A stretch of 64,000 bases of DNA from Dietzia sp. JS16-p6b (GTDB taxonomy: Bacteria > Actinomycetota > Actinomycetes > Mycobacteriales > Mycobacteriaceae): positions 1,088,001 to 1,152,000 of the forward strand of contig NZ_CP024869.1 in assembly GCF_003052165.1 (NCBI RefSeq), read 5' to 3'. The translations under genes and the position numbers were made by a program. This document shows, piece by piece, positions 1 through 64,000 of the stretch. How positions within the stretch are numbered: position 1 is the first letter of the stretch; each line of letters begins with the position of its first letter. The notes under the pieces were generated by a model that was given only the letters and a program-made list of their open reading frames with translations, made no database searches and was not told the origin of the DNA.

Positions 1-1248
<1,248 letters not shown>

Positions 1249-1258
1249 GGCGGGCGCA

Positions 1259-1636
1259 TCACCGGACGCCTGGTGTCTCGATGCAATAGCTGCGCACCTC
1301 AGCGATTCTCGCGGTCCTGGATGTGCTGGCGAAGCGCAGGACATGGCTGAAGTAGAGACGCCGTCCTCCTGCTTCCAGGTGGCCGTCGCACGACGCGACG
1401 CGACCGTGGGTGATGACGGAGACGACGTTGACACGCTCAGGGGTGAAGGCGGGACCGACCTCTCCGGCCGCCTCGGGGCCGCGGTAGATGCCGACGCCGA
1501 GGAGCGTCCAGGTCATGTCCTCGGCGAGCCACTCGGACACCGATTCCGTGTGTCCCGTGGCCCAGTTCACGGCGAAGTCGCCCACTATGCCCATCCGGGG
1601 GGCGTTCCCGCAGTCGGTCGGCAGGCTGATCTCCAT
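1259..1636 (-). CDS. SnoaL-like (NTF2-fold) domain protein
   Basis: About 125 residues beginning MEISLPTDCGN. The pattern of a polar N-terminus, then FAVNWATGHTESVSEWLAEDMTWTLLGVGIYRGPEAA, then a long beta region ending in residues that describe a solvent-exposed sheet, is that of the SnoaL-like/NTF2 superfamily, whose members are small ligand-binding proteins or enzymes. No specific reaction can be read from it. I chose the ATG at 1636 because AGGAGG stands a few bases upstream; a GTG at 1651 would instead overlap the stop of the upstream merR-type gene by four bases. It is the last gene of the disrupted GyrI-like/MerR operon. Confidence 0.72.
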   Translation of the reverse strand: MEISLPTDCGNAPRMGIVGDFAVNWATGHTESVSEWLAEDMTWTLLGVGIYRGPEAAGEVGPAFTPERVNVVSVITHGRVASCDGHLEAGGRRLYFSHVLRFASTSRTARIAEVRSYCIETPGVR

Positions 1637-1647
1637 CGCCCCTCCTG

Positions 1648-2469
1648 TCACCTCGTCATCTCGCGCACCGGTAGAGCGACCTCGCAGCGCGGCATCCGGC
1701 CCGGTGGCGCCGGCTCGTAGACCTCTCTCGGTGGCCCGGCGGGCGCGAGTCCGAGCTCGACGGCCCGACGGTGCACCGCCTCGAATGCGGTGAGGATGCG
1801 TGGGAACTGGACATCTGCGGTGGGCACCCCGGTGAACAACTCCACGTGCTCCTCCTCGACACGGTGCGCGCGGTCCGCGTCCTCGATCGGTACACAGACC
1901 TCGACGGGGCCGTCCGACTCCCAGCCGACCTGCCCGTGGTAGATCACGATGACCCGACCGCTCGCACCGCCTCGATCCTCCGCCAGGGACGACAGCCGGG
2001 TCGCGTTGTCCCGGATGACTCCGGGAAGATCCCTGGCCGCGGTGTGCCGCGTGGCGGACAGGAACGGGGTCCTGGGCACCACGCGGGTGGTGACGCCGGA
2101 TGTCGAGACCCCGGGTTGCCCGTCGACGTCCAACGACCCTGACGCGACCGCGTGCTGCAGGTACCGGGCCAGGGACTGTCGTCGGGCGTGCTGTTCGGAC
2201 TCGTGCTCACGGAAGTGCGCGATCAGCGCCGATTGCTCCTCCGGCGAGCGCTCCATGAGCGTGCGGATCTCGTCCAGTGGCATGTCGATCCGTCGAAGCA
2301 TGGTGATCAGTCGGGCCGCATCGATCTGAGCCGGGCTGTATCTCCGATAGCCGCTGTGAGGGTCGACGGTGTCAGGCGAGAGCAGCCCCTTGCGGTCGTA
2401 GAGCCGCAGCGCCTTGGGTGAGAGCCAGGTCGCCGCCGCGAACTGACCGATGGTCATCAACTCGGCCAT
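1648..2469 (-). CDS. MerR-family transcriptional regulator with GyrI-like effector domain
   Basis: 273 residues. Residues 4-72 form a MerR winged helix (MTIGQFAAATWLSPKALRLYDRKGL, then SGYRRYSPAQIDAARLITMLRRIDMPLDEI), followed by a helical dimerisation stretch rich in E, Q and R (about 85-105). Residues from about 125 to the end (VPRTPFLSATRH through EVYEPAP) look like the GyrI/BmrR small-molecule-binding fold, so this is a BmrR-type, probably drug- or hydrophobe-responsive, activator. It starts 40 bases downstream of the stop of an interrupted GyrI-like gene on the same strand. That suggests a former operon in which sensor-fold proteins were made together. Its own promoter may now be IS-derived or lost. 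Confidence 0.88.
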   Translation of the reverse strand: MAELMTIGQFAAATWLSPKALRLYDRKGLLSPDTVDPHSGYRRYSPAQIDAARLITMLRRIDMPLDEIRTLMERSPEEQSALIAHFREHESEQHARRQSLARYLQHAVASGSLDVDGQPGVSTSGVTTRVVPRTPFLSATRHTAARDLPGVIRDNATRLSSLAEDRGGASGRVIVIYHGQVGWESDGPVEVCVPIEDADRAHRVEEEHVELFTGVPTADVQFPRILTAFEAVHRRAVELGLAPAGPPREVYEPAPPGRMPRCEVALPVREMTR

Positions 2470-2509
2470 GATTCACCCACCGGGCGAGTGTAGTGGCGCC
2501 GCTCTCACC

Positions 2510-2655
2510 TCAGATCGTCTTGTACACAAGCTCCGTCACCCACGTCGAGGGGTCCGGGTGGACACCCGGGTCGGTGAGGAAGTGCTCGGCGTGGCCCGTC
2601 CAGGGTGCTCCGCTGCCGTCCCGGCGCTCACCGAGAGGGTGTCCGTGCGCGTCGG
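2510..2655 (-). pseudogene. GyrI-like domain protein, 3' fragment (cut by IS21 element)
   Basis: On the minus strand this stretch continues exactly in frame from the 5' fragment at 5261-5624 once the IS element and one 6-bp target copy are removed. The joined frame reads EWADAHGHPLGERRDGSG and ends WVTELVYKTI followed by TGA at 2510-2512, the typical terminal strand of AraC/GyrI effector-binding domains. The rejoined gene is 504 bases, 167 residues. On its own the fragment has no start codon and is not expected to be translated. Confidence 0.88.
2650..2655. repeat. Left target-site duplication of the IS21 element
   Basis: CGTCGG immediately left of the element (2650-2655) is repeated immediately right of it (5261-5266). 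IS21-family insertion typically duplicates 4-8 bp. Removing the element plus one copy restores an open frame across the junction, so this is the true insertion point. Confidence 0.9.
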
Positions 2656-2711
2656 TGGCGCGTAGGGCTACTCGGTTGCGCGAGTCCACGGAGTTGGTAG
2701 CGCTGTTCTGG
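2656..2711. repeat. Left terminal inverted repeat of the IS21 element
   Basis: Compared without gaps to the reverse complement of 5205-5260, 39 of 56 positions match. The matches come in blocks: TGGCGCGTAGGGC at the tip, GGTTGCGC, TCCA, GGTAGC and TTCTGG. Blocked, multi-site ends are usual for IS21 elements, where they are transposase-binding sites. Confidence 0.85.
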
Positions 2712-2760
2712 GGGGTCGGTTGCGGCCCCTGCTTCTGGGCGGGGCCGCAGCCGCTGGCGT

Positions 2761-3531
2761 TTACTCCCAGTAGCCGTCGGTGGTGCGAGCCTGGTCTTGG
2801 CGCTGTCGGCGCATATCGATCTGGCCGAGGTTGATCGTCCGCGCGTTGTTGGCCAGACGGTTGACGATGGAGTCAGCGGCGACCCGGTCGGGTAGTTCTG
2901 CGACCCAGTGGGCCGGTCCTGTCTGCGAGGCGATCATCGTCGGCAGGCGGTGTTCTCGGTTGGCCAGAATGGCGAACAGGTCGGAGGCGGCGTCGCTGTC
3001 GATGCCGACGGTGAGAAAGTCGTCGATGATCAGCAGATCGGTGTTCGACAGATCGTTGAGCAGCTTCTGGTGTGCGATCCCGTCGGCGCGGGTGATGACC
3101 AATTGCCGTGCGAGCGAGTCCATTCTGGCGTAGGTGACGGCGTGGCCGTTGTGGCAGGCGGCGATGCCGATGGCGCAGGCCAGGTACGTTTTTCCTCCTC
3201 CGGTTGGGGAGATGACCAGCAGGTTCGTGGGGTCGGCGGCCCAGTCGTGGGCGGCGTAGCGTTTCATCCGCACCGGGTTGATCCCTCGGCCCTCCCGGTA
3301 GTCGAGCTCGGCGACATTCGCCTCCGGGATCGGCAACCCGGCGGCCCGGATGAGTTTGTCGACCTTGTGTGCCCGGCGATCTTCGAGGGCATCATCCACG
3401 GCGGTGAGGAACAGTTGCTCGGGGGTCAGCTCGTCGTTGGCTTCGTCGCCGATGAGCTGCTCCAGCCGGGCGGCGACCCTGGTCACGCGCAGGGCGCGGA
3501 ACTTGTCGTAGTCGATGTCGGTGAACGTCAC
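2761..3531 (-). CDS. istB: IS21-family helper ATPase IstB
   Basis: 256 residues, normal IstB length. It is a DnaA/DnaC-like AAA+ ATPase that selects the target and stimulates the IstA transposase. Walker A is SPTGGGKTY (residues 109-117); Walker B is DLLIIDDF (about 165-172). The start is a GTG whose last two bases overlap the istA stop (GTGA at 3531-3528), so the two are translationally coupled. An open frame continues upstream to 4302, but that part is a shadow of istA. Confidence 0.94.
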   Translation of the reverse strand: MTFTDIDYDKFRALRVTRVAARLEQLIGDEANDELTPEQLFLTAVDDALEDRRAHKVDKLIRAAGLPIPEANVAELDYREGRGINPVRMKRYAAHDWAADPTNLLVISPTGGGKTYLACAIGIAACHNGHAVTYARMDSLARQLVITRADGIAHQKLLNDLSNTDLLIIDDFLTVGIDSDAASDLFAILANREHRLPTMIASQTGPAHWVAELPDRVAADSIVNRLANNARTINLGQIDMRRQRQDQARTTDGYWE

Positions 3532-5117
3532 TGCCCTGCCCCCTGACTGCCGATTTCGTAGTGGGAGGCGTCGCGGACGTAGACCTCGGGTCCGGGTTCT
3601 CGGGTCTCGGTGTGTTTGCGGGTTGAGGCTGCGGGCCTGATGGTCCTGGGCGCCTTGGCATCGGAGTCGATCGCGGCCATCAGTCGCTTGAGGGTGGTGT
3701 AGGTGGGATAGCCGCCGCGGGCCAGGAGTTCTCCGCAGGCGGCCTCGAGGCGCTGTCGGTTCTTCTTGCCGAGTCCGCCCAGGATGTTCTGGCAGTCCAG
3801 ATACCCCTGGGCCTCGATCTGGTGGCGGTCCAGGATCTGCTCGATCACCTCCTGGGTGGCCGGACCGAAGCTGCGGGCGCGATCGCTGAACCAGGTCCTG
3901 GACCATAGGCCGTCGATGTCGCGGTGCTTGTCTGGCACGTGCTCGGCGAGCGTGGAGTACTGGCCCTTGCGGCCGCTCAGCCGCGGGTGCTCGCAGACGA
4001 CTTCGTTGCCGTTGAACACCGTGACTCGGCTCGAGGTCAGCCGAACCCGCAGCAGCTGCCCGGCCAGCGAGTACGGCACTGAGTAATGCTGGTAGTCGGC
4101 GGTGATGTGGTAGTTGCGGGCGGCCTTGAGCTGCTTCCAGGCCACCTCCTCGAACCGGGCATCCGGCAGGGCTGTGAGCAGGTGCTGCTCCTCGGTTTCG
4201 AAGCGCTCCCACCGGGTGGAATCGTCGGCTCGCCTCAGGTCGCGGTTGACCTCGCGCACCCGCTCGTCGATCGCCTCGTTGAGCTCGGACACCGAGAACC
4301 ACGTCTCGCCCTCGAGATAGCCGATGACGCGTAGGTTCACCACGTTCACCGCGGACTCTGCGGCAGCCTTATCCCTTGGTTTCTTGGCTCTAGCTGGGAC
4401 GATGGCGCACTGGTAATGGTCGGCCAGCTGCTGGTAGCGGGCGTTGACGACCCGCTCTGCATCGCCCTTGTGTCGTTGGTGCGTCGAGGTGGTCGGATTG
4501 TCGGGAACCACCAGCTGGGGCACGCCCCCGAAGAAGGCGAATGCTTGGACGTGGGCGTCCAGCCAGGCCTCGGACTTCATGTCCGGATACGCCCGGCAGA
4601 ACACCGCGCCCGAGTACGGCAGGACCGCCACGAACAAGTAGGCCTTGACCACTACGCCGTCGGCCCGGTCCACCACGTCGAGGGTGTCCCCGGCCCAGTC
4701 CACGTGCATCGCCCGGCCCGGCTCGTGGCGCAGGACCGCGACCAGGTCATTCGTTCGCGCCCACTCGGAGAACAGGGCGCAGTACTGCGCGTATCCGTAC
4801 TTTTTCTTCCCCGTGCCGGCGGCATCGGCGTACCGACGCCACCCTTGCAGCAAGGTGAAGTGGCGACGGTGCTTGAGCGCTTGGAGTACAGATTCGAATT
4901 CCGGCCGCTCGTACTCATCCGAGACCCGCCGTCGCCCGTCGGGGAACCATCCGGCGACCTCCGCATCCGAGACGCCCTCCACTGAGGTGATGCCGTTCAT
5001 TCCGATCACCTGCTTGGCCCGCGCGACGTCACGGTGCGAGCAGCCCGCCGTCTCCACGACCTCCCGGTAGCTGCGGCCCTGGAGCAACAGCGCCATAATC
5101 CTTCGGTAATCCGCCAC
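3528..5117 (-). CDS. istA: IS21-family transposase IstA
   Basis: 529 residues. The N-terminal helix-turn-helix (YRRIMALLLQGRSYREVVETAGCSHRDVARAK) is followed by an rve-type RNase H-fold core with the catalytic triad D140 (MHVDWAGD), D206 (VVPDNPTT) and E254 (KAAAESAV). It cuts and joins the element ends. It has full length with no frameshift. The start is GTG at 5117, within 145 bases of the right end of the element. Confidence 0.95.
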   Translation of the reverse strand: MADYRRIMALLLQGRSYREVVETAGCSHRDVARAKQVIGMNGITSVEGVSDAEVAGWFPDGRRRVSDEYERPEFESVLQALKHRRHFTLLQGWRRYADAAGTGKKKYGYAQYCALFSEWARTNDLVAVLRHEPGRAMHVDWAGDTLDVVDRADGVVVKAYLFVAVLPYSGAVFCRAYPDMKSEAWLDAHVQAFAFFGGVPQLVVPDNPTTSTHQRHKGDAERVVNARYQQLADHYQCAIVPARAKKPRDKAAAESAVNVVNLRVIGYLEGETWFSVSELNEAIDERVREVNRDLRRADDSTRWERFETEEQHLLTALPDARFEEVAWKQLKAARNYHITADYQHYSVPYSLAGQLLRVRLTSSRVTVFNGNEVVCEHPRLSGRKGQYSTLAEHVPDKHRDIDGLWSRTWFSDRARSFGPATQEVIEQILDRHQIEAQGYLDCQNILGGLGKKNRQRLEAACGELLARGGYPTYTTLKRLMAAIDSDAKAPRTIRPAASTRKHTETREPGPEVYVRDASHYEIGSQGAGQ

Positions 5118-5204
5118 GGATCCCGCCTCTCATGCCACGAACGACGACACCCCTTGTGCCGTCGCCCTCAGCCGAGCACACACCAACCCGCCGCTACCGG
5201 GTAT

Positions 5205-5260
5205 CCAGAATCTTGCTACCGGGTCGATGGATCTGCGCAACCATCAGGCCCTACGCGCCA
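5205..5260. repeat. Right terminal inverted repeat of the IS21 element
   Basis: Reverse-complement partner of 2656-2711; the tip reads GCCCTACGCGCCA on the plus strand. It lies upstream of istA, so it probably also holds the transposase promoter. Confidence 0.85.
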
Positions 5261-5266
5261 CGTCGG
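5261..5266. repeat. Right target-site duplication of the IS21 element
   Basis: CGTCGG, identical to 2650-2655 on the other side of the element. Confidence 0.9.
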
Positions 5267-5624
5267 CCCATTCCTGCACCCTCACGTGGGCGGCGGGTAT
5301 CTCGTCGGGCTCTCCCACGTGGCGACCGACCACGTATTCCCCGGCGGGCAGGCTTCCCGCCACCAGACCGTTCGTTGGCTCGACCGCCTCGGCCACAGGC
5401 ACGGCGACTGTCAGGTCGACCGGTTCCCCGGGAGCGCCGACGTTCCGGTAGATGTACAGCGGACCACTCCGCGGCGCGATGCCGTGGTCCGCGAGCCACT
5501 GGTAGACGAGGGGGATCATCTCGTTCGGACCGCCGGGTGAACCGAACTCGGAGAACCGGGCCGTGACGGCCATGCCGACATAATGGGTCTCCGGGCGGTC
5601 CTGCGGTGTGATCTCCAAGCCCAT
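5261..5624 (-). pseudogene. GyrI-like small-molecule-binding protein, 5' fragment (cut by IS21 element)
   Basis: It starts at ATG 5624 (MGLEITPQDRPETHYVGMAV) with AGAGGAG upstream. It reads about 121 codons of a GyrI-like/AraC effector-binding fold (VYQWLADHG, PLYIYRNVG, VAVPVAEAV, SLPAGEYVVGRHVG), then enters the IS end and stops after a few foreign codons at 5244. The missing C-terminal 46 residues are at 2510-2649. Stand-alone GyrI-like proteins bind hydrophobic ligands or inhibit gyrase; no specific ligand can be named. Without its last strand the truncated product is probably non-functional. Confidence 0.88.
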
Positions 5625-5750
5625 CGGGTGCTCCTCTGATCGGTGTCGTGACGGCGGAGAGCCGCCTGGACCCACTCCACCGCCTCCCCCAGGGGCAAGG
5701 TCAAGCGGGGCCCACCGGGCGGGCGATCCGACCGGCTCGACTGCCGTGCC

Positions 5751-5812
5751 CCGACCACCTGTCCCGGGGCGACGACCGTCGCCGACCACCTGTCCCGGGG
5801 CGACGACCGTCC
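5751..5812. repeat. Two tandem 31-bp repeats
   Basis: 5751-5781 and 5782-5812 are identical except for the last base. Each contains CCTGTCCCGGGGCGACGACC. They lie immediately downstream of the stop of the FecB-like gene (minus strand, 5817), so they may act in 3'-end formation, but I see no U-rich tail. Confidence 0.85.
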
Positions 5813-5816
5813 CCGT

Positions 5817-6980
5817 CTAGCCGTCCGGGGCGATCCCGTTGATGGAACTCCTGATGTCGTCGAGGACCGCTCGTGCGGCCACCGGACCGGAGCCCTCCCA
5901 CACGGCCCGGTCCACCACGAACATGCGGCGGGCCCCCACCGCGTCGAGGTCCGTCCACCGCTCGGTGGCGAACGCCTCCCGCGCGGACTTCTCGGAGCGG
6001 TCACTGCCACCCACCACGGCGAAGATCACGTCCCCGCCCAGTTCGTCACCCACCGGAGGCGACTCCGGGGCGGGCCCGATCCGCTGTCCGTCCCGGGTGC
6101 GCTGGGCGGGGGGCCGGCCGGCACCGACGGCCTCGAGCATGAGGCTGCCGAGTGTGTCCGGCCGTTGGACCTCGATCTCGCCCCCGTCGGAGACGGAGAC
6201 GAGCGAGACCCAGGTGTCTCTCGGGGTGGTCGCGTCCGCGGTGAACCGCGCCCGGTCGATCACATCCAACAGGAGGTCTCCGCCGGCCGTGGGGCGACCG
6301 TAGGCGTCGGCGATCGCCTCGGTGCTCTCGGCCCAGTTCAGGCTCCGCGCGTCGTAGACGACGGTCGGCGCGACAGCCGACAACGCCCGTGCCAGATCGG
6401 GGTCGGGATCGGGGGAGTCGGCCAGCACGATGAGATCGGGGTTCAGGTCCCGGGCGGCGTTCGCGGCGGCATCCGCGTCGAAGTCGGCGCCCTCGGCCCG
6501 CCAGTCGCCGGCGATACCGAGGTCGGGCAGTCCCACCAGGTTCGCGGGGAGGTAGACGTCGGCATCGTGGGGCAGTCCGGAGGTCCCCACGACGAGGTCC
6601 TGCAGGCCCAGAGCGCACGCCACGTCCACGGCCCCGCTGCCGAGGGCCAGGATCCGTTCCGGAGAGCGGGGGACCTCCACCGTCGCCTCGGCAGGATCCG
6701 TGGACGCGACCTCTCGGACCCCGTTTCCGGGGAACTCGGCCGGCACCGGTGCGGGCGCGCACGATTCCTCCGGCTCGGCCGAGCGTTGGAGCTCCGCACC
6801 GGCCATCCGGGAGGGGGTCGTGGTGACGGGGTGCTCGACCATGTCGACGGGGGAGGGCCCGCACCCGGAGAGCGCCAGACCGGCGACGAGGGCCCCCGCG
6901 ATGCCGACCGAGACCCTCGCGGGGGTGGAAGGGTACCCCCGTCCGCGATGGCGGAGACGGCCCGGCGCGTGATCGGTCAT
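5817..6980 (-). CDS. fecB: Iron-siderophore-type ABC transporter substrate-binding lipoprotein
   Basis: 387 residues with a lipoprotein signal: basic N-terminus, hydrophobic stretch 22-39 and lipobox LALSGC with Cys40. The mature part is a periplasmic-binding-protein type 2 (FecB/FhuD/TroA-like) fold, with the first-lobe signature [23 protein letters not shown] near residue 110 and [15 protein letters not shown] near 180. The family binds ferric siderophores or other metal chelates outside the membrane. No permease or ATPase gene is adjacent, as is also the case for mycobacterial fecB, which has the same neighbours nrdF and ctaD. The ligand is inferred from family only. Confidence 0.85.
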
Positions 6981-7230
6981 GCAGCAGAGCCTAGGAGATG
7001 GGTGCTCAGCGTGGTCAAAGAGGAGGTCGCGGCGGGTCGGAGGGCGATCCCGGGCGTGTCGTCACGAAAGCGGATCACCGCAGATGACCCACCCCGACGA
7101 GTTCGGCGGGGTGAGTGGTGGGCGCTCTCAGCGGAGGGTTAGGATTGCCCTCACGCACTATTCCTTTGCGTTCGACGTGGGGTCGGTGGTTCGACCCGCG
7201 GCGTCGGGTGAGGCGTTCAGGAGGACCCTT

Positions 7231-8991
7231 ATGACCGCAGTGGCCCCCAAGCCGGTCGACGATCTCGACCATCCGCCGGGCGAACCCACGGGCTCCGCCC
7301 GGCCGGGCTCGTTCGTGTGGAAGATGATGACGACGACCGATCACAAGCTGCTCGGCCTGATGTACATCGTCACCTGTTTCGTCTTCTTCTTCATCGGCGG
7401 GCTCATGGCCCTGCTCATCCGGGCGGAGCTCTTCGTCCCGGGCATGCAGTTCCTGTCCAACGAGCAGTTCAACCAGCTGTTCACCATGCACGGCACGGTC
7501 ATGCTGCTGCTGTACGGAACCCCGATCGTGGTCGGGTTCGCGAACTACATCATGCCGCTGCAGATCGGCGCCCCCGACGTCGCCTTCCCGCGACTGAACG
7601 CCCTGGGCTACTGGCTGTTCACGGCGGGCGGCATCATCATGCTCTCCGGGTTCATCACCCCGGGCGGTGCGGCCGCGTTCGGCTGGACCATGTACATGCC
7701 GCTCGCCGACAAGATCCACTCGCCGGCCGTCGGCGCGGACCTGTGGATCCTCGGCGTGGGCATCGGCGGTATCGGCACCATCCTCGGCGCCGTCAACTTC
7801 GTCACCACGATCATCTGCCTCCGCGGGCCGGGCATGACCATGTTCCGTATGCCGATCTTCACCTGGAACATCCTGGTGGCGTCGGTGCTGATCCTCCTGA
7901 TCTTCCCGCTCCTCACCGCCGCCGCCCTCGGCGTCTTCTACGACCGCCAGTTCGGTGGTCGCATCTACGATCCGGGCAACGGTGGTGCCATCCTGTGGCA
8001 GCACCTGTTCTGGTTCTTCGGCCACCCCGAGGTGTACGTTCTCGCCCTCCCGTTCTTCGGCATCGTCTCCGAGGTCTTCCCGGTCTTCTCCCGCAAGCCG
8101 CTCTTCGGCTACGCCGGTCTGATCTTCGCGACCCTCGCGATCGCCGCGCTGTCCATGGCGGTGTGGGCGCACCACATGTTCGTCACCGGCGCCGTCCTCC
8201 TGCCGTTCTTCTCCTTCATGACGTTCCTCATCGCCGTTCCCACGGGTGTGAAGTTCTTCAACTGGATCGGCACGATGTGGCGCGGGAAGATGACCTTCGA
8301 GACGCCGATGGTCTTCGCGCTCGGCTTCATCGTGACCTTCCTCTTCGGTGGTCTGACCGGCATCATGATGGCCGCGGCGCCGATCGACTTCCACATCTCG
8401 GACACGTACTTCATCGTCGCGCACTTCCACTACACGCTCTTCGGCACCATCGTGTTCGCGACGTTCGCCGGCGTGTACTTCTGGTTCCCCAAGATGACGG
8501 GCCGGATGCTCGACGAGAAGCTGGGCAAGCTGCACTTCTGGCTGATGTTCATCGGCTTCCACACCACGTTCCTCGTGCAGCACTGGCTCGGCAACCAGGG
8601 CATGGCCCGTCGCTACGCCGACTACCTGGCGACGGACAACTTCACCGTCCTCAACCAGATCTCGACCATCGGGTCGTTCATCCTCGGCATCGCGATGCTT
8701 CCGTTCATCTGGAACGTCATCAAGAGCTGGCGCTACGGCGAGATCGTCACCGTCGACGACCCGTGGGGTGCGGGCAACTCGCTCGAGTGGGCGACCTCGT
8801 GCCCGCCGCCGCGTCACAACTTCGTGACCCTGCCCCGGATCCGCTCCGAGCGCCCGGCGTTCGAGCTCCACTACCCGCACATGAGTGAGCGCATGCGCGC
8901 AGAGGCCCACGTCGGTGGCCGGGCCGCGGCCCAGGACCCGGCCGCCGTCAAGGACGTCGCCGAGCGCGGCACGTCACCGCAGAAGGGCTGA
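7231..8991 (+). CDS. ctaD: Cytochrome c oxidase subunit I (aa3-type)
   Basis: 586 residues, 12 predicted membrane helices, the catalytic subunit of the terminal oxidase. The heme/copper ligand motifs are present: FTMHGTVM (heme a His), [11 protein letters not shown] (CuB His and cross-linked Tyr), WAHHMF (CuB His pair) and HFHYTLFG (heme a3/a His pair). The start at ATG 7231 is chosen because CAGGAGGA precedes it; the frame is open further upstream but without coding character. The serB gene follows, the usual actinobacterial order. Roughly 250 bases separate it from the divergent fecB-like gene and should hold both promoters. Confidence 0.97.
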
Positions 8992-9031
8992 CCCGGCCGC
9001 CCGTACTCACCCACGGGCTCCGGTCCCCGCA

Positions 9032-9067
9032 GAACCCCGTCGGTAGGCTCGCCCTCCGGCGGGGTTC
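9032..9067 (+). terminator. Possible hairpin downstream of ctaD
   Basis: GAACCCCG (9032-9039) pairs with CGGGGTTC (9060-9067) across a 20-base loop. It stands 40 bases after the ctaD stop, before serB. There is no T-run, so it is a weak or Rho-assisted terminator at best. Confidence 0.35.
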
Positions 9068-9167
9068 GGCGCGTGTCGCCCCGGACCCTTCACCACCGGC
9101 CTCGGTCTGAACCCGCCTCCCGGACACCAGGACCACCCGCCAGATCAAGCACTCGTCAGGAGCACAC

Positions 9168-10397
9168 GTGAGCACCCCCGGCACCCCGGCACTCCTCACC
9201 GTCACCGGCCCCGACCGGCCGGGTGTCACCGCGAGGGTCATGTCGGTCCTCGCCTCCCACCACGCCGACCTGGTGGACGTGGAACAGGTCGTCGTCAACG
9301 GGCACCTCTCCCTCGGCCTCATGGTCCGGGTGGAGTCGGATGCCGATGTCGTGACCGTGGTCCGCGAGCTCACCGAGCAGATCCACGAACTGGGGATGCA
9401 ACTCGAGGTCCAGTTCGACGACATCGCGCCTCCCACCCCGCCCTCCACCCACGCGGTGGTGATCCTCGGCAGCCCGGTCACCGCGTCGGCGTTCTCCGCG
9501 GTATCGGGGTCACTCGCGTCGATCGGCGCGAACATCGACACGATCCGGGGGATCGCCGACTACCCCGTCACGGGTCTGGAACTGCATGTCTCGACGGCCG
9601 GTCGCGACGCCGCGGACGACGCGCGACTGCGCGAAGCGATGGCACCCCTGTCGGACGCGCACGGAGTCGACATCTCGGTGGACGGCGCCGGCCTGGGACG
9701 CCGCTCCAAGCGCCTGGTGGTGTTCGACGTGGACTCCACGCTGGTCCAGGGCGAGGTCATCGAGATGCTGGCAGCACACGCGGGCAGGGAGGCCGAGGTC
9801 CGTGCGGTCACCGAGCGCGCGATGCGGGGTGAGTTGGACTTCGCCCAGTCGCTCCACGAACGGGTGGCCACGCTCAAGGGGTTGCCGGCCGACGTCCTCG
9901 ACGAGGTCGCGGCGAATATCGTGCTGACCCCGGGCGCGCGCACGACCATCCGCACCCTCAAGCGACTGGGCATCCGCTGCGGTGTGGTGTCGGGCGGGTT
10001 CATCCAGGTGATCGCGGGTCTCGCCGAGGAGCTGGGGCTCGACTTCGCTCGGGCCAACACGCTCGAGATCGAGGACGGGGTGCTCACCGGCCGGGTCGTC
10101 GGCGAGGTGGTGGACCGGGAGGCCAAGGCCGAGTACCTGCGCCAGTTCGCCGAGGAGCTCGGCATCTCGCTGAGCCAGACCGTCGCCGTGGGGGACGGGG
10201 CGAACGACATCGACATGCTCTCCGCCGCGGGGCTGGGGATCGCGTTCTGCGCCAAGCCCGCTCTGCGTGAAGTGGCCGACGCGTCTCTGTCCAAGCCGTT
10301 CCTCGACACGGTCCTGTTCGTCCTCGGCATCACGCGCGATGAGATCGAGGCGGCCGACACCGCCGCCGGAACCTATCGCCGCGTTCCGCTCGAGTGA
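9168..10397 (+). CDS. serB: Phosphoserine phosphatase with tandem ACT domains
   Basis: 409 residues. Two ACT-type regulatory domains (about 5-85 and 95-170, e.g. LLTVTGPDRPGVTARVMSVLASH) precede a HAD phosphatase domain. That domain has the nucleophile and acid D187/D189 in VVFDVDSTLV, a Ser/Thr motif near GVVSGGFIQV and the Mg-binding VGDGANDIDML. It hydrolyses phosphoserine in the last step of serine synthesis; the ACT pair fits SerB2-type amino-acid feedback. The GTG start at 9168 has AGGAG upstream. Its stop overlaps the next gene by four bases (GTGA). Confidence 0.95.
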   Translation: MSTPGTPALLTVTGPDRPGVTARVMSVLASHHADLVDVEQVVVNGHLSLGLMVRVESDADVVTVVRELTEQIHELGMQLEVQFDDIAPPTPPSTHAVVILGSPVTASAFSAVSGSLASIGANIDTIRGIADYPVTGLELHVSTAGRDAADDARLREAMAPLSDAHGVDISVDGAGLGRRSKRLVVFDVDSTLVQGEVIEMLAAHAGREAEVRAVTERAMRGELDFAQSLHERVATLKGLPADVLDEVAANIVLTPGARTTIRTLKRLGIRCGVVSGGFIQVIAGLAEELGLDFARANTLEIEDGVLTGRVVGEVVDREAKAEYLRQFAEELGISLSQTVAVGDGANDIDMLSAAGLGIAFCAKPALREVADASLSKPFLDTVLFVLGITRDEIEAADTAAGTYRRVPLE

Positions 10398-11221
10398 CCG
10401 ACGGAGCACAGGCTGACGGACCGCGTCCCGAGGAGCCCCTGACCGACGGTCCGCATCCCGACGCGCCACCGGCGGGAGCGCCCGCGACCGGAGCCGCGCT
10501 CGACTGGTGCCACTCGCGGCTCCGCGCGGGGTCGGCGGGGGCCGAGGATCCCGACGACCGCGACACCGTTCGGTCGATGCCGATCGTGCTGCACCTGCCC
10601 AAGGCGGACCCGCCGGGTCGGACCCCGTTGCTCGAGGCGGTCGCGGCCGCCGTCGCCGCGCTGTGCCTGGACGAGCGCGTGGCCCCCGGCGGACCGTGGC
10701 ACGAGGACTACGCGGCGTGGCTGGATGCCAGGATGCGCAAGATCGCGCGGCGTGCGCGAGGCGCGCAGTGGCGCACCGCTCTCGAGGTCGAGGGGGTGAC
10801 CCGCGAGGTGGACGGGTGCGCGGCCAGGGCGTTCGTCCCCGGCCCGGTCGACGACGTGGACCCGCGCCTCGGCCGTCTGCAGATCGGGGGCACCGACCTC
10901 GAGCGGGATGATCCGGGCCCCCCGCCGCCGCGTGTGCCGGTCGTGTGGGTGGACAGGACGCTGGAGATGTCCGTGGGTAAAGCCGCCGCCCAGGTCGGCC
11001 ACGGGGTGATGGTGCTGATGGCGGAGATGGACCGCGACCGGCTCGAGCGGTGGATCGACGACGGGTTCCGCGTGGCGGTTCGGGAGGCGGATCCCGACCG
11101 GTGGCGAGAGCTCTCGGCGGCCGTGTCCGCTCGTGCCCCGGGGGTGGCCGCTGTCGTCGACGCAGGGTTCACGGAGGTCGCGCCGGGCTCGCTGACGGTC
11201 ATCGCCGTCGACCAGGGCTGA
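10394..11221 (+). CDS. Pth2-like peptidyl-tRNA hydrolase family protein
   Basis: 275 residues. The N-terminal 60 residues are Pro/Ala/Asp-rich and probably disordered. The C-terminal third (VVWVDRTLEMSVGKAAAQVGHGVMV, then DAGFTEVAPGSLTVIAVDQG) matches the Pth2 fold, with the Lys and Gln/His residues (GKAAAQVGH) that define that family. Pth2 releases peptides from stalled peptidyl-tRNA; whether this long actinobacterial version does so is untested here. The start GTG overlaps the serB stop. Confidence 0.72.
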   Translation: MTDGAQADGPRPEEPLTDGPHPDAPPAGAPATGAALDWCHSRLRAGSAGAEDPDDRDTVRSMPIVLHLPKADPPGRTPLLEAVAAAVAALCLDERVAPGGPWHEDYAAWLDARMRKIARRARGAQWRTALEVEGVTREVDGCAARAFVPGPVDDVDPRLGRLQIGGTDLERDDPGPPPPRVPVVWVDRTLEMSVGKAAAQVGHGVMVLMAEMDRDRLERWIDDGFRVAVREADPDRWRELSAAVSARAPGVAAVVDAGFTEVAPGSLTVIAVDQG

Positions 11222-11335
11222 CGCCCGACGCCGGGCGGCGACTGACACCCGCAGGCGCCGATGGCACACACCCCCAGCCGCTCCCTGCCATGCACGGTGG
11301 CGTGCGCAGCGGGGCAGGCGAGAGTTCATCGCCGC

Positions 11336-11454
11336 AGGCGGCTGCGGCTGGGGGAGCAGGCGCTGGAGCGGATGCACGCGGGCGGTTGCGGCTGGGGGAG
11401 CAGGCGCTGGCGCGGATGCGCGGGGGCGGCTGCGGCTGGGGGAGCAGCGCGGCG
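11336..11454. repeat. 44-bp tandem repeat, about 2.7 copies
   Basis: The motif TGCGGCTGGGGGAGCAG begins at 11343, 11387 and 11431, exactly 44 bases apart; the first two units are nearly identical over their whole length and the third is cut short. The array fills the gap between the Pth2-like gene and the end of dinG (stop at 11458) and carries no plausible gene. Confidence 0.9.
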
Positions 11455-11457
11455 GTC

Positions 11458-13566
11458 TCAGCCGTCGCGCAGCCGCTCGAGGGCGCCGATCACCACGTCC
11501 CGGTCGGTGGTCTGCCAGAACGGGGGCAGGGAGGCCCGGAGATAGCCGCCGTAGCGGGCGGTCGCCAACCGGGAGTCGAGGACCGCGACGACGCCCCGGT
11601 CGTCGGTGCGCCGGAGGAGCCGCCCCACGCCCTGGGCGAGGAGCAGTGCGGCGTGGTTGCCGGCGACCGCGAGGAAACCGTTTCCGCCGCGGGCCCCGAC
11701 CGCGCGCTGGCGCGCCGAGAGCAGGGGGTCGTCCGGCCGGGGGAACGGGATGCGGTCGATCACCACCAGGGACAGAGACCGACCGGGGACGTCGACGCCC
11801 TGCCACAGCGAGAGCGTGCCCACCAGTGTGGTCTCCTCGTCCGCCGCGAACTGCGCCACCAGGTTGGCGGTCGAGTCCTCTCCCTGGCACAGCACCGGGG
11901 TGTCGAGACGTTCGCGCAGCAGCTCCGCCGCCGCCCTGGCGCCGCGCATCGAGGAGAAGAGCCCGAGGGTGCGTCCGCCGGCGGCGGTGACGAGGTCCGC
12001 CAGCTCGTCCTCCGCCTCGGGGGAGGCACCCTCCCTGCCGGGCGCCGGCAGGTGCGAGGCCACGTAGAGGATGCCGTTGCGTCGGTAGTCGAAGGGCGAC
12101 CCGGCGTCCAGCCCGGTCCAGCGGAGGCTGCCTGCGTCGTCGTCGGACGGGGGCTCCAGGGCGACGGCCGTCGCGGGGTCAGGCCTGGAGGACGAGGCCG
12201 GCGGAAGGCCCCAGGTGGCTGCCAACCCGTCGAACTTCCCGCCGGTGGTGAGGGTGGCGGAGGTGAGGATCACCGTCGACTCGGCGAACAGCCGCGCCCG
12301 CAGCAGGCCGGCCACGGAGAGCGGGGCCACGCGCAGGATCCGGCCGCGGCGGTCCTCCTCGCTCATCCACACGATCTCCAGGCGCTCGGTCACCGGGCGC
12401 TCGAACGAGGAGAGCATGCGGTCGGCCGCGTCGGCGACCTCGTCCAGCGCCGCGAGGGTCTTCTGCCGGTCGGAGGCGCCCTGCGGATCGTTCGCGACCT
12501 CGCCGGGCTTGGGCCCGGGCACCGCGCTCCGGCAGTTCTCTGCCGTGTGCCGGACCGCCGCCAGCGCGAGGTCGGCGCCCTCGGGGAGGAGGTCCCACCG
12601 CCCCTCGGGGCACAGGTCGAGCAGACTCGCCAGTCCCTCGCCGGCCGCCACCATGCGGTCGGCGGCCTGCTGATCGACGAGCTTGGCCGCTCGCCGCGCC
12701 GCCTGGATGACGGCGGCACCGGTGAGTTCTGCCGTCGTCACCCCGGTCACGCGGTCGGAGAGTTCGTGGGCCTCGTCGATCACGACCGCGTCGTGCTCGG
12801 GCAGGACGGAGACGTCGGTCATGGCGTCGATCGCGAGCAGTGCGTGGTTGGTCACCACCACGTCCGCTCGTCCGGCCTCCTGGCGGGCCAGTTCGGCAAA
12901 GCACTCGGAGAACTCGGGGCACAGTTGGCCCAGGCACTCGCGGCTGGTCACCGAGACCTGTCGCCACGCGGCGTCAGACACTCCGCGGGGGAGGTCGTCG
13001 CGGTCTCCGGTCTCGGTGTCCTGCGCCCAGTCGTGCAGTCGGGCGATCTCCTGGCCGAGTCGCGACCCGGGCCCCGCGTCGCGCGGGGAGGACTCGCGGG
13101 GGGTGCGGGCGGCCGTGGACTCGCCCCCGAGGGGAAGGTCGAACAACTCCTCGGACACCACCTCCTCGGGATCGGCCTCGTCGACCGGGCCGGACGAGAC
13201 GCGGTGGAGGCACAGGTAGTTCCCGCGGCCCTTGAGGATCGCGTGTGAGGGCGTGACCCCGAGTTCCGGTCTGAGAGCGGCGGCAAGGCGGGGGAGGTCC
13301 CGGTCCACCAGTTGGTTCTGAAGGGCGATCGTGGCGGTGGACACCACCACCGTGCCCCCGGTGGACACGGCGTGTCGCAGCGACGGCACGAGATAGGCCA
13401 GCGACTTGCCGGTACCCGTACCGGCCTGGACGGCCAGATGTTCGCCGGTGGCCAGGGCGTTGCCCACCGCCTCGGCCATGCGGACCTGTCCCGGCCGCTC
13501 GCTGCCGCCCAGGCTCTCGACCGCGGTGGCGAGCAGCTCGGAGACAGGGGGAAGCGAGTCGGTCAC
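11458..13566 (-). CDS. dinG: ATP-dependent DNA helicase, DinG/XPD type
   Basis: 702 residues. Walker A is AGTGTGKS (48-55) and the DEAH box is VIDEAHEL. A four-cysteine iron-sulfur cluster region lies between them (YLCLHR, then CLGQLCPEFSEC). The C-terminal motor motif GVDVPGRSLSLVVIDRIPFPRPDDPL and the QGVGRLLRRTDDRGVVAVLDSR motif VI are intact. This superfamily-2 helicase unwinds 5'-3' DNA, R-loops and other structures during repair. GTG start. pncB lies upstream on the same strand with a 61-base gap, the order found in mycobacteria. Confidence 0.92.
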   Translation of the reverse strand: MTDSLPPVSELLATAVESLGGSERPGQVRMAEAVGNALATGEHLAVQAGTGTGKSLAYLVPSLRHAVSTGGTVVVSTATIALQNQLVDRDLPRLAAALRPELGVTPSHAILKGRGNYLCLHRVSSGPVDEADPEEVVSEELFDLPLGGESTAARTPRESSPRDAGPGSRLGQEIARLHDWAQDTETGDRDDLPRGVSDAAWRQVSVTSRECLGQLCPEFSECFAELARQEAGRADVVVTNHALLAIDAMTDVSVLPEHDAVVIDEAHELSDRVTGVTTAELTGAAVIQAARRAAKLVDQQAADRMVAAGEGLASLLDLCPEGRWDLLPEGADLALAAVRHTAENCRSAVPGPKPGEVANDPQGASDRQKTLAALDEVADAADRMLSSFERPVTERLEIVWMSEEDRRGRILRVAPLSVAGLLRARLFAESTVILTSATLTTGGKFDGLAATWGLPPASSSRPDPATAVALEPPSDDDAGSLRWTGLDAGSPFDYRRNGILYVASHLPAPGREGASPEAEDELADLVTAAGGRTLGLFSSMRGARAAAELLRERLDTPVLCQGEDSTANLVAQFAADEETTLVGTLSLWQGVDVPGRSLSLVVIDRIPFPRPDDPLLSARQRAVGARGGNGFLAVAGNHAALLLAQGVGRLLRRTDDRGVVAVLDSRLATARYGGYLRASLPPFWQTTDRDVVIGALERLRDG

Positions 13567-13627
13567 CCGGTCACCCTAGCGGCCCGGTGCGACGCCGGAC
13601 ACGGGGCCGGGCACCGGTGGATCAGCG

Positions 13628-14974
13628 TCACGGACCCGGCGGCACCACACGCACGGGGACCGCCGGCTCGCCCTCGCTCAACGCCAGGCCCTCCCACGGC
13701 AGCGTCACCATCGCTGCCTGGTGGAACGTCCGCGACTCCTCCAGGGACGGCAGGTCGGGGACGGGGGCGCCCTCGCGCATCAGGGGGACAATCAGATCCC
13801 TCTGCTCCAGTCCCGGTTCAGCGGTCACGGACCCCGCCCACGGTAGGAGCACCTCCTCGACCGCGGTGCCGGATCGTCGGTGGAGTCGGACGGCCCGCTT
13901 GGCGCCCGGCAGGGACTCCTTGTGGGTCGAGCGCTTGGCCACGGGGATGCCGTCCACCTCGACGAGCTTGTAGACCATCCCCGCGGTGGGGGCGCCCGAG
14001 CCGGTCACCAACCGGGTGCCCACCCCGTAGGCGTCGACGGGCTCGGCCCGCAGCGCCGCGATCGCGTACTCGTCCAGGTCCCCGGAGACCACGATGCGGG
14101 TCCCGTGGGCGCCCAGGGAGTCCAGTTGCACACGCACCTGCCGGGCCAGCATCCCGAGATCGCCCGAGTCGATGCGGACCCCGCCCAGCCCGGGCCCGGC
14201 CACCTCGATCGCCGTGGCCACGCCGCGGGTGATGTCGTACGTGTCCACCAGCAGGGTTGTGCTCACACCGAGGGTGGCGACCTGAGAGCGGAAGGCGGAC
14301 GCTTCGTCCGGGCCGTCCGGACCGGTGTGCAGCAGAGTGAACGCGTGGGCCGACGTGCCGGCGGAGGGGACCCCGTGCCGCCGGGTGGCCTCGACGTTCG
14401 AGGTGGAGGCGAACCCCGTGAGGTAGGAGGCGCGGGCCGCGGCCACTGCGGCCTCCTCGTGCGTGCGGCGTGAGCCCATCTCGATGATCGGGCGCCCGTC
14501 CGCCGCGGAGGTCATCCGCGCGGCGGCGGAGGCGATCGCGCTGTCGTGGTTGAGCACGGACAGCACCAGCGTCTCCAGCAGCACGCACTCGGCGAACCCG
14601 CCCCGGACGGTCAACACCGGGGATCCGGGGAAGAAGAGCTCCCCCTCGGGATACCCGTCCATCCGTCCGGTGAAACGGAAGTCCCGCAACCACCCGAGGG
14701 TCCGCTCGTCGAGCGAGTCGGCCACCGTCGCGAGCTCCTGTTCCCCGAAGCGGAAGTCCCGGAGTCGCTCCAGGAGCCGTCCGGTGCCGCCGACGACGCC
14801 GTACCGGCGACCGGCCGGCAGTCGCCGGGCGAACACCTCGAACACGCAGGGACGGTCGGCGGTGCCGTCGGCCAGCGCGGCGCTGATCATCGTGAGCTCG
14901 TACTTGTCCGTCAGCAGCGCGGTGGACGGACGGTCCGGCGGGTGAGGGGCGCGCGTCGGCGCGGTCGAGGTCAC
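13628..14974 (-). CDS. pncB: Nicotinate phosphoribosyltransferase
   Basis: 448 residues. It converts nicotinate and PRPP to nicotinate mononucleotide in NAD salvage. The signature regions are [15 protein letters not shown] at the N-terminus, [16 protein letters not shown], the active-site histidine region [26 protein letters not shown], and [13 protein letters not shown]. It has full length. The GTG start at 14974 is divergent from clpS, with only about 50 bases between them, so the promoters probably overlap. Confidence 0.95.
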
Positions 14975-15014
14975 CCGGCCGACTCTACGGCGTGGCCGAC
15001 CCGGCGGTAATCCG

Positions 15015-15020
15015 TATCCT
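15015..15020 (+). promoter_or_regulatory. Probable -10 element of clpS (leaderless transcript)
   Basis: TATCCT at 15015-15020 ends seven bases before the ATG at 15028. In actinobacteria this spacing puts the transcription start on the A of the start codon. It supports the ATG rather than the upstream GTG at 14992 as the clpS start. Confidence 0.55.
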
Positions 15021-15027
15021 TGGCCGT

Positions 15028-15372
15028 ATGCACACCGTCACCGCACAGACCGCGGACGACCGGAGCGTCGTCCCCGTGATGGCGATGCCGTCGGCCGCGC
15101 CCGTGGAGGACACGGAGACCGAGCTCGACGCCGGGGTGGACAGTCCCTGGCTCACGGTCGTGTGGGACGACCCGGTCAACCTCATGAGCTACGTGACCTT
15201 CGTCTTCCAGCGGGTCTTCGGCTACAGCCGGGAAAAGGCACACGAGCTCATGCTCAAGGTCCACAACGACGGTCGCGCCGTGGTCTCCTCCGGCAGTCGC
15301 GACAAGGTGGAGAACGACGTGCGCAAGCTGCAGGAGGCCGGACTGTGGGCCACGATGCAGCGGGAGGCCTGA
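15028..15372 (+). CDS. clpS: ATP-dependent Clp protease adaptor ClpS
   Basis: 114 residues. The core ([46 protein letters not shown]) is the ClpS fold with the conserved DDP and the helix that receives N-degron side chains. It delivers N-end-rule substrates to the ClpA/C unfoldase. The start is placed at ATG 15028 because a -10 hexamer lies just upstream and the 12 codons before it are not conserved-looking. DUF2017 follows after four bases, as in other Mycobacteriales. Confidence 0.93.
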
Positions 15373-15376
15373 ACCG

Positions 15377-15988
15377 GTGAAGGCCTGGCAGCGCAAGACC
15401 TCCCTCACCGGCCCGCGGGTCAAGGCGGTCATGGAGAGCCACGAGGTGCAGATCCTCCACGCCCTGGTGTCCAACATCGTCGACATGTTGGAGCAGCGGC
15501 GCGACTCCGCACCGCGGGACGAGCTGGCCGAGATCACCGGCATGCGCAGCGGACACTCCGAGCTCCCCGCCGAGGCCCCACTCGCCCGCCTGCTGCCGGA
15601 TTTCCACCGTCCCGAGCCGGGGAGCGCCTCCGACGCGGACGCCGCGGCGGTGGCCCGCGCCCACAACTCGGGGATGCGCATGCTCCACGAACCGGAGATC
15701 ATCGACGCCAAGCTCGCGGCGGCCTCGACGGTCCTGAGGTCGCTCCCGGCACGCGGGGGGACGGTCTCGCTCAGCCCCGAGCAGGCGCAGGCCTGGATGG
15801 GCTGTCTCAACGACGTGCGGCTCGGCCTGGGCGCGTTGCTGCTCGAGGCGGGGGCGGTGGACGGGGTCCCGGCCACGGACATCCCCGAGTACGTCGAGGA
15901 GGACGACCCGAGGTCGGCGCACCTGGACGTCTACCACTGGTTGACCTTCATGCAGGACTCCCTGTGTTCGGTTCTGACGGGGAAGTGA
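15377..15988 (+). CDS. DUF2017 family protein
   Basis: 203 residues, predominantly helical and acidic, with no membrane segment. It matches the conserved actinobacterial DUF2017 family that always follows clpS (e.g. YHWLTFMQDSLC near the end). The function is unknown; the location suggests some link with ClpS-dependent proteolysis, but that is inference. GTG start, four bases after the clpS stop, so probably translationally coupled. Confidence 0.88.
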   Translation: MKAWQRKTSLTGPRVKAVMESHEVQILHALVSNIVDMLEQRRDSAPRDELAEITGMRSGHSELPAEAPLARLLPDFHRPEPGSASDADAAAVARAHNSGMRMLHEPEIIDAKLAAASTVLRSLPARGGTVSLSPEQAQAWMGCLNDVRLGLGALLLEAGAVDGVPATDIPEYVEEDDPRSAHLDVYHWLTFMQDSLCSVLTGK

Positions 15989-15998
15989 GGAGAGCACG

Positions 15999-16685
15999 GT
16001 GAATCCAGATCCACGCACGTTCCGGTCGGGGGGCGTCCAGGCCGCCCGGCCCGTCCCCCAGGGACCGCGCCGCTGGCCGGCGCTGATCCTGCTCTTCGCC
16101 TTTGTCGCGCTGATGTGGGTGGTCGAGGCGGCCGACCAGGTCATCCGGGCCGCTATCGGGCCACCCCAGACCCTCGACAACTACGGTGTCCGCCCCCTGA
16201 GCACCGACGGGTTGCCCGGAATCATCTTCCAACCCTTCCTCCACGGGGACTGGGCTCACCTCATCGGCAACTCGATCGCCCTGCTCGTGCTGGGCTCGAT
16301 CATCGCGATGTCCGGGATCCGGCCCCTGATCAGCGTCACGCTCATCTCGTGGCTGGCCTCGGGTGTGGTGTCGTGGATCCTGGGCGGGGCAGGGACCGTC
16401 CACATCGGGGCGTCGGGGATCGTGTTCGGCTACATCTTCTACGTGATCGTCCGGGGACTGTTCTCCCGACGGATCCTGCATCTGCTGGTCGGGCTCGTCA
16501 TCGGCTTCTATTACGGGCTCGAGGCGCTCGCCGGTCTGTCCCCGATGCTGGACGGCGTGTCCTGGCAGGGGCACCTCGGCGGAGCCATCGGCGGCGTGCT
16601 CTCGGCGTACGGGCTCAAGCGTGACCGCAGGCCACAGGCCGTCACCGCCGGACAGCCGGGGTGGAACTCCGGTCCGCGCAGGTGA
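15999..16685 (+). CDS. Rhomboid-family intramembrane serine protease
   Basis: 228 residues with about six membrane helices. The catalytic dyad is visible as S139 in [11 protein letters not shown] and H192 in [17 protein letters not shown] (H87, N91) supplies the oxyanion-side residues. It cleaves single-pass proteins inside the membrane; substrates are unknown. GAGGAG precedes the GTG start at 15999. Its stop overlaps the murI start (GTGA). Confidence 0.92.
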
Positions 16686-17497
16686 CGTCCCCGGACCCGC
16701 TGGCCCCGATCGGGGTCTTCGACTCCGGCGCGGGCGGACTCACCGTGGCCCGGGCGATCATGGACCAACTCCCCGACGAATCGCTGATCTACGTCGGGGA
16801 CACCGCCAACGGGCCATACGGACCGCTGCCGCTGGCGCGGGTCCGCGAGCACGCCCTGGCGGTCGCGGACTCCCTCGTCGACCGGGGGGTCAAGGCTCTG
16901 GTGATCGCGTGCAACACCGCCTCGGCGGCGATGCTGCGGGACGCCCGTGAGCGCTACCCGGTTCCGGTGGTCGAGGTGATCCAGCCGGCGGCCAGGCGGG
17001 CGGTGGCCACCACGCGGTCGGGTCGCATCGGGGTGATCGCCACGCGCGCCACGGTCGCCTCCCTGGCCTACGACGACGCGGTGGCCGCCGCGACCGGCGT
17101 CGAGCTGACCTCGGTGGCGTGCCCGAAATTCGTCGAGTTCGTCGAGCGTGGCATCACCAGTGGTCGGCAGGTGCTGGGCCTGGCGGAGGCGTACCTCGCC
17201 CCGATCAGGGATGCCGACGTGGACACCCTGGTCCTGGGGTGCACCCATTACCCGCTGTTGTCCGGGGTGGTCCAGCTCGCGGTGGGCGATCACGTCACGT
17301 TGGTCTCCAGCGCCGAGGAGACCGCCAAGGACGTGGTGCGCGTCCTCACCTCCCAGGACCTCCTGCGACCCCACGACGCGCAGACCCCGGCCCTGCGGGA
17401 GTTCCTCGTGACCGGTGACCCGGACGGTTTCCGTCGGGTGGCGTCCCGGTTTCTCGGCCCCGACCTGGTGGCCGTCGGCCGCGCGGCCGCGGTGTGA
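16682..17497 (+). CDS. murI: Glutamate racemase
   Basis: 271 residues. It makes D-glutamate for peptidoglycan by a two-cysteine mechanism. The N-terminal motif is [12 protein letters not shown], the first catalytic Cys is in [10 protein letters not shown] and the second in [10 protein letters not shown]. The start is chosen as the GTG at 16682, which overlaps the rhomboid stop; a GTG at 16661 would add seven residues and a longer overlap. The chosen length equals the usual one. Confidence 0.95.
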
Positions 17498-17579
17498 ATC
17501 CTCCCCACCGACGGACGCGGGACCGCCCTCGGGAGCACACCCCGGGCGGCGGCGGGCCGACCGTGGCACGATGGTGCCC

Positions 17580-18359
17580 ATGCTTCTGACTGTCCTGGGT
17601 TGCTCGGGGAGTATCGGCGGACCCACCTCGCCGGCGTCCGGGTATCTGGTCGAGGTCGAAGGAATCGGGCCCGTCGTGATCGACATGGGGCCCGGGGTGT
17701 TGGGGGCTCTGCAGCGGTACATCTCGCCGGAGACCGCCACCGTTCTGCTGTCCCATCTCCACGCTGACCACTGCCTGGACGTCCCGGGCCTGATGGTGCT
17801 GCGGCGCTTCGGCCCCGAGGCGGAGCACGCGGTCCGCATGCCGCTCATCGGCCCGTCCGGGACCGCCTACCGGATCGGGGTCGCCTCATCGGAGGAGCCG
17901 GGCGCCGTGGACGATCTCTCGGACACGTTCGAGGTGGGATCGTGGGAGGTCACCCCGGACATGGAGTTGAGGCGCGAGGACGACGAGGTGGCCCTGCGTG
18001 TGCGAGCCGACCGGGTAGATCACCCGCCGGAGTCCTACGGGCTGAGGCTGACCTCGGCGTCCGGTCGCGTCCTGGCCTACAGCGGCGACACCGCCTACTG
18101 CGAGGCGTTGATCGAGCTTGCGGCGGGGGCGGATGTGTTCCTCTGCGAGGCCTCCTGGACAGACGAGGAGGGTCGTCCACCGGGCATCCACATGTCCGGT
18201 GCCGAGGCGGGTCGCACCGCCCGTCTCGCCGGGGTGGGGCGTCTGGTGCTCACCCACATCCCGCCGTGGACGGACAGCGAGGCCGTGCGCGCCGAGGCCG
18301 CCGCGGAGTTCGACGGCGAGGTCATGCTGGCGGAACCGGATCTGCGACTCGAGGTCTAG
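17580..18359 (+). CDS. Metallo-beta-lactamase-fold hydrolase, cyclic-nucleotide phosphodiesterase-like
   Basis: 259 residues. The metal-binding motif is SHLHADHCLD near residue 60, followed by YSGDTAYC and LTHIPPW, the ligands of an RNase Z/ElaC-like beta-lactamase fold. In the same syntenic position (murI - this - rph) mycobacteria carry Rv1339, reported as an atypical cAMP phosphodiesterase, so a cyclic-nucleotide role is plausible. The start is uncertain: ATG 17571 and ATG 17580 are both in frame. I prefer 17580 because a weak -10 (CACGAT, 17567-17572) sits seven bases upstream, as for leaderless genes here. Confidence 0.85.
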   Translation: MLLTVLGCSGSIGGPTSPASGYLVEVEGIGPVVIDMGPGVLGALQRYISPETATVLLSHLHADHCLDVPGLMVLRRFGPEAEHAVRMPLIGPSGTAYRIGVASSEEPGAVDDLSDTFEVGSWEVTPDMELRREDDEVALRVRADRVDHPPESYGLRLTSASGRVLAYSGDTAYCEALIELAAGADVFLCEASWTDEEGRPPGIHMSGAEAGRTARLAGVGRLVLTHIPPWTDSEAVRAEAAAEFDGEVMLAEPDLRLEV

Positions 18360-18411
18360 CCATCCGGGTCCTCGCAGGAGAGCTACCCGGTCGACGGACG
18401 GCGGTGGCCGC

Positions 18412-18417
18412 TAGGAT
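18412..18417 (+). promoter_or_regulatory. Probable -10 element of rph (leaderless or near-leaderless)
   Basis: TAGGAT at 18412-18417 ends eight bases before the GTG start of rph at 18426, and no Shine-Dalgarno sequence fits between them. The spacing puts the transcription start on or next to the start codon. Confidence 0.5.
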
Positions 18418-18425
18418 CGGCGGGC

Positions 18426-19217
18426 GTGACCTCATCTACTGACGGCAGAACAGACGGACGCGCGGACGGCGACCTCCGCGACGTGACCCTCACGCGGGGA
18501 TTCACCTCGCACCCGGCCGGATCGGTTCTCGTGACCTTCGGTCAGACCCGGGTCATGTGCACGGCGAGCGTGACCGAGGGCGTGCCGCGCTGGCGCAAGG
18601 GGTCGGGCCTGGGATGGTTGACCGCGGAATACGCGATGCTGCCGGCCGCGACCCACGAGCGCTCGGGGCGCGAGTCGGTCCGCGGCAAGGTGGGTGGACG
18701 CACCCACGAGATCAGCCGCCTGGTCGGCCGGTCCCTGCGCGCCTGTATCGACCTGTCAGCACTGGGGGAGAACACCATCGCGTTGGACTGCGACGTGCTC
18801 CAGGCGGACGGCGGCACCCGCACCGCCGCGATCACCGGGGCCTACGTCGCGCTCGCGGACGCGGTGACCTGGCTGGCGGCCAAGGGCGCCGTCACCGGGA
18901 ACCCCCTGACGTGTGCTGTGGCGGCCGTGAGCGTCGGCGTGGTGGACGGCCGGGTCCTGTGCGACCTGCCCTACGAGGAGGACTCGCGCGCCGGGGTGGA
19001 CATGAACGTCGTCTGCACCGACGCCGGGGAGCTGGTGGAGGTTCAGGGCACCGCCGAGGGCGCCGCGTTCGGGCGGGACACCCTCAACGCCATGCTGGAC
19101 TCGGCCCAGGCCGGCTGCGAGCGGCTGTTCGAGCTGCAGCGGCTGGCCCTCGCGGAGCCGTATCCCGGAGAGCTGCCGGTGCCCCCGGCCGCCCGGAGCG
19201 CGGGGCGGCAGCGGTGA
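18426..19217 (+). CDS. rph: Ribonuclease PH
   Basis: 263 residues. A phosphorolytic 3'-5' exoribonuclease that trims tRNA 3' ends. The core motifs [27 protein letters not shown], and [21 protein letters not shown] are intact. The first 18 residues are polar and non-conserved, but the GTG fits a leaderless start. rdgB starts inside its stop codon (GTGA). Confidence 0.95.
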
Positions 19218-19864
19218 CCGTCCGGCTGCTGGTCGCCAGCCGGAACGCCAAGAAGCTCGCCGAGCTGCGCCGGGTCCTGGAGGCCGAGGGGATCGCCGGC
19301 ATCGAGCCGATCGGCCTGGACGAGGTGCCCGACTTCCCCGAGGAGCCGGAGGACGGCGCGACGTTCAAGGACAACGCTCTGATCAAGGCGAGGTCCGGGT
19401 GGATGGCGACGGGCCTGGCGTGCCTGGCCGACGACTCCGGGCTGGCCGTGGACGCGCTGAACGGGATGCCGGGCGTGCTCTCCGCTCGCTGGGCGGGCCG
19501 TCACGGCGACGACGCGGCCAACAACGCGCTGCTGCTCGCACAGCTCTCGGACGTGCCCGACGAGCGTCGTGGCGCGGCCTTCTTCTCCAGCTGCGCGCTG
19601 GTGTACTCGGCACGGGATTCGGCGCCGTCGACGGCCACCCTCATGACGCGGGTCGTGGAGGGGCGCTGGGCCGGACAGGTGCTGCGGGAGCCCCGGGGCG
19701 AGCGCGGATTCGGTTACGATCCGCTGTTCCTGCCCGAGGGCTCGGACCGCTCCGCCGCCGAACTCACAGCGGAGGAGAAGGACGCCGACTCCCACCGCGG
19801 TCGGGCCCTGCGGGCGCTCGTGCCGGCGTTGCGGGAGCTCGCCGAGCGCGGGATGCGGAGCTGA
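19214..19864 (+). CDS. rdgB: RdgB/HAM1-type non-canonical purine NTP pyrophosphatase
   Basis: 216 residues. It removes dITP, XTP and similar nucleotides from the pool. The family motifs are [14 protein letters not shown] (N-terminus, substrate binding), [20 protein letters not shown], and [12 protein letters not shown]. The GTG start overlaps the rph stop by four bases. It is convergent with the DUF3817 gene six bases away. Confidence 0.94.
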
Positions 19865-19870
19865 CCCGGT

Positions 19871-20245
19871 TCAGACCGCGTATTCGGCCCTGACGTCCCG
19901 GGTTCGTATGTGCTCGAACCAGAACGACAGGAACGGGACCGTCCCGGCCAGGGCGGTCAGCAGGGTGCGGGAGGCCGGCCAGCGGGCCTTGATGGCCAGG
20001 TCGAGCGTCATGAACAGGTAGAAGATGTAGAAGACGCCGTGTGCCTGTCCGATGTAGGTGAACCAGTCGGGGGCGTCGGAGGAGTTCTCGATGATCAGGT
20101 ACTTATAGATCATCTCCACCGTGAGGACCAGCAGCCACACACCGGTGATCCACGCCAGGGCGCGGTACCGGGCGAGGGCGCCACGGATCTTGCCCCCGGG
20201 GTCCGGCTTCCGGTGGTCGGTCTCCGGGGTGGCGTCAACGGTCAT
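19871..20245 (-). CDS. DUF3817 membrane protein
   Basis: 124 residues with three hydrophobic helices (ALAWITGVWLLVLTVEMIYKYL; GQAHGVFYIFYLFMTLDLAI; LLTALAGTVPFLSFWFEH). It matches DUF3817, a small integral membrane family of unknown function that follows rdgB in mycobacteria. The conserved GQAHGVFY region with a His inside the membrane is a family mark. The ATG overlaps the stop of the upstream gene (ATGA), so the two are coupled. Confidence 0.88.
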   Translation of the reverse strand: MTVDATPETDHRKPDPGGKIRGALARYRALAWITGVWLLVLTVEMIYKYLIIENSSDAPDWFTYIGQAHGVFYIFYLFMTLDLAIKARWPASRTLLTALAGTVPFLSFWFEHIRTRDVRAEYAV

Positions 20246-20787
20246 GAGTCGGTTCTCTCCTGGTGACGGTCGCCAGCGGCCGCGTCCCGGCGGGCCAGTT
20301 CGGCGAGGTATGAGTTGTAGGCCTCCAGCCCCTCGTCGCGGGTCGGTACCTCAGCGACGGGGCGTCGGGTGGGGAGGAGGTCGGCGGGGATCTCGGTGAC
20401 GGCCCGTTCCCGCCGACGCGCACCCCGGCGAGGGGGCGTACCGCCGGGGGGAGCGCCGACCTCGTCGTCGTCACCCTCACCGCCCGCATCCTCGGCGGCA
20501 CCGGCACCGGCCGTGTCGGCTTCGTCCGCCTCCAGCCGCACATACTTCAGATAGGCGTATACGAGGAAGCCTGCCAGGAACGGCCACATGAAGGTGTAGC
20601 CGAGGTTCTGGACCGTGCCCGTGGCCTCCTGGTAGCGGTCCAGCTGCCAGAGGCCCATCCCCAGGCAGAAGATCGCACCGAGGACGACGAAGGCGATCCA
20701 CGAGGGGCGGTGCCTGACCTTGGCGGAGACCGGTGGACCGGAGGCGGCGTCGCCTCCGACCGGGCGGGTGCTCAGGCTGTCGGACAC
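20242..20787 (-). CDS. LprD-like membrane protein
   Basis: 181 residues. Two membrane helices (WIAFVVLGAIFCLGMGLWQLDRYQ and FMWPFLAGFLVYAYLKYV) are joined by a short loop containing TVQNLGYTFMWP. The long cytoplasmic-looking tail is acidic, then rich in Pro and Arg. The helix pair and the conserved linker resemble the mycobacterial LprD family at this locus, but I see no lipobox Cys followed by a mature domain, so the lipoprotein label may not apply. Function unknown. GTG start at 20787. Confidence 0.75.
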   Translation of the reverse strand: MSDSLSTRPVGGDAASGPPVSAKVRHRPSWIAFVVLGAIFCLGMGLWQLDRYQEATGTVQNLGYTFMWPFLAGFLVYAYLKYVRLEADEADTAGAGAAEDAGGEGDDDEVGAPPGGTPPRRGARRRERAVTEIPADLLPTRRPVAEVPTRDEGLEAYNSYLAELARRDAAAGDRHQERTDS

Positions 20788-20845
20788 CCCTCAACGATAC
20801 CGCCGACGGCGCGGTAAGCTCACCTCGCCCGGTACCCCCGGGCGG

Positions 20846-20927
<82 letters not shown>

Positions 20928-20962
20928 CCCTTACGGCTCGCGGTTCGCTCGAGCCGGCCCCG

Positions 20963-21352
20963 TCAGTCGAGGTCGTCGATCAGGCGCGCGAGGATGTCGT
21001 TCATCGTGAGCAGTCCGATGAGCTCGTTGCCGCGGACCACGACCAGGCGGTTGAGGTGGTACCGGCTCATCATGGCGGCGGCCTGGTTCACCGACAGGTC
21101 CTCACCCACGGAGATGGCGGGCTTGACGGCGGCGTCGTACACGTTGAGCAGGTCGACGTCGCCCTCCTCGACGATGATGGCGCGCAGCAACTCGTTGTAG
21201 CTGAGCAGGCCGTAGGCGTCGTGGGGGTGCTGGCGTTCCACCACGAGGCTCTTGACCCGATTCGCGCGCATCGTCGACAGCGCCTCGCGCAGGGTGGCGA
21301 ACGGGGAGATGGTGATCACCTCGGGGACCATGACCTGCGTGACGGTGAGCAT
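20963..21352 (-). CDS. Two-CBS-domain protein
   Basis: 129 residues that are almost entirely a CBS pair: MVPEVITISPFATLREALSTMRANRVKSLVVE (first) and AISVGEDLSVNQAAAMMSRYHLNRLVVVRGNELIGLLTMNDILARL (second). CBS pairs bind adenine nucleotides and gate partner enzymes or transporters. It is the last gene of a group with a P-II-like protein and a DUF1538 transporter, so a role as energy sensor for that transporter is a reasonable inference. The gap to the upstream gene is about 85 bases. Confidence 0.88.
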   Translation of the reverse strand: MLTVTQVMVPEVITISPFATLREALSTMRANRVKSLVVERQHPHDAYGLLSYNELLRAIIVEEGDVDLLNVYDAAVKPAISVGEDLSVNQAAAMMSRYHLNRLVVVRGNELIGLLTMNDILARLIDDLD

Positions 21353-21438
21353 GGGGGACCTCCTGTGGGGTCGTACGGTCGGGATGGGGCGGGCAGGGGC
21401 GGGGTGCTGCGTGGCGGGGTCGAGCGGGCGGGCGTGGC

Positions 21439-21789
21439 TCAGGTGTCCTCCCGGCGCATGTACTCCTCGAACTTGACCAGTTGTCGGGGGTCGATCCCCG
21501 TGAGGTGCTCGATGGGGACGTTGAAGGCGATGCCGCGGGAGTTGTCCCCGTCGACGAGGACCTCGTGCAGCGCCTTGAGGATCGGGGTGGCCAGGTGGGT
21601 GCCCACGACCATGAGCAGCACCGACTGGGACCCCTCGAAGGTCAGGCCGAAGAACGTCTTCTTCTGTTGCCCGCCGATGCCCTTACCCTCCAGGATCGTC
21701 ACCCCGGTCGCGCCCGCGCGTTGCGCGACCTCGATGGCGGGGTCCTCCAGTTCGGGAGGGGCGATCACTACGACGGCCGTGAATTTCAT
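21439..21789 (-). CDS. P-II-like regulatory protein
   Basis: 116 residues beginning MKFTAVVVIAPPELEDPAIEVAQRAGATGVTILEGKGIG, the beta-alpha-beta ferredoxin-like start of GlnB/P-II proteins. The T-loop lacks the uridylylated or adenylylated Tyr of GlnB/GlnK, so this is a divergent P-II-like protein. Its ATG overlaps the stop of the DUF1538 gene (ATGA), which strongly suggests that it regulates that membrane protein, as AmtB is regulated by GlnK. Confidence 0.82.
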   Translation of the reverse strand: MKFTAVVVIAPPELEDPAIEVAQRAGATGVTILEGKGIGGQQKKTFFGLTFEGSQSVLLMVVGTHLATPILKALHEVLVDGDNSRGIAFNVPIEHLTGIDPRQLVKFEEYMRREDT

Positions 21790-23270
21790 GACGCTTCCTT
21801 CTGCAGACGAGGGATTTTCTCGAGGACGATGGCATAGAGCAGGACGGAGATGATCGGGAAGATCGAGGCGAAGGCGATCAGCCCGAAGCCGTCGATCAAG
21901 GCGCTGCGGCCCTCGATCGCGCTCGCCAACCCGATGCCCAACGCGGTGACCAGCGGCACGGTGACCTCGGAGGTGGTCACCCCGCCGAGGTCGAAGGCCA
22001 GGGCGACGATGTACTTCGGGGCCACTGCCAGCAGGACGAGGACCGCGGCATAGGAGACCATGATGAAGTAGTGCAGCGGCCCGCCGGTCAGGATGCGGAA
22101 CACCCCCAGGGCGATCCCGACCGCCACCCCGGTGGCCACGACCAGGCGGATGGCGGTCGCGTTGATCCCGGCCGGTGAGACGTTCTCCGCCTGGTCTGCG
22201 ACGGCGACCAGGGCAGGCTCGGCCATCGTGGTGGCGAACCCGATGAGCAGGGCGAACAGCAGGATCAGGACGGGGATGTCGCGGTCGATCAGCTGCTCCG
22301 CCATCTGGGTCCCCAGGGGGAAGAGTCCCATCTTCAGGCCCACCACGAAGGCGTAGAGACCCACGAGCACCATGACGAACCCCACGGCCACGCGCAGCGG
22401 GTGGGACAGCTTGCGGCGCAGCGCCACGTATTGGAAGAACAGGACGACGATCACCATGGGAGCCACGTCGCGCACCATCTCGGCCAGTCCCACCACGTGT
22501 TCCAGCCAGAGGGGCGTCCCGCCGGTCTCCTCCGCCCCGGTGGTGGGCGTGCCGCCGCCACCGCCGAAGGTGTAGACCCACATGCCGTAGAGCTGCACCC
22601 CGATCATGGGCACCATCACGCACAGCGCCACCAGGCCGAAACCGTCGGTGAGCGCGCTGCGGCCCCGGATCGAGTTGGCCAACCCGATCCCGATCGCGGC
22701 GATCAGCGGCACCGTCACGACGTTGGTGGTCACCCCGCCGGAGTCGAAGGCCAGCCCCACGATCTCCGGCGGCGCCACGAACGTGGCCACCAGGACCACC
22801 ACGTACCCGCCGATGAGGATTCGGTGGACCGCCCAGCCCCGCAACACGCGCAGGATGCCCAGGACCAGGACGAGGCCGACGGACACGGCGATGACCACCC
22901 TCAGGACGACGCCGTCGATGCGTCCCTCACTGATCAGTTCCGCCTGTCCCGCGACCGCGATCAGGGCCGGTTCGGCCACGACCGCGGCGAATCCGATGGC
23001 GAAGCCGAAGGTGAGGAGCAGTCCGAGCGCACCGCGGCGGGTGAACTGGTTGGCGAGGTTCTTGCCCACCGGGAACACGCTGAGATCCAGGCCCTGGAGG
23101 AACAGGGCTATCCCCACACCCACGATCAGCAGACCCGCGACCAGCTGCACGGGGTCCTCGGGCATCCGGCGGAAGACCAGCAGCTGGAAGGCCGCCACCA
23201 CGACCACGATGGGCAGCAGATTCCGCAGGGCCTTCCGGAACTCCTGGGCGAAGTGGCGGAGATGCTCCAT
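21786..23270 (-). CDS. DUF1538 family integral membrane protein with two repeats
   Basis: 494 residues made of two homologous halves (about 12-220 and 262-480) separated by a Gly/Thr-rich loop. Each half repeats an AEPAL-AVA-QAE motif and a GGVTT-VTVPL-A-GIGLA motif, the latter followed by GRSAL-DGFGL. About 12 or more helices are expected. DUF1538 proteins are thought to be ion/proton antiporters, but the transported ion cannot be read here. ATG 23270 is taken as the start because coding character begins there; the frame stays open upstream through the gluconokinase region. Confidence 0.88.
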   Translation of the reverse strand: MEHLRHFAQEFRKALRNLLPIVVVVAAFQLLVFRRMPEDPVQLVAGLLIVGVGIALFLQGLDLSVFPVGKNLANQFTRRGALGLLLTFGFAIGFAAVVAEPALIAVAGQAELISEGRIDGVVLRVVIAVSVGLVLVLGILRVLRGWAVHRILIGGYVVVLVATFVAPPEIVGLAFDSGGVTTNVVTVPLIAAIGIGLANSIRGRSALTDGFGLVALCVMVPMIGVQLYGMWVYTFGGGGGTPTTGAEETGGTPLWLEHVVGLAEMVRDVAPMVIVVLFFQYVALRRKLSHPLRVAVGFVMVLVGLYAFVVGLKMGLFPLGTQMAEQLIDRDIPVLILLFALLIGFATTMAEPALVAVADQAENVSPAGINATAIRLVVATGVAVGIALGVFRILTGGPLHYFIMVSYAAVLVLLAVAPKYIVALAFDLGGVTTSEVTVPLVTALGIGLASAIEGRSALIDGFGLIAFASIFPIISVLLYAIVLEKIPRLQKEAS

Positions 23271-23418
23271 TGAGGCTGGCGTCCTCTTCCCGGGTCTGGT
23301 CGACAGGCGGCCTGGCGTCCAGTCTGACGCACGACCCCCGGGGCGTCCACGAATCGGCGGCGCGACGGTGGCCGGGCCCCCGGGGCGGGGCTCGCTCACC
23401 CGCGGCTCACCGTTCACG

Positions 23419-23970
23419 TCACCGGGGTCGTGGTGAGCGCAGCGCGGCGACGACCGTGGCGGCGATCTGACCCACCGCCCACGAGGTCGGGCAGGAGATC
23501 CCGTCCTCGTCCGGCGCCAGAGGCTCCAACGTGGCCAGCTGGGAGTGCAGGATCCGCGGGGACGCGAAGTGCCCGCCCCGGGCCGCGAGCCGGGCCGCGA
23601 GAAGCTTCCGGTCGCCGCGGAGTTCGACGAAGAACACCGGGCGGTCGACCCCCCGGAGGATGTCACGGTAGGCGCGGCGCAGCGCCGAACACGCGACGAC
23701 GAGACCCGGGCCGGCGGTCGTCTCGGGGGCCGGATCGCGCCCCGACCCCGATGTGAACCGGCTCTGCTCCGCCATCCGGGTGCGGACCGCCTCCAGCCAC
23801 GGCTCGCGGTCGAGGTCGGTGAGCGGCTCGCCTGCGCCCAGCTTGCGGCGGTTGGCGGGCGGGTGCAGGTCGTCAGCGTCCACGAAAGGGGCGCCGATCC
23901 GTTCGGCGATCGCCTGCGCAACGGTCGATTTGCCGGCACCGGTCACGCCCATCACCACGATGTGCGTCAT
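23419..23970 (-). CDS. gntK: Gluconokinase
   Basis: About 183 residues. The P-loop is GVTGAGKST, the substrate region FVDADDLHPPANRRKLGAGEPLTDLDREPWL is the gluconate kinase signature, and VACSALRRAYRDILRG is the second family motif. It phosphorylates gluconate for entry into the pentose phosphate pathway. Start choice: ATG 23970 or GTG 23982, neither with a strong ribosome-binding site. It carries an insertion of about 20 residues (SGSGRDPAPETTAG) after the lid region. No gluconate permease is adjacent. Confidence 0.92.
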   Translation of the reverse strand: MTHIVVMGVTGAGKSTVAQAIAERIGAPFVDADDLHPPANRRKLGAGEPLTDLDREPWLEAVRTRMAEQSRFTSGSGRDPAPETTAGPGLVVACSALRRAYRDILRGVDRPVFFVELRGDRKLLAARLAARGGHFASPRILHSQLATLEPLAPDEDGISCPTSWAVGQIAATVVAALRSPRPR

Positions 23971-24009
23971 CGGTGTCGACACCGTCGGCAGCGGATCCGG
24001 CGACCGGGA

Positions 24010-24897
24010 TCAGATGGTGAAGGCCATCGATTCGAGGATCCTCCGGCCCAGCTCCTCGTCGCCGCTGATCTCCACACCGTTTCCGGGTTCCGCGGAGATC
24101 CTGCCGGTCGCGGAGCGGACGAAGGTCGGGGTGTCGAAGACCAGCTCGACCGTGACCCGTGCGGAGTCGTCGACGTCCACGAGTCCCGCCCGGCCGGCGA
24201 CCAGCACATCGGTGGCCAGGGACGGGTCGGCATCGGAGTCGCCCTTCACCCGGAACCGGACCCGCGAACCGTCCGGGGCCCCGGCGTTCTTGCCCACGAT
24301 CCGGGGTAGGGCGCGCACGATCTCCCCGAGCGCGAACCTCCCCACGCCGCTGTCGAGGTGGTGCGTCATGCCGAGGGCGTGACGGATGTCGTCCTCGTGG
24401 ACCCAGCAGTCGAACACGCGCACCCCCATGAAGCGTCGGAACGGCACGCGGCCGACGGGGGAGTCGGTCTCGGCCTCCAGGTCCTCGGCGGTCATCTCGG
24501 AGAGCTGCACGGTGCGCTCGGCCACGACCTCGCGGAAGTCCGCGAACGCGTCCTCGACGGCCAGGGACCGGGCCTCCTGGACGAACCTCTCGTTGAGCTC
24601 CCCGATGGGATTGCGGACATAGTCGCGCGACGAGGCGGGGAGGTCGACGTCCGGTATCGGCTCGCCGGCCAGCAGGTGCTCGGTTCCGGCGATGTGCGCC
24701 ACCACGTCTCGCACCGTCCAGCCCGGGAGCGCGGTGGGGGTGGCCCAGTCGTCCCTCTTGAGTCCCGCCAGGAGCTCGTCGAGATGGTTCCACTGCTGGA
24801 TCAGGTGACGGATTTCAGTAGGGGCCTCGTCTGGGGCTCCGGTGTCGGCTCCGCTTGCGGAGGTGGCGGAGGCGGCGTCGCTGTCGGTGGCGTCCAT
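24010..24897 (-). CDS. Maleylpyruvate isomerase family mycothiol-dependent protein (DinB-like)
   Basis: 295 residues. The N-terminal 30 residues are Ala/Ser/Asp-rich. After that comes a DinB-like four-helix bundle with IQQWNHLDELLAGLKRDDWATPTALPGWTVRDVVAHIAGTEHLL and the downstream CWVHEDDIRHALG; the His residues of AHIAGTEH and HEDDIRH would bind metal. A SCP2-like C-terminal domain follows from about 205. The family includes mycothiol-dependent isomerases and transferases; the actual substrate is unknown. The start is ATG 24897 (a GTG two codons upstream is possible). Confidence 0.8.
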   Translation of the reverse strand: MDATDSDAASATSASGADTGAPDEAPTEIRHLIQQWNHLDELLAGLKRDDWATPTALPGWTVRDVVAHIAGTEHLLAGEPIPDVDLPASSRDYVRNPIGELNERFVQEARSLAVEDAFADFREVVAERTVQLSEMTAEDLEAETDSPVGRVPFRRFMGVRVFDCWVHEDDIRHALGMTHHLDSGVGRFALGEIVRALPRIVGKNAGAPDGSRVRFRVKGDSDADPSLATDVLVAGRAGLVDVDDSARVTVELVFDTPTFVRSATGRISAEPGNGVEISGDEELGRRILESMAFTI

Positions 24898-24970
24898 GAC
24901 CACAAGGCTAGTGCCGTGCAGGAGAGCCGCGCGGCGACTTGGGGCCGTGGCCGGTGCTCTCCTCGGAACA

Positions 24971-25011
24971 CCCGACCCCGGCGCCGCTGTGGTGTGCGGA
25001 CGCCGGGGTCG
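24971..25011 (-). terminator. Hairpin downstream of metPS
   Basis: CCGACCCCGGCG (24971-24982) pairs perfectly over 12 bases with CGCCGGGGTCGG (25000-25011) across a 17-base loop. It stands 24 bases after the metS stop on the minus strand, in an otherwise empty gap before the next gene. Confidence 0.65.
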
Positions 25012-25035
25012 GCGATCAGGTCGTGCGGCGGGAGC

Positions 25036-25173
25036 TCAGAGCTCGCGCGCGGGAGTCGCCGTGGATCCGTCAGGATCGTCGGGGTGGCCGGCGTAGTGCA
25101 CGATGCTGGCGACGAGTCCGCCCCAGATCACGAGCAGGAACAGCACCATCATGATGATCGCGGAAGCGTCCAT
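25036..25173 (-). CDS. metS: Methionine/alanine importer small subunit
   Basis: 45 residues: MDASAIIMMVLFLLVIWGGLVASI is a single membrane helix, followed by a polar tail that ends ATPAREL. It is the small hydrophobic partner of NSS-family transporters (MetPS in Corynebacterium glutamicum). It starts three bases after the metP stop, with AAGGAGG inside the metP 3' end as ribosome-binding site. Too short for most gene finders, but the position, helix and start leave little doubt. Confidence 0.9.
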   Translation of the reverse strand: MDASAIIMMVLFLLVIWGGLVASIVHYAGHPDDPDGSTATPAREL

Positions 25174-25176
25174 GGC

Positions 25177-26796
25177 TCAGGCCTCCTTGGGCGTGTGGGT
25201 GGGGGCAGGGTTCTCGTCGGGACGGGTGAGTCCCTCCTCGTAGACGTAGTCACTCGGGTCGTCGTCGACACTCGGCGGTCCGTCGAGCTGGCGGGCCCCC
25301 CGCCAGGGCAGGGCCGACAGGATGATCGACAAGACCAGGATGGTCCCGATCATGCCCCAACCCCAGACGCCCAGGATGGCGGCGTCATAGCCCTCGTAGG
25401 GCTCGGAGATGAGGGGCATGATCTCGCGGATCAGCGAGTAACCCAGGACGACCGGGGTGATCACGGCGAGGCACACGATCCAGAAGGTGCCGACCTTCCA
25501 CGAGGACACCGAGTTGAGGTGATCGCGCAGGGTGGGGGCGAGGCGCATCACGAAGATCACCACGATGAGGGCGATGAGGGTGATGCCGACAATGCCGAGG
25601 CTGTTGACGAACTTGTCCATCACGTCGAGGTTCTGCAACCCGGTCTCGGTGGGCATGAGCAGGATCGAGGCGGCCGCCATCGGGATGCCGACGGCCAGCA
25701 CCGAGGTGGTGCGGCTGCTGCCCATCTTGTCCTGGAAGGACGAGATGACCACCTGGACGATCGAGATGAGTGAGGTGATACCGGCCAGGATGAGGCAGAC
25801 GAAGAACACCACGCCCCAGATCGGGCCGCCCGGCATCTGCGAGATCAGGGCCGGGAAGGCGATGAACGCCAGGCCCGGCCCGCCGCCCACGTCCTCCCAG
25901 CCGGCGCCCGCCGACGTGGAGACGAGGAAGCCGAGGGTGGCGAACACGCCGATGCCGGCGAGGACCTCGAAGGCCGAGTTGGAGAAGCCCACGACCAGCC
26001 CGGAGCTCGTGAGGTTGGACTTGCGCTTGAGGTAGGAGGAGTAGGTCAGCATGATGCCGAAGCCCACCGAGAGCGAGAAGAAGATCTGCCCGTAGGCCGC
26101 GATCCACACGCTCGGCTCGGTGAGCACGCCCCAGTCCGGGGTGAAGAAGTTGTTGAGGCCGTCCATGGCGCCGTCGAGGAAGAGTGACCGCACGACGAGG
26201 GCGGCGAAGAGCGCCACGAGCAGCGGGACGAAGAGCAGGGCGGTGCGGCCGATACCGTTCTGGACACCCGCGAGCAGGACTCCCAGCGTCACGATCCACA
26301 CGACCACCAGGACGATCGCGATGCCCGGGACGAAGTCGACGCCGAAGCCGCTGCCGGCGCGGAGGAAGTCCTCGGCGAAGAACGACGCCGACTCCTCGTA
26401 TGTCTCCCCCCACCGTTCGTCGATCGAGAACCACGCGTAGGAGGCGGCCCAGGCGATGATCACGGCGTAGTACACGGCGATGACGAAGGACACCAGGACC
26501 TGGATCCAGCCGATCGGCTCGGCGAAGCGGTTCATCCGCCGGAAGCTCAGCGGCGCGGACCCGCGGAAACGGTGGCCGATGGCGTAGTCGAAGAACAGCA
26601 ACGGGAGGCCCGCGGTGAGCAGGGCCACGAGGTAGGGGAGCAGGAAGGCGCCGCCGCCGTTGTCGTAGGCGACGAAGGGGAAGCGCCAGATGTTGCCGAG
26701 GCCGACGGCGGAGCCGATGGCGGCAAAGACGAAGACGGAGCGACGGGAGAATGTCTCTCTCGGTGTCGCCCCACTCCTGGTGGGCGGGCTGGTCAT
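25177..26796 (-). CDS. metP: Sodium-dependent methionine/alanine importer, NSS (SLC6) family
   Basis: 539 residues, about 12 helices. The N-terminal helix motif FAAIGSAVGLGNIWRFPFVAYDNGGGAFLLPYL forms the sodium and substrate site of LeuT-fold NSS transporters. FFSLSVGFGIMLTYSSYLKRKSNL is the TM6 region. The C-terminus is a charged 40-residue tail (PPSVDDDPSDYVYEEG). Start ATG 26796 with AAGGAGT upstream; the frame is open further out but shows no coding signal. With metS it forms a two-gene importer operon. Confidence 0.93.
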   Translation of the reverse strand: MTSPPTRSGATPRETFSRRSVFVFAAIGSAVGLGNIWRFPFVAYDNGGGAFLLPYLVALLTAGLPLLFFDYAIGHRFRGSAPLSFRRMNRFAEPIGWIQVLVSFVIAVYYAVIIAWAASYAWFSIDERWGETYEESASFFAEDFLRAGSGFGVDFVPGIAIVLVVVWIVTLGVLLAGVQNGIGRTALLFVPLLVALFAALVVRSLFLDGAMDGLNNFFTPDWGVLTEPSVWIAAYGQIFFSLSVGFGIMLTYSSYLKRKSNLTSSGLVVGFSNSAFEVLAGIGVFATLGFLVSTSAGAGWEDVGGGPGLAFIAFPALISQMPGGPIWGVVFFVCLILAGITSLISIVQVVISSFQDKMGSSRTTSVLAVGIPMAAASILLMPTETGLQNLDVMDKFVNSLGIVGITLIALIVVIFVMRLAPTLRDHLNSVSSWKVGTFWIVCLAVITPVVLGYSLIREIMPLISEPYEGYDAAILGVWGWGMIGTILVLSIILSALPWRGARQLDGPPSVDDDPSDYVYEEGLTRPDENPAPTHTPKEA

Positions 26797-26954
26797 GGTC
26801 GACTCCTTGTGGGGCGATCGGGCGGCGGATCCGCCGGGTGTGACGGAACGACGATAGGTGCGGTCTCCACTACTTCTCATATCTTCACGGCGGGTTGGTG
26901 TTTTGGTGACCATTTCGACGCATTCGCGGCACCGAATCGTGTTACTAGTGTGAC

Positions 26955-26960
26955 TACAGT
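26955..26960 (+). promoter_or_regulatory. Probable -10 element of the secreted-protein gene
   Basis: TACAGT at 26955-26960 is followed after six bases by the ATG at 26967, again the spacing of a leaderless or very short 5' leader. No clear -35 hexamer is visible. Confidence 0.4.
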
Positions 26961-26966
26961 GATCTC

Positions 26967-27503
26967 ATGAGGATGCAGCGAATGAGCCCGGGAGTGGGGC
27001 GTCGGCTGGCCGCGGCCACGGTCACGGCCACGGTCGCTGCGTTGATGGTCGTGGTGTCCGGTCTCGTCGCCGCACCAACCCTGGCCGCACCAGCCCTGGC
27101 CGCCCCCTCGCCGGCGGTCTCGGTGCCCTCCCCGGCCGAGGTGGTCCGCGAGACCGGGTCATGGTTCTCGCACGGCTACACTCTCGACCTCCGCGCGGAC
27201 GGCACGGGGATGTTCGCGGCCTGGATGGGGGCGTTCGACGGGACCAGGGTCCAGTTGCGACTGATCCCCGCGCCGGGGCCGGCGACCGTCGCCGAGGTGA
27301 CCGCCGTCGAGACGGTCGGGCGCGGGGGGCTGGCAGCGGATGAGCGACCGGGGGTCGGGGGACTGGTCACCGTCGCCTTCGGTGACGCGGTGCGGACGGC
27401 CCACGTCGAGTGGTCGTCGGGTCCGCGCCGACTGGCCGCCGACCTGTGCCCTGCCGAGGGGCTCGACGCCGGGATGATGGCCGCCCTCCGCTGCGGAGCC
27501 TGA
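26967..27503 (+). CDS. Secreted protein of unknown function
   Basis: 178 residues. A signal peptide is evident: basic start (MRMQRMSPGVGRR), hydrophobic stretch to about 38, then Ala-rich cleavage region with tandem LAAPALAAP. The mature part begins near residue 50 (PSPAEVVRETGSWFSHGYTLDLRADGTGMFAAWMG). It is a small beta-rich domain with two Cys close to the end, C158 and C176, which could form a disulfide. I do not recognise the family. It stands alone between divergent metPS and fas. Confidence 0.78.
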   Translation: MRMQRMSPGVGRRLAAATVTATVAALMVVVSGLVAAPTLAAPALAAPSPAVSVPSPAEVVRETGSWFSHGYTLDLRADGTGMFAAWMGAFDGTRVQLRLIPAPGPATVAEVTAVETVGRGGLAADERPGVGGLVTVAFGDAVRTAHVEWSSGPRRLAADLCPAEGLDAGMMAALRCGA

Positions 27504-27817
27504 GGGGAACCGGCGGCGCGAGACGCCCGCGACACGCCGTCGTGGCGAGGCTCCCCCCTGAGAAGGAAGTAACGATTGGATAACGGAGCCTGACGGAACC
27601 TGAGGTGCCCCTCACCTGTACATATGAGGTAATCGTCAGGTTCACGGTGTGATGAGCGCCACTGTCAATGCCCCTCGGGGCTCCCCCCGACGGACGGTTG
27701 TACCCCCTCAAGCTGAGGGAGCCCTCAAGTTCCTGTGGCAGTCTGTGCTCTGCGTCGGACCAGCACCCGGTTTCGGCGCGGAGTTGTTCCAGACGAAGTT
27801 GCCAAGGAGTTCCACAC
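27504..27817 (+). promoter_or_regulatory. Non-coding region upstream of fas, with inverted repeats
   Basis: No gene is seen in these 314 bases. Around 27586-27641 there is a cluster of short inverted motifs: AGGTG (27603-27607) with CACCT (27613-27617), and ACCTGA (27598-27603) with TCAGGT (27636-27641); CCTGA also occurs just before. Such nested dyads are what a TetR-type or similar regulator of fas would bind. A Shine-Dalgarno AAGGAG (27804-27809 area) serves the GTG at 27818. The transcription start cannot be placed. Confidence 0.45.
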
Positions 27818-30800
27818 GTGACGATCGACGACCGCGACCTCACACCCCGCCCGCTCGAGACCGGACACGCGGCCCGCCGCCAGGCCCGGGCGCTCGCGGA
27901 CGATCTGCGTGAGGGCACCGCCTACGCCCTCGCCTTCGGCGGGCAGGGGATCGCGTGGCGCGACGCGTTGAGCGACCTCATCGACGGCACCGGGATCGGC
28001 CCCGAACTGCAGGACCTCGTCGACTCCTCCGTCGCCCTCACCGAACCCGTCCACGACGAGATCGCGGTGGTCCGGCCCCACGGCTTCCGCCCCATCGAGT
28101 GGGCCAACACCACGACCGGCGAGGACGAGGATCACGGCGACCTGCCCGACGAGGCGTCGCTGTCGTCCGCCGCGGTCTCCCTGCCCGCCGTCCTTCTCAC
28201 CCAGGTGGGCGCCGTCCGCGCGCTCGCCGCCGAGGGCTTCGACGTCAACGACACCGCCCCCGCCGCGGTGGTCGGGCACTCCCAGGGAATCCTGGCCGTG
28301 GAGTCGGTCCAGACCTTCGGATCGGTCGACGACCGCCTTCTGGCGGTGGCCGAACTGGTCGGCGCCGCGGCCACCCTGGTCGGTCGCCGCACGGGCCTGT
28401 TCCGTCGTGGCGAGGCCAGCCCCATGGTCGGCGTGTCGGGCATCGACGGCGCGGAGCTGCGCGCCCTGGTCGACGAGGTCTTCGCGGCGGTCGACCCCTC
28501 GCTGCGGCCCACCGTCTCCATCCGCAACGCCCAGCGACGCCACGTCGTGGTGGGCCGCCCGGACGACCTCGAGGACCTGCGCCGTCACTGTGCGGACCTC
28601 GAGGCCGAGTCACGCCGCCGTCGCGAGGCCAAGCTCACCGGCGGCGAGGTCTTCGCCCCCGTCTTCGACCCCCTCGACGTGGAGGTCGGGTTCCACCACC
28701 CGGCGATGGCCCCCGCCGTGGACGTCGTGTCCGACTGGGCGGCCCGCTGTGGCCTGGACGTCGCTCGTGCGACGGCTCTGGCCCGCCAGGTCTTCGTCGA
28801 GCCCGTCGACTGGGTCGAGGAGATGGCGGAGGCCCTGCACTCCGGCGCGGAGTGGATCCTCGACATGGGCCCGGGCGAGGCCCTGACCCGCCTCAACCGC
28901 TCGGTGGTCCGTGGTCAGGGCGTCGGCGTGGTCGCCGCCGCCACCCGCGGTGGCCTGCGCAACCTCTTCACCCCCGGCGCGACCCCGTCGATCGAGCGTC
29001 CGTGGACGGCCTACCAGCCCCAGCTCATCACCCTGCCCGACGGCACCGTGCACGTGGAGACCTCGTTCACCCGCCTCACCGGGTGCTCGCCGATCCTGCT
29101 GGCCGGGATGACCCCGACCACCGTGGATCCGGAGATCGTCGCCGCCGCGGCCAACGCCGGCCACTGGGCCGAGCTCGCCGGCGGAGGACAGGTGACCGAG
29201 GCGATCTTCGCGGAGAACACCCGGCGTCTGGCCGAGCTGCTCGAGCCCGGCCGCAGCGTCCAGTTCAACTCCCTGTTCCTCGATCCGTACCTGTGGAAGC
29301 TGCAGGTCGGTGGCAAGAGGCTCGTCCAGAAGGCCCGCGCGGCGGGCGTCCCCTTCGACGGGGTCATCGTGACCGCCGGCATCCCCGAGCTCGACGAGTC
29401 CGTGGCCCTGATCGAGGAGCTCACCGAGGCGGGACTGCGCCACGTGAGCTTCAAACCCGGAACCGTCGCGCAGATCCGCCAGGTCGTGCGGATCGCGGCC
29501 GAGGTCCCGCACATGCCGGTGATCGTCCACGTCGAGGGTGGCCGGGCCGGGGGACACCACTCGTGGGAGGACCTCGACTCACTGCTGCTCGCCACCTACC
29601 CCATGCTGCGGGACCGTCCCAACGTGGTCCTGTGCGTCGGCGGCGGGATCGGCACCCCGGAACGGGCGGCGGACTACCTGACCGGTTCCTGGGCCAACGC
29701 CCACGGCTTCCCGGCCATGCCCGTCGACGGCATCCTCGTGGGCACGGCCGCGATGGCGACCCTCGAGGCCACCACCAGCCCGCAGGTCAAGCAGCTCCTC
29801 GTGGACACCGTCGGCGTGGACCACTGGGTGGGTGCGGGACAGGCCGAGGGTGGCATGGCCTCGGGCCGCAGCCAGCTCGGCGCGGACATCCACGAGATCG
29901 ACAACACCGCCGCCCGCGCCGGACGCCTGCTGGATGAGGTCGCCGGCGACGCCGACGCCGTGGCCGAGCGCCGCGAGGAGATCATCGCCGCGATCAACGG
30001 GACCGCCAAGCCGTACTTCGGCGATCTCGGATCCATGACCTACGAGCAGTGGCTGCGCCGGTTCGCCGAGCTGTCGCTCGCACCCGCTCCCACCGCCGGC
30101 ACCGCCTCGGAGTCGGAGGCCGCCAGCGGCCGCTCGGTGTGGCTCGACCCCACCATCCGCGAGCGGTTCCACCGCATGGTGCAGCGCGCCGAGGCCAGGC
30201 TGGACGCGGCGGACTCCGGACGAATCGTGTCGGCCTTCCCCCTCGTCGAGGCGATGGAGCGGCCCACCGAGGTCGTCGACGCCCTCGCCGACCGCTACCC
30301 GGACCTGGCCACCGCGACCCTGCACCCCGCCGACGCCGCCGAGTTCCTCGACATCTGCCGCATGCCGGGCAAGCCCGTCCCGTTCGTGCCCGTCATCGAC
30401 GGCGACGTCCGCCGCTGGTGGCGCTCGGACTCACTCTGGCAGGCCCATGACGCCCGGTACGACGCCGACGCCGTGTGCATCATCCCGGGTACCACCGCGG
30501 TCGCCGGGATCACCCGGGTCGACGAGCCGGTCGGCGAACTGCTCGATCGGTTCGAGAACGCCACCGTCGACCGCGTCCGCGAGTACATGCCCACCACGCA
30601 GGACGTGAGCAGCCGCCGTCGCGGCACCGTGACCACGGCGCAGGGCCCGGTCGCCGACGTGCTCAACGCCCCCGACGTCTCGTGGGCGGGCCGTCTCGTG
30701 GTGAGCCCCGTCCACCGCCTCGGCGTCCTGCACGCCTGGGAGATCGACCCGAGCGGCATCGGGTACCACCCGGTCTCCGGCGCGGTCCTCACGCCGGGCG

Positions 30801-33800
30801 CGGACGGCCGTACCGTCGACCTCACACTGCCCATCGGACCGACCGAGATGACCATCACGATCACCCTGGGTGACGCGGTCGCCACGGGCGCCGCCCCGGT
30901 CGTCACCGACGCCGCCGCAGAAGCCGCCATGCGTACCCTTCTGAGCACCGCCGCCGGCGTCGGGCGCGGCGGCGCCGGAGGCACCGCGATCGACGCCCTG
31001 CCCGAGGTCTCGGACGGCGTGGCCACGGCCCGGTTCACCTTCGAGCCCACCCTCGCCTCCGACCACACCGGTGTCACCGCCGGCAGTCTGCCCACCTCGC
31101 TCATCACCTCGGACGGCGTCCCCGACGCCCTCGTGGGCGCGGCGTGGCCCGCGGTCTTCGCGGTCCTCGGTGAGGCGCGTCGCCCCCGGGGCGGCGGCGG
31201 CACAGCTGTCGAGGGAACAGTGGTCGAGGGTCTGCTGGACCTGGTCCACCTCGACCACGGCATCCGCATGCACTCCGCGCTGCCCGCGCAGTCGACCGAC
31301 CTCGTCGTCGTCGCCCGGTCGGGAGACGTCCGCGACACCGACCTCGGGCGCGTCGTCGAGGTGTCGGTCGAGGTCGCCACGGTCGCCGCCGACGGTGCGC
31401 GGTCACCCCTGTGCACCCTGTCGGAGCGGTTCGCGATCCGCGGCCGCACCGGTGGCGCGGAGGTGGGCGATCCGCGGCCCGCCGGCGGCGCCCTGATCAC
31501 GGCCGAGGGAGGGACCGCGAGCCCGGCCGAGACGAGCCGCCAGCAGCGGGTCTCCACCTCGCTCACCGCGCCGCACGACATGACCGCCTTCGCGCTGGTC
31601 TCCGGCGACCACAACCCCATCCACGTCTCCGACACCGCGGCCGACCTGGCCGGCCTCGGCGGCGTGATCGTCCACGGCATGTGGCTCTCGGCCGCAGCGC
31701 AACACGCGGTGCAGGCCTCGGACGGCCGCGACCCCGCCCTGCGGATCGCCGGGTGGACCGCCCGCATGCTCGCGCCGGTCCGACCGGGTGACCACATCGC
31801 CGTCCGGGCCGTCCAGACGGGTCGGTTCGCCGGCGGCCAGGTCCTCGAGGTCACCTGCACGGTCGACGGGGCCACCGTCATGGCCGCCACCGCGCTGACC
31901 GAGGCCCCCCGCACCGTCTACGCCTTCCCCGGCCAGGGCATCCAGGCCAAGGGGATGGGCATGGAGGGGCGCACCCGATGCCCCGCCGCCCGCGAGATCT
32001 GGGACCGCGCCGACGCGCACACCCGGAAGGCCCTCGGCTTCTCGATCCTGGCGCTCGTCCGCGACAATCCCACGGAGGTGACCGTCCGGGGCACCGTCCA
32101 CCGGCACCCCGACGGAGTGCTGTACCTGACGCAGTTCACCCAGGTCGCGATGGCCTGCCTCGCGGTGGCGCAGCGCGCCGAGCTGGAGGCGGACGGGTTG
32201 TTCGTCGACGGCGCCTACTTCGCCGGCCACTCGATCGGCGAGTACGACGCCCTGGCCGCCATCTCCGGGACGCTGGAGCTCGAGCCGCTGCTGGAGATCG
32301 TCTTCCAGCGCGGATCGACCATGCACGAGCTCGTCCCGCGCGATGCCGAGGGGCGGTCCGACTACCGGATGGCCGCGATCCGGCCGTCCCAGATGGGGAT
32401 CGGTGACGAGGAGGTCGTGGACTGGGTGGCCGGCGTGGCCGAAGAGTCCGGTGAGTTCATCGAGATCGTCAACTACAACCTCGCGGGCTCGCAGTACGCG
32501 CTGGCCGGCACCGTCGCCGGCTGCAAGGCCCTGGAGAAGGCCGTCGAGCGGGAGCTCGAGCGGTCCGGGGGCAAGAACGCCTTCATCCTGGTGCCCGGCA
32601 TCGACGTGCCCTTCCACTCCACCGTCCTGCGCGGCGGCGTCCCGGACTTCCGGGCCACCCTCGACGCGCTGATCCCGCACGACATCGACATCTCGGTGCT
32701 CGTGGGCCGCTACATCCCCAACCTCGTGCCGCGTCTGTTCAGTCTCGAGCGCGACTTCGTGCAGGAGATCGCGGACCTCGTGCCGGCCGACTCCCTCGCG
32801 GAGGTCCTCGCGGACTGGGATTCGTGGTCCGCCACCCCGACGCGCCTGGGACGCCTCCTCCTGGTGGAGCTCCTGGCCTGGCAGTTCGCCAGCCCGGTCC
32901 GCTGGATCGAGACCCAGGAGTTGCTGTTCACGCCGATCGAGCGCGGCGGTCTGGGCATCGAGTGTTTTGTCGAGGTCGGCGTGGCCAACGCCCCGACCGT
33001 GGCGAACCTCGCCTCCAAGACCCTCGACCTCCCCACGCACCGGGGGCCCCGCGCCCAGGTGCTCAACGTCGAGCGCGACTCGGCGACGCTGTACGGCACA
33101 CTGCCGCCCAGCGTGGAGGTCGACGACGACTCGGTGGACGCCCCCGAGCCCACCGGCGGGTCGGGCGACGCAGGTCCGACCACCCCCGCGGCCGCCGAGC
33201 AGGCGGCCCCCACAGACCCCGCACCGGCCGTCAACACCCCCGGCACGGCCGGTGCGGACCGATCAGACGCGGCTCCGGCCGCGGCCGCACCCGGTGCACC
33301 CCGCCCGGACGACCTCGAGTTCGGCGCCCCCGCCGCCACCCGCATGCTGGTGGCGCTGCGGACCAAGGTCCGTCCCGAGCAGATCGCGCCCGGTGACTCC
33401 ATCGAGACGCTGTGTGACGGCGTCTCCTCGCGCCGCAACCAGCTGCTGCTGGACCTGGGGACGGAACTGAGCCTGGGCGCCATCGACGGCGCGGCCGAGG
33501 CGGACTTCCCGACCCTGTCCGACCAGGTCTCGCGCCTGGCCCGCGGGTACTCGCCCTTCGGTCCCGTCCTGTCCGACGCTGTCGGCGAGGCGCTGCGTGC
33601 GGTCCTGGGCCGCACCGGCAAGCGGCCGGCGTACATCACCGAGCGCGTCACGGGGCCGTGGGAGCTGGGCTCCGGCTGGGCGCAGCACGTGATCGCCGAG
33701 ATCGCCCTCGGCACCCGGGACGGCGCCTCGATCCGCGGCGGCGACCTGGCCACCCTGGACGCCTCGGGCGTCAAGGACGTGGCCGGGCTGGACGCCCTCA

Positions 33801-36800
33801 TCGACGCCGCCGTGTCCGCCGTCGGCGCCGCGAACGGCGTGGCCGTGGCGATGCCGTCCTCCGGGGCCGGCGGCGGCGGAGTGGTCGACTCGGCGGCGCT
33901 GTCCGAGTTCGCCGACGAGATCACCGGAGCCGACGGGGTCCTGGCCCGGGCCGCACGCGGCGTGCTCACCCGCCTCGGGCACCTCGAGCCGGACGCGATC
34001 GACCTGCTCGCCCAGGCCGATCCCGACACCGAACTCGCCGACCTGGTGGCCGCCGAGCTGGGCGCCGACTGGCGCCGAGTGGTGGCCCCGGCCTTCGACC
34101 CGGGCCGCGCCGTGCTCCTCGACGACCGGTGGGCCTCCGCGCGCGAGGACCTGGCCCGGCTCTGGACGCGCACCGACGTGCCCACGGACGCCGCGGAGGG
34201 CTTCCGCGGCGCCGGCGACATCGTGGCCGAGCAGGCCCGCTGGTGGGCCGGGCGGGCCGCCGACGCCCGCCGGGACGCCCTCGCCGTGGCCTACCGGGAG
34301 ATCGCGGAGACGGCCGCCGAGGAGTTCGTCGGCCGCTACGCGGACGACGTCGCCGTCGTCACCGGGGCGGGCAAGGGTTCCATCGCCGCCGCCGTCACCG
34401 GAAAGCTCCTGGCGGGAGGGGCCACCGTAGTGGCCACCACCTCCAGCCTGGACCAGTCCAAGCTGGCCTTCTTCAAGGACCTCTACCGCTCCCACGCCCG
34501 TGGCGGCGCGGTGCTGTGGGTGCTGCCGGCCAACCTCACCTCGTACTCGGACGTCGACGCCCTGGTCGAGTGGGTCGGCTCCGAGCACGCCGAGTCGGCC
34601 GGGGGACAGACCACCGTCCTCAAGGCTCCGCTCACCCCGACGCTGCTCTTCCCGTTCGCCGCCCCCCGCGTCCAGGGCTCGATGGCCGACGCCGGACCGC
34701 GGGCCGAGACCGAGATGCGCGTCCTGTTGTGGGGCGTGGAGAAGCTCGTCGCCGGCCTCGGCGCGATCGGCGCCGACACCGACGTCGACTCCCGCCTGCA
34801 CGTTGTCCTGCCCGGCTCGCCCAACCGCGGGATCTTCGGCGGCGACGGGGCCTACGGCGAGGCCAAGGCCGCGCTCGACGCCATGATCGCCAAGTGGGGT
34901 TCCGAGAAGTCCTGGGCCGAGCGGGTGACGTTCGTTCACGCGATCATCGGCTGGGTCCGGGGCACCGGGTTGATGGGCCACAACGACCCGCTCGTCGAGG
35001 CCGTCGAGGCCGCGGGCGTGTCCACCTGGTCCACCACCGGGATCGCCGACGAGCTACTGGACTCGTGCACCCCGGACGTCCGCCGGGCCGCCGGCGAGGC
35101 ACCCCTCACCGTCGACCTCACCGGAGGGCTCGGCTCCGCCGATCTGGACATGGCCGCGCTCGCCGCGGACCGGCCGGCGGTGACGTCCGAGACCACCACC
35201 GAGGACGCGGACGGGACCATCGCCGCCCTGCCGTCGCTGCAGACCGTCACCCCCGACGAGCGTCCCGAGTGGGGCGAGGTCACGCAGGACCTCGAGGACA
35301 TGGTCGTGATCGTGGGTTCCGGCGAGGTCGGCCCGTACGGCAGCGCCCGCACCCGCTTCGAGGTGGAGACCACCGGCGACCTCAGCGCCGCCGGCGTGGT
35401 CGAGCTGGCCTGGTCCACCGGACTCATCACCTGGGAGGACTCGCCGCGCGCCGGCTGGACCGTCACCGAATCCGGTGACCCGATCGACGAGGCCGAGATC
35501 GCGGAGCGGTTCCACGACGAGGTCCTCGCCCGGGTGGGCGTGCGCACCTACGCCGACGATTCGCGCGCGGAGATGTTCGACAATGCCTCGCCGCAACTGA
35601 CCTCGGTGTTCCTGCCGGAGGACCTGTCCTTCGTCGTGGATGACGAGGGCCAGGCCCGCGCGTACCAGGAGGACGATCCGGAGAACACCGTCGTCACCCG
35701 AAGCGAGGACGGCGAGTGGACGGTCACCCGCAAGGCGGGCACCGAGATCCGAGTCCCCCGCCGCACCACGCTCACGCGCATCGTGGGTGGCCAGATCCCC
35801 ACCGGCTTCGACCCCACGGCATGGGGCATCCCCGCCGACATGGTCTCCGGTATCGACCGGGTGGCGGCGTGGAACCTGGTGGCCACCGTGGACGCCTTCA
35901 TCTCCTCGGGCTTCACCCCGGCGGAGCTGCTGGCCCACGTCCACCCGGCCGACGTCGCCAACACCCAGGGCACCGGCATGGGCGGTATGACGAGCATGCG
36001 CTCGCTCTACATCGACGGGATCCTGGGCCGCAGCCGCGCGAACGACACGCTGCAGGAGGCCCTGCCCAACGTGGTGGCCGCCCACGTCATGCAGTCCTAC
36101 GTCGGCGGCTACGGCTCGATGGTCCACCCGGTGGCCGCCTGTGCCACCACCGCGGTGAGCGTCGAGGAGGGCTTCGACAAGATCCGCGCCGGCAAGGCCG
36201 AGTTCGTGGTGGCAGGCGGGTTCGACGACCTGTCCACCGAGGGCATCCAGGGCTTCGCCGACATGTCCGCCACCGCCGACTCCGCGGCGATGGCCGCCAA
36301 GGGGATCGACGAGCGCCATTACAGCCGCGCCAACGACCGGCGGCGCGGCGGGTTCGTCGAGTCCCAGGGTGGCGGCACCATCCTGCTGGCGCGCGGCGAC
36401 GTCGCGGCCCGCATGGGGCTGCCGGTGCACGGAGTGGTGGCCTGGGCGGGGTCGTACGCCGACGGCGCCCACACCTCGATCCCGGCCCCAGGGCTGGGTG
36501 CTCTCGGCGCCGGTCGCGGGGGACGACGGTCGCCGCTGGCCCGGGGTCTGGCAGAGCTCGGACTGACCGCGGACGACCTGGCCGTGGTGAGCAAGCACGA
36601 CACCTCGACCAAGGCCAACGACCCCAACGAGTCGGATCTCCACGAGCGTCTCGCCGCGGCGATCGGTCGCTCCGACGGCAACCCGCTGTTCGTCGTGTCG
36701 CAGAAGTCGCTCACCGGGCATGCCAAGGGGGGCGCGGCCGCGTTCCAGCTCATCGGCCTGACCCAGATGCTGCGCTCGGGGACGCTTCCCCCGAACCGGG

Positions 36801-37222
36801 CCCTGGACTGCGTCGACGACGTCCTGGACCGGCACCGGCACCTGGTGTGGCTGCGCGAGACCGTGCAGCTGGGCGGGGACCTGCCGCTCAAGGCCGGTCT
36901 GCTCACCTCGCTCGGCTTCGGTCACGTGTCCGGCCTGATCGCCGTGACGCATCCCGAGGCCTTCCACCGCGCGGTCGCGTCGCAGCTCGGCGAGCAGGAG
37001 TCCGAGCGCATCCGCGAGGAGGCGCTGGGGCGCGAGCGGGACGGCGTCCGGCGCCTGACCGACGCGATCTACGGTGGCGAGTCCCTCTACAGCCGTCCCG
37101 AGGCCCGGCGCCTCGGTGAAGGGTCGGCCGACGAGGTCAAGGAGCGCGAGGCCGCGGTCCTGCTGGACCCGGCCGCGCGTCTCGAGTCCGACGGCGTCCT
37201 CGCGGCCAGCGACTGGCGGTGA
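27818..37222 (+). CDS. fas: Type I fatty acid synthase (FAS-I)
   Basis: 3134 residues, one polypeptide with the bacterial FAS-I domain order. Landmarks: acetyltransferase GHSQG near residue 155; enoyl reductase from about 420 (MTPTTVDPEIVAAA); dehydratase near 1263 (SGDHNPIHV...VHGMW); malonyl/palmitoyl transferase GHSIGEYDALAA near 1469; acyl carrier serine in GVSSRRNQ near 1870 after a Pro/Ala linker; ketoreductase VVTGAGKGSIAAAV near 2183; ketosynthase CATTAVSVEEGF near 2775. It makes C16-C26 acyl-CoAs for membranes and mycolic acids. The start GTG at 27818 has AAGGAG upstream. acpS starts in its stop codon. Confidence 0.97.
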   Translation: MTIDDRDLTPRPLETGHAARRQARALADDLREGTAYALAFGGQGIAWRDALSDLIDGTGIGPELQDLVDSSVALTEPVHDEIAVVRPHGFRPIEWANTTTGEDEDHGDLPDEASLSSAAVSLPAVLLTQVGAVRALAAEGFDVNDTAPAAVVGHSQGILAVESVQTFGSVDDRLLAVAELVGAAATLVGRRTGLFRRGEASPMVGVSGIDGAELRALVDEVFAAVDPSLRPTVSIRNAQRRHVVVGRPDDLEDLRRHCADLEAESRRRREAKLTGGEVFAPVFDPLDVEVGFHHPAMAPAVDVVSDWAARCGLDVARATALARQVFVEPVDWVEEMAEALHSGAEWILDMGPGEALTRLNRSVVRGQGVGVVAAATRGGLRNLFTPGATPSIERPWTAYQPQLITLPDGTVHVETSFTRLTGCSPILLAGMTPTTVDPEIVAAAANAGHWAELAGGGQVTEAIFAENTRRLAELLEPGRSVQFNSLFLDPYLWKLQVGGKRLVQKARAAGVPFDGVIVTAGIPELDESVALIEELTEAGLRHVSFKPGTVAQIRQVVRIAAEVPHMPVIVHVEGGRAGGHHSWEDLDSLLLATYPMLRDRPNVVLCVGGGIGTPERAADYLTGSWANAHGFPAMPVDGILVGTAAMATLEATTSPQVKQLLVDTVGVDHWVGAGQAEGGMASGRSQLGADIHEIDNTAARAGRLLDEVAGDADAVAERREEIIAAINGTAKPYFGDLGSMTYEQWLRRFAELSLAPAPTAGTASESEAASGRSVWLDPTIRERFHRMVQRAEARLDAADSGRIVSAFPLVEAMERPTEVVDALADRYPDLATATLHPADAAEFLDICRMPGKPVPFVPVIDGDVRRWWRSDSLWQAHDARYDADAVCIIPGTTAVAGITRVDEPVGELLDRFENATVDRVREYMPTTQDVSSRRRGTVTTAQGPVADVLNAPDVSWAGRLVVSPVHRLGVLHAWEIDPSGIGYHPVSGAVLTPGADGRTVDLTLPIGPTEMTITITLGDAVATGAAPVVTDAAAEAAMRTLLSTAAGVGRGGAGGTAIDALPEVSDGVATARFTFEPTLASDHTGVTAGSLPTSLITSDGVPDALVGAAWPAVFAVLGEARRPRGGGGTAVEGTVVEGLLDLVHLDHGIRMHSALPAQSTDLVVVARSGDVRDTDLGRVVEVSVEVATVAADGARSPLCTLSERFAIRGRTGGAEVGDPRPAGGALITAEGGTASPAETSRQQRVSTSLTAPHDMTAFALVSGDHNPIHVSDTAADLAGLGGVIVHGMWLSAAAQHAVQASDGRDPALRIAGWTARMLAPVRPGDHIAVRAVQTGRFAGGQVLEVTCTVDGATVMAATALTEAPRTVYAFPGQGIQAKGMGMEGRTRCPAAREIWDRADAHTRKALGFSILALVRDNPTEVTVRGTVHRHPDGVLYLTQFTQVAMACLAVAQRAELEADGLFVDGAYFAGHSIGEYDALAAISGTLELEPLLEIVFQRGSTMHELVPRDAEGRSDYRMAAIRPSQMGIGDEEVVDWVAGVAEESGEFIEIVNYNLAGSQYALAGTVAGCKALEKAVERELERSGGKNAFILVPGIDVPFHSTVLRGGVPDFRATLDALIPHDIDISVLVGRYIPNLVPRLFSLERDFVQEIADLVPADSLAEVLADWDSWSATPTRLGRLLLVELLAWQFASPVRWIETQELLFTPIERGGLGIECFVEVGVANAPTVANLASKTLDLPTHRGPRAQVLNVERDSATLYGTLPPSVEVDDDSVDAPEPTGGSGDAGPTTPAAAEQAAPTDPAPAVNTPGTAGADRSDAAPAAAAPGAPRPDDLEFGAPAATRMLVALRTKVRPEQIAPGDSIETLCDGVSSRRNQLLLDLGTELSLGAIDGAAEADFPTLSDQVSRLARGYSPFGPVLSDAVGEALRAVLGRTGKRPAYITERVTGPWELGSGWAQHVIAEIALGTRDGASIRGGDLATLDASGVKDVAGLDALIDAAVSAVGAANGVAVAMPSSGAGGGGVVDSAALSEFADEITGADGVLARAARGVLTRLGHLEPDAIDLLAQADPDTELADLVAAELGADWRRVVAPAFDPGRAVLLDDRWASAREDLARLWTRTDVPTDAAEGFRGAGDIVAEQARWWAGRAADARRDALAVAYREIAETAAEEFVGRYADDVAVVTGAGKGSIAAAVTGKLLAGGATVVATTSSLDQSKLAFFKDLYRSHARGGAVLWVLPANLTSYSDVDALVEWVGSEHAESAGGQTTVLKAPLTPTLLFPFAAPRVQGSMADAGPRAETEMRVLLWGVEKLVAGLGAIGADTDVDSRLHVVLPGSPNRGIFGGDGAYGEAKAALDAMIAKWGSEKSWAERVTFVHAIIGWVRGTGLMGHNDPLVEAVEAAGVSTWSTTGIADELLDSCTPDVRRAAGEAPLTVDLTGGLGSADLDMAALAADRPAVTSETTTEDADGTIAALPSLQTVTPDERPEWGEVTQDLEDMVVIVGSGEVGPYGSARTRFEVETTGDLSAAGVVELAWSTGLITWEDSPRAGWTVTESGDPIDEAEIAERFHDEVLARVGVRTYADDSRAEMFDNASPQLTSVFLPEDLSFVVDDEGQARAYQEDDPENTVVTRSEDGEWTVTRKAGTEIRVPRRTTLTRIVGGQIPTGFDPTAWGIPADMVSGIDRVAAWNLVATVDAFISSGFTPAELLAHVHPADVANTQGTGMGGMTSMRSLYIDGILGRSRANDTLQEALPNVVAAHVMQSYVGGYGSMVHPVAACATTAVSVEEGFDKIRAGKAEFVVAGGFDDLSTEGIQGFADMSATADSAAMAAKGIDERHYSRANDRRRGGFVESQGGGTILLARGDVAARMGLPVHGVVAWAGSYADGAHTSIPAPGLGALGAGRGGRRSPLARGLAELGLTADDLAVVSKHDTSTKANDPNESDLHERLAAAIGRSDGNPLFVVSQKSLTGHAKGGAAAFQLIGLTQMLRSGTLPPNRALDCVDDVLDRHRHLVWLRETVQLGGDLPLKAGLLTSLGFGHVSGLIAVTHPEAFHRAVASQLGEQESERIREEALGRERDGVRRLTDAIYGGESLYSRPEARRLGEGSADEVKEREAAVLLDPAARLESDGVLAASDWR

Positions 37223-37695
37223 CCATGGCGGTGCGGGGCGTCGGGGTCGACACGGTCGACCTCGGCGCCTTCGCCGCGTCCCTGGCCGAACCGGGGACGC
37301 GGTTCACCAGCGCCTTCTCCGCCACCGAGAAGCGGCAGTGCCGGGAGCGTGCGGAGGCGTCGTCCTCGGATCACTCCACCCACTCCGCCCGGCACCCCGC
37401 CCGGCGGGAGGACCGTCACCTGGCAGCCCGCTGGGCGGTCAAGGAGGCCGTGGTCAAGGCGTGGTCCTCGGCCCTGTACGGAACGCCTCCACCGATCGCA
37501 CCGGACCTGCTGGTCTGGTCCGAGATCGAGACCGTCTGCGATGCGTGGGGTCGGCCCTCTGTGCGGCTCGGGGGCGAGGTGGCTCGGCAGGTCGCCGCGA
37601 CCGTGGGGGAGGGCGCGCGCTGGCATGTCTCACTCAGTCATGACGGCGACGCGGCCGTGGCGTTCGTGGTACTCGAGGGGCCGGGCACCGGATAG
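37219..37695 (+). CDS. acpS: Holo-[acyl-carrier-protein] synthase
   Basis: 158 residues. It attaches phosphopantetheine to the FAS-I carrier domain. RGVGVDTVDL carries the Mg-binding Asp and HLAARWAVKEAVVKAW is the second catalytic motif. Compared with typical AcpS (about 125-130 residues) it has a 20-residue insertion rich in Ser, His and Arg just before the second motif. The GTG start overlaps the fas stop (GTGA); an ATG at 37225 is an alternative. The megasynthase carriers further along may need a different, Sfp-type transferase, which is not seen here. Confidence 0.93.
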   Translation: MTMAVRGVGVDTVDLGAFAASLAEPGTRFTSAFSATEKRQCRERAEASSSDHSTHSARHPARREDRHLAARWAVKEAVVKAWSSALYGTPPPIAPDLLVWSEIETVCDAWGRPSVRLGGEVARQVAATVGEGARWHVSLSHDGDAAVAFVVLEGPGTG

Positions 37696-37850
37696 GACCG
37701 CGATGCCCGCTGGGTGTGCGATACGCCCCTCGGACCGCGATGCCCGCTGGGTGTGCGATACGCCGTGTGCCTTTCGCTTCGGGTGTGCGAAGCGCCGTGT
37801 GCCTTTCGCTTCGGGTGTGCGATACGCCCCTCGGACCACGATGCGCCCGC
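37695..37850. repeat. Interleaved tandem repeats (37 bp and 32 bp periods)
   Basis: GGACCGCGATGCCCGCTGGG begins at 37695 and again at 37732 (period 37). The motif GTGTGCGA then recurs at 37751, 37783 and 37815 (period 32), with CCGTGTGCCTTTCGCTTCGG between copies. The array starts at the acpS stop and fills most of the 212-base gap to the end of the tetR gene. No gene is supported here in spite of short open frames. Confidence 0.88.
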
Positions 37851-37907
37851 GTACCTCCGGGGGCGCAGGCGAATCCGAGGGGCGAAGCGCCGCCTGTGCC
37901 GACGGCG

Positions 37908-38618
37908 TCAGTCCGCCTGGGCTTCCTTCTCCGCCAGCCAGAGATACGCGGTGAGCATCCGCTTGAGTTCGGTGACGGTGGCGTCGTGGATGTCCTCGCC
38001 CGTGGCGGAACCGGCGCTGACGGAGAAGTTGAGCATCGAATAGGACACGTGGACCAGCACGTCGGCCATGAAGGCGCGGCGCTGCCGTTCGGTGGACGGC
38101 ATGAGCGGGGCGAGCACGCTGGCGATCATCCTGGCCAGCTCGCGCTCGTTGACCGCGGCGGTGGCTCGAGTGGCAGGGGTGGCCTGCGTGGCCAGCCAGA
38201 CCGCTCGCCGGGAGGGATCGCGCAGCCACAGATCCGCCAGGTGGTCGAGGAAGTCGTTGAGCAGCTCCGGCCAGTCCAGCGCGGGGATCTTCTGCGCGAA
38301 GCGTTCGACCTCCTCGATCACGCTGTGCGCGTCCTGGCGGTCCAGCTCGCACACCAGCACGTATTTGTTGGCGAAGAACTGGTACAGCGTCCCGATCGGC
38401 ACTCCCGCGCGGGAGGCCACCTCTTCGCAGGTGAACGAATCGAATCCCACCTCGACCAGCACATCGCGGGCGGAGGACAGCAGTGCCTGAAACTTGCGCC
38501 GGCTCCTCTCCTGGATGGGCCGGCGCCGGGGCACCAGGATGTTCGGTTCATCCTGGACGGCCTCGTCAACAGAGTCCGGGGTCTGGTCCTGCATCCGCTC
38601 GTGCGGTTCGGCCGGCAT
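37908..38618 (-). CDS. TetR-family transcriptional regulator
   Basis: 236 residues. An N-terminal extension of about 35 residues precedes the TetR helix-turn-helix (FTCEEVASRAGVPIGTLYQFFANKYVLVCEL), and a helical ligand domain makes up the rest (e.g. WPELLNDFLDHLADLWL, FMADVLVHVSYSMLNFSV). It starts eight bases after the bcp stop on the same strand, so the two are probably one transcript. Its target is unknown; proximity to fas-acpS makes lipid metabolism an option, but it does not resemble the mycobacterial FasR sequence I remember. The start is ATG 38618 without a clear ribosome-binding site. Confidence 0.88.
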   Translation of the reverse strand: MPAEPHERMQDQTPDSVDEAVQDEPNILVPRRRPIQERSRRKFQALLSSARDVLVEVGFDSFTCEEVASRAGVPIGTLYQFFANKYVLVCELDRQDAHSVIEEVERFAQKIPALDWPELLNDFLDHLADLWLRDPSRRAVWLATQATPATRATAAVNERELARMIASVLAPLMPSTERQRRAFMADVLVHVSYSMLNFSVSAGSATGEDIHDATVTELKRMLTAYLWLAEKEAQAD

Positions 38619-38626
38619 GGGTGAAC

Positions 38627-39127
38627 TCAGCCCTCCGCGGGTTCGGGCAGGTCCACGCCGAGGAGCTTGGAGAGCATGGCCACGTGACCCTTGGCCCGGA
38701 CGTTGTACCGGGCCAGGGAGATCGTCCCGTCGGAGTCCACGACGAACGTCGAGCGGATCACGCCCATCACTGTCTTGCCGTAGTTCTTCTTCTCGCCGAA
38801 CGCGCCCCACTCGGTGAGCATGGTCTTGTCCGGATCGGACAGCAGAGGGAATGTGATGCCGTGCTTGTCCCGGAAGCGCTGGAGCTTCTCCGGCGCGTCG
38901 GGTGACACCCCCACCACCCCGATACCGGCCTCCCGCAGTTCCTGGAGGGCTCCCTCGAAGTCCACGGTCTCGGTGGTGCAGCCGGGCGTCAGAGCGGCTG
39001 GGTAGACGTACACGACCACGCGCCCGTGCGCGGTGAGCAGGTCCTGCAGCGACGTGGGGTTTCCGTCGGCGTCGGGGAGGGTGAAGTCGGGGGCGGTCTG
39101 GCCCACCTCGAGCCGTGGTGTGGTCAC
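38627..39127 (-). CDS. bcp: Peroxiredoxin, BCP type
   Basis: 166 residues. It reduces hydroperoxides using thioredoxin or a similar donor. C50 in PAALTPGCTTET is the peroxidatic cysteine; no second cysteine follows at +5, so it is an atypical or 1-Cys member. The start is set at the GTG 39127 (MTTPRLEVGQTAPDFTLPDADG) because AGGAG precedes it and the length then matches the family; a GTG at 39163 would add 12 poorly conserved residues. bcp next to fas-acpS and a DUF3618 gene is the mycobacterial arrangement. Confidence 0.93.
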   Translation of the reverse strand: MTTPRLEVGQTAPDFTLPDADGNPTSLQDLLTAHGRVVVYVYPAALTPGCTTETVDFEGALQELREAGIGVVGVSPDAPEKLQRFRDKHGITFPLLSDPDKTMLTEWGAFGEKKNYGKTVMGVIRSTFVVDSDGTISLARYNVRAKGHVAMLSKLLGVDLPEPAEG

Positions 39128-39276
39128 CGGTGCTCCTGGAGTCGGGTCGGGGTCTGTGATCACACCAACCTATCCGATGCGTCGGCGCGCGGGCGCGGAT
39201 CATCGGCGGGTGCAGTACCGTGGGCGGGGTCCAGAATCCGCGGCCAGCCGCGTGACGAGCGATTGACGGAGGTCTC

Positions 39277-39549
39277 GTGTCCAGGAGTTACGACAGCATC
39301 GAAGGCGACATCGCCAAGGCGCGTGACGATCTCGCGACGACGTTGGACGAGATCGTCGACCGGGTCAATCCCAAGAACCTGGCCGAAGAGGGTAAGGAGA
39401 GGGCCGTTGCCGCCCTCACCGATCCCCGGGTACTCGCAGTGCTCGGCGGAGTGGCGGCGCTGATCCTCGGCGGCATCTCGGTGTCGATCGCCAACAAGCG
39501 CAAGGAGCGTCGTCGCATCGAGGCCTATCTCGAGGCGCGCCGGGCCTGA
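39277..39549 (+). CDS. DUF3618 membrane-anchored protein
   Basis: 90 residues. An amphipathic N-terminal helix (SIEGDIAKARDDLATTLDEIVDRVNPKNLAEEGKER) is typical of DUF3618, followed by one membrane helix (VLAVLGGVAALILGGISVSIA) and a short basic tail. Function unknown. GTG start with GGAGG seven bases upstream. Divergent from bcp, with about 150 bases between. Confidence 0.9.
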   Translation: MSRSYDSIEGDIAKARDDLATTLDEIVDRVNPKNLAEEGKERAVAALTDPRVLAVLGGVAALILGGISVSIANKRKERRRIEAYLEARRA

Positions 39550-39606
39550 GTCGGCGCGCCCGGCCCGCGTCCCCGCGCCGGGCCCGCTCACCGGAACCAC
39601 GACGAC

Positions 39607-39638
39607 GAGAGGCCCTCCCCGACCGGGGAGGGCCTCTC
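39607..39638. terminator. Strong bidirectional hairpin terminator
   Basis: A perfect 14-bp stem, GAGAGGCCCTCCCC (39607-39620) with GGGGAGGGCCTCTC (39625-39638), closes a GACC loop. It lies between the DUF3618 gene and the convergent tRNA-Lys, with CTTCT just after it on the plus strand. Confidence 0.85.
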
Positions 39639-39645
39639 GCTTCTG

Positions 39646-39718
<73 letters not shown>

Positions 39719-39921
39719 CCGCGTGGTGCGAGAGAAACAGTAACAGGGCCCCGCCGTCAACACGAAATCGCCTGGTCAGGACGGGGGTAGACGGGCCAGG
39801 AGGCGGTGATCCTTTATCAATTCGATATGAAATGCAGTGGCGGACGCATGCATACTTGTGAAGACATCCCTCTGGCTCAGTTCATGGTCGGAAGGGACAT
39901 GACGCTCGGAAGGGGCCATTA

Positions 39922-41151
39922 GTGAACGTGCGCCACACGGATCGGACCAGACGCCGGGCCCGCGCCCGGTCGAGATCCCGGATCGCGCTGGCCGCCGTGT
40001 TCGCGGGCTCCCTCGTGTTGACAGGGTGCACCATCGGGTCAGGGGGAGCGGACGACGGCCAGGTCGCCGAGGCCCCCGCGGAGCCGTCCGCGGTGATCGA
40101 CGTCTCCGTGGAGGACGGGTCGCTCGACGCCAACCCCGCGGAGCCGGTGGTGCTCACCGCCAGAGACGGCCGTTTCGATTCGGTGGTCATGCGCAACCCG
40201 GAGGGCGTGCAGGTCCAGGGAGAGTTCAACCCGGATCTCACCGAGTGGCGGACCACCGAAGACCTTGGGTACAGCCGCGAGTACACGCTGGAATCCACCG
40301 CGACCGACGACGCCGGTCTGGTCACCCGGAGCACTGTCACGTTCAGCACCGTCACTCCCCGTGTCCTCACCGCCGCGTATCTCACGACGGGTCAGGGTGC
40401 GACGGTGGGCATCGGACAACCCGTGGCGGTGATGTTCGACGAGCCGATCGCGGACCGTCGCGCGGCGCAGGACAACATCCACATCCGGACCGAGCCAGAG
40501 GTGGAGGGTGCTTTCTACTGGGTGTCCAACCAGGAGGTCCGGTGGCGTCCGGCCGAGTACTGGGCGCCGGGAACCACGATCGACGTCGACGTGGACATCT
40601 ACGGCAAGGACCTGGGCGGCGGGATGTACGGCCAGGAGAACGTGCGCAGCGATTTCCAGATCGGTGACGCGGTCATCTCCCGGGTCGACGACTCGACCAA
40701 GCAGATCGTGGTCGAGCGCAACGGCGAGGTGATCAAGACCATGCCCACCTCGATGGGCAAGGCCGACACCCCGACGCCGAACGGCACGTACGTGATCGGG
40801 GAGAAGTTGGCCTCCATGGTGATGGACTCCTCGACCTACGGCGTTCCGGTCGACTCGCCGGACGGCTACCGCACCCCGGTGCAGTACGCCACGCGGATGT
40901 CGTACAGCGGCATCTTCGTCCACGCCGCGCCGTGGTCCGTCTGGGCCCAGGGCAGCCAGAACGTCAGCCACGGGTGCCTCAACGTCACCACGGCCGATGC
41001 GAAGTGGTTCTACGACAACGCCAAGCGGGGCGACATCTTCGAGGTCTCCGGCACGGTCGGCCCCACGCTGCCGGGGTGGGACGGTCTGGGTGACTGGAAC
41101 ATCCCGTGGGAGACCTGGAAGGCCGGGAACGCGGACGCGGGCACCGCCTGA
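39922..41151 (+). CDS. L,D-transpeptidase lipoprotein (LdtMt2-like)
   Basis: 409 residues. Signal with an Arg-rich start, hydrophobic core 20-35 and lipobox LVLTGC (Cys36). Two Ig-like domains follow (about 55-150 and 150-250), then the YkuD catalytic domain (about 250-385) with HAAPWS and SHGCLNV; H350 and C352 form the active site. A Trp-rich tail (PGWDGLGDWNIPWETW) closes the protein as in mycobacterial LdtMt2. It forms 3-3 crosslinks in peptidoglycan and is the target of carbapenems. GTG start. The 200 bases upstream hold an AT-richer stretch but no promoter that I can place firmly. Confidence 0.93.
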   Translation: MNVRHTDRTRRRARARSRSRIALAAVFAGSLVLTGCTIGSGGADDGQVAEAPAEPSAVIDVSVEDGSLDANPAEPVVLTARDGRFDSVVMRNPEGVQVQGEFNPDLTEWRTTEDLGYSREYTLESTATDDAGLVTRSTVTFSTVTPRVLTAAYLTTGQGATVGIGQPVAVMFDEPIADRRAAQDNIHIRTEPEVEGAFYWVSNQEVRWRPAEYWAPGTTIDVDVDIYGKDLGGGMYGQENVRSDFQIGDAVISRVDDSTKQIVVERNGEVIKTMPTSMGKADTPTPNGTYVIGEKLASMVMDSSTYGVPVDSPDGYRTPVQYATRMSYSGIFVHAAPWSVWAQGSQNVSHGCLNVTTADAKWFYDNAKRGDIFEVSGTVGPTLPGWDGLGDWNIPWETWKAGNADAGTA

Positions 41152-41165
41152 CGTGCGCAGCACCC

Positions 41166-42401
41166 TCAGCAGGAGTGATCGGCGGCCCGGTCGTCGCGTC
41201 GACCGGCGGCTCTGAACACCGCACGACCGGGAGCCGCGGTAACGCCGTGGGCGAGGGTGCTGGCCACCACGATGAGGGTGCCCACGCCGAGCAGCAGCGA
41301 ATCCGGACCCGCCCGGGACGCCTCCTCGGTCAGGTAGAACACCGCCGCGACGCCGACCGGACCGAACCAGCCGAGGAACGCGGCATCGCGAACGCGCAGT
41401 CCGAGGGGGCGCATGAGGGCGAGAAGCACCGGCGGACGCCGGAGTACGAGCACCGCGACGGTGAGCAGCACCGCTCCCCACCCCAACCGCGCCCACTCCG
41501 CCCACGGCAGCATCGCCCCCAGGGCCAGGAAGAACGGTAGGACCGCGAACTGGTTGATCGCCTCGTCGATCTCCACCTCCACCCGCCTCTCGTTTCCGGC
41601 ACTGGTCAGGTTGAAGGCCAGTCCCGAGACGAACGCGGCGAACACCCCGTTGACTCCCAGCAGGCCCGAGCAGCCCAGGACCAGGAGGGCCAACAGCAGG
41701 GTGAACATGAGAATCGGGCCGTTCTCGGCGGCGTCGTGGCGCTCCGAGAAATGGAGGGCCTTGGCCGCCGCCACCCCGGCGAGAACACCCAACGCCAGGG
41801 CCCCGAGAATCTGCCAGCCGATCTCCAGGGCGGCCTGCCCGGCGGTGAGCGGGGTCGCCACGGCGAGCGCGATCACGACGAGAGGAAGGGCCAATCCGTC
41901 GTTCGCCCCCGATTCGAGTGAGAGCAGCTGCCGGTCGTCTTCGGGCAGGTCCCGCTCGGCGGCGTCGCCGGTCACCGCCGCGGAGGACAGAACGGGGTCC
42001 GTGGGGCAGATCGCGGTGCCGAAGAGCAACGCCACCGCGATGGGGATGCCCAGCGCCCAGATCGCCAGACCGGTGGAGATGAGCGCCATCGCCGGCATCA
42101 CCACCAGCAGCAGGAGGGCCAGACGCCGCCAGTGACGTCGTATCGCCGAAAAGGGATAACGCAGCGCCACACCCATCACGGAGACGGCGAGAAGGATCTC
42201 CGCGCCGCGATGGAGCGTCGAGGGGTCGGCGACGATGTCGGGGACGTCGAGAACCCCGGCGACCGCCGGCCCCAGGACGATGCCGACCCCGAGCGCGATG
42301 AGGGGCTCCGACACGGGCCACCGGTGGAGTCGCGCGGACACCGCGACGATCACGACGCCGAGCGCGCCGACCGTCGCGAGCAACAGATCGAGTGTGGACA
42401 C
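41166..42401 (-). CDS. Cation/proton antiporter, NhaP-type
   Basis: 411 residues, about 12 helices. AICPTDPVLSS and LESGANDGLALPLV are the ion-binding motifs of CPA1 antiporters, with the D of TDP and the ND pair present. It exchanges Na+ or K+ for H+; the ion is not predictable. The C-terminal tail is short, without a regulatory domain. GTG start. Convergent with the L,D-transpeptidase gene, 14 bases apart. Confidence 0.88.
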   Translation of the reverse strand: MSTLDLLLATVGALGVVIVAVSARLHRWPVSEPLIALGVGIVLGPAVAGVLDVPDIVADPSTLHRGAEILLAVSVMGVALRYPFSAIRRHWRRLALLLLVVMPAMALISTGLAIWALGIPIAVALLFGTAICPTDPVLSSAAVTGDAAERDLPEDDRQLLSLESGANDGLALPLVVIALAVATPLTAGQAALEIGWQILGALALGVLAGVAAAKALHFSERHDAAENGPILMFTLLLALLVLGCSGLLGVNGVFAAFVSGLAFNLTSAGNERRVEVEIDEAINQFAVLPFFLALGAMLPWAEWARLGWGAVLLTVAVLVLRRPPVLLALMRPLGLRVRDAAFLGWFGPVGVAAVFYLTEEASRAGPDSLLLGVGTLIVVASTLAHGVTAAPGRAVFRAAGRRDDRAADHSC

Positions 42402-42477
42402 GTGGCCTCCAGGTCAGTCCGGTCCACCGGAACCCTAGGCAACCCCGGGCGGCCGCGCCATCGGTCCCTCTACTCCC

Positions 42478-42560
42478 GCGGCGGGCCTCGCCGACGGAGC
42501 GGCGGGCCACTCCGAGGGAGCGGCGGGCCACTCCGAGGGAGCGGCGGGCCTCGCCGACGG
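42478..42560. repeat. 21-bp tandem repeat flanked by longer direct repeats
   Basis: GAGCGGCGGGCC starts at 42497, 42518 and 42539, 21 bases apart, with CACTCCGAGG completing the first two units. The block is bordered on both sides by CGGCGGGCCTCGCCGACGG-type sequence (about 42478-42496 and 42542-42560). It sits in the 190-base gap between the divergent antiporter and DUF2804 genes, so it lies within promoter space. Confidence 0.85.
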
Positions 42561-42591
42561 CCGCGGTGTCGTGCAATGGAAAACTGGACAC

Positions 42592-43581
42592 ATGTCCCAC
42601 GAGCGTGAGATCACCGTGCCCACCGACCTCGCCCGCGGCCGCCGACTCGATCCGGCCGCGGTCGGGTGGACCCGTACGCCGCTGCACCGCACCGCGATCG
42701 CCGGCTGGGGTCGCACCAAGCGCTGGGAGTACTGGGGTGTCGTGACCGACCGGTTCGTGGTGGGCCTGACCGTGGCCGGGCTCGACTACCTGTCCACCTG
42801 CGCGGTCTACGTCCTGGACCGCCGCACCGGAGTGGAGACCTCGCGCGGTGCGGTCAGTCCGTTCGGTCGGCCGGCGTTCAGCGACGCCGCAGGGGTGGGG
42901 ACGGTGCACGCGTCGGCCGGAGTGGGTTCGGGGCGGGTGCGCGTCGAGATCGACGACGACGAGGGCACCACCGCAATCCGGGTGCGGGCGGCGGGTCTCC
43001 AGGTAAGCCTGGACATCGTCCGTCCGGACCACGACAGCCTCGGCGTGGTGGTGCCGTGGAGTAGGCGCCGGTTCCAGTACACCCTCAAGGATCTCGCCAA
43101 CCCCGTGACCGGCTCGGTGACCCTGGACGGGGTCGTCCACGACCTCGGGACCGGGTGGGCTGTTCTCGACCGCGGGCGCGGGCGGTGGCGGTACGCCACC
43201 CGTTGGAACTGGGGAGCGGGCAGCGGCGTGGTGGACGGAGTGCCGTGCGCGCTGCAGGTCGGCGGCCGGTGGACGGACGGGACCGGGTCCACGGAGAACG
43301 GGATACTCCACGATGGCCGCCTGCACAAGATCGGCGAGGATCTGCGGTGGACGTATGACCTGGCGGATCCGGCGGGGGCCTGGCGGGTCCGAGGGGAGCG
43401 CGTGGACGCCACACTCACCCCCTTCCACCTCCGCCGGGACATCACCGAACTCGGGATCCTGGCCGTGCGGACCCACCAGGCCTTCGGGACCTGGTCCGGT
43501 ACCGGGGTGCTCGATGATGGCACCGCCGTCAGCCTGGACGGCCTCACCGGGTGGGCAGAGGAGTCACGTAACCGCTGGTAG
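42592..43581 (+). CDS. DUF2804 family protein
   Basis: 329 residues, beta-rich, with several Trp/Gly motifs of DUF2804 (GRTKRWEYWGVVTDRFVVGLTVAGLDYLS; DRGRGRWRYATRWNWGAGSG; GGRWTDGTGSTENGI). These proteins probably have a lipocalin/AttH-like barrel; the function is unknown. The start is ATG 42592; a GTG at 42571 would add seven residues that overlap the repeat-rich leader. Confidence 0.82.
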   Translation: MSHEREITVPTDLARGRRLDPAAVGWTRTPLHRTAIAGWGRTKRWEYWGVVTDRFVVGLTVAGLDYLSTCAVYVLDRRTGVETSRGAVSPFGRPAFSDAAGVGTVHASAGVGSGRVRVEIDDDEGTTAIRVRAAGLQVSLDIVRPDHDSLGVVVPWSRRRFQYTLKDLANPVTGSVTLDGVVHDLGTGWAVLDRGRGRWRYATRWNWGAGSGVVDGVPCALQVGGRWTDGTGSTENGILHDGRLHKIGEDLRWTYDLADPAGAWRVRGERVDATLTPFHLRRDITELGILAVRTHQAFGTWSGTGVLDDGTAVSLDGLTGWAEESRNRW

Positions 43582-43584
43582 GTG

Positions 43585-43615
43585 CCGGGTGCCGGCATTG
43601 GGTCTCGGCACCCGG
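43585..43615. terminator. Hairpin between convergent DUF2804 and ABC-transporter genes
   Basis: A perfect 10-bp stem, CCGGGTGCCG (43585-43594) with CGGCACCCGG (43606-43615) and an 11-base loop, lies four bases after one stop and ten before the other. It can serve both strands. Confidence 0.75.
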
Positions 43616-43625
43616 TGTGGGGAGA

Positions 43626-44987
43626 TTACCCGACGTCCGGCAGCTCGAGAACCGAGTCGCAGCGGGAGATCAGGTCCGCGTCGTGCGTCGCCACGAGCAC
43701 GGCGGCCCCGGCGGCCGACGCCTGCTCGAGTCTGGCGAGTACGGCACTGCCCGTCGCTCGATCGAGTGCTGCGGTGGGCTCGTCGACCAGGAGCACGTCC
43801 GGCTCGCGGAGGATCGCCGCGGCCAGGGCGACGCGCTGTCGTTGCCCTCCGGAGAGCGCACCGGGTCGGCGGTCCAGCAACTCGGAACCGAGCTGCAGTT
43901 CCTCGCAGACCCTCGCCAGGTCGGTGCGGTGATCACGCGCGAGCCGGCGGAGTCTGCGACCCACCGTGACCGCCGGGGCGAGCGCCAGCGAGGAGTCCTG
44001 CGGGACCAGAGCGATGGAGTCGATGTGGGTTCTGGGCCGATCCTCGACCCGCGGCGCGAGTTCCTCTCCGTCGAGCCGTACGCTCCCACGGGCTGGGGGA
44101 TGGAGGCCGGCGGCAGCGCGCAGCACCGTCGACTTTCCCGAACCCGAGCGACCTGCGAGGGCGACGACCGACCCGGCGGGTACGACGGCATCGAGTGGTC
44201 CGATGAGCGCGGAGTTCGGGTACGCCACCGCGAGCGAGTCGAAAGCGAGGCCGATGCGCGTCCCCCCGGAGGTGGGAGCAACTCGGGCCGGCCACCGGAC
44301 CGGGCGCAGCGCCGGGGCCGTCTCCTCGATGTGGCCGCCGTCCACGGTCACCACCGTCCCGCCCACCTCGCGGGCCAGACGGGCGTCGTGGGTGACCAGC
44401 ACGAGCGTGCGTCCGGCCGTCACCGAGAGGAGGAGTTCGGTGAACGCTCGCGCGGTGTCCGGGTCGAGTCCGGCCGTGGGTTCGTCGAGCACGACGAGTC
44501 CCGGATCGACGGACAGAGCGCGCGCGATGGCCACCCTGCGCCGTTGGCCGCCACTGAGTTCTGCCGGTCGTCGACGCAGCCATCCCTCCTCGACGGGGAG
44601 CCCCAGGTCCCGCGCGTAGCGTATGCCCAGGCCCGGGCGGGCCGCGTTCTCCTCGACGAGCTGATCGACCCGGCGCCACGGTGTCAGCGCCACGCCCGGA
44701 TCCTGGTCCACGACGCAGCTGCGACGGCGGAGTCGGCGCAGGTGCCGGGGGCTCGCCCCCAGCGCGTCCGCGCCGTCGACGAGGACCGATCCGGAGGTCA
44801 CCCGCAGGCCGGGGGAAACGTCGCCGACGGCGGCGTGGGCGAGGGTCGATTTCCCGGCACCGGACGGGCCCACCACGACCAGGCGCTCACCGGGCTCGAC
44901 GTTCAGGCGCGGCACCTCGAGACGCGGCGCGCCGCTCCGGTCCCGGATCACCAGGTCGCGCACGGAGAGGGTGGAGGCGGTCACCAT
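43626..44987 (-). CDS. ABC transporter ATP-binding protein with two fused ATPase domains (nickel/oligopeptide type)
   Basis: 453 residues. The first ATPase (about 5-230) has Walker A GPSGAGKS, signature LSGGQRRR and Walker B VVLDEPTAGLD; the second (about 250-450) has GRSGSGKS, LSGGQRQR and LLVDEPTAALD. Normally DppD/DppF or NikD/NikE are separate proteins; here one chain supplies both sites. Its ATG shares a base with the permease stop (TGATG). It powers the importer encoded by the three genes upstream. Gene order and domain type are clear; the substrate is inferred from the metallophore locus next door. Confidence 0.92.
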   Translation of the reverse strand: MVTASTLSVRDLVIRDRSGAPRLEVPRLNVEPGERLVVVGPSGAGKSTLAHAAVGDVSPGLRVTSGSVLVDGADALGASPRHLRRLRRRSCVVDQDPGVALTPWRRVDQLVEENAARPGLGIRYARDLGLPVEEGWLRRRPAELSGGQRRRVAIARALSVDPGLVVLDEPTAGLDPDTARAFTELLLSVTAGRTLVLVTHDARLAREVGGTVVTVDGGHIEETAPALRPVRWPARVAPTSGGTRIGLAFDSLAVAYPNSALIGPLDAVVPAGSVVALAGRSGSGKSTVLRAAAGLHPPARGSVRLDGEELAPRVEDRPRTHIDSIALVPQDSSLALAPAVTVGRRLRRLARDHRTDLARVCEELQLGSELLDRRPGALSGGQRQRVALAAAILREPDVLLVDEPTAALDRATGSAVLARLEQASAAGAAVLVATHDADLISRCDSVLELPDVG

Positions 44988-45829
44988 CAGATCGCCCCGT
45001 GCCCTTCCCGGTCGGCCAGGAGTGCAGGCGGCACCGTCAGTAGCGCGATCCCGATGGCGGGCACCACGACGGACCACGGGTTGAGCGTTACCCCGGCGAT
45101 CGAATCCCGGACGGTGGACGCCCAGTCGTCACCGCCCCCTCCCACCCCGCCGCCGAGGAACGCCAGCGTGCTCACCAGGTAAACGGCGCTGGTGAAGCGG
45201 ACAGACAGTTCCGTGAGAAGTGGTCGCGACAGGCCCGGGATGACCTCCCGGACCGTCACGTCCAGTCTCGTCCGTCCCTCCGCACGCGCGACCTCGACGA
45301 ACCCCGAGTCGAGAAGGGGTGCGCTCGCGGCCTCCAGATAGCGCGAGCTCACCGGAATGAACAGCAGCGTCGTCACCGCCGCCACGACCACGGCCGAGCC
45401 GTTCCCAGCAGTGGCCACGACCAGGATGACGAGCACCGGAGGGAGGGTGACCAGGACGTCGGTCGCGAATCGGACGACCGGTCGCAGTGCGGGGATCCAG
45501 GCGAGTGTCAGCCCGACGGCGGCTCCGATCGCGGTCGACAGGACCGCCGCCGTCACGGAGATCGTCACGAGCGGGAGGTTGCCGTGAAGGGCTCGTGACA
45601 GGACGTCCCGTCCCAGCCGGTCGGTGCCCCACACCGCGTTGTCCCGGGTGAACGCTCCGCCCGCCACGGCGTCCGGGTCGGGCAACCCGAGCGCGGGGGC
45701 CATGAACGGCCCCAGGAGGGCGAGGCCCAGACCCGCTGCGAGCAGTCCGACCAGGAGCGCGCGGACATAGTGTGGGCGGGCACTGTGCATGCGGGCAGGG
45801 CGGGCGCGGACGAGGCGGGGGAGGGTCAC
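44987..45829 (-). CDS. ABC transporter permease, DppC/NikC-like
   Basis: 280 residues, about six helices. The family motif TRDNAVWGTDRLGRDVLSRALHG lies after the first helix, and the ATPase-coupling EAA-like loop VEVARAEGRTRLDVTVREVIPGLSRPLL is present. GTG start at 45829 inside the stop of the partner permease (GTGA). Inner-membrane half of the importer. Confidence 0.91.
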   Translation of the reverse strand: MTLPRLVRARPARMHSARPHYVRALLVGLLAAGLGLALLGPFMAPALGLPDPDAVAGGAFTRDNAVWGTDRLGRDVLSRALHGNLPLVTISVTAAVLSTAIGAAVGLTLAWIPALRPVVRFATDVLVTLPPVLVILVVATAGNGSAVVVAAVTTLLFIPVSSRYLEAASAPLLDSGFVEVARAEGRTRLDVTVREVIPGLSRPLLTELSVRFTSAVYLVSTLAFLGGGVGGGGDDWASTVRDSIAGVTLNPWSVVVPAIGIALLTVPPALLADREGHGAI

Positions 45830-46764
45830 CGGAGCCACCGCTGGGGTCCGCCGCCTGTGGTCAGATCGGCGAGCAGCAGCGACGCGGCGGTGACGCCGGC
45901 GGCCACGGTGACCAGTGTGGCGACCGGGACGGTGTCGCGGTTGGCGATGAGGGTGACGAGCAGGCTGCCGGCGCCTGAGTATCCGAACGCCACCTCCACG
46001 ACGAGCGCCGCGCCGATGAGGCCGGGCACGGCCAGCGCGCAGAGTTGGACGATCGGACCCGCCGCCCCGGGCAGCAGGTGGCGGACGAGGACGGCCAGGG
46101 GCGGGATCCCGGCCAGTCGTGCGGCCCGAACATGTGGGCGCGCGGCCTCGGCGGCCACCACGGCGCGGACGGTCCGCTGCAGCCACGCACCGACGGCCAA
46201 CCCTGCGGTGAGCGCCGGGAGCACGAGGATCTGCGGCCGGTCCAGTGGGCTCCCGCCCAGTGGGACGAGCGAGACCGGTGGGAGCAGGCCGAGCCGGACC
46301 GACAGGACCGACACGAGAATCACGGCGAGGACGAACTCCGGGGTGGCGAGCACCGCGGCCGCGGTGAGTGAGGTCGCCCGGTCCGTACGGGACCCGGCGC
46401 GGGCACCGGCGAGCACCCCGCCGCCGAGTCCGGCCACCACTGCCACGGGGATCGCCGCGAGCAACAGCAGGCCCGTTCGAGCCAGGGGCTCCCTGATCTG
46501 ATCGACGACAGGCGTGCCCGAGACCGAGAGTCCCGGGTCACCCCGGAGCATCCCCGCCAGCCACTCGGCAAAGCGCTCGGCCACCGGGAGGTCGAGTCCG
46601 AGCTCGGCCCGTCGCCGGGCGAGCCAGGCGGCGTCGGTGGTGACGTATGACGCCGTGGCGGCATCTCCGGGGAGTGCGTCGACCAACCAGAACGCCAGCA
46701 CGACGGTGACCGCCAAGGTGAGGAGCGTCTGGGCGATCCGCGCCGCGGCGCGTCTGGGCGTCAT
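45826..46764 (-). CDS. ABC transporter permease, DppB/NikB-like
   Basis: 312 residues, about six helices. The large periplasmic segment after helix 1 (RRRAELGLDLPVAERFAEWLAGMLRGDPGLSVSGTPVVDQI) is diagnostic of DppB/NikB. The coupling loop HVRAARLAGIPPLAVLVRHLLPGA is present. ATG 46764 shares one base with the stop of the receptor gene (TGATG), so the operon is tightly coupled. Confidence 0.92.
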   Translation of the reverse strand: MTPRRAAARIAQTLLTLAVTVVLAFWLVDALPGDAATASYVTTDAAWLARRRAELGLDLPVAERFAEWLAGMLRGDPGLSVSGTPVVDQIREPLARTGLLLLAAIPVAVVAGLGGGVLAGARAGSRTDRATSLTAAAVLATPEFVLAVILVSVLSVRLGLLPPVSLVPLGGSPLDRPQILVLPALTAGLAVGAWLQRTVRAVVAAEAARPHVRAARLAGIPPLAVLVRHLLPGAAGPIVQLCALAVPGLIGAALVVEVAFGYSGAGSLLVTLIANRDTVPVATLVTVAAGVTAASLLLADLTTGGGPQRWLR

Positions 46765-48290
46765 CAGTCGGGGCGGGACCCGAAGAACGGTGCGGACTGG
46801 CTCGAGGGGACGTCACCAGCGGCGTCGGTGGTGGCGTTGAGGAACGGCTGGTATCCCCAGATGAGCTGGCCCCCCCGCTCGGACACCTCCGTGGCGAGCG
46901 CTGCGACCGCCGCCTGCCGTTCGGCGTCGTCGGTGATGGCCGCGGCGTCGGCCAGGCGCCGGTCCCACGCCGCGTCGGCGCCGAATCCGTCGAGGTTGAA
47001 GCCGCCGGCGGTACCCGTGGTGAACGGTAGCGCTGTGGCCGTCGAACGGTTGACCCAGTAGAGGGAGAACAGCGGCAACTCCATGAGTCCCGGGATGTCG
47101 GCGAAGTAGGCCGCCGGGTCCCGACGCTCCAGAGTGAGGGTGAGTCCGACCTCGCGGGCCTGGGTGACCAGGAGCTCGGCGGCGTCGTTGAGGCCGGGAA
47201 CCACGTCGGAGGTCACCAACGTCAGGTCGTCGACCCCGGCCTCCGCGAGGATGGACCGTGCCCGGTCGACGTCACGGGAGATCTCGGACAGCTCGTCGGG
47301 ATAGCCGCTGATGCCTTTGCCCAGGACGTCCTCGCCCACGACGGCGCCCTGGCCGAGGACGGTGCCGACGAGCGTCTCCCTGTCGACCAGCAGCTTGAAC
47401 GCCGTCCGTACCCGCTCGTCGTCGAACGGCGCGACACGGGTGTTGAGGATGAGGCCGAGCGCCTTGGAGTCCGCCGGGCCTCCCTCGGTGATGCGGGCCG
47501 GTTCGGCCACCGTCCGCGCGGCGGTCACCGGGAGGTCGTTGGCGTAGTCGACGTCGCCGGAGACCACGGCCCGGGCTCGCGCATCCGGGTCCGGGACCGA
47601 CCACACCTCGAGTCGGTCGATGCCGACGCCCGGGTGGTGGGGGTTGGGTGTGAAGACCCACCCGTCCTCGGACGATCCGGACTCGAGGACGAACGGTCCC
47701 GATCCGATGCCGGAGTCGGGGTCGCCGTCCTTGAACACGCCGCTCTGCGGGGCCAGGACAGCCTCGACGAAGTCTGCGCGCGGAGCGCTGAGGTGCAGCT
47801 CGAGCGTGCGCTCGTCGACCGTACGGGACGCCGCGGTGTCCAGTGGGGCGAGGAAGGACCCGGCCATCGGGGACGCGGCCGTGTAGACCAGCGAGGCGAG
47901 GGCGTCCTCGGCGGTCACCGGTGAGCCGTCCGAAAAGGTGGCGTCGGGCCGGAGCCGGACCGTCCACACATCCGCCGCGTCGTTGGAGGTGATCGACTCG
48001 GCCAGCTGGGATACCGGCTCGTTGTCGAGGAGGACCACCAGGGAGTCGTACAGAGCGAAGATGCCCACCCAGGCTCCCGGTGAGGTCGCCGCGGCGGGGT
48101 CGAGCGTGTCCCCCGGGGAGACCATCGCCGCCACACGGACGGTGCCCCCGTCTCCGCCTGTGCCCGAGCCGGTCCCGGTGCCGGTCCCGTTCGCGCCTCC
48201 GTCCTCGGTGGCGCAGGCGCCCAGGGCGAGTCCGGCGCCGGTGACGGCACCGGTGACGGCGATGAGACGGAGGAAACCGCGGCGATCCAT
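46764..48290 (-). CDS. Substrate-binding lipoprotein of a nickel/oligopeptide-type ABC importer
   Basis: 508 residues. The N-terminus MDRRGFLRL is a twin-arginine signal, and LALGAC gives a lipobox with Cys26, so this is a Tat-exported lipoprotein. A Gly/Thr spacer (30-50) precedes the SBP_bac_5 fold, e.g. SPGAWVGIFALYDSLVVLLDNEPVSQLAESITSNDAADVWTVRLRPDATFSDGSPVTAEDALASLVYT. The family binds peptides, nickel chelates or metallophores (DppA, NikA, CntA). ATG 48290 follows AAGGATC. It lies 52 bases after the flavoprotein gene on the same strand and probably shares its promoter. Confidence 0.92.
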   Translation of the reverse strand: MDRRGFLRLIAVTGAVTGAGLALGACATEDGGANGTGTGTGSGTGGDGGTVRVAAMVSPGDTLDPAAATSPGAWVGIFALYDSLVVLLDNEPVSQLAESITSNDAADVWTVRLRPDATFSDGSPVTAEDALASLVYTAASPMAGSFLAPLDTAASRTVDERTLELHLSAPRADFVEAVLAPQSGVFKDGDPDSGIGSGPFVLESGSSEDGWVFTPNPHHPGVGIDRLEVWSVPDPDARARAVVSGDVDYANDLPVTAARTVAEPARITEGGPADSKALGLILNTRVAPFDDERVRTAFKLLVDRETLVGTVLGQGAVVGEDVLGKGISGYPDELSEISRDVDRARSILAEAGVDDLTLVTSDVVPGLNDAAELLVTQAREVGLTLTLERRDPAAYFADIPGLMELPLFSLYWVNRSTATALPFTTGTAGGFNLDGFGADAAWDRRLADAAAITDDAERQAAVAALATEVSERGGQLIWGYQPFLNATTDAAGDVPSSQSAPFFGSRPD

Positions 48291-48342
48291 GAGAGTGGTG
48301 ATCCTTAGGTGAGTGGGTGGTGACGGGTGGGGTGGGACTGCG

Positions 48343-49290
48343 TCAGCCGAGACCGGCCTGGGCGCGGAAGAGGTCCTGGTCGATCCACAATCCTGCGGCC
48401 TGTCCGGCGGCGACGGCGCGGGCCACGAACGCCAGCGGTACGGGGTCATCGCGACGACGGGCGCAGTCGCCGGCCGCGAACACGCGTGGGTCCGACGTGC
48501 GCTGTTGCCAGTCCACCAGGATGTGCGCGCCCTCGGTCTCGAGATCGAGGCCCAGCACGGAGTCGCGCGGTTGCTCGCGGGGGGTGTGGAAGACCGCACC
48601 GAAGGTGAGCTCCTCGTCGCCGACCGAGACCGTGAGGGCGCCGTCGGTCCCGCCGAGCTCGGTCACGGGCCGGTGCTCGAGCCCAACGCCATTGCGCGCG
48701 AGCGTCTCGCGGATCTCGTCCGGGACCGGATGACCGTTGGTGAGCAGGGTGACGTCGCGGGAGAAGTGGGTGGCCAGATAGACCGCCTGCAGTCCGGGTT
48801 GGGCCGGGTTCTCCGGGGCGTCGGTGAGGACGGCGAGTCGCCGCCCGTCGACCTCGTGGCCGTGGCAGAACGGGCAGTGGTAGACGCCCTGTCCGAAGCG
48901 CTCCACCACACCGGGGATCCCGCTCACGTCGTCTCGGACCCCGGCGGTGACGAGCAGCCGTTCGGCCAGGAATGATCTGCCATCCGAGGTGGCGAGACTG
49001 ACCGGTGTGTCGGGGCCGGTCACCTCGATGCCCGTCACGGTGGAATGCACGATCTCGACGTTGGGATGACCGGCGACCTCCTCCATCCCCGTCCTGCGCA
49101 GGTCCTTCGGGGACCTGCCGTCGAGGCCGAGATACATGTGCATCTCGGTCGCGGGGGCGTTGCGCGGTTGGCTGGAGTCGACCAGAACGACCGTCCGCTT
49201 CTGGCGGCCCAGGACGAGCGCCGCCGTGAGCCCGGCCGGACCGGCTCCGATCACGGCGACCTCGACTGCGTCGGGGATGGGTGAGGACAT
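48343..49290 (-). CDS. FAD-dependent thioredoxin-reductase-like oxidoreductase with CPFC motif, probable dithiol oxidase
   Basis: 315 residues. The FAD site VIGAGPAGLTAALVLGRQKRTVVLVDSS and the second FAD motif DPRVFAAGDCARR are intact, and CPFCHGHE supplies the redox disulfide. In genuine thioredoxin reductases the CxxC is followed by a GGGDSA-type and an HRRxxxRA-type NADPH motif; here the same places read LAVLTDAPENPAQ and LLTNGHP, so NADPH binding is doubtful. That combination is known from oxygen-using dithiol oxidases of sulfur natural products (GliT, HlmI). ATG 49290 has GGGAG upstream. First gene of the leftward operon that continues into the importer. Confidence 0.85.
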   Translation of the reverse strand: MSSPIPDAVEVAVIGAGPAGLTAALVLGRQKRTVVLVDSSQPRNAPATEMHMYLGLDGRSPKDLRRTGMEEVAGHPNVEIVHSTVTGIEVTGPDTPVSLATSDGRSFLAERLLVTAGVRDDVSGIPGVVERFGQGVYHCPFCHGHEVDGRRLAVLTDAPENPAQPGLQAVYLATHFSRDVTLLTNGHPVPDEIRETLARNGVGLEHRPVTELGGTDGALTVSVGDEELTFGAVFHTPREQPRDSVLGLDLETEGAHILVDWQQRTSDPRVFAAGDCARRRDDPVPLAFVARAVAAGQAAGLWIDQDLFRAQAGLG

Positions 49291-49365
49291 GGCGGCTCCC
49301 TGGTGGTGGTGCGAGGACGCGCGGACCCCCCTTCCAACAACGGGGAGACGGGCAACGACTGTAGA

Positions 49366-49402
49366 GACTCTATTGATAACGAGACTCATTATCAATAGAG
49401 TC
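49366..49402. promoter_or_regulatory. 37-bp palindromic operator with Fur-type core between divergent operons
   Basis: GACTCTATTGATAACGAG (49366-49383) and CTCATTATCAATAGAGTC (49385-49402) are inverted copies matching at 17 of 18 positions around a central A. The inner 19 bases, GATAACGAG-A-CTCATTATC, agree with the classical Fur box GATAATGAT-A-ATCATTATC at 16 of 19 positions. It is strikingly AT-rich for this genome. It lies 64 bases before the first NRPS gene and 75 bases before the flavoprotein gene, so one bound repressor could control both operons. Which Fur-family protein (Fur, Zur, Nur) binds is unknown. Confidence 0.82.
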
Positions 49403-49466
49403 GTGCCGGTGTCGCCGTGGTTCAGTCCGGACAGCGACGCTTTGTGTTGTGAGCGAGAGGTGGGGC

Positions 49467-52400
49467 ATGCCGTCGAGTTGGTCCGTGGTCGAAGCTGCTG
49501 TCTGCGACGTCCTGGAGGTCGACTCGGTGGGCCCGGGGACGCTGGTGGACCTGGGGCTGAACTCGCTCTCGGCGGTGCGGCTCCAGCGGCTGCTGGTGGA
49601 GCGCACGGGGGTGAGGATCCCCCTGCGGGACTTCGTCGGAGACATCGACCTGACGACACTCGAGCGGAGATGTGCGGCCGGGCCGGTGTCCGCGGAGAAG
49701 GTGGCCGCGGAGGTGTCGACGGCGATGACCCCCGCCGACGCGGGCGGTCAGGAGGTCCCGGATACGTTCGCTCTGACTCCCGTACAGGGCACCTATTGGG
49801 TCGGCCGGGGTGACGACTACCCGCTCGGCGGCGTCTCGACGTACTTCTACTCCGAGTACGAGTTCGTGCTGCCTGCCGGGACTGACGCCCTCACCACCGT
49901 GGGAGAGCTCGAGTCGGCGTGGAACCGCGTGGTGGCCCGCCACCCGATGCTCCGGGCGGTGGTGGGACGCGACGGCGTGGGCCGGGTGCTCGACGATCCG
50001 GGGGCCCACCGGTTCGAGATCGTGGATCTCCGCTCGCACCCCGACCCACAGGCTGCCGAGGATGAGGCGCGGCAGGACCTGTCCCACCGTCGCGCGCCCG
50101 CCCACCGATGGCCGGTGCACACGTTCGCTGCCGTAGTGCGGCCCGACGGGTCCCTGGTCCTGTGCGTGGGGTTCGATGTGTTGCTCATCGACTTCCCCGG
50201 GATACGGCGAGTGCTCGACGAGTGGGGTTCGGAACACCGGCACGAACGCTCGGGTGAGAGCGCGGAGGGCCGCGGGGTGAGGGCGGCGCCCCCGTCTGCC
50301 GTGCCCCCACCCGCCCTGCCACGCACCGAGGCCGCCGAGCGGGACGCCATGGAGTTCTGGCGCGGGAGGGCGCAGGACCTGCCGGGTGGGCCGTGGGACA
50401 CCACCCACCTTCGGGCCGATCAGCTGACCCCGCCACGGTTCCGGCGGTCGGAGGGCCGGGTCGGCTCCGACGTCTGGGAGGATTTCCGCGTAGCGGCCCG
50501 GGCGTGGGGTGTCTCGCCCACGGGGGCGTTGGCGGCGTTGTTCGCGGCCGCGCTCCGGCGCTTCGGCGCCCGGGAGCGCTTCTGCCTGGTCACCACACTC
50601 TTCGACCCCGAGGCCCGCGAGGACGCGGGCGTGGGGGACACCACCCGGACCGCTCTTCTCGACACCGGTCACACGGGGTGCGCCGAGGGCTTCGTGGACT
50701 ACGCCCTCCGGGTGACGCGCAACTTCTGGGACGCGGTGGACCACAGCGCGGTGCCTGCATCGCGTGTGGTCGGCGAGTTGTTCGGGCCGACGAACGGGAT
50801 CCCCGAACACCCTGTCGTCTTCACCTCCTCCGTAGGGGACCGCGCCGGGTCCCGCACGGACGCCTGGCTCGGCCGACGCGGGTTCGGGGTGTCCCAGACT
50901 CCCCAGGTCCTGCTCGACGCCATCCACTGGGAGGAGGACGACGCGCTCGTCCTCGCCTGGGACCACGTGGTCGGGGCGGTCGACGACGGCGTCGTCGACG
51001 GCATGCGCCGCGCGGTCCAGAGGGCCGTCGAGGTACTGGCCCGCGACGAGGCCGCCTGGACGCGACCGGGTCTGTTTCTCGACCCCTGGGTCCGTACCCC
51101 GCGGCCGCGACCGGTGGCCTACGACTCCGGCCCGGGTCTGCACGACCCGGTGCTGGCGGCGCTGGACGCGGACGGGACGCGGCGCGTGGTCTCGCAAGGG
51201 GACCGCGTCGCGGATGCCGACGAACTCGCCTCCATCGCTGCGTGGACCCGCGGTGAGCTGTACTCCAGGGGGGTCACACCCGGGGAGCCGGTCCTCGTCC
51301 TGCTCGGCAAGTCGGTCGAACAGATCGGCATCGTCCTCGGGATCACCTCGGCCGGGGCCGCCTACGTGCCCGTGGACCCGGCATGGCCGCTCACGCGCGT
51401 GGAACGTATCGCGGCCCGAGCCGGCGCCCGGGTCGCTGTCGCCGCGCAGGGGACGGACATGCCCGACGGGGTCACGGCGATACCCGCCGTGGTCCAGCGG
51501 CCTGCGGACGATGCGGTTCGTCCCGGTCCCGCACCCGTCGAGGGGGCCGGACTTGCGTACACGATCTTCACCTCGGGCTCGACGGGAGAGCCCAAGGGCG
51601 TCGCCATCGAACACGCTCAGGCCAGGACGACGATCGACGACCTGGCGCGCCGGTTCAATCCCGGTCCGACGGACGTCGTCCTGGGGTTGTCCGCGTTGAG
51701 CTTCGACCTGTCCGTGTGGGACATCTTCGGCGGCCTGTCCGCCGGCGCGCGACTGGTCCTGCCCGAACGCGGCTCGGAGGCCGATCCCGAGCACTGGCTG
51801 CGCACGATCGAGACCGAGGGCGTCACGGTCTGGAACTCCGCGCCTGCCCTGGCCGAGATGCTCGTCGACTACGCGGAATCGGATCCCGAGCGCGCGCGCA
51901 CCGCGCTGGGCTCGCTCAGGCTGGTCATGATGTCCGGTGACTGGATCCCGGTGACGCTGCCGGATCGACTCCGCGCCCTCGCCCCGCATGCCGTCGTCGT
52001 GAGTCTCGGCGGGGCGACGGAGGCCTCCATCTGGTCGGTTCACCACGTCATCGGCGACGTCCATCCGCAGTGGCCATCGATTCCCTACGGCACGGCGCTG
52101 GACGGGCAGTGGTTCCGCATTCTCGACGGCCCGGACGGGGAGCCGGTCCCGATCGGAGTCGCGGGCGAGTTGTTCATCGGCGGCGACGGCGTGGCGCGCG
52201 GGTATCTGGGCGACGAGGAACAGACCGCGGAGCGGTTCCGGGTCCACCCCGTCTACGGCGAACGCCTCTATCGCACCGGCGACGAGGGGATGTGGTTGCC
52301 CGACGGGACGATCCGGTTCCTCGGTCGCGTCGACCGACAGGTCAAGATCAACGGCTATCGCGTGGAGCTCGGAGAGATCGACGCAGCACTCACGCGCCTC

Positions 52401-55211
52401 GACGGGGTGCGTGCGGGAGTCTGTAGTGCGGTCGACGGCCCCGGCGGTGGCAAACGCCTGGTCGGGCATGTCGCGCTCACCCCGCAGTCCGGACTCGACC
52501 AGCGTGCGATTCGCGCCGCCCTCCGGGAGGCGCTTCCGGCGTACATGGTTCCTACCGCTGTCCTGATCCACCGGGAGCTACCGGTCACAGCGAACGGCAA
52601 GATCGACCACAAAGCGCTTCCGGACCCCTTCGCGAGTGCCTCGTCGTACTCTGCCGCGTCGAGCCCAGCACCGTCGAGTCCCGCCTCGTCGACCCTGGAC
52701 TCGTCGCCCCCCGCCTCGTCGACCCCAGCACCGGCGACGTCCGCGCAGGCCGAACCCGCGGCGTCTCGGCCGGAGGCGCTCGCAAGTGGTTCGGCAGGCT
52801 TGGCACCCGAGCTGGCCGCAGTGGTCCCGGACGGTGTGGATCCGGCGCTCGAACCGCTGGCTGCCGGTCTGGACTCGCTCGCCGTGGTGCGCATAGCGAA
52901 TCTCGTCGAGGACCTCACCGGCTCCCGGCCGGATCTCGAGGAACTCCTGGCGACACCGTTAAACCGGATCCTCCGCGACGACCCGGTCCCCGAGCCCGCG
53001 ATCCAGTCCGATCAAGATGCCGCGGACCTTCCGGCCGCCTCCACGCCGGCCCCGCCCGGCCACGCGCCGCAGGTCCCGGCCCTCCCCGCGCCGCCGGCCC
53101 CGCACGATTCGGGCACGGACCTTCTCGATGTGGCCCGTGCCGGCTCCGGTGTGGAGGTGACGATCGCCGCTGGAGACGGCCCACTCGGATCACAGCTGCT
53201 CGCGGCCGGTCGGTGGCTGAGCCGGATCGAGCAGGCCGCAGCCGAGGAGGGCCTGGAGGCGGAGGCCACGGCCGGTGGGCCAGACCACCTCGTCGTGCTG
53301 CGCCTCGGCCGGAGGACCGCACCGCCGTCGGACCGCGCATCCCGCCCCTCAGGCCCAGCTCAGACGCTCACGCCCGAGCCCGCCATCGCGGAGCCCCCTG
53401 AAACGGTGGCCACGAGCGCCCCTCTGACAGAGATGCAGGTGGCCTATCTCGTCGGCCGTGCGGACCCGTGGTTGGGCCGCCCGGTCGCGCCGCGCTATCG
53501 GACCGAGGTCGAGGTGGGCGGTCTCGACGTCCCGGCGCTCGAGCGGGCGTTGGACACGATCGTCGATGCCCACCCCATGCTGTCGGCGCGAGTCGACGAC
53601 AACGGCCGGCAGGTCCTCGACACCGCGGCCCGGCCGCGACTGCAAATCGAGGACCTGAGCGTGGCGACGGACGCCGAGGTGCGCGCCGAGCGTGAACGCC
53701 GCCGAGCAGAGGAGATGTCCCGGATCCACGACCCCCAGAGCGGGCGGCCCTGGCTCGAGCTCCGTGCGGTGCGGTTACCGGCGCCCGCCGCGGAGGTCTC
53801 CCGATGGATGGTCGTGCTGATTCTCGACATGCTGTTCTGCGACGTCCGTGGAGCGGAGATCATCGCCCGTGACCTGACCGCGGCGTACCGGGGCGACCCC
53901 GTCGACCGACCCCAGGGTGCATTCCTCAGCTGGGCTGAGGCCCGAGCCGGGGCGGCGCAGGGGGACTCGGCGCTGCCGGATTCGTCGCAGGCGGGGGCAC
54001 CGAGGCCGCGCGTCCTCCTGCCGGTCCGCCCGCCCGAGAGCTCGCGGTTCACCCGTCGACGCCGCCAGCTCGACCCGCGCACCACCACGGAGTTGATTCG
54101 GCGATGTGCAGTCCACCGGGCCACCCTCGACGCGGTCCTCGTCACCGTGTTCGCCGAGCTCCTGGCCACCGATGACGGGCACCGACCCCCGGTCGTGGTG
54201 ACCGTCCTCGACCGCCCCGCCGAGCATCGGGACGTCGTGGGGGAGTACACCTCGACCGTCGTGCTGGATCCCCCGGAGGGCCGGTCCACGAGCGAGCGTG
54301 CCCGCGCCGCGGCGACCCGTCTACTCGAGGGCGTCCGTGATCTCGGACGCGACGGATCCGGCCACGGTAACACCCGGATCCGCGAGCATCTCCGTTCGGG
54401 CAGCGGCACCGGCGTGCTCCCCGTGGTCTACTCCTCCGGTCTGACCGGGTGGACGGGCGGACCGGCCGCGTGCGATGCGCTGGCGCAGCTGGGTGAGCCG
54501 GTCCACTCGATCAGCTCGACGCCGCAGGTCCTGATCGATCTCCAGAGCTTCCGCGACAGCGACGGTTCGCTGCTGCTCGTCCTCGACGCGGTGGAGGACG
54601 CATTCCTCGATGGCGTGCTCGACGCGGTCGCCGATGTTCTGGCCGCGACGGTGACGACGCTGGCCGACGGAGACGACCGCTGGCACGAGCCCGGCTTTCC
54701 CTCCACTGCGACGCCAGGAGTACCGCGACGCGATGTCGCCGAACTGGGTCGTCGCCGATCGACGACGATCCGGGGACGTCTCGCGGTCGAGGGGGACGAC
54801 GGCGACCTGCTGACCGTCGTGCGCGCCACGGTCGCCGAGGTGCTCGGGAGGGCCCCGTCACACGACGAGCTCGACCGGGGCTTCTTCGAACTCGGGATGA
54901 CGTCGATGGATCTCGTCCGCTTCCGCCGGGTACTCGCCGACCGAGGGCACCGGGTGGAGCTCGCGGAACTCTTCGCCCACCCTGACATCAGATCGCTCGC
55001 CGCGGGGATGCAGGCCGCACCAGCCCTGAGCCCCGAACCGATCCGGGAACCCAGCCCGAGCGTGAACCCGGCCCAGAACCCGAACGTGACCCCACACGCC
55101 GACCCGGACCGATCCCGGCCCGCCATCCGCCCCGATGCGCACGACCCGCTCGCGCAGGCCCGTGAGCGCGGGCGTCAGCGCCGCCGCATCCGGCAGGAGA
55201 CCAATTCATGA
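49467..55211 (+). CDS. Nonribosomal peptide synthetase, ArCP-Cy-A-PCP-Cy-PCP (HMWP2-like)
   Basis: 1914 residues. Domains: aryl carrier protein 1-70 (S33 in LGLNSL); Cy1 from about 102 (LTPVQGTYWVGR; D237-x4-D242); adenylation about 560-1050 (TSGSTGEPKG; binding-pocket residues by eye DLWNMSLIWK, close to the Cys code; K1045 in NGKID); Ser/Pro linker; PCP1 (S1137 in GLDSL); an unassigned stretch 1160-1310; Cy2 from about 1318 (D1454-x4-D1459); PCP2 (S1813 in GMTSM). The order equals yersiniabactin HMWP2, but without the methyltransferase-like insert in the A domain. It should condense an aryl acid with two cysteines and cyclise them to thiazolines. ATG 49467 follows AGAGG; a GTG at 49449 is also in frame. 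Confidence 0.93.
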   Translation: MPSSWSVVEAAVCDVLEVDSVGPGTLVDLGLNSLSAVRLQRLLVERTGVRIPLRDFVGDIDLTTLERRCAAGPVSAEKVAAEVSTAMTPADAGGQEVPDTFALTPVQGTYWVGRGDDYPLGGVSTYFYSEYEFVLPAGTDALTTVGELESAWNRVVARHPMLRAVVGRDGVGRVLDDPGAHRFEIVDLRSHPDPQAAEDEARQDLSHRRAPAHRWPVHTFAAVVRPDGSLVLCVGFDVLLIDFPGIRRVLDEWGSEHRHERSGESAEGRGVRAAPPSAVPPPALPRTEAAERDAMEFWRGRAQDLPGGPWDTTHLRADQLTPPRFRRSEGRVGSDVWEDFRVAARAWGVSPTGALAALFAAALRRFGARERFCLVTTLFDPEAREDAGVGDTTRTALLDTGHTGCAEGFVDYALRVTRNFWDAVDHSAVPASRVVGELFGPTNGIPEHPVVFTSSVGDRAGSRTDAWLGRRGFGVSQTPQVLLDAIHWEEDDALVLAWDHVVGAVDDGVVDGMRRAVQRAVEVLARDEAAWTRPGLFLDPWVRTPRPRPVAYDSGPGLHDPVLAALDADGTRRVVSQGDRVADADELASIAAWTRGELYSRGVTPGEPVLVLLGKSVEQIGIVLGITSAGAAYVPVDPAWPLTRVERIAARAGARVAVAAQGTDMPDGVTAIPAVVQRPADDAVRPGPAPVEGAGLAYTIFTSGSTGEPKGVAIEHAQARTTIDDLARRFNPGPTDVVLGLSALSFDLSVWDIFGGLSAGARLVLPERGSEADPEHWLRTIETEGVTVWNSAPALAEMLVDYAESDPERARTALGSLRLVMMSGDWIPVTLPDRLRALAPHAVVVSLGGATEASIWSVHHVIGDVHPQWPSIPYGTALDGQWFRILDGPDGEPVPIGVAGELFIGGDGVARGYLGDEEQTAERFRVHPVYGERLYRTGDEGMWLPDGTIRFLGRVDRQVKINGYRVELGEIDAALTRLDGVRAGVCSAVDGPGGGKRLVGHVALTPQSGLDQRAIRAALREALPAYMVPTAVLIHRELPVTANGKIDHKALPDPFASASSYSAASSPAPSSPASSTLDSSPPASSTPAPATSAQAEPAASRPEALASGSAGLAPELAAVVPDGVDPALEPLAAGLDSLAVVRIANLVEDLTGSRPDLEELLATPLNRILRDDPVPEPAIQSDQDAADLPAASTPAPPGHAPQVPALPAPPAPHDSGTDLLDVARAGSGVEVTIAAGDGPLGSQLLAAGRWLSRIEQAAAEEGLEAEATAGGPDHLVVLRLGRRTAPPSDRASRPSGPAQTLTPEPAIAEPPETVATSAPLTEMQVAYLVGRADPWLGRPVAPRYRTEVEVGGLDVPALERALDTIVDAHPMLSARVDDNGRQVLDTAARPRLQIEDLSVATDAEVRAERERRRAEEMSRIHDPQSGRPWLELRAVRLPAPAAEVSRWMVVLILDMLFCDVRGAEIIARDLTAAYRGDPVDRPQGAFLSWAEARAGAAQGDSALPDSSQAGAPRPRVLLPVRPPESSRFTRRRRQLDPRTTTELIRRCAVHRATLDAVLVTVFAELLATDDGHRPPVVVTVLDRPAEHRDVVGEYTSTVVLDPPEGRSTSERARAAATRLLEGVRDLGRDGSGHGNTRIREHLRSGSGTGVLPVVYSSGLTGWTGGPAACDALAQLGEPVHSISSTPQVLIDLQSFRDSDGSLLLVLDAVEDAFLDGVLDAVADVLAATVTTLADGDDRWHEPGFPSTATPGVPRRDVAELGRRRSTTIRGRLAVEGDDGDLLTVVRATVAEVLGRAPSHDELDRGFFELGMTSMDLVRFRRVLADRGHRVELAELFAHPDIRSLAAGMQAAPALSPEPIREPSPSVNPAQNPNVTPHADPDRSRPAIRPDAHDPLAQARERGRQRRRIRQETNS

Positions 55212-58200
55212 CCCGTCCCGTCGATCCGCGACTGGCGCACCACGAGTCGGACATCGCCGTGATCGGCATGTCCTGTCGCCTGCCCGGCGCGCCCGACGTC
55301 GAGGCGCTGTGGAGGCTGCTGCTCGACCGCAGGGAGGGGGTCGTGCGAACCGATCGCGAGGCCGCGCGTCGCGCCGGCGCACCCTCGGAGCTCGTCGACC
55401 ACCCGGGCTTCGTGCCCACCGGGTCGGACCTCGGCCCGATCGACGGCATCGATCTCGCCGCGTTCGAACTCAGCCGGCACGAGGCCAGGTACCTCGACCC
55501 GCAACACCGGGTCTTCGCGGAGGAGGTGTGGCACGCGCTCGACGACGCCGGCCACGGGCACGGCTCAGGCGTGGACCGGGTGGGTTTGTTCGCCGGATGT
55601 TCTCCCTCCGCGTATCTCCACCACGCGTTCCGGCAGTCCTTCGACCCGTCCGGCGGGACCGATCCGGCCCATGCCATGCAGATCGCGCTGGGGACCATGC
55701 CGGACTACCTCGCGACCGGTATCGCCTACCGGATGAACCTCACCGGGCCCGCGCAGACCGTGCTCACCGCCTGCTCGACCTCCCTGGTCGCGGTCCACCT
55801 CGCGGTGGAATCGTTGCGCAGCGGCGAATCGGACATGGCGGTCGCCGGTGGGGTCACCGTGCGGGTGCCGGCCTCTCACGGGTACGTCTACGTCCCCGAC
55901 GGGCCGTTCTCCGTCGACGGGCACACGCGGAGCTACGGCGACGGTGCCTCCGGAGCGGTGTTCACTCAGGGCGCGGGCGCGGTCGTCCTGCGCCGTTACG
56001 GTGACGCCGTGCGGTCGGGGGACCGGATCCGAGCGGTGATCAGGGGCAGTGCCGTCAACAACGACGGAGCCGCCAAGGCCGGGTTCGTGGTGCCGGGCGT
56101 CGACGGACACGCCTCGGTCATCGCCGAGGCACTGGCCGGCGCGGGCCTGGGGCCACGCGACATCGGATACGTCGAGGGGCACGGTACCGGCACCCGGATG
56201 GGCGATCCCGTGGAGGTCGCGGCGCTGCACAGGGTGTTCGGGCGGGCGGAGCGACCGTGGTGTCTGCTCGGCTCGATCAAGTCCAACATCGGGCACACCG
56301 AGGCGGCCGCCGGGGTCGCCGGCCTCATCAAGGCGGTGCTCGCGGTCGAGCGGGGAGTGATCCCGGCCTCGCTGCACTGCGCGGATCCCAACCCCGACCT
56401 CGGGCTCGCCGGCTCCGCCCTCCGCTGCGCCGACGCCCCGTCAGACTGGGACCCGGATCGGCCGCGCGTCGCCGGGATCAGCTCGCTCGGGTTCGGCGGC
56501 ACCAACGCGCACGTCGTGGTGGCGCACTCCGGCCGCACGCCGGACACCGATCCCGATCCCCGTCCGCAGCTGTGGCTCCTCGGTGCGGCCAGCCGCGCCG
56601 CGCTCGACGGGATGGTCTCGACCGCCCGGACCGCGGCGTCGGCGACCACCGGTGCGCCCAGCGCGACCGCGGTCCCCAATCTCGCCCACTCGCTCGCCAG
56701 TTCAGCCGGGCCCCGGGGGCTGCGGGCCGCACTCGTCGTCGACGGCGCCGACGGCACGGTGCTCGAGACGGTCACCGCCGCGGGCCTGGTCGAGACCCGG
56801 CCCCCCGCCGTGGTCGCGGCCTGCCCGGGGGGCGGCGCGCAGCGGACCGGGATGGCCGAGGATCTCTACGGCACGGAGCCCTCGGCCAGGGCGCTGATCG
56901 ACGACCTCGCCGCGGTCGCCCGGGAGATCCTGGGGGATGACCTGCGTCGGGTGTGCTGCCCGTCCGCCGCCGGGGTGGTCCCGGCCGATGCCGACGACCC
57001 CCTGCTCGGCCTCCCCGCGTTGTTCGCCACCACGGTGGCCGCCGGGCGGCTGTGGTTGCGAGGCGGGCCGCGGCCCGATGCCTGGATCGGCCACTCCTCG
57101 GGGGAATACGCCGCCGCGGTCCTGTCGGGAGCGCTCGAGGCCGTCGAGACGATGCGGCTCGTCGCCCGGCGGGCCCGGGCCCTGTCCACACTCGAGCCCG
57201 GAGGTATGGCGCGCGTGCGGCGCGGTGCCGAGTCGATCCCGGATCTGCTGGATCGTTTCCCCGGGCTCGAGATCGCGGCGCAGAACTCGCCGCGGTCGTC
57301 AGTGCTGGCGGGATCGACCGCGGTGATCACCCGGCTGGTCGATGAACTCGGTGACGACGCCACGCGGGTCCGGATCTCCGTCCCGGGGCACTCGACGCAC
57401 GTGGTCTCGGCGATGCCCGAGCTCCGCGATGCGGCCTCAGGTCTCACAGCACACGATCCCCGGGGTCTGCTTTACAGCTGTCTCACGGCGGGGCCGGTCG
57501 CCGCGGAACAGGTCGGTGATCCCGAACACTGGGCCGACCACCTGCGCGGTTCTGTGCGCTTCGACGAGACCCTGGCGCGGATCGCCGATGACCTGGGGGG
57601 AGCGTTCACCGTGGTCGACCTCGGGCCCGGCTCGGTACTCGCCTCCCTCACCCGCGAGTGCGCCCCGACCGGGCTGCAGAGGATCGTCACGCTGGCCGAC
57701 GACGACGGCGGCCTGCGGCGCTCTGGGGTGTTGCGGGCCCTCGGCCAGGTGTACGTCGCCGGCCGTGATGTGCACCTAGACGGGCTCCTGACCGGACGAC
57801 GCGGGGCGCACCCGCTGCCGCGCTATCCCTTCGACCGCACCCGGGCCTGGGCCGAGCCGGACGGGACGACCCCGGCGGCGAGCCCGTCCGAACTGCGCCG
57901 CAGGGCCCGTCGCGATCGGGTCGCGCCGTCGGACGTCGACCACATTCCGCACGGGGCGGTCGTCTGGCGCGCCGAAGGCCCGCCGCTCGGTGCTCTGGAC
58001 GGACTCCGCACCGCCATCCAGGACGCACTCGCGTCCGGTGGTCCTCTCGTCGTCACGGTCGACGCCCGCGCGGGTGATCCCGAGCTGACGGCGGCCGTGC
58101 TGGCCGCGTTGCCGTCGGTGCGTGCCGAGCACCCCGAGCTCGACCTGGCCGGGATCGTCGTGCACCACGGCGACCCCGATCGCGCCGGGCGCGCTCTGGC

Positions 58201-61200
58201 GGCCGACCTGCACCGTCACGGGCCGGCCCGCTGGCCCACCACGGTCCACCTCACCGGGGACTCGTGGCAGGACGAGGTCGTCGTCGACCATCCGGCGTCG
58301 ATCGAGCCGTACGAGCCGGACGAGGGCCCGGACCAGGCGCCCCCGCGCGTCGTGGTGATCGGCGGACTCGGCACCGTGGGACGCCACCTCGCCTCCTCCT
58401 TCCTCACTGCCGGGGCAAGCGTCACCCTGACCACCCGTCGTCATGCGGGAGATATCGCCGCCGAGCTGGCCCCCCGGGGCGCATCCGTCGTCACCTGGGA
58501 CGGCCTCGACGCCACCGCCCTCGCCGAGATGGTTCGCGCTCTCCCGGATGGCGGCCCACTGGTCGTTGTCCAGTGCACCGGGGTGGTGGGCAGGGAGAGC
58601 TTCGCGACGGTCCAGGAATCGGGGACGCAGACCCTGCTGGCCCACGATCGTGCGCGGGTGCAGGTCTGGAACGCCCTCGAGGACGCGGTGGCGCAGCTCG
58701 GCGAGCGCGCCCCCGATGTCCTCGTGGCTATGTCGTCACTGGCCTCCGTCTCCGGTGGCTTCGGTCTGGCCGCGTACGCCGTGTCGTGCCGGGCTGTGGA
58801 ACTGCGCTGCGAGAACGCCTCGCCGGCAGCGCGGACCCGGCGGATCGCGGTGGCCTGGGACGGATGGCGGACGACCGACGCCGATGACGCCGCATTCGCC
58901 CGGAATTTGCTGAGACATGCGCTGGATCCGGACTACGCCTCGACGCTGCTGAGGCGGATCGCCGCCGGACCGTCCCGGGGAACGGTGATCGCCAGCCGCC
59001 GTCCGCTCACGATCGAGGGTGCGGATGTGGACCGCGCGACCGGCGCCGAAGTCTCCCTGCAGACCGCCGGAACACCATCGACCGTGGTCTCCCCGGGAGG
59101 CTCGGAGAGCTCGGACGGGCAGGAGGCCCGTGCGTCGCTCTCGCGTCTGTGCGAACTGTGGGCTGACGCGCTCGGCCTCCACCGGGACGAGGTCGGCGCC
59201 GACTCCGATTTTTTCGCCCTCGGTGGTCAGTCCCTGGCCGCGACACGACTGCTCGGCACTCTCCGCGACGAGCTGGGACTCGACCTGCGGCTGCGAGACC
59301 TCCTCGACGATCCGACGCCGGGGGGTGTCGCGGGAGCCGTCGTGTCGGATCCGGGTCGGGAGCAGGAGGACTCGTCCGGGGGCTCTGGCACGGAGGGTTC
59401 TGGCACGGAGGACTCTGGCGCGGAGGACTCTGGCACGGGGGGCGCGGGCACGGGGGATGCGGACATCGAGCCCGATCCCACAGACCCGGCGCCGTTGACG
59501 CCGGTCCAGCGTGCGTACCTCCTGGGCCGCGAGGACGACTACGGCATCGGTGGCGCGGCGTGCCACAGTTTCGTGGAGTTCCGTGCCCGTTCACTGGATC
59601 CGGATCGGTTCGAGGCCGCGTTCCGCACGATGGTGCAGAGGCACCCGATGCTGCGGACGGTCGTCGAGCTGGACGGGATGCACGAGGTCGACATCAGGCC
59701 CGAGGATTTCCGGCTCGACGTGACCGACCTGAGGCAGTCCGACGACCCCGAGACCGGGCTCCGGCGGTGGCGTGACCGCCTGTCGACGCGGCGCGCCCCG
59801 GCGTCACGGTGGCCGCTGGTCTGCCCGTACCTCGCGATCACCGCCGACGCGGTGCACGTGGGGTGGAGCGTCGACGTGCTGGTCTGCGACGCCGACAGCT
59901 TCGGCCTCCTGCACTCCGAGATGGGAGTGGTGTACCGCGGCGAGGACCCTGGCCCTGCTCCGCAGCGCACCTTCGCCGACCACGTGCGCAGTAGCGCGGC
60001 AGGGGGAGTCCCGGCTGGTCCCGGGCAGGACGAGGACCGCCGTTGGTGGGCGGAGCGGGCCGGACAGCTACCCGCGGCGCCCGAGATCACCGGCGGGGCT
60101 GCTCCCGGTGGGTCGGCGTCGCCCGGCGAGGCGGCCCCCGGCGGGGCGGGGTCTCCCGAGCAGGTGCCGGCCGGGGGCTTCGCCCGGCACCGCTGGACCC
60201 TCGGCTCCGAACTGAGCGAGGCGGTGGTCCGCACGAGCGCCCGCCGGCGGACCACGCCGGCCGCGATGCTGCTCACCGCGTATGCCCACATGCTCCGCGA
60301 GATGTCCGGCCGATCGGACTTCTCCGTCATGCTCACGACCTTCGGGCGTCCGCCGGAGATGGCCGGGGTGATCGGGGAGTTCACCGAGCTCTCCCCGGTG
60401 GCACTGCACACCTCTGCTGATCCTCACGCTTCTCTTCACTCGGTGGCCGAGTCTCTGTTCGAGACGCTCGACCGGTCGAGCGTCTCGGGGATCGACGTCC
60501 TGGCCATGCGTAGTGCCCAGGAGGGTCGGCGGTTCTCGATACCGGTCGTGTTCACCAGCACCCTCGGCGGTGAGGACGAGTCGGGCTTCGACGACGACTG
60601 GAGCGGCGAGCTCATCGGCGGGGTCAGCCAGACACCCCAGGTGGTCTTGGACCACCAGGCCTACCGCTGGGGTGGGAGCATCATCGCCCAGTGGGACTAC
60701 CTCGCCTCGGCGGTCGACGCCGACCGACTCGCGCGGGCCGTCGCGGTGTACGGGGACGCGGTGCGCACCCTCGTGGGGGACACCGGCGCGGACCCGGCAG
60801 ACCAGGCAGACCCGTCGGGCCAGGCAGACCCGTCAGGCCAGGCGGACCCATCGGGCCGGGCGGCCGACCCGGCGGCGACGCCACTCGACCTGGTCCGGGG
60901 GGCCTGGGCCGAGGTGCTGGACCTGGACCCGGCCGAGGTCAGCGCGGATGCGGACTTCTTGGCACTGGGGGGCGACTCGCTCACCGCCGTGCGAACGGTG
61001 GCCGGCCTCCGAGCCGTCGGTGTCACGGTCCCCGTCGCCGACGTCCTCAACGGGGTGAGCCCCGAGGAGATCGCCCGCGAGGCGACAGCAGCAGGGTGGC
61101 GCATCGGCGATGCCGAACCCACGCCACTCGTCCGGGCGGAGCCGGGGCGGCCGTTCCCCCTGACCCCGCTGCAGCAGGCCTACTGGGTCGGTGCCCAGGG

Positions 61201-63739
61201 TGGCTGGCAGCTCTCCAACGACGCAGCGCACTTCGTCGTCGACTTCTTCGACCCGCTGTGCGACCCGGAAAGGCTCCGCGCGGCCGCTCGACGGCTCATC
61301 GAGCACCAGCCGATGCTCCGCGCGGTGGTCACCGAGGACGGCTACCAGCGCGTCCTCGATGCCGACGACCCCCGGCTCGGTGTCGATCCGGTCGAGATCG
61401 TGGACCTCACCGGGAGCCCGGACGACGAGGTCGCCCGAGCGATCGCCGACACCCGATCGGCCTGGGAGGTCGACGGGCCCGACCCCGAGCAGTGGCCGAC
61501 CTTCCGAATCCGGGCGCACCTGCTGCCCGGAGGCGGTGCCCGCGTCCATGTGGTGGCCGCGCTCGTGTTTGTGGACGGGTGGTCCTTCTACCTGTTCTTC
61601 GACCAGCTGCTCACCTTTCACGACGAGCCCAACGCCCACTTCCGGGCGCCCGAGGTGAGCTTCGCCGACCACGTGGCGACCCTCGAGGCGGGCGCGACGC
61701 GGCCGGCCGCACGTCGAGCACTGGAGAACTGGCGGCGCCGGCTGCCCGAGCTCCCGCAGGCCCCGCGCGTGCCCGTGCGGTCAGTGCCGGATCGGGTGCG
61801 GCGGATGGAACGCCGAGCCTTTCGGCTCGACGCCGACACCGCCGCGGCGTTCACCGAGCGGTGCCGCAGCGCCCGGGTCACCCCCGCGGCGGTGTTCGGA
61901 GCGGCGTACTCCCGCGCGCTCGGCGAATGGTGCGACCAGAAGCGATTCCTGCTCACCGTCCTGTACTTCAACCGCCCGCCGATCTCCGGCGACATCGACC
62001 GGGTCCTGGGCGCGTTCTCCTCGACGGTGCTGGTGGACGTCGCGGTCCCCGAGTCGTCCGACCCCGCGGTCCACGCCGGCGGCTTCGGGGACGCGGTCGG
62101 TCGCTCGCTCGACGACTCGGCGATCGACGGAGTCGACGTCGCGCGGGAGTTGTCGCGGCACCGGGGCACCCGCGGACTGGTCTCTCCGGTCGTGTTCACC
62201 TCGACACTGGGCTTCAGCGACCCCACGGCGCACTCGGTGACCAGGCGCATCGACCCGACCGACGTGTGGGAGCGGGTGCGCACTCCCCAGGTCCTCGTGG
62301 ACCTGCAGGTGGCGTCGGAACACGACCAGATCGTGTGCAACGTCGACTGCCCCGAGGGGGTCATCGATCCCGACGACCACCGGCGACTGATCGACCGGGT
62401 GCGGGCCTTCATCGACGACGTGCTGGCGGGCCGGGCCCTCGAACCCACCGAGTGGCCGCGGCCGGAACGGGAAGATCAGGACGGCTCCTCGCCGAGTGGC
62501 ATCACGGACAGCACCGGGCCGAGGCCCCTGCGGCCCGCCGGGGAGGCCACCCTCGCCCATGTCCGCGAGGCGGTGACGTCTCAGCTGGGGAGCACCCCCG
62601 GGGACTCGACCGACTTCTTCTCCGCGGGCGGGGACTCGCTCGGACTGGTGCGGGTCCTCGTGGATCTGCGCCGCCGCACCGGGCTGGTGGTGGCCCCGGC
62701 GGAGGCCGTGGTCGAGCCCACCGTCGAGCGCCTCGCGGCCCTGGTGGACGAGCGTCGCGAGGCCGATTCGGCGGAGCTCACCCGCGGGCCGGAGACGCCG
62801 GCCCACCACGCTGCGCCGGCCCGGGTCAGCACGCTCGATCCGGAGACCCACCTCGTGCCGATGTCCGAGTCCGGAGGTGGGCCCGTCTACCTGCTCCACC
62901 CGTCGGGCGGCGACATCCTGTGCTACTCCGACCTGGTCGCCGAACTCCCGGACCACCGCGTGCTGGCGCTTCCCGACCCCCGGTACTTCGACACCCCGAT
63001 GCCGGACGATCTCTCGCTCGTCGTGTGCGCCTACGCCGACCTGCTCGAGCTGGCCCACCGCGGCGAGGACCATCCGTTGGTGATCGGCGGCTGGTCGATG
63101 GGGGGCACCGTCGCGCACGACGTGGCCGTGGAGCTGCAGGGCCGGGGCGTCCGCGTGGGAGGGGTGATCATGATCGACTCGACGACCCCGGACCGTATCC
63201 GGCGGATCGCAGGCCTCGCTCCGGGTGAGGTCGACGCCGAGGTGGCCCTGCGCTACCTGCGATCCGTCCAGGCTTTCGCCGGAGACGGTTCCCCGACGGA
63301 GTCGTCGGTCGGGTCCGCCGAGACGTCGATCCGGCGAGGTATGGCCGCGGCCGCGGATCCCGGCGCCCGAGGGGACGTGCTCGCCGAGCAGTTGCGGGCC
63401 AATGGACTGGCCGCGACGGATGCCCGCCGGCGGCTGGAGGTGTTCACCTCCCACCTGGCAGGGCTCGCGGAGCATCAGGCCCGGTCACTCGAGGGCACCG
63501 GGGTGCCCGTCCTGCTGCTGCGCGCCGACGAGACCTCACCGGTGAACTCCGGCGTCGGTATGGGCGTGGACGACGCGGCGGGGTCGGAGGATCTGGGGTG
63601 GGGGGCCGCCCTCGGATCCGGCGCCACGATCCTCGGCGTGGACGCCCATCACTACTCGGTGCTCAGGAGCCCCGCCGTGGCGCGGATCGGGTCGGCGATC
63701 CGGGAGTTCCTCGCCGACGCGGCCGGGGCCGAGCGGTGA
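55208..63739 (+). CDS. Hybrid polyketide/peptide synthase, KS-AT-KR-ACP-Cy-PCP-Cy-PCP-TE (HMWP1-like)
   Basis: 2843 residues, ATG overlapping the previous stop (ATGA). KS 14-440 (C189 in TACSTS, then EGHGTGT and NIGHTEAAAG); AT about 535-860 (S630 in GHSSGEY); KR about 1040-1240 (GGLGTVGRHLASS; Y1190, with C1194 where Asn is usual); ACP S1342; Cy3 from about 1428 (D1556-x4-D1561-x2-S); PCP3 S1924; Cy4 from about 1982 (A2118 replaces the first Asp, D2123 and the Ser are kept); PCP4 S2477; thioesterase about 2560-2843 (GWSMGG S2630, D in LRADE, H in DAHHYS). It contains no adenylation or methyltransferase domain, so PCP3 and PCP4 must be loaded in trans. HMWP1 ends after a single Cy-PCP; here there are two. 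Confidence 0.93.
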   Translation: MTRPVDPRLAHHESDIAVIGMSCRLPGAPDVEALWRLLLDRREGVVRTDREAARRAGAPSELVDHPGFVPTGSDLGPIDGIDLAAFELSRHEARYLDPQHRVFAEEVWHALDDAGHGHGSGVDRVGLFAGCSPSAYLHHAFRQSFDPSGGTDPAHAMQIALGTMPDYLATGIAYRMNLTGPAQTVLTACSTSLVAVHLAVESLRSGESDMAVAGGVTVRVPASHGYVYVPDGPFSVDGHTRSYGDGASGAVFTQGAGAVVLRRYGDAVRSGDRIRAVIRGSAVNNDGAAKAGFVVPGVDGHASVIAEALAGAGLGPRDIGYVEGHGTGTRMGDPVEVAALHRVFGRAERPWCLLGSIKSNIGHTEAAAGVAGLIKAVLAVERGVIPASLHCADPNPDLGLAGSALRCADAPSDWDPDRPRVAGISSLGFGGTNAHVVVAHSGRTPDTDPDPRPQLWLLGAASRAALDGMVSTARTAASATTGAPSATAVPNLAHSLASSAGPRGLRAALVVDGADGTVLETVTAAGLVETRPPAVVAACPGGGAQRTGMAEDLYGTEPSARALIDDLAAVAREILGDDLRRVCCPSAAGVVPADADDPLLGLPALFATTVAAGRLWLRGGPRPDAWIGHSSGEYAAAVLSGALEAVETMRLVARRARALSTLEPGGMARVRRGAESIPDLLDRFPGLEIAAQNSPRSSVLAGSTAVITRLVDELGDDATRVRISVPGHSTHVVSAMPELRDAASGLTAHDPRGLLYSCLTAGPVAAEQVGDPEHWADHLRGSVRFDETLARIADDLGGAFTVVDLGPGSVLASLTRECAPTGLQRIVTLADDDGGLRRSGVLRALGQVYVAGRDVHLDGLLTGRRGAHPLPRYPFDRTRAWAEPDGTTPAASPSELRRRARRDRVAPSDVDHIPHGAVVWRAEGPPLGALDGLRTAIQDALASGGPLVVTVDARAGDPELTAAVLAALPSVRAEHPELDLAGIVVHHGDPDRAGRALAADLHRHGPARWPTTVHLTGDSWQDEVVVDHPASIEPYEPDEGPDQAPPRVVVIGGLGTVGRHLASSFLTAGASVTLTTRRHAGDIAAELAPRGASVVTWDGLDATALAEMVRALPDGGPLVVVQCTGVVGRESFATVQESGTQTLLAHDRARVQVWNALEDAVAQLGERAPDVLVAMSSLASVSGGFGLAAYAVSCRAVELRCENASPAARTRRIAVAWDGWRTTDADDAAFARNLLRHALDPDYASTLLRRIAAGPSRGTVIASRRPLTIEGADVDRATGAEVSLQTAGTPSTVVSPGGSESSDGQEARASLSRLCELWADALGLHRDEVGADSDFFALGGQSLAATRLLGTLRDELGLDLRLRDLLDDPTPGGVAGAVVSDPGREQEDSSGGSGTEGSGTEDSGAEDSGTGGAGTGDADIEPDPTDPAPLTPVQRAYLLGREDDYGIGGAACHSFVEFRARSLDPDRFEAAFRTMVQRHPMLRTVVELDGMHEVDIRPEDFRLDVTDLRQSDDPETGLRRWRDRLSTRRAPASRWPLVCPYLAITADAVHVGWSVDVLVCDADSFGLLHSEMGVVYRGEDPGPAPQRTFADHVRSSAAGGVPAGPGQDEDRRWWAERAGQLPAAPEITGGAAPGGSASPGEAAPGGAGSPEQVPAGGFARHRWTLGSELSEAVVRTSARRRTTPAAMLLTAYAHMLREMSGRSDFSVMLTTFGRPPEMAGVIGEFTELSPVALHTSADPHASLHSVAESLFETLDRSSVSGIDVLAMRSAQEGRRFSIPVVFTSTLGGEDESGFDDDWSGELIGGVSQTPQVVLDHQAYRWGGSIIAQWDYLASAVDADRLARAVAVYGDAVRTLVGDTGADPADQADPSGQADPSGQADPSGRAADPAATPLDLVRGAWAEVLDLDPAEVSADADFLALGGDSLTAVRTVAGLRAVGVTVPVADVLNGVSPEEIAREATAAGWRIGDAEPTPLVRAEPGRPFPLTPLQQAYWVGAQGGWQLSNDAAHFVVDFFDPLCDPERLRAAARRLIEHQPMLRAVVTEDGYQRVLDADDPRLGVDPVEIVDLTGSPDDEVARAIADTRSAWEVDGPDPEQWPTFRIRAHLLPGGGARVHVVAALVFVDGWSFYLFFDQLLTFHDEPNAHFRAPEVSFADHVATLEAGATRPAARRALENWRRRLPELPQAPRVPVRSVPDRVRRMERRAFRLDADTAAAFTERCRSARVTPAAVFGAAYSRALGEWCDQKRFLLTVLYFNRPPISGDIDRVLGAFSSTVLVDVAVPESSDPAVHAGGFGDAVGRSLDDSAIDGVDVARELSRHRGTRGLVSPVVFTSTLGFSDPTAHSVTRRIDPTDVWERVRTPQVLVDLQVASEHDQIVCNVDCPEGVIDPDDHRRLIDRVRAFIDDVLAGRALEPTEWPRPEREDQDGSSPSGITDSTGPRPLRPAGEATLAHVREAVTSQLGSTPGDSTDFFSAGGDSLGLVRVLVDLRRRTGLVVAPAEAVVEPTVERLAALVDERREADSAELTRGPETPAHHAAPARVSTLDPETHLVPMSESGGGPVYLLHPSGGDILCYSDLVAELPDHRVLALPDPRYFDTPMPDDLSLVVCAYADLLELAHRGEDHPLVIGGWSMGGTVAHDVAVELQGRGVRVGGVIMIDSTTPDRIRRIAGLAPGEVDAEVALRYLRSVQAFAGDGSPTESSVGSAETSIRRGMAAAADPGARGDVLAEQLRANGLAATDARRRLEVFTSHLAGLAEHQARSLEGTGVPVLLLRADETSPVNSGVGMGVDDAAGSEDLGWGAALGSGATILGVDAHHYSVLRSPAVARIGSAIREFLADAAGAER

Positions 63740-64000
63740 GCGGGACGGTGACGAGCGCCCAGGTCGACCGGGTGGACGCGTGGTCGGCGGTGTACGAGGA
63801 GGTCTACACCGACGGTCACGCCCGCGGCACCGCGGCCGACGGTCTCGAGGGGTGGGTCGACGCGCTGTCCGGTCGACCTCTGCCCGCCGAGATCATGTGG
63901 GAGTGGCGGGACGCCACGGTCGACCGGCTGCGGGGCCTGCGTCCGGTGCGCGTACTCGACGTGGGAACAGGCACCGGGATGATCGCCCGGGCCCTGGCAT
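63736..64000 (+). CDS. Stand-alone SAM-dependent methyltransferase, 5' part (runs off the window)
   Basis: 88 codons are visible. The GTG start overlaps the stop of the synthase gene (GTGA). After WSAVYEEVYTDG the sequence reads LPAEIMWEWRDATVDRLRGLRPVRVLDVGTGTG, the entry and SAM-binding motif I of the C-methyltransferase domains that are normally embedded in NRPS and PKS modules such as those of yersiniabactin and pyochelin. Here it is a separate protein, suggesting a trans-acting methylation of the same assembly line. The C-terminal part, and hence full confirmation, lies outside the window. Confidence 0.82.
   Translation, partial: MSGTVTSAQVDRVDAWSAVYEEVYTDGHARGTAADGLEGWVDALSGRPLPAEIMWEWRDATVDRLRGLRPVRVLDVGTGTGMIARALA

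Follow-up and report, generated by a model that had tools for sequence, protein, structure and literature searches.

A candidate metallophore locus on a yersiniabactin-type assembly-line plan beside a putative Zur-type operator in Dietzia sp. JS16-p6b

Locus organization

The window analyzed here (64,000 bp from Dietzia sp. JS16-p6b) contains two divergently oriented gene groups on either side of an inverted repeat (Table 1). Genome-wide searches covered the 3.72-Mb Dietzia genome, which consists of one contig. The rightward group is a six-gene operon running from gene 1 to a Cys-rich 140-aa protein, in which successive genes overlap by 4 bp and the start codons from the methyltransferase to the 140-aa protein are GTG, GTG, ATG, and ATG. 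The ATG was preferred as the start of gene 1 because in a second strain the GTG lying upstream falls out of frame. The methyltransferase gene is cut by the window end, and its remainder, which the initial annotation had expected beyond position 64000, was found to continue to 64836. The leftward group comprises a flavoprotein gene and an ABC importer; the open reading frame of the importer's solute-binding protein extends to 48599, with its first ~88 codons overlapping the neighboring gene, and from residue 91 on the protein shares 88% identity with its SLG310A2-38A2 counterpart. The zinc-type operator candidate, the divergent flavoprotein, and the divergent importer were all absent from the initial annotation.

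Table 1. Features of the locus in window coordinates; L005 denotes the numbering of the right flank.
Feature	Position	Strand	Remarks
Fused double ABC ATPase of importer	43626..45077	-	PF00005, two stretches
Importer permease, second subunit	44987..46186	-	BPD_transp_1; longest ORF, true start probably later
Importer permease, first subunit	45826..46764	-	BPD_transp_1
Solute-binding protein, family 5	46764..48335	-	SBP_bac_5, 188 bits; start approximate
FAD/CxxC thioredoxin-reductase-like (dithiol-oxidase-like) protein, 316 aa	48343..49291	-	Solved-structure matches
18-1-18 inverted repeat, putative Zur-type operator	49366..49402	.	Core TGATAACGAGACTCATTATCA at 49374-49394
Gene 1, NRPS T-Cy1-A(Cys)-T-Cy2-T, 1914 aa	49467..55211	+	
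Gene 2, PKS-NRPS KS-AT-KR-ACP-Cy3-PCP-Cy4-PCP-TE, 2843 aa	55208..63739	+	
Stand-alone methyltransferase, 366 aa	63736-64836 (= L005:736-1836)	+	Window ends at 64000
ABC half-transporter, first	L005:1833-3578		Same operon as synthases
ABC half-transporter, second	L005:3575-5371		Same operon as synthases
Cys-rich 140-aa protein	L005:5368-5790		Operon's last listed gene

Domain architecture of the synthases

Pfam searches combined with motif reading reproduced the two synthase genes and the domain orders initially assigned to them, as well as the proposed yersiniabactin-type plan with one extra Cy-PCP pair. The yersiniabactin synthases have the order T-Cy-A-T-Cy-T (HMWP2) followed by KS-AT-KR-ACP-Cy-PCP-TE (HMWP1); gene 1 is HMWP2-like and gene 2 HMWP1-like, and the two systems have in common the domain order and a single A domain, predicted in Dietzia to be of the cysteine type. 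The Dietzia locus differs from yersiniabactin in its extra Cy-PCP, its Zur-type operator candidate, and the lack of cis methyltransferases, none of which Pfam detected in gene 2, as had been claimed. Gene 2 is about 33% identical to irp1 across 60% of its length, and the front of gene 1 is about 29% identical to irp2. Homologous genes are 80–94% identical in two other Dietzia, which argues against a chance assembly.

Gene 2 carries the motifs TACSTSL (KS), GHSSGE (AT), and GWSMG (TE), and its KR, read by eye, is without the usual Lys and Asn. Pfam Condensation scores were 33.8, 60.2, and 72.1 bits for Cy2, Cy3, and Cy4 (cut-off 30.6), with Cy1 below the cut-off at 11.4 bits; the carrier following the A domain likewise fell below its own (17.7 vs 20.8). 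The Cy1-A stretch matched the solved FmoA3, BmdB, and PchE along its length, and its top-scoring solved chain was the gramicidin synthase LgrA, matched via the A domain. The EpoB, Irp2, FmoA3, and PchE chains matched best at Cy4, and Cy3 gave partial second stretches only. The motifs TPQVxxD and PVV(F/Y)(T/S)S are kept in all four Cy domains. Cy4 reads AxxxxDxxS, lacking the first Asp of DxxxxD, in each of three strains, although it retains TPQVLVD. All four Cy domains initially described are present, but not all of them need be active in thiazoline formation.

The A-domain code read by eye, DLWNMSLIWK, agrees at 8 of 10 positions with the cysteine code DLYNLSLIWK; the initial assignment to the cysteine type is therefore supported as a prediction.

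Methyltransferase, half-transporters, and 140-aa protein

The methyltransferase is indeed a separate gene and resembles methyltransferases embedded in NRPS adenylation domains, with 31–42% identity in one set of matches, 33–39% in a second, and 97 bits to 5wmm, of the thiocoraline type; unlike these relatives, it stands alone. In the second set, most matches stop near residues 254–291 of 366, and two extend to 317 and 365. Its original description as a detached HMWP1 domain was not borne out, since the relatives opened were of the A-domain-embedded kind. In the plasmid collection, which does contain irp1 records, 81 records matched it; among the 25 listed, 13 were named NRPS/condensation, 3 methyltransferase, and 9 were unnamed, none of the names was irp1, and the ten commonest genera of the matches did not include Klebsiella or Escherichia. 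Judged by the names of the listed plasmid matches, an HMWP1 origin is not supported.

CydD was the best NCBIfam model for both half-transporters, below its cut-off. The first half-transporter matched 6p6i (167 bits) among solved structures, presumably YbtPQ, the half-transporter pair of the yersiniabactin system; the Dietzia pair could be an exporter. The 140-aa protein had no Pfam match at E 1, no match in the plasmid collection at 0.01, and a single, meaningless NCBIfam match (0.23).

Divergent flavoprotein and importer

The flavoprotein has an FAD fold with a CxxC motif. Its best solved matches were 4ntd (138.6 bits; labelled thioredoxin reductase, and which we assume to be HlmI), GliT (128.5), and DepH (123.8), followed at nearly the same score by the uncharacterized 4fk1 (122.9) and 3fbs (115.8) and, lower, by 5n0j (75.2) and the thioredoxin reductase 5nii (65.3). 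Its CPFC aligns with the CPYC of 4ntd and DepH. The protein is therefore nearer HlmI/DepH/GliT than thioredoxin reductases, and a dithiol-oxidase role is predicted. No dithiol product is known at the Dietzia locus.

For the solute-binding protein, NikA-type models were best in NCBIfam (62 bits, where the cut-off is 600), and the best solved relatives were AapF (81 bits) and AgaA (76), with NikA at 54. The double ATPase gave broad matches below cut-off (CydD first at 248 bits, NikE 199), and for the second permease subunit the highest-scoring models were those of nickel/cobalt and nickel permeases, with scores far short of the cut-off. We assign the importer to the nickel/peptide ABC family, with family matches far below the curated NCBIfam cut-offs.

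These neighbors bear on the quite improbable reading that the product is a metal-binding antibiotic or ionophore, exported by the ABC pair, from which the dithiol-oxidase-like protein protects the producer. Such a role would fit the GliT/DepH-like neighbor and has a precedent in a Pseudomonas dithiol oxidase, described in PMC11317636 as protecting against zinc-chelating dithiol toxins and as induced by zinc starvation. However, beyond the flavoprotein gene the divergent group continues with an importer that depends on a binding protein, and the flavoprotein family includes proteins of unknown role (4fk1, 3fbs).

Putative Zur-type operator

The palindrome between the divergent operons covers symmetric back-to-back promoter-like elements. 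With search patterns derived from the sites themselves, its 21-base core had one other match within 3 mismatches in the whole genome, and the reversed-pattern control had none. This second operator-like site (3 mismatches) lies between aztA and aztB, in the promoter of the zinc-transporter locus aztABCD. In Corynebacterium glutamicum, the divergent znuB2/znuC2 promoter has the proven Zur site TAATGATAACGGTTATCATTT, with which the Dietzia repeat has in common the half-site TGATAAC, the one-base center, and, at the second promoter, the setting between divergent zinc-transporter genes; the Dietzia half-sites are, however, separated by 6 more bases than those of the C. glutamicum and S. coelicolor Zur sites given in PMC2823685. 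We infer a putative operator of Zur type; another Fur-family regulator is possible, as only two sites of this type occur in the genome. In comparison with SLG310A2-38A2, the repeat is kept at 32/37 positions and the rest of the promoter region at 113/136, so that this comparison gives no footprint, the repeat being no better kept than its surroundings.

Together with the transport genes, the metal-type operator candidate lends support to the metallophore function first proposed. Coelibactin offers a likeness, its genes being actinobacterial NRPS metallophore genes placed in the Zur regulon of Streptomyces coelicolor (PMC6103462). By description, coelibactin has a P450 step (PMC3430247), whereas the Dietzia locus combines a PKS module with an importer of family 5. 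Yersiniabactin also acts as a zincophore (PMC8636617).

Search for starter enzymes

The search for salicylate formation covered the salicylate synthase family, for which no gene of the genome exceeded the cut-off; the three Chorismate_bind genes were TrpE, isochorismate synthase, and PabB. None of 43 genome matches exceeded the DHB_AMP_lig cut-off for DHB/salicyl-AMP ligases, and there was no genome match to TIGR01761 for thiazolinyl imide reductase. The pocket Asn was present in one of 30 sources with an aligned residue (36 sources in all), and that one is 24% identical to the reference. The enzymes predicted to the right of the window, salicylate synthase, salicyl-AMP ligase, and thiazolinyl reductase, were therefore not found anywhere in the genome at family cut-offs, which further separates the locus from yersiniabactin. 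The initial annotation had named the absence of any aryl-acid-activating enzyme as counting against its reading, and this is largely what we observed; the aryl starter is not supported, and the term "aryl" is unproven.

One candidate salicyl-AMP ligase (C1:2897782-2899566), whose best solved match was the salicylate-AMP ligase 5wm2, was rejected as the starter enzyme: it has Ile at the pocket Asn position of the aligned ligases, adjoins an enoyl-CoA hydratase gene, and is present in 4 of 23 Dietzia genomes (E 1e-100), only two of which have at least part of the cluster.

A possible but unlikely explanation is a yersiniabactin-like iron siderophore, with a salicylate or dihydroxybenzoate starter that is exogenous or loaded by an unrecognized ligase and an operator of another Fur-family regulator. 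Yersiniabactin logic favors it, as does the operator core, which resembles the classical Fur box. Some metallophore clusters are also known from genomes that lack chelator genes altogether, as with equibactin and its exogenous precursors (PMC12971057). Against it stand the rarity of the pocket Asn, the second operator-like site at a zinc transporter, and the lack of any match within the window to an IdeR/DtxR-type iron box.

Distribution

Among 23 Dietzia genomes, 8 of them <90% complete, 2 had both synthases. D. natronolimnaea S-XJ-1 has only a deletion remnant, with an apparent 18-kb deletion by which the front half of the locus was seemingly lost. A gene 2 scan of the genome collection, which reaches no further than close relatives, found 3 loci, each of them in Dietzia. 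In the plasmid collection, 1350 records matched gene 2 and 306 the gene 1 front; identity was at most about 34% among the 20 matches listed for each, and every matching record was below 60%; the one Streptomyces plasmid match opened was annotated as a different PKS-NRPS cluster without these transport genes.

This patchy presence, the deletion, the KR deviations, the Cy4 change, and the lack of a starter enzyme in the genome would suit a decaying, non-productive cluster, which we nevertheless regard as very unlikely: JS16-p6b keeps the genes open, and three strains with gene 2 84–94% identical have the Cy4 change in common, suggesting that it is old or kept by selection.

No open-licence literature pairing Dietzia with yersiniabactin was found, and the listed titles and abstract openings on Dietzia siderophores/NRPS, actinobacterial thiazolines, zincophores, and dithiol oxidases describe no such locus. 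For Dietzia DQ12-45-1b, the available text of PMC8027190 names an iron-siderophore binding protein and no cluster like that of JS16-p6b. Dietzia is not mentioned in the accessible sections of a paper on metallophore genome mining (PMC12971057), and a salicyl-thiazoline metallophore, fatuamide, is described in those of PMC11877528.

Proposed function

We favor, with moderate confidence, a metallophore locus of two operons, with zinc as the likeliest metal, under a Zur-type repressor; the metal, regulator, starter, and structure are all inferred. The domain plan, the six-gene operon, the transport genes on both sides, the operator match at azt, the lack of an IdeR-type box in the window, and the coelibactin and yersiniabactin precedents argue for this reading; it is weakened by the lack, at family cut-offs, of a starter-loading enzyme, salicylate synthase, and thiazolinyl reductase in the genome, the possible exporter role of the ABC pair, the operator spacing, the azt mismatches, the below-cut-off importer, the KR deviations, and the lost front half in a relative. 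The product is probably a sulfur-rich, zinc-scavenging molecule and, as none of the usual aromatic-starter genes sought was found, likely new, with its first building block in question and the locus a variant of the yersiniabactin/coelibactin kind.

Under low zinc, the repressor would leave the operator and both operons would be transcribed. A starter would be loaded in trans onto the first carrier and cysteine by the single A domain onto the Cys carriers; Cy1 and Cy2 would add and cyclize two cysteines, the PKS module would add and then reduce a malonyl unit, Cy3 would add and cyclize a third cysteine, and Cy4 would add a fourth, perhaps without full cyclization. The methyltransferase may act on a carrier-bound intermediate. 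The acid released by the thioesterase would leave the cell, bind zinc and perhaps nickel or copper as well, and re-enter via one or both ABC systems. The [M+H]+ masses computed for such products are 523.0597 with a salicyl start, 537.0753 with an added CH2, and 541.0702 with Cy4 leaving its unit uncyclized; with a cysteine start, the corresponding values are 506.0477, 520.0634, and 524.0583.

If this zinc-controlled reading is right, Dietzia would have a thiazoline metallophore as a counterpart to coelibactin, following the yersiniabactin PKS-NRPS plan, and the locus would show how a starter can change or be lost, tie a dithiol-oxidase-like enzyme to zinc uptake, and supply engineering with a naturally trans-acting methyltransferase and one more Cy module. 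It would also lack the chelator genes that genome mining for such clusters mainly relies on (PMC12971057). These predictions are testable in Dietzia, a culturable, sequenced genus.

A distinctly unlikely elaboration is an all-cysteine oligothiazoline-polyketide with free terminal thiols, in which the A domain would also load the first carrier, Cy4 would leave the last cysteine open, and the dithiol-oxidase-like neighbor would close or guard the thiols. If true, the product would be a thiol zincophore that is switchable by redox state and controlled by zinc; we know of no description of such a molecule.

Assembly line

The cluster is real and metallophore-like and represents a new form within the yersiniabactin/coelibactin type, with its metallophore role being predicted. 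Domain analysis gave T-Cy-A-T-Cy-T for gene 1 and KS-AT-KR-ACP-Cy-PCP-Cy-PCP-TE for gene 2, and the domain search found no methyltransferase domain in gene 2. These orders bear out the initial annotation, which had read ArCP-Cy-A-PCP-Cy-PCP in the first synthase and an extra Cy-PCP pair without methyltransferase domains in the second. The start of gene 1 at 49467 was preferred because the GTG ahead of it does not lie in frame in Dietzia sp. SLG310A2-38A2.

Features of the cluster and of the zinc transporter locus (coordinates above 64000 continue the window numbering; L005, right-flank locus; L084, a further locus of the same genome)
Feature	Coordinates	Arrangement	Basis
FAD/CxxC protein	48343-49291	divergent from gene 1	solved-structure matches
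Gene 1 (NRPS, 1914 aa)	49467-55211	+ strand	
Gene 2 (PKS-NRPS, 2843 aa)	55208-63739	+ strand	
Methyltransferase	63736-64836	4-bp overlap with gene 2	
ABC half-transporter 1	64833-66578	4-bp overlap	
ABC half-transporter 2	66575-68371	4-bp overlap	
140-aa protein, five Cys	68368-68790 (L005:5368-5790)	4-bp overlap; operon end	
aztABCD zinc ABC transporter with AztD metallochaperone	L084:1638-6814		curated family models

Cy1 was identified by solved Cy-A proteins (FmoA3, 458 bits; BmdB, 442 bits; PchE, 424 bits), not by Pfam (11.4 bits); LgrA heads the solved matches for the Cy1-A stretch (461 bits) but aligns via the A domain. Cy2, Cy3, and Cy4 exceeded the Pfam Condensation cut-off. The top solved matches of the Cy3-Cy4 stretch all lay on Cy4 (EpoB, 166; Irp2, 157; FmoA3, 153; PchE, 151 bits), and Cy3 gave partial second stretches only, with Irp2 and PchE. 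By eye, the A domain gives the code DLWNMSLIWK; that for cysteine is DLYNLSLIWK. All six carriers retain the serine, with the post-A carrier falling under the Pfam cut-off, and TPQVxxD is intact in all four Cy domains. The DxxxxD motif is present in Cy1 (DVLLID), Cy2 (DMLFCD), and Cy3 (DVLVCD) and deviates in Cy4 (ALVFVD, also found in D. natronolimnaea and SLG310A2-38A2); in Cy2, Ser replaces Thr (PVVYSS); and the KR has GGLGTVG and the Ser/Tyr region but lacks, by eye, the usual Lys and Asn. Judged from these motifs, Cy4, Cy2, and the KR may be weak points of the assembly line.

Starter supply

The initial annotation had predicted an aryl-capped product, a salicylate synthase, and a thiazolinyl reductase. 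The three chorismate-using enzymes in the genome are TrpE, isochorismate synthase, and PabB, and no thiazolinyl reductase was found in the genome by its family model. None of the 43 genome matches to the DHB-AMP ligase model exceeded its cut-off. All 43 (35 loci) and the gene-1 A domain, 36 sources in total, were aligned to a reference from another Dietzia (G020), an aryl-AMP ligase-like protein in which the pocket Asn is present; a residue aligned at this position in 30 sources, and one of these, 24% identical to the reference, has Asn. An aryl cap is not to be stated as fact. A recent survey describes ten metallophore clusters whose chelator genes occur nowhere in the genome and, for equibactin, cites exogenous precursors as the source (PMC12971057).

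Methyltransferase and right flank

The methyltransferase gene, expected to run on past 64000, is complete there, and it and the three genes that follow each have their start codon at the 4-bp overlap; all four show 92–96% identity in D. natronolimnaea. The stand-alone protein (METHYLTRANSFERASE) had matches in 37 of 246 genomes of the class at 1e-12, its own included. At eight of eight loci examined, drawn from the 36 other genomes, the match starts approximately 60 residues past motif A8 of an adenylation domain in an NRPS, where embedded methyltransferases sit, and the best solved match is an NRPS (5wmm, 97 bits). Because of this position and match, the protein appears most like a stand-alone form of the A-domain-embedded type; its earlier description as detached holds for the separate gene, and an origin from HMWP1 is not supported.

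Among the best 60 of 246 solved matches of ABC half-transporter 1, eukaryotic two-domain transporters ranked on top, and the single-length chains among the matches listed included ABCB9 (170 bits), 6p6i (presumably YbtPQ; 167 bits), and CydC (153 bits). CydD was the top NCBIfam model for both half-transporters, under the cut-off. The five-Cys protein had no family match, is 96% identical in D. natronolimnaea, and is possibly metal-binding. Beyond the operon, approximately 11.2 kb of reduced GC (0.60–0.68 per kb; 68804-80004) adjoins tRNA-His (L005:17080-17157); approximately 0.9 kb stands there in D. natronolimnaea, and the tract is likely a genomic island.

Left operon

Outward from gene 1, the left operon encodes the FAD/CxxC protein, a family-5 solute-binding protein, two permeases, and a fused double ATPase. 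The FAD/CxxC protein matched 4ntd (which we take to be HlmI; 138.6 bits), GliT (128.5), and DepH (123.8), followed by the uncharacterised 4fk1 (122.9) and 3fbs (115.8) and then by 5n0j (75.2) and thioredoxin reductase 5nii (65.3). Since 4fk1 and 3fbs rank just behind the leading three, dithiol oxidation is a lead rather than a finding. Solved relatives of the binding protein were AapF (81 bits), AgaA (76), and, lower, NikA (54). Further left, the gene for a giant fatty acid synthase of type I, 3184 aa long, precedes and overlaps that for a phosphopantetheinyl transferase of the AcpS type (27668-37695).

Operator and proposed working

The region between the divergent operons contains an 18-1-18 inverted repeat with 94% complementarity, GACTCTATTGATAACGAG-A-CTCATTATCAATAGAGTC, that overlies TTGATA-17-TAGAGT promoter-like elements on both strands (3 matches vs. 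a mean of 0.0 in 50 shuffles). It is not clearly better conserved than its surroundings, because 32/37 bases are identical in SLG310A2-38A2 vs. 113/136 in the remaining promoter region. With up to 3 mismatches, the repeat-derived pattern matched the window once, at the repeat itself with 0 mismatches; 11 of 100 shuffles had at least one match at this loose limit. Across the genome, GATAANGANNNTCNTTATC at up to 2 mismatches gave two sites, and a pattern refined on both returned the same two at up to 3 (reversed controls, 0 each); a variable-gap pattern returned the cluster site only. The second site, of equal spacing, lies between aztA and aztB and overlaps the first part of the longest possible reading frame for aztB. 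Scores above the curated cut-offs were reached by AztB, AztC, and AztD, with AztA just short (210.4 vs. 220). An IdeR box consensus had no match within the 64-kb window. Zur site TAATGATAACGGTTATCATTT in the divergent znuB2/znuC2 promoter of C. glutamicum is backed by mutant expression and band shift (PMC2823685). The half-sites of the Dietzia operator stand 6 bases wider apart than in that site, which counts against a Zur assignment. The cluster operator is a putative one that resembles the Zur type.

Parts, gene order, operon structure, common promoter region, and operator resemblance are direct observations. In the proposed working, expression would be under zinc control and a starter would be loaded in trans. 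The single A domain would load cysteine, as the one A domain of HMWP2 does, with subsequent heterocyclisation; one reduced C2 extension and one or more methyl transfers would be made, and the product, released as an acid, would bind zinc and be exported and taken up again. Published work reports that yersiniabactin serves E. coli Nissle as a zincophore (PMC8636617), that coelibactin genes are part of the Zur regulon (PMC6103462), and that zinc starvation induces a Pseudomonas dithiol oxidase, either downstream of Zur or in parallel with it (PMC11317636). Given these precedents, the combination of zinc, a thiazoline metallophore, and a dithiol-oxidase-like protein seems plausible, not proved. 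Three features open the way to sharp, inexpensive tests: the zinc-type operator, the starter genes not found, and the dithiol-oxidase-like partner.

Distribution among Dietzia

The source genome is one contig of 3,720,309 bases, listed as 100% complete, from the genus Dietzia; the window spans its positions 1088001-1152000. Among 23 Dietzia genomes (15 at least 90% complete) queried with the Cy3-Cy4 stretch, three contained it: the source genome, D. natronolimnaea S-XJ-1, and SLG310A2-38A2, the latter two holding cluster parts on NZ_NTGA01000035.1 and on NZ_JAALDX010000451.1 and NZ_JAALDX010000236.1, respectively. SLG310A2-38A2 retains, at 69–88% identity, the flavoprotein, the binding protein, the first permease in part (the contig ends beyond), and gene 1; its locus is spread over several contigs, with gene 2 visible in pieces only. 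The S-XJ-1 contig fuses window positions 41,649 and 59,789, with the intervening 18.1 kb missing, and gene 1 had no match in the S-XJ-1 genome with the query that detected it in the source genome and SLG310A2-38A2. This locus looks like a deletion remnant of the cluster; an assembly error could instead possibly account for the gap. The junction (L029:15559-15574, S-XJ-1 locus) joins a Na/H antiporter gene to mid-gene 2, and the apparent deletion takes out the importer, flavoprotein, operator, and gene 1.

G020 was a fourth genome with a match, but to a different Cy NRPS. Its locus (L027:11840-19998) holds a different siderophore-type cluster. This includes the aryl-AMP ligase-like reference protein used above, in which the pocket position is Asn; a Cy-matching frame of 2000 aa; and another ORF resembling, by eye, an IucA/IucC synthetase.
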